From a virus, in the IMG/VR virus record IMGVR_UViG_3300037516_000402, positions 1 to 25,819 of that record: 25,819 bases of DNA. The stretch is one strand, 5' to 3'. A program made the position numbers and the translations under genes. The notes under the pieces are model-generated. The model worked only from the letters and a program-made list of their open reading frames with translations. It did no database searches and was not told the DNA's origin. This document shows positions 1-25,819 of this stretch, in pieces. Positions within the stretch are counted from its first letter, which is position 1; the number at the start of each line of letters is the position of its first letter.

Positions 1-579
1 TCGTCAGCAACTTTCTCAGTTAGACAAAGAGAAGATTTTAGAAAGAAAATTGAGGATATTGTTAAGTTAAGTAAAACCGATACTCCTCCATCAATTTATC
101 TTTTGTTTGGTGAATTAACCAATGAGGAAATGAATGAGTTATATAATCATCCTAAAATAAAAGCAATGGTTTCAATAACAAAAGGTGAAGGATTTGGTAG
201 ACCGTTATTAGAATTTACAATGACGGGTAAACCTGTGATAGCATCTAATTGGTCTGGACATAAAGACTTCTTACCTATGGAGAAAGCTATAATGGTTGGT
301 GGTTCATTAACTGAAGTACACGAAAGTGTGATAGATGATTTTATCATTAAGGGTTCCAAATGGTTCACAGCCAATTATAACGAGTTTACAGAAGTGATGA
401 AAATTGTTATTAAAGATTATGATAAGTTTTTGGAGAAGTCTGAATTGCTTAGAGAGTTTAACTCTGAAAACTTTACGTTGGATAATATGAAAAATAAGTT
501 TGAATCTATTTTAAAACAAAATACAATTCAACCAAAAGAACATAAATTGGTTTTACCAAAACTCACAAAAGTTAACTAA
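1..579 (+). CDS. Glycosyltransferase, GT-B fold (group 1/GT4-like), C-terminal part
   Basis: The reading frame is open from the first base of the window, so the true start lies upstream and only the C-terminal part is seen. A TTG at 103 is in frame but is not a convincing start, because the frame continues unbroken before it. The visible part has the C-terminal nucleotide-sugar-binding region of GT-B enzymes: KGEGFGRPLLE contains the E-x7-E pattern (Glu-Gly-Phe-Gly-Arg-Pro-Leu-Leu-Glu, about 187-213), followed by GKPVIASNWSGHKDFL, a typical conserved segment that contacts the sugar nucleotide. The family transfers a sugar from a nucleotide donor to a glycan or protein; neither donor nor acceptor can be read from the sequence. 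Its stop overlaps the ATG of the next gene by one base, so it is the first visible member of the glycan operon. The family call is firm and the substrate unknown. Confidence 0.85.
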   Translation, partial: SSATFSVRQREDFRKKIEDIVKLSKTDTPPSIYLLFGELTNEEMNELYNHPKIKAMVSITKGEGFGRPLLEFTMTGKPVIASNWSGHKDFLPMEKAIMVGGSLTEVHESVIDDFIIKGSKWFTANYNEFTEVMKIVIKDYDKFLEKSELLREFNSENFTLDNMKNKFESILKQNTIQPKEHKLVLPKLTKVN

Positions 580-830
580 TGTCATTTAAATTTCTCACAG
601 GTAACCAAGATATGTTTACACATTTGGAACCCACCCAACTATTAACATTAAGACAACCAACAATGATTAACAATGTTGAATTTTGTTTTCAGTTTGGTGA
701 TAATGAACCCGTAGTATTTGCAACAGGACCTAATGAATGTCAAATTCGATTAAGTCCACAAACAGATGCTAATATTATGTTCACAGATAATCATAGACAG
801 TTTAAATTATTTGCAAGAGAAAGACAATGA
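579..830 (+). CDS. Small hypothetical protein in glycan operon
   Basis: An 83-residue protein of unknown function. The ATG shares one base with the stop of the upstream glycosyltransferase, and its own stop overlaps the next ATG in an ATGA junction, so it is translated in series with its neighbours. The sequence is hydrophilic and probably beta-rich in the middle (NNVEFCFQFGDNEPVVFATG). It has no signal peptide, membrane segment or catalytic motif that I can recognise. It sits with a second small unknown protein between glycosylation enzymes and could be a small virion protein or a glycan acceptor; that is inference only. Confidence 0.75.
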   Translation: MSFKFLTGNQDMFTHLEPTQLLTLRQPTMINNVEFCFQFGDNEPVVFATGPNECQIRLSPQTDANIMFTDNHRQFKLFARERQ

Positions 831-1036
831 GAAAGTTTACCTTCTTTGTTGGTATTAGTAAACCAACACTAACCGCAACTTGGTCACCTGAATTCAATGA
901 TAATTTATTTACTAACCACGGTATTGATGCTGAGGCGGAACTAACAAGAATAATGTCAGCAGAAATTGCAAGAACAATAGATGAAGATATAATAAGAACA
1001 TTAACAAGAGAAATAAACGGAGGATTAAGAGCCTAA
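827..1036 (+). CDS. Small hypothetical protein with C-terminal helical motif
   Basis: A 69-residue protein that begins in an ATGA overlap with the previous gene and ends one base before the epimerase ATG. The C-terminal half (about residues 36-69) is a predicted amphipathic helix with LTRIMSAEIARTIDEDIIRT. This is reminiscent of helical Ile-Asp-x-x-Ile segments found in some myophage structural proteins, a weak similarity from memory and not a family assignment. The N-terminus (FTFFVGISKPTLTATWSPEF) may be a short beta segment. No enzymatic motif is visible. Position within a glycosyltransferase operon suggests, but does not show, that it is linked to the glycan product. Confidence 0.7.
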   Translation: MRKFTFFVGISKPTLTATWSPEFNDNLFTNHGIDAEAELTRIMSAEIARTIDEDIIRTLTREINGGLRA

Positions 1037-1037
1037 T

Positions 1038-1883
1038 ATGAAAATTTTAGTAACAGGAGGAGCAGGATTTATAGGAACTAATCTAATTAAGAGATTATTA
1101 TTTGAAGGGCATAATGTAGAATCTATTGACAACTACGATAGTGGGTTAGTGTCCAATCACGTAGATGGGTGTAACTATCATACGGGAGATATAGAATCTA
1201 TTGGTTTGATGGATAAAGACTTTGATATGATATATCATTTAGCGGGACTAAGTAGAATCCAACCATCGTTTAAAAATCCAACAGAAACTTTCAGAGTTAA
1301 TACTATAGGTACCGAGAGTGTTTGTTCATTTGCAAAGAAAATAAATGCTAAGGTTGTATATGCGGGTTCGTCGTCAAGATGGCACGACCCATTTCAATCA
1401 CCATACGCTTGTTACAAACATATGGGTGAAGAGATTTGTAAAATGTACAGAAAGGTTTATGATATAGACATTGAAATTGTTAGATTTTATAATGTTTACG
1501 GACCTAACGAAGTTGTTGACGGTGATTGGGCCGCAGTTATTGGTATATGGAGAAGACAAGTTATTAATAAGGAACCAATTACTATTGTTGGTGACGGTAA
1601 TCAAAGACGAGATTTCACACACGTTATTGATATAGTTGATGGTTTATATAGGGTTGGTACGAGTAACGAAAAACACGAAGACGCTTGGGAGTTAGGTACT
1701 GGAACCAATTATTCAATACTTGAAGTCTATGAAATGTTTAAGGAAAAATTTGGGTGTGATAAGTTACACATTGAGAATCAGAAGGGTAACTATCGTATAA
1801 CTTTGCGTGAAAATAACGATGCAATCGACCGTTTAGGTTGGTCACCAGAAAATAGATTAAAAAATTATGTAGATAGTTTATGA
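1038..1883 (+). CDS. NAD-dependent nucleotide-sugar epimerase/dehydratase (extended SDR)
   Basis: A 281-residue extended short-chain dehydrogenase. The N-terminal Rossmann motif is GGAGFIG (Gly7-x-x-Gly10-x-x-Gly13). The Asp31-Asn-Tyr region following beta-2 fits NAD(P) binding, and Ser111-113 with Tyr123-x-x-x-Lys127 form the catalytic triad. FYNVYGP and GDGNQRRDFTHVID are hallmark segments of UDP-glucose 4-epimerase and related sugar-nucleotide enzymes. Members interconvert or dehydrate nucleotide sugars in the cytoplasm. The exact reaction is not resolved: UDP-Glc/UDP-Gal 4-epimerase would fit well, because it would supply UDP-galactose to the UDP-galactopyranose mutase encoded downstream, but other epimerases or reductases look alike. 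At 281 residues it is shorter than the usual 310-340. Its stop overlaps the next gene in ATGA. Confidence 0.88.
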   Translation: MKILVTGGAGFIGTNLIKRLLFEGHNVESIDNYDSGLVSNHVDGCNYHTGDIESIGLMDKDFDMIYHLAGLSRIQPSFKNPTETFRVNTIGTESVCSFAKKINAKVVYAGSSSRWHDPFQSPYACYKHMGEEICKMYRKVYDIDIEIVRFYNVYGPNEVVDGDWAAVIGIWRRQVINKEPITIVGDGNQRRDFTHVIDIVDGLYRVGTSNEKHEDAWELGTGTNYSILEVYEMFKEKFGCDKLHIENQKGNYRITLRENNDAIDRLGWSPENRLKNYVDSL

Positions 1884-2503
1884 AAATAAGTTTTGCTATA
1901 ACAGTATCCAAAGAGATAAACGAAATTAAACATTTAGTTCCATTCTTATTAGAACATAAACGACCTCAAGATGAGATAGTTGTTTTGTTTGATGAAAAAA
2001 ATGGAGACAAGGAAGTGTTAGATTTTTTATTGCCTTTTAATATCAAACCTAACGTACAAACCTGGAGAGGTTTTGATTTTGATTATAACTTTGCCGATTG
2101 GAAGAATAAATTAAATTCTTATTGTGTTGGGGATTATATATTTCAATTAGATGCTGATGAGATGGTAAGTGAGTATATGATAAAGAACGTTACTGAAATC
2201 ATTTCTATGAATAAGGACGTTGAGTTATTTTTTCTACCAAGAATAAACATAGTAAGTGGAATAACTCAGGATCATATTAATAGATGGGGATGGATAGTTG
2301 ATGACTTAGGTAGGATTAACTTTCCAGACTTTCAAGGTAGAATATATAAGAAAGGTTTGGAATGGCAGGGAAAAGTTCACGAAAGAATTGTAGGAACGAA
2401 GTCCTATTCATTACTACCATCAGATGAAGAGTCGTATTGTATTAAACATTACAAAGACATATCTAAACAAGAACAACAAAATAACTTATACAGTAAAATA
2501 TGA
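1880..2503 (+). CDS. Glycosyltransferase family 2-like (GT-A)
   Basis: A 207-residue protein starting in an ATGA overlap with the epimerase. The N-terminus lacks the most classical GT2 opening, but residues 30-40 (DEIVVLFDE) and the nucleotide-binding Asp91-Ala-Asp93-Glu94 (FQLDADEMV) after a conserved FADWKNKLNSYCVGDYIF are typical of GT2 enzymes; the acidic triad binds the metal and the nucleotide-sugar phosphate. The later W-x-G-K-V-H-E-R region (about 160-170) is common in this subgroup and lies near the acceptor side. No membrane segment is present, so it probably acts in the cytoplasm on a soluble or peripheral acceptor. Sugar specificity is unknown. Confidence 0.85.
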   Translation: MKISFAITVSKEINEIKHLVPFLLEHKRPQDEIVVLFDEKNGDKEVLDFLLPFNIKPNVQTWRGFDFDYNFADWKNKLNSYCVGDYIFQLDADEMVSEYMIKNVTEIISMNKDVELFFLPRINIVSGITQDHINRWGWIVDDLGRINFPDFQGRIYKKGLEWQGKVHERIVGTKSYSLLPSDEESYCIKHYKDISKQEQQNNLYSKI

Positions 2504-3048
2504 AACTAGAAGAAATATACAATCAGAGATGTTCAACTCCATCGGATATTAATGAACACTTACCAACATTAAAGAAATACGCCGAGGAGTGTGACCACAT
2601 TACCGAAATGGGAGTTAGATGGGTGGTATCAACTTACGCCTTTATGATGGGGGGACCTAAAAAATTAATATCAATTGACATTAACCCCGTTGAAAAACAC
2701 GGAATTAAAGTTGAAGACTTAGTTGAATTAGCCAAAGAAAAAAATGTTGATTTTGAATTTCAATTAGGTGACACTACTGTAATTGAAATTGATGAAACTG
2801 ATTTTCTTTTTATTGATACTTGGCACGTTTACCAACAATTAAAAACAGAATTAACACTACACGGTAATAAAGCTAGAAAATATATTGGATTCCACGACAC
2901 CACAATATTTGAAACTAGAGGGGAAAACGGTCATCCTGGTTTATGGCCCGCAATCGAGGAGTTCTTATCTGAAAACCCTCATTGGTCAGTCCACGAAAGG
3001 TTTACAAATAACAACGGATTAACTATATTAAAGAGAAATGAAGATTGA
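2500..3048 (+). CDS. Class I SAM-dependent methyltransferase-like protein
   Basis: A 182-residue protein with a Rossmann-like methyltransferase layout: Glu36-Met-Gly38 as a short motif I, SIDINP with Asp60 at the end of beta-2, LGDT with Asp91, and FLFIDTWHVYQQLKTEL with Asp106 and His109, then GFHDT with His132 and Asp133. The IDTxHxYxQ and FHDT segments resemble the CmcI/rhamnosyl O-methyltransferase-like group, which often sits in polysaccharide loci. The protein lacks the fullest G-x-G-x-G loop, so substrate and even activity are open. It begins in ATGA overlap with the preceding glycosyltransferase, and its end overlaps the next gene by 11 bases. An O-methylated sugar is the likeliest product, by context. 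Confidence 0.75.
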   Translation: MKLEEIYNQRCSTPSDINEHLPTLKKYAEECDHITEMGVRWVVSTYAFMMGGPKKLISIDINPVEKHGIKVEDLVELAKEKNVDFEFQLGDTTVIEIDETDFLFIDTWHVYQQLKTELTLHGNKARKYIGFHDTTIFETRGENGHPGLWPAIEEFLSENPHWSVHERFTNNNGLTILKRNED

Positions 3049-3616
3049 ATTTATAATACCGACTTATAATAGGGTACATCACTTAATGACTATTATTAGT
3101 TCAATATTTGCTCAAACTAATCCAAATTGGTATATACACGTTGTTGCCGATTGTCCACCCGAAGGAACATTAGATAAGATAATGGACTTTTACAAGGATA
3201 GTGATAAAATAAAATTCACAATTTTAGAAAAAAGGTATAACGATTGGGGACATACCCCAAGAAATTACGGATTAAAAAACTCTAAAGAAGAGTGGGTTAT
3301 TATGACGGGAGAGGATAACTACTACGTTCCTACTTTTGTTGGGGAATTTTTAAAAGTTGCAACTCAGAACACCATATTTGTTTATTGTAATATGGTTCAT
3401 AATTGGGTGAATAAAGACTACATTGCAATTAAATCTCAACCAATATTAGGTCACATTGATATTGGTAATTTTATGGTTAAAAAAAGATTAGCTAAAGATA
3501 TGGAATTGGATGTGACAGAAGCTAACGCCGATGGTTTGTTTGTTGAGGAATACTTGAGACAATATCCTTTCGGTAAACAAAAGTTTATAGAAAAATTTTT
3601 ATATGTCCACAACTAA
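3038..3616 (+). CDS. Glycosyltransferase family 2 (GT-A)
   Basis: A 192-residue GT2 enzyme. The N-terminus EFIIPTYNR followed by helical HHLMTIISSIFAQTNPNWYIHVVADCPP is the classic GT2 nucleotide-binding opening. HTPRNYGLKN (about 72-81) matches the G-x-x-x-A-R-N-x-G-I type segment. MTGEDNYYVP with Glu92-Asp93 occupies the position of the D-x-D motif. It is shorter than average (usual 230-300 residues) and holds only the core catalytic domain. It overlaps both neighbours (11 bases upstream, 14 downstream), supporting co-translation. The sugar and acceptor are unknown. Confidence 0.88.
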   Translation: MKIEFIIPTYNRVHHLMTIISSIFAQTNPNWYIHVVADCPPEGTLDKIMDFYKDSDKIKFTILEKRYNDWGHTPRNYGLKNSKEEWVIMTGEDNYYVPTFVGEFLKVATQNTIFVYCNMVHNWVNKDYIAIKSQPILGHIDIGNFMVKKRLAKDMELDVTEANADGLFVEEYLRQYPFGKQKFIEKFLYVHN

Positions 3617-4367
3617 AAAGAAATGTGCGGTTTTTACTATTGTAAAAAATGAAAATTACTTCTTACCAATATGGTTAAAACATTATAAGAGGTACTTTGA
3701 TAATTCAGACATTTATATCTTAGACCATCAATCGAATGATGGGTCAACTGAAGGATTAGATGTTAATGTTGACTTAGTTATTAACGAAATGGCATTTGAT
3801 CATCAATGGTTAGTTAATACCGTAGAAAACTTCCAAGTTAAATTACTTGAGAACTATGAATCGGTTTTATTTGTGGAAATAGATGAGATAATATATACTC
3901 TTGACAAACCATTAAATGAAGTTATAATTGATTTTATTAACGATGATAATTTACTTGTTCAATCTTGTACTAGTAGAGATTTATTACAAATTTTAGAAAC
4001 AGAAAAGTCTTTAGAAGAGGGTGATTTAATTATTGAAAATAGAAACTATTGGTTCGAGGATGCAATTTACCATAAAACATTATTATCTAAAGTACCTTTA
4101 AAATGGGTGGTTGGATTTCATTACATAACTAACCATACCACAAACCACACACTTAACCTTAGAATGTGTCACTTACATCGTTTTGATTTTGAATTAATGT
4201 GTGAAAGAAATATTCATCGTATAAATAATACCCAAATTGAGGGTGGTGCAAATGGTTTTCAAAATAAAACAACAGATAAAAATAAATTAATGGATTTCTT
4301 TATTATGGAACATAATAAAAAGGAACTCATTCCTGAAGAACATAAAATAGCTCTAAAACATATATGA
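3603..4367 (+). CDS. Glycosyltransferase family 2-like (Glyco_tranf_2_4/GT92-like)
   Basis: A 254-residue protein beginning inside the previous gene. The opening AVFTIVKNENYFLPIWLKHY, then DIYILDHQSNDGSTEGL, is characteristic of the GT2-like/GT92-like group in which a K-N-E motif precedes a W-L-x-H-Y helix. The metal-binding acidic motif is Glu92-Ile-Asp94-Glu95 in LFVEIDEII. Histidine-rich GFHYITNHTTNH and CHLHRFDFE (about 174-200) are also common in this group. The enzyme probably transfers a sugar in the cytoplasm. It has no signal peptide or membrane segment and ends in an ATGA overlap with the following methyltransferase. Confidence 0.82.
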   Translation: MSTTKKKCAVFTIVKNENYFLPIWLKHYKRYFDNSDIYILDHQSNDGSTEGLDVNVDLVINEMAFDHQWLVNTVENFQVKLLENYESVLFVEIDEIIYTLDKPLNEVIIDFINDDNLLVQSCTSRDLLQILETEKSLEEGDLIIENRNYWFEDAIYHKTLLSKVPLKWVVGFHYITNHTTNHTLNLRMCHLHRFDFELMCERNIHRINNTQIEGGANGFQNKTTDKNKLMDFFIMEHNKKELIPEEHKIALKHI

Positions 4368-4990
4368 ATTTAATTGATAAAAATATCTACAATGAATTTA
4401 CTTTATTGCCCGAAGATACATCTGGTTGGAATGGGAATAGTGAAGTTTTTGTTAAATTAATTACAGAAATTAAACCTAAAACAATTATTGAAGTTGGTTC
4501 TTGGAAAGGACAGTCAGCAATTAATATGGGTAAAACAACTAAGGAATTGGGATTAGGTACCACAATACATTGTGTGGACACTTGGTTAGGTGCAATTGAA
4601 TTTTGGTCAAGTTTAAAGGAAACAGAAGAACGTAATTTATTATTACGTCACGGATACCCTCAGATTTATTATCAATTTTTAAGTAATGTAATTCACAATG
4701 GTTTACAAGATACTATTTTACCATTTCCAAATACATCGGAAAATGGATTTAGATATTTTAGAGATATAAAACTGACCGCGGATTTAATTTACATCGACGC
4801 CTCTCACGAGGAGGAAGATGTTTATAAAGATGTAAATAATTATTTTACCTTATTAAACGCGGGAGGTATAATATTTGGGGATGATTATGTTAGTTGGATT
4901 GATGTAAAGAAATCAATTGACAGATTCGTTAAAGAACAAAATTTAACTTTAGAAGTATTGGAAAATAATTTTTGGGTTATAAAAAAATAA
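4364..4990 (+). CDS. Class I SAM-dependent methyltransferase (Methyltransf_24-like)
   Basis: A 208-residue enzyme. The SAM-binding motif I is IIEVGSWKGQS (Glu43-x-Gly45-x-x-x-Gly49). Beta-2 ends with the acidic IHCVDTW (Asp72), and the post-core motif LIYIDASHEEEDVYKDV (Asp145, His148) followed by AGGIIFGDDY (Asp173-Asp174) is diagnostic of the Methyltransf_24 and macrocin-O-methyltransferase-like group. These enzymes commonly methylate sugar hydroxyls or O-antigen residues. It is the second methyltransferase of the operon and is unlike the one at 2500-3048, suggesting two separate methylation steps. It starts in ATGA overlap with the previous gene and stops four bases before the UDP-galactopyranose mutase gene. 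Confidence 0.87.
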   Translation: MNLIDKNIYNEFTLLPEDTSGWNGNSEVFVKLITEIKPKTIIEVGSWKGQSAINMGKTTKELGLGTTIHCVDTWLGAIEFWSSLKETEERNLLLRHGYPQIYYQFLSNVIHNGLQDTILPFPNTSENGFRYFRDIKLTADLIYIDASHEEEDVYKDVNNYFTLLNAGGIIFGDDYVSWIDVKKSIDRFVKEQNLTLEVLENNFWVIKK

Positions 4991-4994
4991 GATT

Positions 4995-6089
4995 ATGGTA
5001 TATGATTACTTAATAGTGGGTTCTGGATTCTTCGGTAGTATCTGTGCACACGAACTTAACAAAACAGGTAAGAAGGTTTTAGTGATTGATTCAAGAAATC
5101 ATATAGGTGGTAACTGTCACACAGAAAATAAAGATGGTATCAATGTTCACACATATGGTCCTCACGTATTTCACACATCAAATGAAGAAGTTTGGAAATG
5201 GATTAATCAATTTGTTGAATTCAATAACTTCAGACTGAATCCTGTTGCCAATTACAAAGATGAATTGTATTCGTTACCTTTTAATATGTGGACATTTAAT
5301 AAGTTATGGAATGTTACCACACCTGAACAAGCTAAACTTGTTATTGAGAATCAATCTAAAGAGATTGGTGAACCAACTAACTTAGAGGAACAAGCAATTA
5401 AATTGGTTGGTAAGGATGTGTATGAGAAATTGATTAAAGGATATACCACCAAACAATGGAAGAAAGACCCTAAAGAATTACCTAAAGAGATTATAACTAG
5501 ATTACCTGTTAGATTTACATTTGATGGTAACTACTTCAATGACAAGTATCAAGGTATTCCAATTGGTGGTTACACACAGATATTTGAAAAGTTATTAGAT
5601 GGTATTGAAGTTAGGTTGGGTGTTGATTATTTCAAAGATGAATTACCCGAACATACTAAAGTAATATACACTGGTCCTATTGATAGGTTCTTTGATTACA
5701 AGTATGGTGAATTAGAATATAAAACAACAAGGTTCGAACATAAACACTTTGACACACCAAACTATCAAGGTACAGCAGTAATGAACTACACTGAAGAAGA
5801 GATAGTACATACTAGAACTATTGAACATAAACATTTTGAAAGTTCAGACACACCAACAACTTGGGTTTCGTGGGAATATCCTCACACATATAAGGCAGGT
5901 GAGACCGAACCATATTATCCTGTGAATGATAAATCAAATACTGAGATATATTCAAAGTATAAAGAAGAGGCAAATAAATTAAGTGATAGTGTTTTATTTG
6001 GTGGTAGGTTAGCCGAGTACAAATATTATGATATGCATCAAGTAATTGCGTCAGCGTTAGATTTTATAAATAAAGAAATTAATAAATGA
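4995..6089 (+). CDS. glf: UDP-galactopyranose mutase
   Basis: A 364-residue flavoenzyme that converts UDP-galactopyranose to UDP-galactofuranose, the donor for galactofuranose-containing glycans. The FAD-binding Rossmann start is VGSGFFG (Gly9-x-Gly11-x-x-Gly14). HIGGNCHTE (about 36-44) and YGPHVFHT (54-61) are signature segments of bacterial Glf. GYTTKQWKKDPKELP with Trp155 and RLPVRFTF with Arg173 match the mobile loop whose arginine (Arg174 in the Klebsiella enzyme) contacts the UDP-sugar. The length is as in the family. It lies four bases after the methyltransferase and overlaps the last glycosyltransferase in ATGA, which makes that enzyme a candidate galactofuranosyltransferase. Finding Glf in a phage implies that the phage makes its own Galf donor. 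Confidence 0.95.
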   Translation: MVYDYLIVGSGFFGSICAHELNKTGKKVLVIDSRNHIGGNCHTENKDGINVHTYGPHVFHTSNEEVWKWINQFVEFNNFRLNPVANYKDELYSLPFNMWTFNKLWNVTTPEQAKLVIENQSKEIGEPTNLEEQAIKLVGKDVYEKLIKGYTTKQWKKDPKELPKEIITRLPVRFTFDGNYFNDKYQGIPIGGYTQIFEKLLDGIEVRLGVDYFKDELPEHTKVIYTGPIDRFFDYKYGELEYKTTRFEHKHFDTPNYQGTAVMNYTEEEIVHTRTIEHKHFESSDTPTTWVSWEYPHTYKAGETEPYYPVNDKSNTEIYSKYKEEANKLSDSVLFGGRLAEYKYYDMHQVIASALDFINKEINK

Positions 6090-7195
6090 ATATAACATTT
6101 GTATTGGCGGTATTAAATAAATTAGATTTAACCAAGGATTGTTATAATCATTTACGTAAGTTATATCCAGAGGTACCGTTAGTTATTAGTAGTGGCGGAT
6201 CTTTAGATGGTACAAAGGAATGGTTAGAATCTTTAGATGATGAGTATATGTCATATTTTCACGACGATGAAAGATTGACATTTTCCGATACCTACAATGC
6301 TGGAATTAAATTAGTTGATACTGAGAAATTAGTGTTGATACATAACGATATGGTTATTGGTGAACAGTTCTTAGAGAACTTAGATAGATTATTAGATGAG
6401 AATCCAAATACTTTATTATCGTACACCACAATTGAACCTCCAATCTTTAAGGGACACAAAAGACCTGGTAAAGTATTAATGGATATGGGGTCATCGTTTC
6501 ATAATTTTGACCATACTTTATTTGAACGATACGTTCAAGACAATAAAGATAAATGTAATATCTACGATGGTGCGGTTTTCTTTATGAGTGGGACCAAGAA
6601 AATGTTTGATGATATTGGCGGGTTTGATGGTTTTAGTTTTGTCCCTTGTTTCTGTGAGGATGATGATTTCTTAATTCGTGCGAAACTAAAAGGCTACGAA
6701 CTTAAAACTACGGACTGTGCAATCACCTATCATTTTGTTTCGCAGACATCTAGATTTAGTGACGAGATGAAGACCGATAGGTTTAAAATTGAAGTTTCGT
6801 CAAATAGAAACTTTATTAGGAAGTGGGGTATTCCAATATCATCGTTTAATGAATTAAGATATTGGGAAGATAAGATTTTCAAATATAATACCTTTTCAAT
6901 TGGTTTGACAACTAGAGATAAATCGAAATTAGTACAATTAGAACCTTACTTTGATAAAATCGATTTAGGGGTGATTCCTGAAGATTATATAGAGAATGAA
7001 CAAAAGAATACACGCTACGATTTAAGGTCGAAATTTACCCTTACTGACACCGTTGACGTGATGGTTTATGAAACTGCACCATTCACAGATGAAGACATTT
7101 ATACTTTGAATAGATTAAGGTTGTCATTACCTCATTATGAACCTGGACAATACAATATAGGTAATATGTTAATAGAAATAAAAAAGGGACTATAA
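6086..7195 (+). CDS. Glycosyltransferase family 2, last gene of glycan operon
   Basis: A 369-residue GT2 enzyme. The start TFVLAVLNKLDLTKDCYNHL and LVISSGGSLDGTKEWLE form the nucleotide-binding half, and LIHNDMV (His86-Asn87-Asp88) is in the D-x-D position. A middle segment YDGAVFFMSGTKKMFDDIGGFD is the usual acceptor-side signature, and CFCEDDDFLIRAKLKGY (Glu191-Asp192) carries the likely catalytic base, as in many GT2 enzymes. The C-terminal 120 residues (about 250-369) are an extension I do not recognise. The start is an ATGA overlap with glf, so it may be the galactofuranosyltransferase (inference). The stop codon TAA lies within the loop of the terminator hairpin. Confidence 0.88.
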   Translation: MNITFVLAVLNKLDLTKDCYNHLRKLYPEVPLVISSGGSLDGTKEWLESLDDEYMSYFHDDERLTFSDTYNAGIKLVDTEKLVLIHNDMVIGEQFLENLDRLLDENPNTLLSYTTIEPPIFKGHKRPGKVLMDMGSSFHNFDHTLFERYVQDNKDKCNIYDGAVFFMSGTKKMFDDIGGFDGFSFVPCFCEDDDFLIRAKLKGYELKTTDCAITYHFVSQTSRFSDEMKTDRFKIEVSSNRNFIRKWGIPISSFNELRYWEDKIFKYNTFSIGLTTRDKSKLVQLEPYFDKIDLGVIPEDYIENEQKNTRYDLRSKFTLTDTVDVMVYETAPFTDEDIYTLNRLRLSLPHYEPGQYNIGNMLIEIKKGL

Positions 7196-7206
7196 GTCCC
7201 TTTTTT
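7181..7206. terminator. Bidirectional intrinsic terminator between convergent genes
   Basis: A perfect 11-bp stem, AAAAAGGGACT (7181-7191) pairing with AGTCCCTTTTT (7195-7205), with a 3-base loop ATA. The stem is flanked by A-runs on the left and T-runs on the right, so it can terminate transcription arriving from either side. The TAA stop of the plus-strand glycosyltransferase runs from the loop into the stem (7193-7195), and the minus-strand gene ends two bases beyond the T-run (7208). Confidence 0.9.
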
Positions 7207-7207
7207 A

Positions 7208-7663
7208 TTATTTCTTAATCAACTTAAATAGTACTTGATATTTGTCTTTTGTTTTTCCCGCTTCCTTTAGATCTTCTTTGGTAATTTCAGGATATTCAAT
7301 TTCAATTTCTTGATTTAAAAGTACACCATATTCATTATCAAATTCGATGTACTGAGGGTTAACAACTTTACCAGTTACGGTACCTTCATCGTCCTTAACT
7401 TCGTTGTACATTTTTACTAAGACGCCACCATTACCATCTTCTTCTCCATACTTTTTGATTAATTCATCTCTTAATGCTTCAACCTTAGTTCTCTCGCCTT
7501 TAAGTTCTGTTGAGAAGTCACTCAATTCGTATTTCAAAATGATTGAAAGGTTTTGTTTACTGAATCCCTCAAACACCTGTTCTCCAGTTTGTGGTTCGAT
7601 ATACCCGTTAATTTCGCTTTCTAATTGTAGAACGTCCCCTAATTTTAATGTGATTTTTTCCAT
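7208..7663 (-). CDS. Hypothetical phage protein (DUF1617-like)
   Basis: A 151-residue acidic, soluble protein. The segment GERTKVEALRDELIKKYGEEDGNGGV (about 55-80 by position) and the later NEYGVLLNQEIEIEYPEI resemble small phage proteins of the DUF1617 type, which have an arginine-containing helix, then a KYG-x-x-x-xNG turn and a C-terminal acidic strand. That similarity is from memory and its function is unknown in any case. The ATG follows an A-rich leader (AATTAAAAAAT) with no Shine-Dalgarno sequence. A promoter-like element lies immediately upstream, so the gene may be expressed on its own. It ends at the shared terminator. Confidence 0.75.
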   Translation of the reverse strand: MEKITLKLGDVLQLESEINGYIEPQTGEQVFEGFSKQNLSIILKYELSDFSTELKGERTKVEALRDELIKKYGEEDGNGGVLVKMYNEVKDDEGTVTGKVVNPQYIEFDNEYGVLLNQEIEIEYPEITKEDLKEAGKTKDKYQVLFKLIKK

Positions 7664-7683
7664 ATTTTTTAATTTTCTTTTAT

Positions 7684-7712
7684 AATATATATTTTATTTT
7701 TCAAAAAGTGAA
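7684..7712 (-). promoter_or_regulatory. Putative sigma70-like promoter
   Basis: On the minus strand TTCACT (7712-7707), a 17-base spacer and TATATT (7689-7684) precede the 151-residue gene. The twelve bases TATATTATAAAA (7689-7678) are identical to those in front of the gene starting at 13853. Four of six -35 positions match the consensus TTGACA. Spacing and repeated use make it plausible; there is no direct proof. Confidence 0.5.
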
Positions 7713-7714
7713 TC

Positions 7715-8281
7715 TTATTTCCACCACCATCCTTTACCGTCAAAAACGGCATAGTCCATTATTAAATTAATTCTATCTGATTGACTTTGGTTTCTAACCT
7801 CGTGTTCAACCATATCATTCAATTCCCAAACCTCTCCAACCTTAAAGAACTTATCTTCATCCCTAACATTGTAGATAATCTTATCTTCCTCGGAAATCAA
7901 TGCAACGTGAACTCTATGACTAAGGGTGTAAGAACCACCAACGTCTATATGTCTATTAACATTCTTACCTGCAAATAGTTTAACGAACACAGCCCTAGCA
8001 AGATAACCTGGACCGTATTCTTTTTCCAAGACCTTCATAACAGGTTCCAATAATTCTTCCATATTAAGAAGATCCCAATACTTGTGTTTAGTTCCGTTAA
8101 AGTGTCTAAAGTCTTTATCATATATTAATTGAATGGCTTGGGTTGCGGAATGGAATCTACTATATGCTTCTTGTCTAAAAGTATCAGCACCCCAATCCTC
8201 ATCTTCAATTTTACTTAAGGAATCAATTAATGGTTGTGGGTTAATTGTACCCAAAAATTTAAAATTTTCTCCTATGTTCAT
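7715..8281 (-). CDS. Aspartyl/asparaginyl beta-hydroxylase-like 2OG-Fe(II) oxygenase
   Basis: A 188-residue double-stranded beta-helix oxygenase. The iron ligands are visible as His111-Ile-Asp113 and His160 (EHEVRNQ), with Arg170 (DRINLIMD) as the 2-oxoglutarate-binding arginine. GEVWELNDMVEHEV is a hallmark of the Asp/Asn beta-hydroxylase family (PF05118), which hydroxylates aspartate or asparagine side chains in proteins and also small molecules. I place the start at the ATG 8281, which overlaps the stop of the upstream permease as ATGA; the longer frame begins with TTG at 8323 inside that gene and is less likely. It closes a three-gene set with the permease and the outer-membrane protein. 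Its target is unknown. There is no export signal. Confidence 0.85.
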   Translation of the reverse strand: MNIGENFKFLGTINPQPLIDSLSKIEDEDWGADTFRQEAYSRFHSATQAIQLIYDKDFRHFNGTKHKYWDLLNMEELLEPVMKVLEKEYGPGYLARAVFVKLFAGKNVNRHIDVGGSYTLSHRVHVALISEEDKIIYNVRDEDKFFKVGEVWELNDMVEHEVRNQSQSDRINLIMDYAVFDGKGWWWK

Positions 8282-9282
8282 AGAATAGTGATTAATGCGT
8301 ATGTTATCATAAGTGATATCCAAATTATTAATGCTTTAAGATATGTCATAAATCCTGTGTGAAAATACTTTTGACCTATCGGTAAACATTTATGTGAAGG
8401 CGATATCAAATACGCGGAATATTCCAAAGTGAAAAACAATACAAAATAATGCATACCAAATACACTTGTTAATAAACTAACAATACTTGCATATTTTGCT
8501 GAAGACCCTAATAAAAATGAAGATAAGAAAGATATCATCGACACTATTAAAATGTATTCTGGTTTGTTATATTGTTTTATATAACCTTCCATAACGCCAT
8601 AATAAGAACCAACTACGTTACCTAATATAATCACTAACGCAACAATCCATATTAGTTCCCAATTAATATAATTTATTAACTTAGTCCAACTGTTAGAATA
8701 ATAGACTAGATAGAGTGTAAATATTGTAAACGCTCCAAAATAATAATCGGTGAAGCAACTAATAATAATTGTACCTAAGAATGGTAAAACAACATTAGTA
8801 ATATTCTTCCAATTAATTGGGTCGTCACTTACTTCGATATCTATTTCATCGTCATCCATAGATAGGATATAATAACTAATATATAATCCTGAAATCAATA
8901 ACAATGGCCAGATATATGACATAAACTGCATATAGGTTAACCCTAACACCGCCATAGGAATAATAACTGTTTTCTCTAATGGTGACCATAGATAGTAATG
9001 ATGAGTTGCAAGGTAATCGATGATACCAAACTTCTTACGTTTCTTATTATCAATCGGAGCAATACTATTCAACATAGATGCCGATAGTGCAACACGACCT
9101 GGTATGGGTAGAATACCACCAAATAGTGATACTAAGAATACTACCATCTTTTTAGATTTAACTTTTTGTTCTAGTAATCTAAAGATATCCATAAGGTATC
9201 CTCTTTCTTTGAGGATACCTGTTACGAACATTATGAATATTAAGTAGACAAGGAACTCTTGTCCTTTGATTAAAATCTCCAT
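8278..9282 (-). CDS. DUF401-like integral membrane permease
   Basis: A 334-residue protein with about nine or ten hydrophobic segments and no signal peptide, so it should be in the inner membrane. FGGILPIPGRVALSASML (about 54-71) followed after a polar stretch by DYLATHHYYLWSPLEKTV (about 89-106) matches the pattern of DUF401-type proteins (PF04165; LPMPGG-A-x-S-A-P then a helix with H/W and WPLYPG), predicted transporters of the ion-transporter superfamily. An acidic loop MDDDEIDIEVSDDP (about 141-154) divides the two halves. A second repeat with LLGSSAKYASIVSLL near 257-271 fits an inverted-repeat transporter. The substrate is unknown. It overlaps the outer-membrane protein gene by 13 bases. 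A permease in a phage tail region is unusual. Confidence 0.7.
   Translation of the reverse strand: MEILIKGQEFLVYLIFIMFVTGILKERGYLMDIFRLLEQKVKSKKMVVFLVSLFGGILPIPGRVALSASMLNSIAPIDNKKRKKFGIIDYLATHHYYLWSPLEKTVIIPMAVLGLTYMQFMSYIWPLLLISGLYISYYILSMDDDEIDIEVSDDPINWKNITNVVLPFLGTIIISCFTDYYFGAFTIFTLYLVYYSNSWTKLINYINWELIWIVALVIILGNVVGSYYGVMEGYIKQYNKPEYILIVSMISFLSSFLLGSSAKYASIVSLLTSVFGMHYFVLFFTLEYSAYLISPSHKCLPIGQKYFHTGFMTYLKALIIWISLMITYALITIL
9194..9220 (-). repeat. Perfect 10-bp inverted repeat inside permease gene
   Basis: AGGTATCCTC (9194-9203) and GAGGATACCT (9211-9220) are exact inverted repeats around a 7-base loop. In the mRNA the stem would form about 60-90 bases after the permease start, over codons for GILKERGYL. 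No run of U follows, so it is not a standard terminator. It could affect translation or mRNA stability. Confidence 0.6.
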
Positions 9283-10154
9283 CCAAATATAATTGTGGTT
9301 CTTGATAATTTTGCGTCTTGGTTAAGTCCTGGCATATGCTCAATGTTTAAATATGCTTTGTTGTTGAAACGATATTGTACAAGTGGTCCAATATACCATT
9401 CTTGAAAACCTCCCTTATAATCGTTATATCTAAACATATGTGACACACCTAACGTTAAATCATTGTTGATAATATTACCATATGAAGCGGTGTATGCGTA
9501 TTCTCTTTCTTGTTCTTCTTTGGTTCCAGCTAAGTTACCCTCGTAAATTGCATTAAATCCCCAAATACCACTCTTACCAATTCTATCACCTAATAATAAT
9601 TTTGGTTCGATACCCCAACGACCATCTAACATTTTGGTTTCGAAGTATAATGTTGGGTTACCCCACACTTTACCCCAATCGGCAAGAGCGTAACGGAACT
9701 CCCAAGAGAATCCTCTCCATTTAAATTCCTTGTCACCATTTTCACCATCATAAACTGTGTGAGAATAAAAGTCTAATTGAAGTCTCTTACCTAAACCGAA
9801 TGTGAATTCATCTCTCATTCTAATTTGTGCTGGTCCGTTTCTTCTTTGTCTAATGTCAAACCACTTCTCGTACATTGCGGTACCTGGTGGATTCATTACA
9901 TAAACTCTAGTGGATGCAAACATTCTCATTGTCGTCCAAAGTGGTTGACCATAAGGACCTACCTTGGTCATTAAAGGTACCTTCTTTGCTGTAACAACAA
10001 TTTCTTGTAATTGATTAGGGACTGTGTCCGTTTGAACTTTTAAGGATTGTTCTGAACCTTTCTGAATTGCACTACTACTGTATTGTCCAAATGACATAGT
10101 GGTAGTAAACAATAGTGCTAACATTAGCGATAGCATTGTGATTGTTTTTCTCAT
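9270..10154 (-). CDS. Outer-membrane beta-barrel protein with TonB-box-like motif
   Basis: A 294-residue exported protein. The N-terminus has a signal peptide: positive start MRKT, a hydrophobic core to about residue 20, then SFGQ, a Bacteroidota-like ending. Residues 49-58 read LQEIVVTAKK, closely resembling the TonB box of Bacteroidota TonB-dependent receptors. From about 90 onwards alternating polar/aromatic beta strands dominate (YLNIEHM, TIIFGWRF), and the last residue is Phe, as expected for a barrel assembly signal. About 270 mature residues suffices for a 10-14-strand barrel, too small for a receptor with plug and 22 strands. It starts after an A-rich leader (AAACAAAAACAAA) and is followed by the overlapping permease. 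A role in uptake or superinfection exclusion is inferred only. Confidence 0.85.
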   Translation of the reverse strand: MRKTITMLSLMLALLFTTTMSFGQYSSSAIQKGSEQSLKVQTDTVPNQLQEIVVTAKKVPLMTKVGPYGQPLWTTMRMFASTRVYVMNPPGTAMYEKWFDIRQRRNGPAQIRMRDEFTFGLGKRLQLDFYSHTVYDGENGDKEFKWRGFSWEFRYALADWGKVWGNPTLYFETKMLDGRWGIEPKLLLGDRIGKSGIWGFNAIYEGNLAGTKEEQEREYAYTASYGNIINNDLTLGVSHMFRYNDYKGGFQEWYIGPLVQYRFNNKAYLNIEHMPGLNQDAKLSRTTIIFGWRF

Positions 10155-10189
10155 TTTGTTTTTGTTTAAGAAAAGTTTATTATTGATGT

Positions 10190-10195
10190 AATATA
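10190..10195 (-). promoter_or_regulatory. Possible -10 element for outer-membrane protein operon
   Basis: TATATT on the minus strand, 35 bases before the ATG at 10154, as in the two better promoters of this window. No good -35 match is seen at 17 bases. A promoter is expected here because a terminator lies just upstream. Confidence 0.3.
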
Positions 10196-10212
10196 ACTAA
10201 AAAAGATGAAAA

Positions 10213-10238
10213 TAAAAAGGGGTTTATCTCTAAACCCC
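10213..10238 (-). terminator. Intrinsic terminator after halogenase operon
   Basis: On the minus strand GGGGTTTA (10238-10231) pairs with TAAACCCC (10226-10219) around a 4-base loop, followed by TTTTTATTTT. It begins six bases after the stop of the DUF2892-like gene. Confidence 0.85.
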
Positions 10239-10244
10239 CTATTT

Positions 10245-10454
10245 TTACTTCTTAAATCCTAATTTTTCCCAAATTATTTTAAATGGACAAACACCTGTTA
10301 GTGCGGCCAAAGGTAATAATACAGGCGGTAACCAATGTACCCAACTAATGTTATCAAATCCCGCCAAACAATTGGCAATAAATACAACGACTCCTATTGA
10401 TAGGAACGTCATTCTTGCTGACGGTGAGGCGTCACCTAACTTAAATAAACTCAT
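10245..10454 (-). CDS. DUF2892/YgaP-like small membrane protein
   Basis: A 69-residue protein from the ATG at 10454. That start forms an ATGA overlap with the upstream membrane-protein gene and is preferred over a longer in-frame start at 10496. Residues about 14-32 (RMTFLSIGVVVFIANCLAG) and 42-54 (PPVLLPLAALTGV) form two hydrophobic segments. The ending ALTGVCPFKIIWEKLG resembles the T-G-x-C-P-x-Y-x-x-L-G signature of the DUF2892 inner-membrane domain (YgaP transmembrane type), with Cys in the conserved place. Function is unknown; in bacteria the domain sometimes accompanies rhodaneses. It is the last gene before the terminator. Confidence 0.72.
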   Translation of the reverse strand: MSLFKLGDASPSARMTFLSIGVVVFIANCLAGFDNISWVHWLPPVLLPLAALTGVCPFKIIWEKLGFKK

Positions 10455-10783
10455 ACTATATGTTTTAAAATTATTGTTAATGAAATTATTATCCATATTG
10501 TGTTAAAAACAATAAGGGTTGGGAGTGATTTCCTCATACTAGCCCAAATTAAAAGAGATGATGTTAAAAGAGTTAAAAAATGTAACCACCAAATTTCTTT
10601 ACCAAACACCAAACCTGGTACAATGATTGCAGCTTTAGCCATCCAAGCCGAACATTCAATTGTGTTGTAGTTTGTCCAATATTCTTTATCGGTGTACATT
10701 AAAATTTTATTCCAAATCTTTTTGTATCCAATTAGTCCAAACAATAGACTAATAAATGTGAAATATGTTAAGATGTATATCAT
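10451..10783 (-). CDS. Hypothetical multi-pass membrane protein
   Basis: A 110-residue protein with four likely membrane segments: residues 1-19, about 47-63, about 67-82 and 88-107. Between the first two is a polar loop with YTDKEYWTNYN. No family is recognised. The ATG overlaps the stop of the coiled-coil gene in ATGA and its own stop overlaps the next start in ATGA, so it is produced with the DUF2892-like protein. The pair may form a small membrane complex linked to the halogenase operon (inference). Confidence 0.75.
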   Translation of the reverse strand: MIYILTYFTFISLLFGLIGYKKIWNKILMYTDKEYWTNYNTIECSAWMAKAAIIVPGLVFGKEIWWLHFLTLLTSSLLIWASMRKSLPTLIVFNTIWIIISLTIILKHIV

Positions 10784-10950
10784 TTTATTTTATTTAAAAG
10801 TTCTTCTTTAAATTCTTTCTCAGGTTTTTGAAAGTGCATCCACATTGGTTTTTTACATTGGCAAGTGGATTCAGTTATTCTATTAACCAAATCATTATAT
10901 TTCTCTTCTAAAAATTGAATACGTTCTTTTAATTCTTTAATCTCGTCCAT
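10780..10950 (-). CDS. Small coiled-coil hypothetical protein
   Basis: I take the ATG at 10950, giving 56 residues (MDEIKELKERIQFLEEKYND...); earlier in-frame ATGs at 10971 and 10992 lengthen the overlap with the halogenase gene and add a poorly conserved-looking segment. The first 25 residues form a heptad-like charged coiled coil. A Cys-x-Cys and then KKPMWMHF follow, perhaps a metal or redox site. The gene overlaps the halogenase end by 14 bases and the next gene by four. No known family is recognised. Confidence 0.6.
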   Translation of the reverse strand: MDEIKELKERIQFLEEKYNDLVNRITESTCQCKKPMWMHFQKPEKEFKEELLNKIK

Positions 10951-12454
10951 AGAATTTTTTAAGGTATTCATAGTGGTTAGGTAATTGGTCAACTAACAGT
11001 TCTGCTTCCTTGCGGATAATCTCCATTTTCATATCACAAAACTTATCGTATTTTGGATTTAATTTAAATCTACTATTTTTATAGAACCCCATAGCCCATA
11101 ACCATTGGAACCAATTAACTCCACCAAATATACGACCTCTAAACAATTGTTCAGGTGGTTGTATTGACATAATATGTAACTTTTGTTTTAATGTGTCAGG
11201 TACAAATGATTTCTCTTTTACGTCTTTCCAAAATTGAGTATCGTTCCTATTACATAATAAATAATGTGCCTGAATGAAATCTCTAATATCAATCATCATA
11301 TCGATGTTATCTTTATTGATTGCATCAATTGTTGATGATGTGTAGTTAAGATTATTTTTTTCTAATTCCGTTGCTAATGTTGCCATTATACCTTGAAACG
11401 TTGAAATACCTGTCGACTCCATTGGTTCCGCAAAACCACCAGCTAATCCACAAGCAACTACATTTTTAACTGCTACTTTTTCACGAGTACCAATTCTCAT
11501 ATTAATTTTTATAACCTTACCATCGTATCCTCCGTGAAATTCTCTATATTCTTTTTCCGCATCCTCATCACTAATATGTTTTGATGAGTACACATACCCA
11601 GAACCTATTCTATCGAAGATGGGTGTTTTCCATAACCAACCACTATTCATTGTGTAAAGTCTCGAATATGGTTCCATTTCTGATTTCTTATCTTTATATG
11701 GGATTGGTGCCGCAATGGCTTTATCACAAAATAATGAATCACTAAATGAAATGAATGGTTCATTCATAACTGATTCAATTAATGCACCTTTGAACCCAGA
11801 ACAATCAATAAACAAATCAGCCGCAAATTTTTGTTGATCCCATAATTTAATGTCTTGAATATAACCAAAGTCATTTAGTTTAACTTGTTTTAATTGACCC
11901 TCAACAAATTTAACACCATTAGGTATACATACTTTATTTTTAATAACTTCAGCAAATTTAATTGCGTCGAAATTATAACTGTAAACACTCTCAATATCTT
12001 CGTAAGTTGGTAGATAAGTTAAATCATCATCAATTTTTGGACAAAGATTATTATCACATAATTTAGAAGATATAAATAACTCATCTAATTTTTTTGAGTC
12101 GTCTTTATATTTCGATACAAGGTGTTGTAGTAAGTTTGTGTTTTTATTAACAAATAATTTAGATTCATTCTCAACACGAACCATATGTTCACCAGTACTA
12201 GACCAATTCATAAACTTACCTCCGTACTTATATGTTGCAGACGATTCATTCATCCAATCTTCTTCTTTAAGTCCTATAAATTTCATATAAGAATGAAGAC
12301 TAGCCGTTGAACTTTCACCAACACCAATTGCACCAATTTTATTTGAGTGAATTACTGTGATGTCTAATTTTTCTTTAAATACTTTAGACAATAATGCTGC
12401 TGTCATTATGCCAGCTGTACCGCCACCAACGATTACAATTTTTTTAATTTCCAT
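10937..12454 (-). CDS. Flavin-dependent tryptophan-halogenase-like protein
   Basis: A 505-residue flavoenzyme. The FAD-binding motif VGGGTAG (9-15) opens the protein, followed by GVGESSTASL (44-53). SSATYKYGGKFMNW aligns with the PrnA region holding the catalytic lysine (Lys79 there), which makes Lys76 the likely lysine. Trp273-Leu-Trp275-Lys-Thr-Pro278 is the WxWxIP signature with Ile changed to Thr, and GFAEPMESTGI places Glu346 at the family's conserved glutamate position. The family uses reduced flavin, oxygen and halide to make an HOX-derived species that halogenates aromatic substrates. All key residues are present, so the enzyme is probably active. Halogenases have been described from cyanophages and marine virus data, with substrate preference not limited to tryptophan. 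It needs a flavin reductase, which is not seen here. The A-rich leader and 12-base gap tie it to the upstream gene. Confidence 0.92.
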   Translation of the reverse strand: MEIKKIVIVGGGTAGIMTAALLSKVFKEKLDITVIHSNKIGAIGVGESSTASLHSYMKFIGLKEEDWMNESSATYKYGGKFMNWSSTGEHMVRVENESKLFVNKNTNLLQHLVSKYKDDSKKLDELFISSKLCDNNLCPKIDDDLTYLPTYEDIESVYSYNFDAIKFAEVIKNKVCIPNGVKFVEGQLKQVKLNDFGYIQDIKLWDQQKFAADLFIDCSGFKGALIESVMNEPFISFSDSLFCDKAIAAPIPYKDKKSEMEPYSRLYTMNSGWLWKTPIFDRIGSGYVYSSKHISDEDAEKEYREFHGGYDGKVIKINMRIGTREKVAVKNVVACGLAGGFAEPMESTGISTFQGIMATLATELEKNNLNYTSSTIDAINKDNIDMMIDIRDFIQAHYLLCNRNDTQFWKDVKEKSFVPDTLKQKLHIMSIQPPEQLFRGRIFGGVNWFQWLWAMGFYKNSRFKLNPKYDKFCDMKMEIIRKEAELLVDQLPNHYEYLKKFYGRD

Positions 12455-12466
12455 AAAATGTTTTTT

Positions 12467-13198
12467 TTAAGCTTCAGGTGCAGGTACTGCGTCGAATCTT
12501 GAGTCTCCAGGTATAATTGTTCTTTCCACAGGTAAAACGACATTTAAAATATCATCACCTTCCGTATTTTTTAATTGGGTAACATATGATTCCTCTTCAG
12601 AAAACATTTGAGCAATTTGTAATTTATAATTCTCATAAGCCACCAATACTGACGGAACTAATTCCGAAACCGAAACACCTCTTGCATCCGCAATTAAACT
12701 TAATGTTGGTGTTGGTGATGTTGGGTCTTCGGTATAATCTTTAGCTTCACTAACTTGTGAATCCCAAGTTGCTCTTTCTTGTGGGGTCTTATTGATTGAT
12801 AAAGTTTCAAACTTTTGTTTGTAGTAATCTTTAACCATTCTTATTCTAACCCAACGAATTGCTTCATATCTATCAGTAACTTCACTATCGACCATTGGTC
12901 TCTTGATACGAATACCTTTGTTTGCATCAAAATCTTCATCGAAGAATTCAGCAGATTGACCTCCTGAATAATTCTTATAAAGTTTGGCACTTTCTTTAGT
13001 TGCAATAAAATAAAGAAGTCCATTTATTACTTGTTCATTACATAAAACGATACCATATTTTTGAATTAGTCCAGTTGATACTTTTGCTATATCAGGTACT
13101 GTGCAGAAATAATAGTTCTCTGCGTATCTTAATTGTTCCAACCCACTTATCATTGGATGACCTTCACCCTGTGGTATTCTGTATGCTATGTAGTCCAT
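12467..13198 (-). CDS. Tail-fibre-assembly-like protein
   Basis: A 243-residue soluble protein. The part around 140-200 (TPQERATWDSQVSEAK, DPTSPTPTLSLIADARGVSV, LVPSVLVAYENYKLQIAQM) is a helical domain with the pattern found in the C-terminal parts of phage tail-fibre-associated and DUF4376-type proteins, where a W-x-x-Q-x-x-E-A helix is followed by a Pro-rich turn and another helix. The N-terminal half is unrecognised (YRIPQGEGHPM, RYAENYYFCTVPDIAK). It lies one base after the coiled-coil gene and just before the halogenase. A structural or chaperone role in fibre assembly is inferred from similarity and its place near the fibre genes. Confidence 0.6.
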   Translation of the reverse strand: MDYIAYRIPQGEGHPMISGLEQLRYAENYYFCTVPDIAKVSTGLIQKYGIVLCNEQVINGLLYFIATKESAKLYKNYSGGQSAEFFDEDFDANKGIRIKRPMVDSEVTDRYEAIRWVRIRMVKDYYKQKFETLSINKTPQERATWDSQVSEAKDYTEDPTSPTPTLSLIADARGVSVSELVPSVLVAYENYKLQIAQMFSEEESYVTQLKNTEGDDILNVVLPVERTIIPGDSRFDAVPAPEA

Positions 13199-13199
13199 T

Positions 13200-13853
13200 T
13201 TACTCTTGTTTAAAATCTATTTCTTTTCTTTGGTTATTTTCTAGGAGTTCTTGATCCCCTATCATATCTAAATATTTTACTTGTCCTTTTACTTCGTTTG
13301 TAATTTTAGTTGCCTCAACTAACGCTTTCCTAAAATTGGTATCACCCATTTGCATTAACGCCTCTAAATTACCAACACCAATACGACCAACTGTTAGTAA
13401 TTCTAACGCCGCTTGGTTTGCCAACCTTTTAATCCAATAATCAGTTTCATATACTTCTTGATTTTCCATCAACTCCTTTACATCAATTTTAGATCTAAAC
13501 TCTTCTAAAATTTGTTCAAGATACGAAAGTTCCCCTTTGGTTCTTTCCATACTTCTGTTTCCATTTTCATATCCGATATCTAATTTCTTAATTTCGTGTT
13601 GATACAACGCCTTTTGAGCCTCTGAAGTTTCTGATAAAAATTTTTCCATCACTAAATTCCTTTCTAAACGATTTTTCTCCATATCCAAACCAATTTGCTC
13701 AAGGTTAGTAATTCTAACCTCCATTTCTAATAAAATCTGTTTGAATTGTCTAAAATTATTGTGTTGAGACCCAACAACGAAATGTTTAATTTGGAATTGA
13801 CTCATTGAAAAGTTTAAGTCTTTATATTCCAACGGTAATTTATCTTCTGTCAT
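13200..13853 (-). CDS. Hypothetical coiled-coil protein, first gene of halogenase operon
   Basis: A 217-residue, highly charged, mainly helical protein. Long coiled-coil stretches run from about residue 30 to 125 (VRITNLEQIGLDMEKNRL, ERTKGELSYLEQILEEF). A conserved-looking patch follows at ANQAALELLTVGRIGVGN (about 147-164). No membrane segment or catalytic motif is seen. It follows a near-consensus promoter and an A-rich leader (AAAAAACAAAGAAAT). Its neighbour is tail-fibre-assembly-like, so it may be a fibre chaperone or a virion protein. I do not recognise the family. Confidence 0.72.
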   Translation of the reverse strand: MTEDKLPLEYKDLNFSMSQFQIKHFVVGSQHNNFRQFKQILLEMEVRITNLEQIGLDMEKNRLERNLVMEKFLSETSEAQKALYQHEIKKLDIGYENGNRSMERTKGELSYLEQILEEFRSKIDVKELMENQEVYETDYWIKRLANQAALELLTVGRIGVGNLEALMQMGDTNFRKALVEATKITNEVKGQVKYLDMIGDQELLENNQRKEIDFKQE

Positions 13854-13870
13854 ATTTCTTTGTTTTTTAT

Positions 13871-13899
13871 AATATAAGTAAATAATTTGACATTGTCAA
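13871..13899 (-). promoter_or_regulatory. Sigma70-like promoter for halogenase operon
   Basis: On the minus strand a perfect TTGACA (13899-13894), a 17-base spacer and TATATT (13876-13871), followed by the shared TATAAAA tail. Transcription would begin about 13864, giving a leader of about ten bases before the ATG at 13853. The -35 box lies within an inverted repeat. Confidence 0.7.
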
Positions 13900-13901
13900 A
13901 T
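13885..13901. promoter_or_regulatory. Palindrome over the -35 box, possible operator
   Basis: ATTTGACA (13885-13892) and TGTCAAAT (13894-13901) are perfect 8-base inverted arms around a single base. The site covers the -35 element and part of the spacer of the promoter above, as a repressor operator would. It is also just after the stop at 13907 and could form a small stem, but no strong T-run follows. Confidence 0.5.
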
Positions 13902-13906
13902 GAATA

Positions 13907-15493
13907 TTAAAATGATGCCCACATTCCTGAACCAGATGATGCTGAGCGAGGTGCATCGGTAATTTGAACTATAGTGTCAATATTATAGTTAATTTTATCT
14001 GAGTGTGCGTTTTGACCATCGGTACAACTGTAACCACCCGCAAAATAACCCCAGTTCATTCCCATAAGTCCCGCGTGTTCGTTATTCCATCTTGTTTGTG
14101 AACCACTATTGATAGTCCAAGTTGATGTAGTGTTTACGAATTTAAATATTCTATTTCCATCAGAAGTGGTACAATAAGTACCACCCCAATTACCCGCTAA
14201 ATAAAATTTATCTTGTTTTGAATTAACACCCTTTTCCGCTCCGCTTCCTGGCATACCTAACGCTCCTGGATTACTATTTGTTGATACAGTTGTCCAAACT
14301 TCAGTTGAGTGTGGCATTTTATTGGTTACGGTTGTTGAACCTCCATACGCTGAAGCAAATTGAAAACTATAGTCTTTATCAAACCAGCCAACAGCGTATT
14401 GTCCAACAGGTGCACCTGTTGTAGATGTCCAAGTTTCAGATGCAAACAATAATATGTCCATATAAGTGGTACCCTTACCAACTTCAAATCCTTTAGTTCC
14501 ATAAGATGCTAAAGTATTATATGTTCCACCTTGAGCTGAAGGTAATGCGGATGGTAAGTAACCAATACCGTGTTGACAAGATGATGGAGAACCTCCAGCA
14601 CCGTTGGGTCTAGCGGCAATTGCTTGTACTGTATCGGTAGCAAAGTTTACTCTATCATTTGTTGTGTCACCATTTTGTACATTATGGTAAGTGTATCCAT
14701 TTGACATTGCACTTGCCCATCCAGCATATTTAATTGCTTTGTTTAATGAAGATGCCATATATGACCAACTATCTGTTGCATATAATAATCTAAGAATGTT
14801 ACTATATAAAGTACTGCCAATATAACCACCCCCAACGTATCCCCTTACTAAATTTAAATCAAATCTGTATGTGTTTGTTAGAAAGGCAAAAACTGGTCTA
14901 TCGTTATGTTTAAGAGTTGCTGCCTGTGATTCAATTCTAAGTGGTTGAACTTCGGTATCTCCAGCCTCACCCACAACAATACAAACAGCATCTGTTGATG
15001 CGATTGTTGTTGAAGATGAATTAGTGAAATTTGTCCAAGGTCCACCAGGTCCATCTGTAGCATACTGTAATGTTAAAGTGTTTCCACTTCTTTGCCATTT
15101 AAACCAATAACCTGTTGTAGCAGCACCACCACTACCGATAGGTGCGTGATATTGTCCAAAGAACGTTGCACTATATCCATTCGGAAATCCAGATGTGTTT
15201 AACGCTCCCGCGTAAGGTCCATTACCATCAGCTGAATATCCATTAAAATCTGTATGATTAACGGTTGGTCCATAAACAAATCCAGTACCTCTATAGTTGT
15301 GAGCCCAATATGCAATAATAATAAAATCTTCACCAGCTGCAAAGGTATAATCATATACAACTGTTGTATATCCACTACCAGAACTAAAAATTGTACTATT
15401 AGTGCCTGACAACGTTCCACGTATGTGATAAGTTGATGGTTGTCTCCAACCTCGTCCTTTGTCAAATAATTCTATATTACCTGTTACTTGCAT
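13907..15493 (-). CDS. Adhesin-like tail protein: lectin-like domain plus kelch-like propeller
   Basis: A 528-residue member of a three-gene paralogous set. It begins with the set's short anchor-like start MQVTGNIEL. Residues about 20-190 are an extra beta-rich domain not present in its two paralogs; YWFKWQRSGNTLTLQYATDG, then PWTNFTNSSS, resembles concanavalin-A/laminin-G-like lectin folds. From about 216 (RGYVGGGYIGSTLY) to the end runs a propeller-like region with repeats such as ATDSW, FATDT, HSTEVW and GWFDKDY, as in the paralogs. It ends IVQITDAPRSASSGSGMWASF. The repeats point to a kelch-like beta propeller, a common phage or surface binding unit. A host-glycan-binding role is likely but inferred. 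The gene is last in the fibre operon. Confidence 0.78.
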   Translation of the reverse strand: MQVTGNIELFDKGRGWRQPSTYHIRGTLSGTNSTIFSSGSGYTTVVYDYTFAAGEDFIIIAYWAHNYRGTGFVYGPTVNHTDFNGYSADGNGPYAGALNTSGFPNGYSATFFGQYHAPIGSGGAATTGYWFKWQRSGNTLTLQYATDGPGGPWTNFTNSSSTTIASTDAVCIVVGEAGDTEVQPLRIESQAATLKHNDRPVFAFLTNTYRFDLNLVRGYVGGGYIGSTLYSNILRLLYATDSWSYMASSLNKAIKYAGWASAMSNGYTYHNVQNGDTTNDRVNFATDTVQAIAARPNGAGGSPSSCQHGIGYLPSALPSAQGGTYNTLASYGTKGFEVGKGTTYMDILLFASETWTSTTGAPVGQYAVGWFDKDYSFQFASAYGGSTTVTNKMPHSTEVWTTVSTNSNPGALGMPGSGAEKGVNSKQDKFYLAGNWGGTYCTTSDGNRIFKFVNTTSTWTINSGSQTRWNNEHAGLMGMNWGYFAGGYSCTDGQNAHSDKINYNIDTIVQITDAPRSASSGSGMWASF

Positions 15494-15502
15494 ATTCTAT
15501 AA

Positions 15503-16468
15503 TTAATAACCACTCCACATTGGTGATCCTGAACTTAATGACCTTGGTGCGTCTGGTATTTGTATAACCGTATCTGTTGGGTATTCCACCCTATCTGTGT
15601 GTGCATTTTGTGCTCCATTATATCCTCCCGCCCAATATCCGTGATTCTGACCCATAACTGGTGATTGTTCACCATTAGCTAAAGTTTGGTTATATGGATT
15701 TGTTTGATATGAATATGTTATGTGCATAAATTTCATAAATGGATAGGTTACATTATCCCCAATAACATATGATTTAGCATCTTTTGTTGGTAGTCCTTTA
15801 CCCCAAGCACCTAAAGATGTTGTATAGTTAGGTGAACAAGATATAGATCCCCAAGTTTCAGTTGCGTATGGATATCTTCTAGTCACACCATCATTACCCA
15901 AACTAAATCCCGCTAATTTATCAAACCAAGCTTGTGTATATGCGGTTCCAGTTGCAATACTACCATCACTAGCTGCCACCCAAGTATCTGCCGCGAAGTT
16001 TAATTTATCGTAGTTAGTACTATTTGCGTTTGCTAAGGTATATGCTCTAGTCCCAAAAAAAGAACCGTCGGTGTTGTAACCAATACCGTGTTGTATTTGT
16101 GATGAACTATTAGCACTTGCGTAGTTTCTATTATTGATGTTAGTACATACTTCAGTACTAAATGCCATTTTTTGATTTATTACATCTCCACCGCACCAAA
16201 ACATATATCCGTTTGTGTGTGAACTTGCCCAACCTCCATAATATAAACTTGATCGTAACGATGCGTTTGCAGATGTTCCCCAAGCATCTGTTGCATTTTG
16301 TATTGTTGTTACAACTGACCAAACTGAAGAACCAATATAACCACCACCGATATATCCTTTAGTTAAGGATAAACCATTCTTATAATCATCGGCAATGTAT
16401 TCAAGGTTCAAAGCTGAACCATTGTATTTCATTGTTCCCGTATAATTTATTTGTCCGTATACTTTCAT
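15503..16468 (-). CDS. Kelch-like propeller adhesin (paralog 2)
   Basis: A 321-residue protein that starts MKVYGQINYTGTMKYNG, the anchor-like N-terminus shared with its paralogs and similar to the fibre's GDLTVLG. The propeller region begins KGYIGGGYIGSSVW near residue 38. Blade-like repeats include QNATDAWG, AFSTEVC, FAADTW, YATETWG and a HGIGY motif. The C-terminus IQIPDAPRSLSSGSPMW is nearly identical in form to the other two. There is no signal peptide or enzyme motif. It is nine bases before the 528-residue paralog and four bases after the 323-residue one, so all are likely virion proteins made together. Function in host recognition is inferred. Confidence 0.78.
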   Translation of the reverse strand: MKVYGQINYTGTMKYNGSALNLEYIADDYKNGLSLTKGYIGGGYIGSSVWSVVTTIQNATDAWGTSANASLRSSLYYGGWASSHTNGYMFWCGGDVINQKMAFSTEVCTNINNRNYASANSSSQIQHGIGYNTDGSFFGTRAYTLANANSTNYDKLNFAADTWVAASDGSIATGTAYTQAWFDKLAGFSLGNDGVTRRYPYATETWGSISCSPNYTTSLGAWGKGLPTKDAKSYVIGDNVTYPFMKFMHITYSYQTNPYNQTLANGEQSPVMGQNHGYWAGGYNGAQNAHTDRVEYPTDTVIQIPDAPRSLSSGSPMWSGY

Positions 16469-16472
16469 ATTA

Positions 16473-17444
16473 TTAAATTGGACTCCACATTGGAGATGCT
16501 GAACTTAATGATCTTGGCGCGTCCGCAATTTGAACGACCGTATCTGTATTGTGAAACACTTTGTCACTATGCGCATTTTGACTATAGGTACCTTGATATC
16601 CACCAGCTAAATAACCGTGATTCTGTCCCATAGTTCCTGCGTGTTCACAGTTGGGTTGTGTTTGACTTCCAAAATTTACAGTCCACGTTGATATACTATT
16701 TCTAAATTGGAATATTGTATTATTATACCAACCACTATTACCCGCAACATACGCCTTACCTTTTTTAGTATTAAGACCTTTCTCTAATTGTCCTTGTGGC
16801 ATACCCATAGTAATTGGTCCACTAACTGTTGAAAGTGTTGACCAAGTTTCGGATGCAAATGGAAATATTTTAGTGTAATTATTTAACGATGCAAAGTTCC
16901 AACCATACTCTTTATCAAACCAACCGTAAGCGTGAGATGCTTGACCTATGTTACCATCCGACCTTGCGGTCATTGAATCTGTTGTAAAATCTAATTTATC
17001 ATAACTAGTTGATGAGTTTCCACAAGTGTATGCATATCTTCCATATGGTACTCCCGTTGTTTCAAATCCAACACCTTGTTGAATCAATGATGGTGAATAA
17101 CTACCATTTGTTCTTGCTGCGGTTGTTGTAACTGTCTCATTGGCAAACATTACTTTATTAACTGTGGATGCATTTCCTTGAAAAACATAACCGAATGTAT
17201 GTGCTGAAGCCCATCCTCCGTAATTGGTTGTGAATGTTAATATATTAGATGAAGTTGCCCAAGCATCTGTCGCATAACTTAATAATGTTATGGTATTCCA
17301 TACTGAAGCACCAACATAACCACCACCAATCAAACCACGAATAAGAACTAATCCTAATTCGTAGTGACTATCTAAAACACTTTTAATATCTCTACCTTGT
17401 ACTGTTAGATTTCCCGTAAAATTTACATCTCCGTTTACTTTCAT
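16473..17444 (-). CDS. Kelch-like propeller adhesin (paralog 1)
   Basis: A 323-residue protein directly after the long tail fibre (one base between them). The start MKVNGDVNFTGNLTVQG closely mirrors the fibre's own N-terminal SGDLTVLGN, suggesting a common attachment element. The propeller begins RGLIGGGYVGASVW at about 38 and carries YATDAW, FANETV, FTTDSM, FASETW and HGYLAGGY repeats, with YGWFDKEYGW in the middle. It ends VVQIADAPRSLSSASPMW. Similar kelch-like propeller repeats occur in marine T4-like structural proteins. A tail-tip or accessory-fibre adhesin is the best guess. Confidence 0.78.
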   Translation of the reverse strand: MKVNGDVNFTGNLTVQGRDIKSVLDSHYELGLVLIRGLIGGGYVGASVWNTITLLSYATDAWATSSNILTFTTNYGGWASAHTFGYVFQGNASTVNKVMFANETVTTTAARTNGSYSPSLIQQGVGFETTGVPYGRYAYTCGNSSTSYDKLDFTTDSMTARSDGNIGQASHAYGWFDKEYGWNFASLNNYTKIFPFASETWSTLSTVSGPITMGMPQGQLEKGLNTKKGKAYVAGNSGWYNNTIFQFRNSISTWTVNFGSQTQPNCEHAGTMGQNHGYLAGGYQGTYSQNAHSDKVFHNTDTVVQIADAPRSLSSASPMWSPI

Positions 17445-17445
17445 A

Positions 17446-20400
17446 TTACAGTCCTAATTTACCTTTTAATTCTGTTATAATCAAGTTCTGTTCGTTTATT
17501 TCTTGCTTTAATTCTTTAACTGCCTCAATAAGATATGCATTTATTCTACCGTAAGAAACTGAATCAACTTCACCATCTTTATTTTTAAGAACAACTAATG
17601 GTGTTACATCATACATTTCTTCCGCAATCACACCCGCCTCAATATTACCACTATCTTTTCTTGTGTATGTTACACCTCTCATTTGAAGTATCTTATCTAA
17701 ACCGTATTTAATTGTTTCAATATTTGTTTTATATCGAATGGATGAATTTTCAGTAAAAATACCACCAACCGTTATACTACCTTTGGTATAGAAGTTACCA
17801 GTTGCTGAACTCATTTCAGCAACAATGGATGGTTGACCTGTTGATGTTCCCGCTTCCCAAGTCCAACCATAACCGCTAGAGTTTTCAATGAAACTACGAA
17901 GTGCCCACGATGTTACAAAATTACCAGCTGCAGGTGAGGTAATATTACCCGTTGGTCCAGTACTGGCAACGTTTACTGCTGCCATATATTGACACCACGC
18001 CGTATAACCACTTGAATACCAATTAATACCGTGAGTTGTATTGGCACTTCTTTGTATAAAATGACTTCTAGCATATAAATCAACAAATGTTGGTGAGTTA
18101 CCCGTACCAACACTTTGGTTAATCGTATATGCTGTTATGTTACCTGCAGTACCTGCAGTTGAAGCATATGACACAGATTGTGAACCAATGTTACCCGTGG
18201 TAATTGCATCTGTTATTCCATAACCACTTATTGTTGTTGGTTTTGATGAAACGTTTGCGAAAGATATACCTGTGATGTATCCGTTTGGATTCGTTGCGTT
18301 ATATGGTGTATAACCTAACGCTGTTGTAACGTTACCACTGGTTATACTCGAAATATATCCCGATGGGTTAGTTGCATTGTATGGGGTAAATCCAAGTGCC
18401 GTTGTTACATTACCACTCGTTATACTTGAAATGTAACCAGATGGGTTCGTTGCGTTGTATGGAGTGTAACCTAATGCGGTTGTAACGTTGCCGCTAGTTA
18501 TACCTGTTAAATAAGCACTATTATTTGTGAACTGTGAAATGTTCATTGAACTTAATGCTCCCGCTGTCGCTACCGTTTGTGAACCAATATTACCACTATG
18601 TATAAACTCTCTCCAAGTTTGCCATCCACTATCATTTCTTCTTCTAAAATACGCAACGTCCGAAGCGTAATCAAACGCTAATTGTGTTCTTCTATCAAAG
18701 TTATTACCAATATTAACAGTTCTTATATTTGGTGATGATAACGGTGGTGTACCTGAAGGTACTGGGTCAAATGTTGTAAAACTTTCTCCCCAATCAGAAT
18801 CTATATTACCAGTTATTGTACCATTAGATTTTACAGAATCAGTAATTCCATATCCACTAAGTGTTGTTGGTTTTGATGAAACGTTAGCAAATGATATACC
18901 TGTAATATAACCCGATGGGTTAGTTGCATTATACGGAGTAAATCCTAAAGCTGTTGTTACATTACCACTGGTTATACTTGAGATATACCCTGATGGATTG
19001 GTTGCGTTGTATGGAGTGTAACCTAATGCGGTTGTAACGTTACCACTAGTTATACTTGAAATGTAACCAGATGGGTTAGTTGCGTTGTATGGTGTAAATC
19101 CTAAAGCCGTTGTTACGTTACCGCTCGTTATACCTGTTAAATAAGCACTGTTATTTGTGAACTGTGAAATGTTCATTGATGTCAACGCGCCCGCCGTAGT
19201 TGCTGTTGTTGCATTACCACTTAATGCGCCTGTGAACGTTGTTGCACTTACTGTTGAGAATGTTGGTGTACTAGTTGTTAATACTGCTTGGTTTATAACT
19301 GAACCATATCCTATTGTTGAACTTAAGGTAATTTGTGCACTACCCGATACCAAACCAGACGGTATACTACCAATTGATCCGAATGTTATTTGAGACGAGC
19401 CCGACACTATACCAGATGGAATACTCGATAAACTACCATATGTAATTTGACTAGATCCAGATACAACACCATCCGCATTCATTTTACTTTTTACACCACT
19501 TGTAAATGTTGCTGATGTTGTGTCAAGACTAACTGTTCTTGTTGCGGATATGTCACCGCCACCACTTAAACCATTACCTGCAGTAATTGATACCGCTGTG
19601 TGATCGATATGTCTATTTGTATCATACCCTGTTGTTGAGTTATGTGCTATTTGTGATGAACCAGAAACTATTGTTGTTCCTGTTGAAACAATTGTACCAT
19701 TAATAACGGTGTTAGATAAAACAGTAACGGTTGTACCGTCATCTGTTATGTTTGAATCATTTAAGTGATCTCCTCCGGCAGATTTTGCAATTCTACCACT
19801 TGTTAATGTTAATTCACTTCCTAATGAACCAGAGCTACGAGGTCCAGATAATATAACACCACCACCATACGAAGCCTCACTTGAGTTTTGATAAACCCAC
19901 CTATTATTAACTGAGTCCCATAATAAAGATCCTGTCGCGATTCCAACCGAACCCGAATCGTGAACTTCTAATCCACCAAATCTAGAACCTGGACTCGCTG
20001 TGTTTACTGTAATAATATTATCCTCAACTCTTAATTGAGATGATGTCACATATGTTATAGATGAGGAACCAAAAACTGTTAAGTTTTCAGTAATTATTAC
20101 CGAACCACTAATTGTTTGTAAGCCTTTGAATGTGTTAGAACCGGTGGTTGCGTAACTACCACTTTTACCTTCAATCGAATCTAACCTATTGCTTTGATTT
20201 AATGTTGTGGTAGCAATTGAAGAACTTAATGATCCAATACTAGAACTTAATCCGCTTGTTGTTGTTGCAACTGATGATGATAAACTCCCAATACTAGAAC
20301 TTAATCCACTTGTTGTTGTTGCAACACTTGAAGATAAACTTCCAATACTACTTGTTAAAGAAGAACTTAATCCTAATGTTGTAGTTGCAACTGAAGAAGA

Positions 20401-21543
20401 TAAACTTCCAATTGAACTAGACAATGAGGAACTTAATCCTGATGTAGTTGTTGCAACGCTTGAACTTAAACTTCCAATGGAGGAACTTAATCCACTAGTT
20501 GTTGTTTCGACACTAGAACTTAACGAACCAATACTAGAACTCAACCCACTTGTTGTGGTTGCAACAGAGCTAGATAATGAACCTATACTTGTGGATACAC
20601 TTGAGCTGAATGTTGAATATCCTGTGGTACCTGTTATTAAAACTTGATCACTTCCAGATATAACTGTTTCCGTGTTAAGTTTATTTTTAATTGTGGTATC
20701 AATAGAACTAGTAAATGTATTTAAACTACTTGTTGATGTTTGTAGTGTTCCAATTATCGTGTTATTAGAACCTGTGTAGGTATTCAATGAACCAATAGAC
20801 CCCGTCACTCCTTCGATAGAAGTCAACCTACCATTCTGAGTTGTTTCTACTGTATTGTTTGAACTTGTAAAAGAATTAAAATCTGTTCTTATTGAAGAAC
20901 TATCCGATTCAAGTGATGTCAATCTACCTGAAGCACTCGATGTGAATGTATTTAAAGAACCTGTCGATGTTTGTAAAGTTCCGATTACCGTATTATTACT
21001 ACCAGTGTAGGTGTTTAACAAACTAACAGAACCTGTAACTCCCTCAATAGATGTTAATCTACTATTTTGTGTGGTGTTAGTTGAATCATTTGAACTTGTA
21101 TATGATTGAAATGTTGTTTCATCCAACTTTCCTGTACCAACAGGGACACCATTTAAAGTTATTGATCCCGAAATGGTAAGTGCTCCCGTAATTTCTGTAT
21201 TTGAATTAACCCTTAATCCATTCGAATTTGAAATGGATGCTGTGGCAACCCCATCAGCAATTTGAGTTAAATTAAGACCCGTAACCCCACTTGCTGGAAT
21301 ATTATATAGATTTGTACCGTCACCCTTGAAGGAACCAGTGAAGGATCCTGTAGTGTACGATGAGGTGAATTGGTGAAAACTTGAGGTTAAGGTGTATTTT
21401 GGGGCTTCGGATGCGGTTAACGCATTCGTGGATGTTCCACTAACCGTCGCATTTATGTTTCCTAATACGGTTAAGTCTCCTGAGATTTCAGCTGAACTCG
21501 ATACCGATAGCGATCCAGATATGTGTGCGTCAAATATATTCAT
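17446..21543 (-). CDS. Long tail fibre with C-terminal S74 intramolecular chaperone
   Basis: A 1365-residue repeat-rich fibre. Order: an N-terminal attachment-like part (SGSLSVSSSAEISGDLTVLGN), FKGDGTNLYNIPASGVTGLN near 75-100, two related blocks with RLTSIEGVTGS, seven Ser-rich units IGSLSSSVATTT, a GSSQI repeat region, two copies of a three-unit TPYNATNPSGY block separated by a pyocin-knob-like domain (WGESFTTFDPV ... RRNDSGWQTWREF), then a C-terminal S74 domain of about 100 residues. The chaperone has the N-S-S-I-R-Y-K-T-N-I motif at 1266-1275 with Ser1267/Ser1268 and Lys1272 as candidates for self-cleavage, and AGVIAEEM. S74 domains help fibres trimerise and then cleave themselves off. 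The fibre should be a trimeric host-recognition protein. Confidence 0.93.
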   Translation of the reverse strand: MNIFDAHISGSLSVSSSAEISGDLTVLGNINATVSGTSTNALTASEAPKYTLTSSFHQFTSSYTTGSFTGSFKGDGTNLYNIPASGVTGLNLTQIADGVATASISNSNGLRVNSNTEITGALTISGSITLNGVPVGTGKLDETTFQSYTSSNDSTNTTQNSRLTSIEGVTGSVSLLNTYTGSNNTVIGTLQTSTGSLNTFTSSASGRLTSLESDSSSIRTDFNSFTSSNNTVETTQNGRLTSIEGVTGSIGSLNTYTGSNNTIIGTLQTSTSSLNTFTSSIDTTIKNKLNTETVISGSDQVLITGTTGYSTFSSSVSTSIGSLSSSVATTTSGLSSSIGSLSSSVETTTSGLSSSIGSLSSSVATTTSGLSSSLSSSIGSLSSSVATTTLGLSSSLTSSIGSLSSSVATTTSGLSSSIGSLSSSVATTTSGLSSSIGSLSSSIATTTLNQSNRLDSIEGKSGSYATTGSNTFKGLQTISGSVIITENLTVFGSSSITYVTSSQLRVEDNIITVNTASPGSRFGGLEVHDSGSVGIATGSLLWDSVNNRWVYQNSSEASYGGGVILSGPRSSGSLGSELTLTSGRIAKSAGGDHLNDSNITDDGTTVTVLSNTVINGTIVSTGTTIVSGSSQIAHNSTTGYDTNRHIDHTAVSITAGNGLSGGGDISATRTVSLDTTSATFTSGVKSKMNADGVVSGSSQITYGSLSSIPSGIVSGSSQITFGSIGSIPSGLVSGSAQITLSSTIGYGSVINQAVLTTSTPTFSTVSATTFTGALSGNATTATTAGALTSMNISQFTNNSAYLTGITSGNVTTALGFTPYNATNPSGYISSITSGNVTTALGYTPYNATNPSGYISSITSGNVTTALGFTPYNATNPSGYITGISFANVSSKPTTLSGYGITDSVKSNGTITGNIDSDWGESFTTFDPVPSGTPPLSSPNIRTVNIGNNFDRRTQLAFDYASDVAYFRRRNDSGWQTWREFIHSGNIGSQTVATAGALSSMNISQFTNNSAYLTGITSGNVTTALGYTPYNATNPSGYISSITSGNVTTALGFTPYNATNPSGYISSITSGNVTTALGYTPYNATNPNGYITGISFANVSSKPTTISGYGITDAITTGNIGSQSVSYASTAGTAGNITAYTINQSVGTGNSPTFVDLYARSHFIQRSANTTHGINWYSSGYTAWCQYMAAVNVASTGPTGNITSPAAGNFVTSWALRSFIENSSGYGWTWEAGTSTGQPSIVAEMSSATGNFYTKGSITVGGIFTENSSIRYKTNIETIKYGLDKILQMRGVTYTRKDSGNIEAGVIAEEMYDVTPLVVLKNKDGEVDSVSYGRINAYLIEAVKELKQEINEQNLIITELKGKLGL
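18214..18549 (-). repeat. Fibre-module direct repeat, copy 2
   Basis: About 336 bases encoding three units of ITSGNVTTALG(F/Y)TPYNATNP(S/N)GY and flanking SMNISQFTNNSAYL and FANVSSKPTT. The same block occurs 630 bases higher (18844-19179). Within each, the 78-base unit repeats three times with scattered silent changes. Confidence 0.85.
18844..19179 (-). repeat. Fibre-module direct repeat, copy 1
   Basis: The N-terminal copy of the block described above, offset 630 bases (210 residues). The knob-like domain lies between the two copies, so recombination between them would remove or duplicate that domain in frame. Confidence 0.85.
20204..20589 (-). repeat. Serine-rich tandem repeats in the fibre
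   Basis: Seven units with IGSLSSS(V/I)(A/E)TTT, each about 54 bases, two with a 4-residue insertion. The protein copies are almost identical while the DNA copies differ silently, showing selection at the protein level. Confidence 0.85.
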
Positions 21544-21597
21544 CTAAATGTGTGTTATACAATAGATAAATACTTTATATTTTATATTGTGACTTAA

Positions 21598-22401
21598 TTA
21601 AATTAACGCCTTTTTGGGTTGTGTTAATCCCAATGGTAGGTATTCTCTGAAATTTTTATATATATAATCGAATAATACTCTACCATAGTGTTTATGATGT
21701 TCAATACCAGGATGTAAATTATCTGAACCTAAGTCCATTTTAAACTTATCTAATGCTGTAAATCTATTAAACTCCTTATAATCCGTTAGTAAATGTTTAC
21801 CATCCCATAACCAATTACATTTTTTTGACTCTAAAAATAACTTTATTAACATATGATTTTTATACCAATTTACAAAATCGGCATTTTTATTTTGTAATGC
21901 GTCCATACTACTTTGAATTATTTTACCGTCTTCCGTTTCCGATAATTTTCCCCAGGATTTGGTTGGTATATATGGTTCGATACTATTATCTTCAGTATAA
22001 ATTTCTCTCCTATGTGGGAATGTATACATTATTAAAACTAAATCTGGTTTAATTAAATCATAATAACTCATTAAACACCTACTTATAAAATCATTACTCC
22101 TTCCTCCTGTTCCAAAATTAAAATTTACACCATTTTCAATATGACTACAAAATTGAGCGGGCCAAGTTTCATCATCATTTACACCAACACCTTCAGTGAT
22201 TGAACAACCTAATGACATTACCTTAAACCCTTCTTTTTTTATACTGTCACCTCTAAACCCCAATTCATTATATGTGTATACACATTTACCAGTGCTATCA
22301 CCACCAGAAGTTGTGTAAGTTTGATTTACTCTTTCTTTTAATGAATATCTATAAGATGATATTTCAAATCCTTCTGGATTCCAATATTGTAAAGATTTCA
22401 T
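21598..22401 (-). CDS. SGNH/GDSL-hydrolase-like protein
   Basis: A 267-residue protein with SGNH-hydrolase motifs: SLGCSITEGVGV with the likely nucleophile Ser67 (GDS replaced by GCS), GTGGRSNDF with Gly99 and Asn103 in the oxyanion-hole positions, and a C-terminal DNLHPG with Asp227 and His230 completing the triad. The family hydrolyses esters, often removing or moving acetyl groups on polysaccharides. There is no signal peptide, so it may act in the cytoplasm or be virion-associated. It is the last gene of the minus-strand modification operon, starting in ATGA overlap with the prolyl-hydroxylase-like gene and 54 bases before the long tail fibre. An esterase or acetyltransferase-like role on fibre or host glycans fits. 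Confidence 0.85.
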   Translation of the reverse strand: MKSLQYWNPEGFEISSYRYSLKERVNQTYTTSGGDSTGKCVYTYNELGFRGDSIKKEGFKVMSLGCSITEGVGVNDDETWPAQFCSHIENGVNFNFGTGGRSNDFISRCLMSYYDLIKPDLVLIMYTFPHRREIYTEDNSIEPYIPTKSWGKLSETEDGKIIQSSMDALQNKNADFVNWYKNHMLIKLFLESKKCNWLWDGKHLLTDYKEFNRFTALDKFKMDLGSDNLHPGIEHHKHYGRVLFDYIYKNFREYLPLGLTQPKKALI

Positions 22402-22901
22402 ATCAATTTATTTATTTCCAATGGATTTATGTGTTCGTTTTGTAAAAACCATAATAAAGAGTATCGTTCTCCTTTTAAAATTGTTGTTATTTCGTGGTCT
22501 ATTCTTGTATCAAATAAATATGTATTCCCCATCACTTTATTTAATACGATTTCATTTGGGTTATACAACTTAAAGTCTCCACCCTCAAAATCGTCACTTA
22601 ATAAGACTCCCACAGCATATAGCCTATTTTCTCGAATGTCGTTGTGTTTTCCAAACCAATCACCTTTTGTAAATTTATGAAAATGAATGACTTCTTTATT
22701 TCTTTTTATTTGTATGTTTGATTCTTCTTCAAAAAATGTTTTAAGTTTATCAAACAACCATTTGGTTTCCAACGAATATCTAATTGGTTGTGAATTGAAT
22801 TTTCTATCGCCCATTATCCAATTTGTAATGTGAGTGTCGTTATATAATATTATAGATTCACACTCCTCTTTACTAAATAATATTTTTTCTTTTAAAATCA
22901 T
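22398..22901 (-). CDS. Prolyl-4-hydroxylase-like 2OG-Fe(II) oxygenase
   Basis: A 167-residue oxygenase. The iron ligands His86-Asn-Asp88 (GKHNDIREN) and His136 (DTRIDHEITT) and the 2-oxoglutarate site Arg146 (KGERYSLLWFL) follow the P4Hc layout. FEGGDFKLYN is the typical strand between them. It is a single compact domain, typical of phage 2OG oxygenases, whose substrates are mostly unknown. It overlaps the sulfotransferase upstream by 29 bases and the SGNH gene in ATGA. It is a separate type from the Asp/Asn hydroxylase at 7715-8281, so the window has two oxygenases with different likely targets. Confidence 0.88.
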   Translation of the reverse strand: MILKEKILFSKEECESIILYNDTHITNWIMGDRKFNSQPIRYSLETKWLFDKLKTFFEEESNIQIKRNKEVIHFHKFTKGDWFGKHNDIRENRLYAVGVLLSDDFEGGDFKLYNPNEIVLNKVMGNTYLFDTRIDHEITTILKGERYSLLWFLQNEHINPLEINKLI

Positions 22902-23433
22902 ACGTTAAAGTATATGTGTCTTTTCTATATTTTTTATCATAATCAATCATATCCAAATGTTTTGGATTTTCAATATTTAAATAACTAATTACCTTATTAA
23001 CATCTGTTTTATTAACGTATATGTTTTCATATGTTGTTTGAAATAAATTTTTATTTTTTAAACGGTTTTTTAAATGTTCATATTTGTAAACCATTTCTAT
23101 TATTTTATTTTTATTGTCATCAATCCACTCATTTGTTATCTCATATGTCTCGTGCCACCTTCCTTTATTATCTGCATTAATAAAACTTATGGCACTGTCA
23201 ATATCATTTTCTCTACTCAAACAAATAACCTTATCAAATTTTTCAATAACTTCATTTGATGGGTTATATTCTTCAATAACAATTTTTCTAATTATATTAT
23301 TTTTTTCAAATACAGAATTAAATTGTTTAAAATCATAATGTGTTGCATCTAATTCAATATCTAATTCTTTCGATATCCATTTACATAATGTAGTAGAACC
23401 ACATCTTGTATGTGATAGTATTAAAATTCTCAT
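22873..23433 (-). CDS. Sulfotransferase-like P-loop protein (small)
   Basis: A 186-residue protein starting MRILILSHTRCGSTTL, where SHTRCGSTTL (7-16) fits the 5'-phosphosulfate-binding loop of PAPS sulfotransferases. VICLSREND (69-77) with Arg74 and a following Ser80 fits the 3'-phosphate-binding segment. The family transfers sulfate from PAPS to hydroxyls on carbohydrates or small molecules; this one is short and the substrate is unknown. Its ATG immediately precedes the stop of the radical SAM gene, so they are co-expressed. No PAPS synthesis gene is visible, so it would use the host pool. Confidence 0.75.
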   Translation of the reverse strand: MRILILSHTRCGSTTLCKWISKELDIELDATHYDFKQFNSVFEKNNIIRKIVIEEYNPSNEVIEKFDKVICLSRENDIDSAISFINADNKGRWHETYEITNEWIDDNKNKIIEMVYKYEHLKNRLKNKNLFQTTYENIYVNKTDVNKVISYLNIENPKHLDMIDYDKKYRKDTYTLTYDFKRKNII

Positions 23434-24474
23434 CTATATCAATGTTTTATCTGTATTATCTATAAACTCATATAGGTTATGAAAAAGGTTTTGATTTTTC
23501 CATATTCTATTTAACTCTTTTTTAAATAAATGATGTTCAGGGTGTTCATCGTCCCATACTTGCTTTAATTTAAATTCACCTTCAGAAAATGTTCCCCAAT
23601 TAGTTATTTTACCAAAGAACACATTTACTTTCTCACCAAAAATGGAATACATCAAGTTATAAAATTCTTCCATTTCCATATAGTTAGAATCTTGAACAAC
23701 AAAGGATGTTTTTACATTTATAGGTAACGTACTTATGAATTTTAAATTATCTATTAGATTATCCCATTTACCACCTAATCTAGTTTTATTTTCATACGTG
23801 TCTTTTGTTCCCGCATCTATACTGATTTCACAAGTGTGAACATATTTGTGTATGTTAGACATACTATCCCACATTTCTTTATTCCACATTGATGCGTTAG
23901 TGTGTAAGTGTATTGATTTTAGATTTGGATATTTTTTGGGGTTGAAGTTTCTAAGATAATTCCTAAATCCAACTGATACAAATGGATCCCCGGAACCGGT
24001 GATGTATAATGTTTTTACGTATTGTGAAAAGTAAGTGTCAATGTCTTCAATTGTTTTCTCTACTCGTTTTATACCTTTACTGTCTTCAACAATTAAATCT
24101 ACCCTACAAGAAGGACATTTGTAATTACAAGTCCTATCAAAATTCATCACTATATTATCTGGTGTATTATTCTTTACTATTGGGTCAACAATGGTTGAAT
24201 TTGATTTTAGTGTTACTGGTCCAGATGTTACACCGTAGTTTACTAATTTACTTAAATAAGGACAAAGCTCTTTACTACAATACTTAAACGAACCATCTAA
24301 TATTGAATTTCTAATGTTAATTATTGGTTCACTGTTGTAAACATCTTTTAACGGTATTTCAGATAATTCCACTTTGTTTGGTAACCAGGATGGGCAACAC
24401 ACAAAACAAACATTATTATGTATTTCTAATGAATTAAATGGCACATTACACGTGTAATTTTTTAAATCAACCAT
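23434..24474 (-). CDS. Radical SAM protein with N-terminal SPASM-like Cys region
   Basis: A 346-residue radical SAM enzyme. The cluster motif is Cys116-x3-Cys120-x2-Cys123 (DRTCNYKCPSCRVD), followed by ITGSGDPF (159-165) in the place of the usual GGEP motif. Unusually, the SPASM-like pattern, with cysteines at 9, 23, 26, 27, 66 and 71 and an LKDVYNSEPIINIRNS segment, precedes the radical SAM core; in standard enzymes it follows it. SPASM enzymes commonly modify peptides or proteins. The target is unknown; the Cys-rich partial protein, the 25-residue ORF and the fibre are neighbours. It lies three bases after the stop of the sulfotransferase upstream and abuts the smaller sulfotransferase downstream. 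Confidence 0.9.
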   Translation of the reverse strand: MVDLKNYTCNVPFNSLEIHNNVCFVCCPSWLPNKVELSEIPLKDVYNSEPIINIRNSILDGSFKYCSKELCPYLSKLVNYGVTSGPVTLKSNSTIVDPIVKNNTPDNIVMNFDRTCNYKCPSCRVDLIVEDSKGIKRVEKTIEDIDTYFSQYVKTLYITGSGDPFVSVGFRNYLRNFNPKKYPNLKSIHLHTNASMWNKEMWDSMSNIHKYVHTCEISIDAGTKDTYENKTRLGGKWDNLIDNLKFISTLPINVKTSFVVQDSNYMEMEEFYNLMYSIFGEKVNVFFGKITNWGTFSEGEFKLKQVWDDEHPEHHLFKKELNRIWKNQNLFHNLYEFIDNTDKTLI

Positions 24475-24477
24475 TGT

Positions 24478-25203
24478 TTAAATTAATTGATTTCTTGGTT
24501 CGAATCTTTTTTCAAAGTTATCGAACACCCATTTTTTTAACTTATCATCTTTTACGATGTTGTTTTTTATTGGGTTGCTTTTATTTATTCTACCTACCTT
24601 GAAATCAATTTCATATTTGTTACACATAAACTCTTCAAATTTATCGATTTCATCGATATTAAATTCATAGGTACATTTATTATTATCGACCCAATATGAT
24701 TGAGATAGTAACAGTATAAGTGGATTAAAAGTATAGTCTATATTTTTAGGTATATTTTTCACAAATTTATATATTATTGATTTGTTAAACTCCCTCATTT
24801 TAATTATTTCTTCATATTTCGTTAAGTCGGTTTTCATTTCCCCAATCGAATAAATTGAATCTACATAATCATTAGTAAAATTATTATATATAAAATCGTT
24901 ATCAACATCCTCCCACTTTACGGACATTTCATTACCATTAATTTCGTACATATACCAACTATGTTGTAGTGCACTTATCCACCTATCAAAATAATTTCTT
25001 TTAATAACTACAGTTTCCATTTTTCCAAAATTTACATATAGGTCAGATAACTTAACGTGTATATGTTTTGGATACTCTATATCTACTCCAAAATTGTGAT
25101 GATTAATTGTAAGTGAAGAATTAAGAATTGAATTTTCGATTGACGTACTAGCACACCTCGGAACAGATACCCAAATTAAATTGTTATTTATACATATGGA
25201 CAT
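24478..25203 (-). CDS. Sulfotransferase-family protein
   Basis: A 241-residue protein with WVSVPRCASTSIENSIL (about 11-27), the P-loop-like PAPS site in which S-V-P-R-C-A-S-T-S corresponds to the K-x-G-S/C-T-T type seen in carbohydrate sulfotransferases. VVIKRNYFDRWISAL with Arg69 and Ser77 is the R-x-P-x-x-R-x-x-S-like second PAPS segment. It differs from the smaller sulfotransferase in this operon, so two sulfation steps or substrates are implied. It lies in the same minus-strand operon, six bases after the zinc-ribbon-like gene. Substrate unknown. Confidence 0.82.
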   Translation of the reverse strand: MSICINNNLIWVSVPRCASTSIENSILNSSLTINHHNFGVDIEYPKHIHVKLSDLYVNFGKMETVVIKRNYFDRWISALQHSWYMYEINGNEMSVKWEDVDNDFIYNNFTNDYVDSIYSIGEMKTDLTKYEEIIKMREFNKSIIYKFVKNIPKNIDYTFNPLILLLSQSYWVDNNKCTYEFNIDEIDKFEEFMCNKYEIDFKVGRINKSNPIKNNIVKDDKLKKWVFDNFEKRFEPRNQLI

Positions 25204-25209
25204 AATAAA

Positions 25210-25491
25210 CTAGATAAATGTTTTATTAGTTTTTTCCTCCATTTTATATTTTTTATCGATTACTTCCCATTTTCCCAATGGGCAGGGATTAAATTCCAGA
25301 CTAAAAATTTTTTTGGATATTGGACAACCACATTCACCACATATTGTGGCAAGTTTTAGTTTTTTAGTAATTACTTTTTTTGATGGACATACATCACATA
25401 CCCCACCTCTTTCGATTGATTTGTTCAATTGATTTTCATTGGGGTTATAACTAACAACCCACGCATCAATTATCTCCTTAATGTTAATCAT
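25210..25491 (-). CDS. Small Cys-rich zinc-ribbon-like protein
   Basis: A 93-residue protein. Cysteines at 32, 35, 51, 54, 56 and 70 lie in CDVCPSKK, CGECGCPISKKIF and NPCPLGKW, the pattern of small phage proteins often called zinc-ribbon or zinc-finger-like. One or two metal sites are plausible, but the function is not known. It starts after a TTATTA spacing, two bases from the 25-residue ORF stop, and heads the enzyme series sulfotransferase, radical SAM and so on. Confidence 0.75.
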   Translation of the reverse strand: MINIKEIIDAWVVSYNPNENQLNKSIERGGVCDVCPSKKVITKKLKLATICGECGCPISKKIFSLEFNPCPLGKWEVIDKKYKMEEKTNKTFI

Positions 25492-25493
25492 TA

Positions 25494-25571
25494 TTAACTG
25501 TTATCTTGTACTATTAGATTTCCTATTGTAGTAACTATAGAATCTGTAAGTTGTTTTTCTTGATTTGTCAT
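25494..25571 (-). CDS. 25-residue small ORF
   Basis: Starts with ATG at 25571 and encodes MTNQEKQLTDSIVTTIGNLI plus VQDNS. It fits exactly between the Cys-rich gene and the zinc-ribbon gene, two bases from the latter, and has the leader AAAAAATTAAAAAT, almost the same as the leader of the gene starting at 7663. It is short enough that chance is possible; the position and leader are the support. Predicted mostly helical, function unknown. Confidence 0.5.
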   Translation of the reverse strand: MTNQEKQLTDSIVTTIGNLIVQDNS

Positions 25572-25583
25572 ATTTTTAATTTT

Positions 25584-25819
25584 TTAAGCGCAGTAATTAC
25601 AAATACCATTATTACAACATTGTCCCTTATTACAACTACCTTGTCCACCATATGGTGTGCCGAAGCACTCGAAGTTATTATGTTCAACAGCCGCAAAGTA
25701 AGATACATCTGAAATGGTTGGGTTACCTGTCGATGTTAAAAATAGATGAGCTCTTTCTACACCAATTGTCCATCCTGAAAATTCTTGATCCACAATATTA
25801 ATTGATTGAACGGTTTTTT
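25584..25819 (-). CDS. Partial protein with C-terminal Cys-rich knottin-like tail
   Basis: The frame is open to the window edge, so the start lies beyond position 25819; a GTG at 25793 is in frame but is probably internal. The visible part of about 78 residues ends in a Cys-rich tail. Counting from that GTG, cysteines fall at 43, 54, 59, 60, 65 and 68, a C-C-CC-C-C order as in inhibitor cystine-knot peptides. The segment before is beta-like (SGWTIGVERAHLFLTSTG). A glycine-rich loop GTPYGGQGS lies between the first two cysteines. It is the first visible gene of the enzyme operon. Whether the Cys residues form disulfides, bind metal or are modified cannot be told. Confidence 0.75.
   Translation of the reverse strand, partial: KTVQSINIVDQEFSGWTIGVERAHLFLTSTGNPTISDVSYFAAVEHNNFECFGTPYGGQGSCNKGQCCNNGICNYCA

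What the first reader, a model, noticed from the sequence alone, without database searches (positions are those of the whole stretch)
21598..25491. Compact chemistry operon: two sulfotransferases, radical SAM, prolyl-hydroxylase-like and SGNH enzymes
Five enzymes and a Cys-rich protein lie in one overlapping minus-strand set immediately before the tail fibre. Such a mix of sulfation, oxidation, radical chemistry and ester hydrolysis is more like a natural-product or RiPP locus than a standard phage region. It may decorate the fibre or produce a modified peptide during infection.
Basis: partly seen in the sequence, partly recalled or inferred. Interest (0 to 1): 0.68.

Follow-up and report, generated by a model that had tools for sequence, protein, structure and literature searches.

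The report
Phage peptide with tagged modifying enzymes
Next to its tail-fibre gene this uncultured T4-like phage carries a set of unrelated modifying enzymes that all end in the same short tag and that travel with a self-cleaving precursor-like protein ending in a small, hypervariable, cysteine-paired peptide, which suggests an undescribed phage system for making a modified peptide.

Summary
In detail: six minus-strand ORFs at 21598-25491 lie tightly packed before the fibre gene (SGNH-like, P4H-like 2OG oxygenase, Stf0-like and HS2ST-like sulfotransferase candidates, N-terminal-twitch radical SAM, Cys4 protein). Two things were missed. (1) The gene before them, cut by the window's end, encodes a 490-aa protein: an ATP-grasp-like N-terminus, an intein-type HINT domain ending in His-Asn, and a hypervariable Cys-rich tail. 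Among 117 distinct complete tails 116 have an even number of Cys; with 10 further segments enclosed by a second HINT or an S74 domain, 126 of 127. (2) All six ORFs, and no other of 24 window ORFs checked, end in a [K/N]-[T/S]-[L/I]-[I/L]-like tag. Over related loci the tag marks 77-97% of the main enzyme families of unrelated fold and 0-9% of most neighbour families; spacing and codon usage argue for selection on the protein. The enzymes follow the HINT protein, not the fibre: all 57 non-redundant HINT loci have some, 5 have a fibre nearby. I propose a peptide released by HINT cleavage and modified by tag-recruited enzymes. Release, modification and function are inferred. Against: some lineages keep several enzymes but have no Cys-rich segment.

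The parts
21598..22401 (-). SGNH/GDSL-like hydrolase ORF, 267 aa; ends ..KKALI
22398..22901 (-). 2OG-Fe(II) oxygenase, prolyl-4-hydroxylase-like, 167 aa; ends ..INKLI
22873..23433 (-). STb, Stf0/NodH-like sulfotransferase candidate, 186 aa; ends ..RKNII
23434..24474 (-). Radical SAM protein with N-terminal twitch/SPASM-like Cys motif (N_Twi_rSAM-like), 346 aa; ends ..DKTLI
24478..25203 (-). STa, HS2ST-like sulfotransferase candidate, 241 aa; ends ..RNQLI
25210..25491 (-). Cys4 protein, 93 aa, six invariant Cys (C32 C35 C51 C54 C56 C70), probably a metal-binding ribbon; ends ..NKTFI
25584..25817 (-). C-terminal part of the 490-aa ATP-grasp/HINT precursor-like protein, cut by the window end (whole in L001:5419-6891)
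25677..25682 (-). His-Asn at the end of the HINT domain (residues 459-460), predicted cleavage point
   Evidence: invariant in 28 aligned sequences
25587..25676 (-). Hypervariable tail NFECFGTPYGGQGSCNKGQCCNNGICNYCA, six Cys, predicted released peptide
21601..21615 (-). C-terminal tag of the SGNH ORF
22401..22415 (-). C-terminal tag of the 2OG ORF
22876..22890 (-). C-terminal tag of STb
23437..23451 (-). C-terminal tag of the radical SAM ORF
24481..24495 (-). C-terminal tag of STa
25213..25227 (-). C-terminal tag of Cys4

Best explanation
A phage-encoded peptide-making system. The core is a precursor-like protein: an ATP-grasp-like N-terminal domain, a HINT domain without the N-terminal Cys of inteins but with the C-terminal His-Asn, and a 23-73 residue hypervariable Cys-rich tail. 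Asn cyclisation at His-Asn would release the tail; its Cys would pair as disulfides after lysis or export. Cytosolic enzymes (2OG hydroxylases, sulfotransferases, radical SAM, SET-type and other methyltransferases), drawn in varying combinations, would modify the tail before release, and their shared C-terminal tag would dock them on a common partner, most simply the precursor, which is the constant member without a tag. Where the APS kinase lies next door it would help supply PAPS. Shown by computation: the predicted domain folds, the even Cys counts, the tag, the linkage. Inferred: cleavage, docking, modification of the tail, and any function (a released effector or a peptide shown on the virion).
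For: HINT: AlphaFold model pLDDT 83.7 matches intein and Hedgehog HINT structures, best E=2e-7, and eukaryotic-type glutathione synthetase, E=2.7e-5; relatives carry Pfam intein/Hint domains. Linkage: every radical SAM locus with more than 4.75 kb upstream has the HINT protein (61 loci have it; the 14 without are cut shorter); 124 of 132 loci found with STa or Cys4 have it; all 57 non-redundant HINT loci have at least one tagged-type enzyme, 56 a Cys4 once re-sought. Tail: 16% identity at aligned non-Cys positions, against 46% (HINT) and 54% (ATP-grasp) overall in 40 sequences; Cys even in 116 of 117 complete tails, 55 of 55 after thinning, while other residues split near half, Lys apart. Segment as a unit: in L317 and L361 it lies between the HINT and a second HINT that starts with Cys, in eight others before an S74-like domain. 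Tag: rSAM 97%, STb 89%, STa 87%, 2OG 84%, OG466 87%, Cys4 77%; APSK 3%, NTase, DUF2061, HD, Hsp20, fibre 0%; 90% at gaps of 80 nt or more and 88% at overlaps of 10 nt or more; Leu codons as background.
Against: Lineages L052-L061, L073/L074 and L146 have no Cys-rich segment, yet the first two keep STb, 2OG and radical SAM and L146 keeps 2OG; STa is absent there on the contigs searched and Cys4 absent in the first two, so only those two track the tail. Tail composition does not clearly follow enzyme content: Tyr with/without sulfotransferase p=0.065 with two loci in one group; Pro against number of 2OG genes rho 0.28, p=0.04, one of about thirty uncorrected comparisons. Tags show no within-locus co-variation (p=0.61), and no PDZ_2 domain was found in 12 phage contigs, so no reader of the tag is known. 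Glycosyltransferases and a carbamoyltransferase lie nearby here. SGNH-like proteins carry the tag in only 48-50%. No ATP-grasp sequence match in PDB; that call rests on fold comparison and a motif.
Confidence: 0.45

Rival explanations
1. Virion display: the ATP-grasp/HINT protein is a tail component, the Cys-rich segment is its exposed, variable receptor-binding head, and the tagged enzymes decorate it or the fibre during assembly.
For: Eight relatives end in an S74-like chaperone domain, typical of trimeric fibres (Pfam E=0.006, under cut-off, for the one scanned); fibre gene adjacent here; hypervariability fits receptor binding.
Against: Fibre near in 5 of 57 loci; most relatives have no S74; HINT and ATP-grasp are enzymatic folds.
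Confidence: 0.22
2. Glycan decoration: the enzymes sulfate, hydroxylate and acylate a surface or virion glycan, as proposed for cyanophage clusters; the HINT protein is a separate neighbour.
For: Carbamoyltransferase, glycosyltransferases and APS kinase upstream in L001; sugar genes at window 1-7195; STb resembles an LPS sulfotransferase; precedent in PMC7824862.
Against: In 17 HD/Hsp20-context loci the carbamoyltransferase and APS kinase were not found nearby, yet the enzymes stay with the HINT protein; SET-domain and P4H-like members suggest protein substrates.
Confidence: 0.2
3. The tag is a turnover signal that limits the enzymes to a short time in infection, not a docking signal; the rest of the best explanation may still hold.
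For: Bacterial proteases can choose substrates by hydrophobic C-termini (general knowledge); no phage PDZ_2 reader found.
Against: Would not by itself explain why the tag marks this functional group and not its neighbours.
Confidence: 0.1

Closest known systems
RiPP biosynthesis (general kind)
   Same: Ribosomal precursor with a variable C-terminal peptide, clustered modifying enzymes including radical SAM and ATP-grasp folds
   Different: Precursor is about 490 aa with its own HINT and ATP-grasp-like domains instead of a short leader; no leader-recognition element was sought; enzymes share a C-terminal tag
Bacterial intein-like (BIL) and polymorphic-toxin PT-HINT proteins
   Same: HINT fold before a variable C-terminal segment, C-terminal His-Asn
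   Different: Here no N-terminal Cys in the main HINT, and the segment is a small even-Cys peptide next to modifying enzymes
Cyanophage halogenase/carbamoyltransferase/2OG cluster of S-SSM6a (PMC7824862)
   Same: Phage cluster with carbamoyltransferase, 2OG oxygenases, halogenase; a halogenase and a carbamoyltransferase also occur in this phage
   Different: The section read names no HINT precursor, sulfotransferase, radical SAM or tag; our HINT protein had no match among isolate phages
Animal cystine-rich toxins such as conotoxins (likeness only)
   Same: Short hypervariable even-Cys peptides of the kind known with hydroxy-Pro, sulfo-Tyr or halo-Trp (from memory)
   Different: No homology tested or claimed

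Membership tests
Radical SAM superfamily | CxxxCxxC motif and Pfam Radical_SAM over cut-off | tested here: met
   PF04055 38.3 bits over 29.5; C116 C120 C123 invariant
N_Twi_rSAM (NF033640) | Score over NCBIfam cut-off | tested here: not met
   54.8 bits against 170; N-terminal Cys pattern alike by eye
2OG-Fe(II) oxygenase, P4H-like | HxD...H...R and profile match | tested here: met
   H86 D88 H136 R146 invariant; P4H and PKHD structures
PAPS-dependent sulfotransferase (STb) | 5'-PSB and 3'-PB motifs, profile match | tested here: met
   R10 G12, R74 S83 invariant; NodH E=6e-5; Pfam under cut-off
PAPS-dependent sulfotransferase (STa) | Both PAPS motifs, profile and fold match | tested here: inconclusive
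   Profile E=0.009; no fold match under E=0.001
HINT fold | Fold match and C-terminal His-Asn | tested here: met
Splicing intein | N-terminal Cys/Ser of block A | tested here: not met
   No Cys at that place in the 28 aligned sequences, read by eye
ATP-grasp, eukaryotic glutathione synthetase type | Fold match and E-x-N motif | tested here: met
   E=2.7e-5, TM 0.25-0.28; E22 N24 invariant; no sequence match
RiPP | Precursor peptide modified by the neighbouring enzymes | not testable with these tools
   Needs mass spectrometry
RiPP | Short leader or recognition element | not tested
   No RRE search was made

The most novel reading that the evidence does not exclude
A widespread T4-like phage system in which a self-cleaving ATP-grasp/HINT precursor yields hypervariable cystine-paired peptides that are modified by a changeable toolkit of enzymes of unrelated folds, all addressed to the precursor by one C-terminal tag.
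Probability: 0.4. Interest if true: 0.92.

Novelty: categorically new. Interest (0 to 1): 0.77.

Why it matters
If true, phages carry their own combinatorial peptide chemistry, with a self-releasing precursor and a simple addressing tag that would let new enzymes join by gaining a few residues. It would give a concrete, testable substrate for phage 2OG oxygenases and sulfotransferases, whose targets are mostly unknown to me, and a source of new cystine-rich peptides. The tag and the even-Cys tails stand as facts of sequence whatever the mechanism.

Tried and rejected
Direct relatives in isolate phages: none for radical SAM, STa, STb, SGNH, Cys4 or the HINT protein by tblastn (L073's longer HINT protein matches other phage inteins only); weak ones for 2OG, and the S-CAM1 2OG proteins looked at lack the tag. 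Relatives in GTDB genomes: none by these pattern scans. Tag as a by-product of the next gene's start: rejected, as it is equally common at wide gaps and at overlaps, with background Leu codons; the last Ile favours ATA, 0.67 against 0.49. Tag read by a phage PDZ: PDZ_2 not found. Genome-specific tags: not supported. Tail composition explained by enzyme content: not supported.

Choices made along the way: the tag pattern was written after I had seen C-termini in the alignments, so the first table is descriptive. The leave-one-family-out test gave 61-100% for the ten core families (25-42% for SGNH, SGNH18, GT17) against 2 of 607 controls, but I had left seven families, several of them tag-bearing and cassette-like, out of the controls by hand; with all other families of five or more members kept, 32 of 763 proteins pass. 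At the PSSM cut used on whole contigs two of the six window ORFs (STa, SGNH) fall short although they fit the pattern. Tail parsing was revised; one search is the version quoted.

Full report
Check of the observation. The six ORFs exist as described, packed on the minus strand with short overlaps or gaps, 54 nt upstream of the S74-bearing fibre ORF. Enzyme calls differ in strength: radical SAM and 2OG are firm, STb good, STa probable, SGNH probable on motif only.

Outside the window. A 67.8-kb IMG/VR contig (L001) matches this stretch, with the ten window proteins found in the fetched part identical, and extends it. Upstream lie, in order, a carbamoyltransferase, three glycosyltransferases, a small ORF, an APS kinase (PF01583 E=1.3e-20; APS kinase structures E=5e-17), a small nucleotidyltransferase-like protein, a DUF2061 membrane protein and the 490-aa protein whose last 77 residues are window ORF 25584-25817. 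An APS kinase makes PAPS, the donor that sulfotransferases use, from APS; I did not find an ATP sulfurylase in the genes annotated. Twelve related contigs of 68-336 kb all match the T4 major capsid family Gp23, eleven over its cut-off.

The 490-aa protein. AlphaFold on 28 relatives and Foldseek give a HINT/intein fold in the second half and a glutathione-synthetase-like ATP-grasp in the first. The His-Asn before the tail is invariant in the alignment, while the N-terminal Cys of inteins is absent; by analogy with intein chemistry this would leave C-terminal cleavage possible and splicing not. The tail is hypervariable.

Even cysteines. The final count covers 117 distinct complete tails: 6 Cys in 78, 8 in 34, 10 in three, 4 in one, 9 in one (L292). 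Eight S74-flanked segments and the two Cys-rich segments between two HINT domains are all even. Tails are related, so these are not 127 independent draws; after thinning to 55 dissimilar tails from the first set all 55 are even, while Pro, Tyr, Gly and Ser split near half. Lys does not: 95 of 117 tails have exactly one. Even Cys suggests pairing, as in disulfides; pairing itself was not shown.

The tag. In one search, with a pattern of K, R, N or H, then one or two residues, then two hydrophobic ones at the end, the tag is on rSAM 58/60, STb 73/82, STa 81/93, 2OG 203/242, OG466 53/61, OG15 16/19, Cys4 66/86, MT26 12/13, OG35 11/11, AspH 6/6; SGNH 25/52. It is on 0 of 48 NTase, 43 DUF2061, 35 HD, 33 Hsp20 and 109 HINT proteins, 1/37 APSK, 4/47 CarbT; on 99 of 531 proteins of other small families and 41 of 356 unassigned ones. 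In the window it is on the six ORFs only. In three large contigs 7 of 96, 11 of 444 and 9 of 423 called genes pass a PSSM cut, many of them in the HINT locus, some elsewhere. Families of 2OG fold may share it by descent; radical SAM, sulfotransferase, Cys4 and methyltransferase families are different folds. The pattern was formed after seeing the data; controls and their limits are under Tried and rejected.

Linkage. Among 57 non-redundant HINT loci with at least 3 kb before and 6 kb after: a sulfotransferase in 54, a 2OG-type in 53, Cys4 in 56 once re-sought, radical SAM in 25, SGNH in 19, APSK in 17, fibre in 5, and none without any of these enzyme types. The enzymes stay with the HINT protein in a genomic context where fibre, carbamoyltransferase and APS kinase were not found nearby. 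Gene calls are longest-ORF calls of my own, so counts are approximate.

Weak points. Lineages without the Cys-rich segment keep several of the enzymes. No statistic clearly ties tail composition to enzyme content. Nothing shows cleavage, docking or modification. Host and function are unknown.

Novelty. My searches of the held open-access papers for HINT with Cys-rich peptides in phages, phage RiPPs and phage sulfotransferase/radical SAM sets returned no account of such a system in the titles and abstract openings shown; I opened two of those papers, PMC7824862 and PMC12619734. Subscription papers were not searched. The nearest precedent I found is the cyanophage cluster in PMC7824862.

Noticed in passing
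10937-12454 (-): Flavin-dependent tryptophan halogenase (PF04820 E=4e-105) about 9 kb downstream of the set; ends without the tag.
   Followed up: no
1-7195 (+): Sugar gene cluster: glycosyltransferases, NDP-sugar epimerase, UDP-galactopyranose mutase, methyltransferase; untagged ends.
   Followed up: partly
15503-17444 (-): Two neighbouring relatives of phrog_1417, function unknown.
   Followed up: no
L224:5503-6855 (-): A second radical SAM protein with N-terminal SPASM-like part and the tag (..NKKLI), about 15 kb upstream of the Cys4 gene in the same phage contig.
   Followed up: partly
G001:C1:25851-25988, G002:C1:302958-303137 and others: Short open frames (76-138 aa) that match only an inner part of the T4 major capsid model Gp23.
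   Followed up: no
L059:1218-3956: A relative of the 490-aa protein with three canonical HINT domains in a row and no Cys-rich segment.
   Followed up: partly
L361:9445-11364 and L317:1488-3365: Cys-rich segment between two HINT domains, the second starting with Cys: the order used in laboratory peptide cyclisation by split inteins (the comparison is from memory).
   Followed up: no
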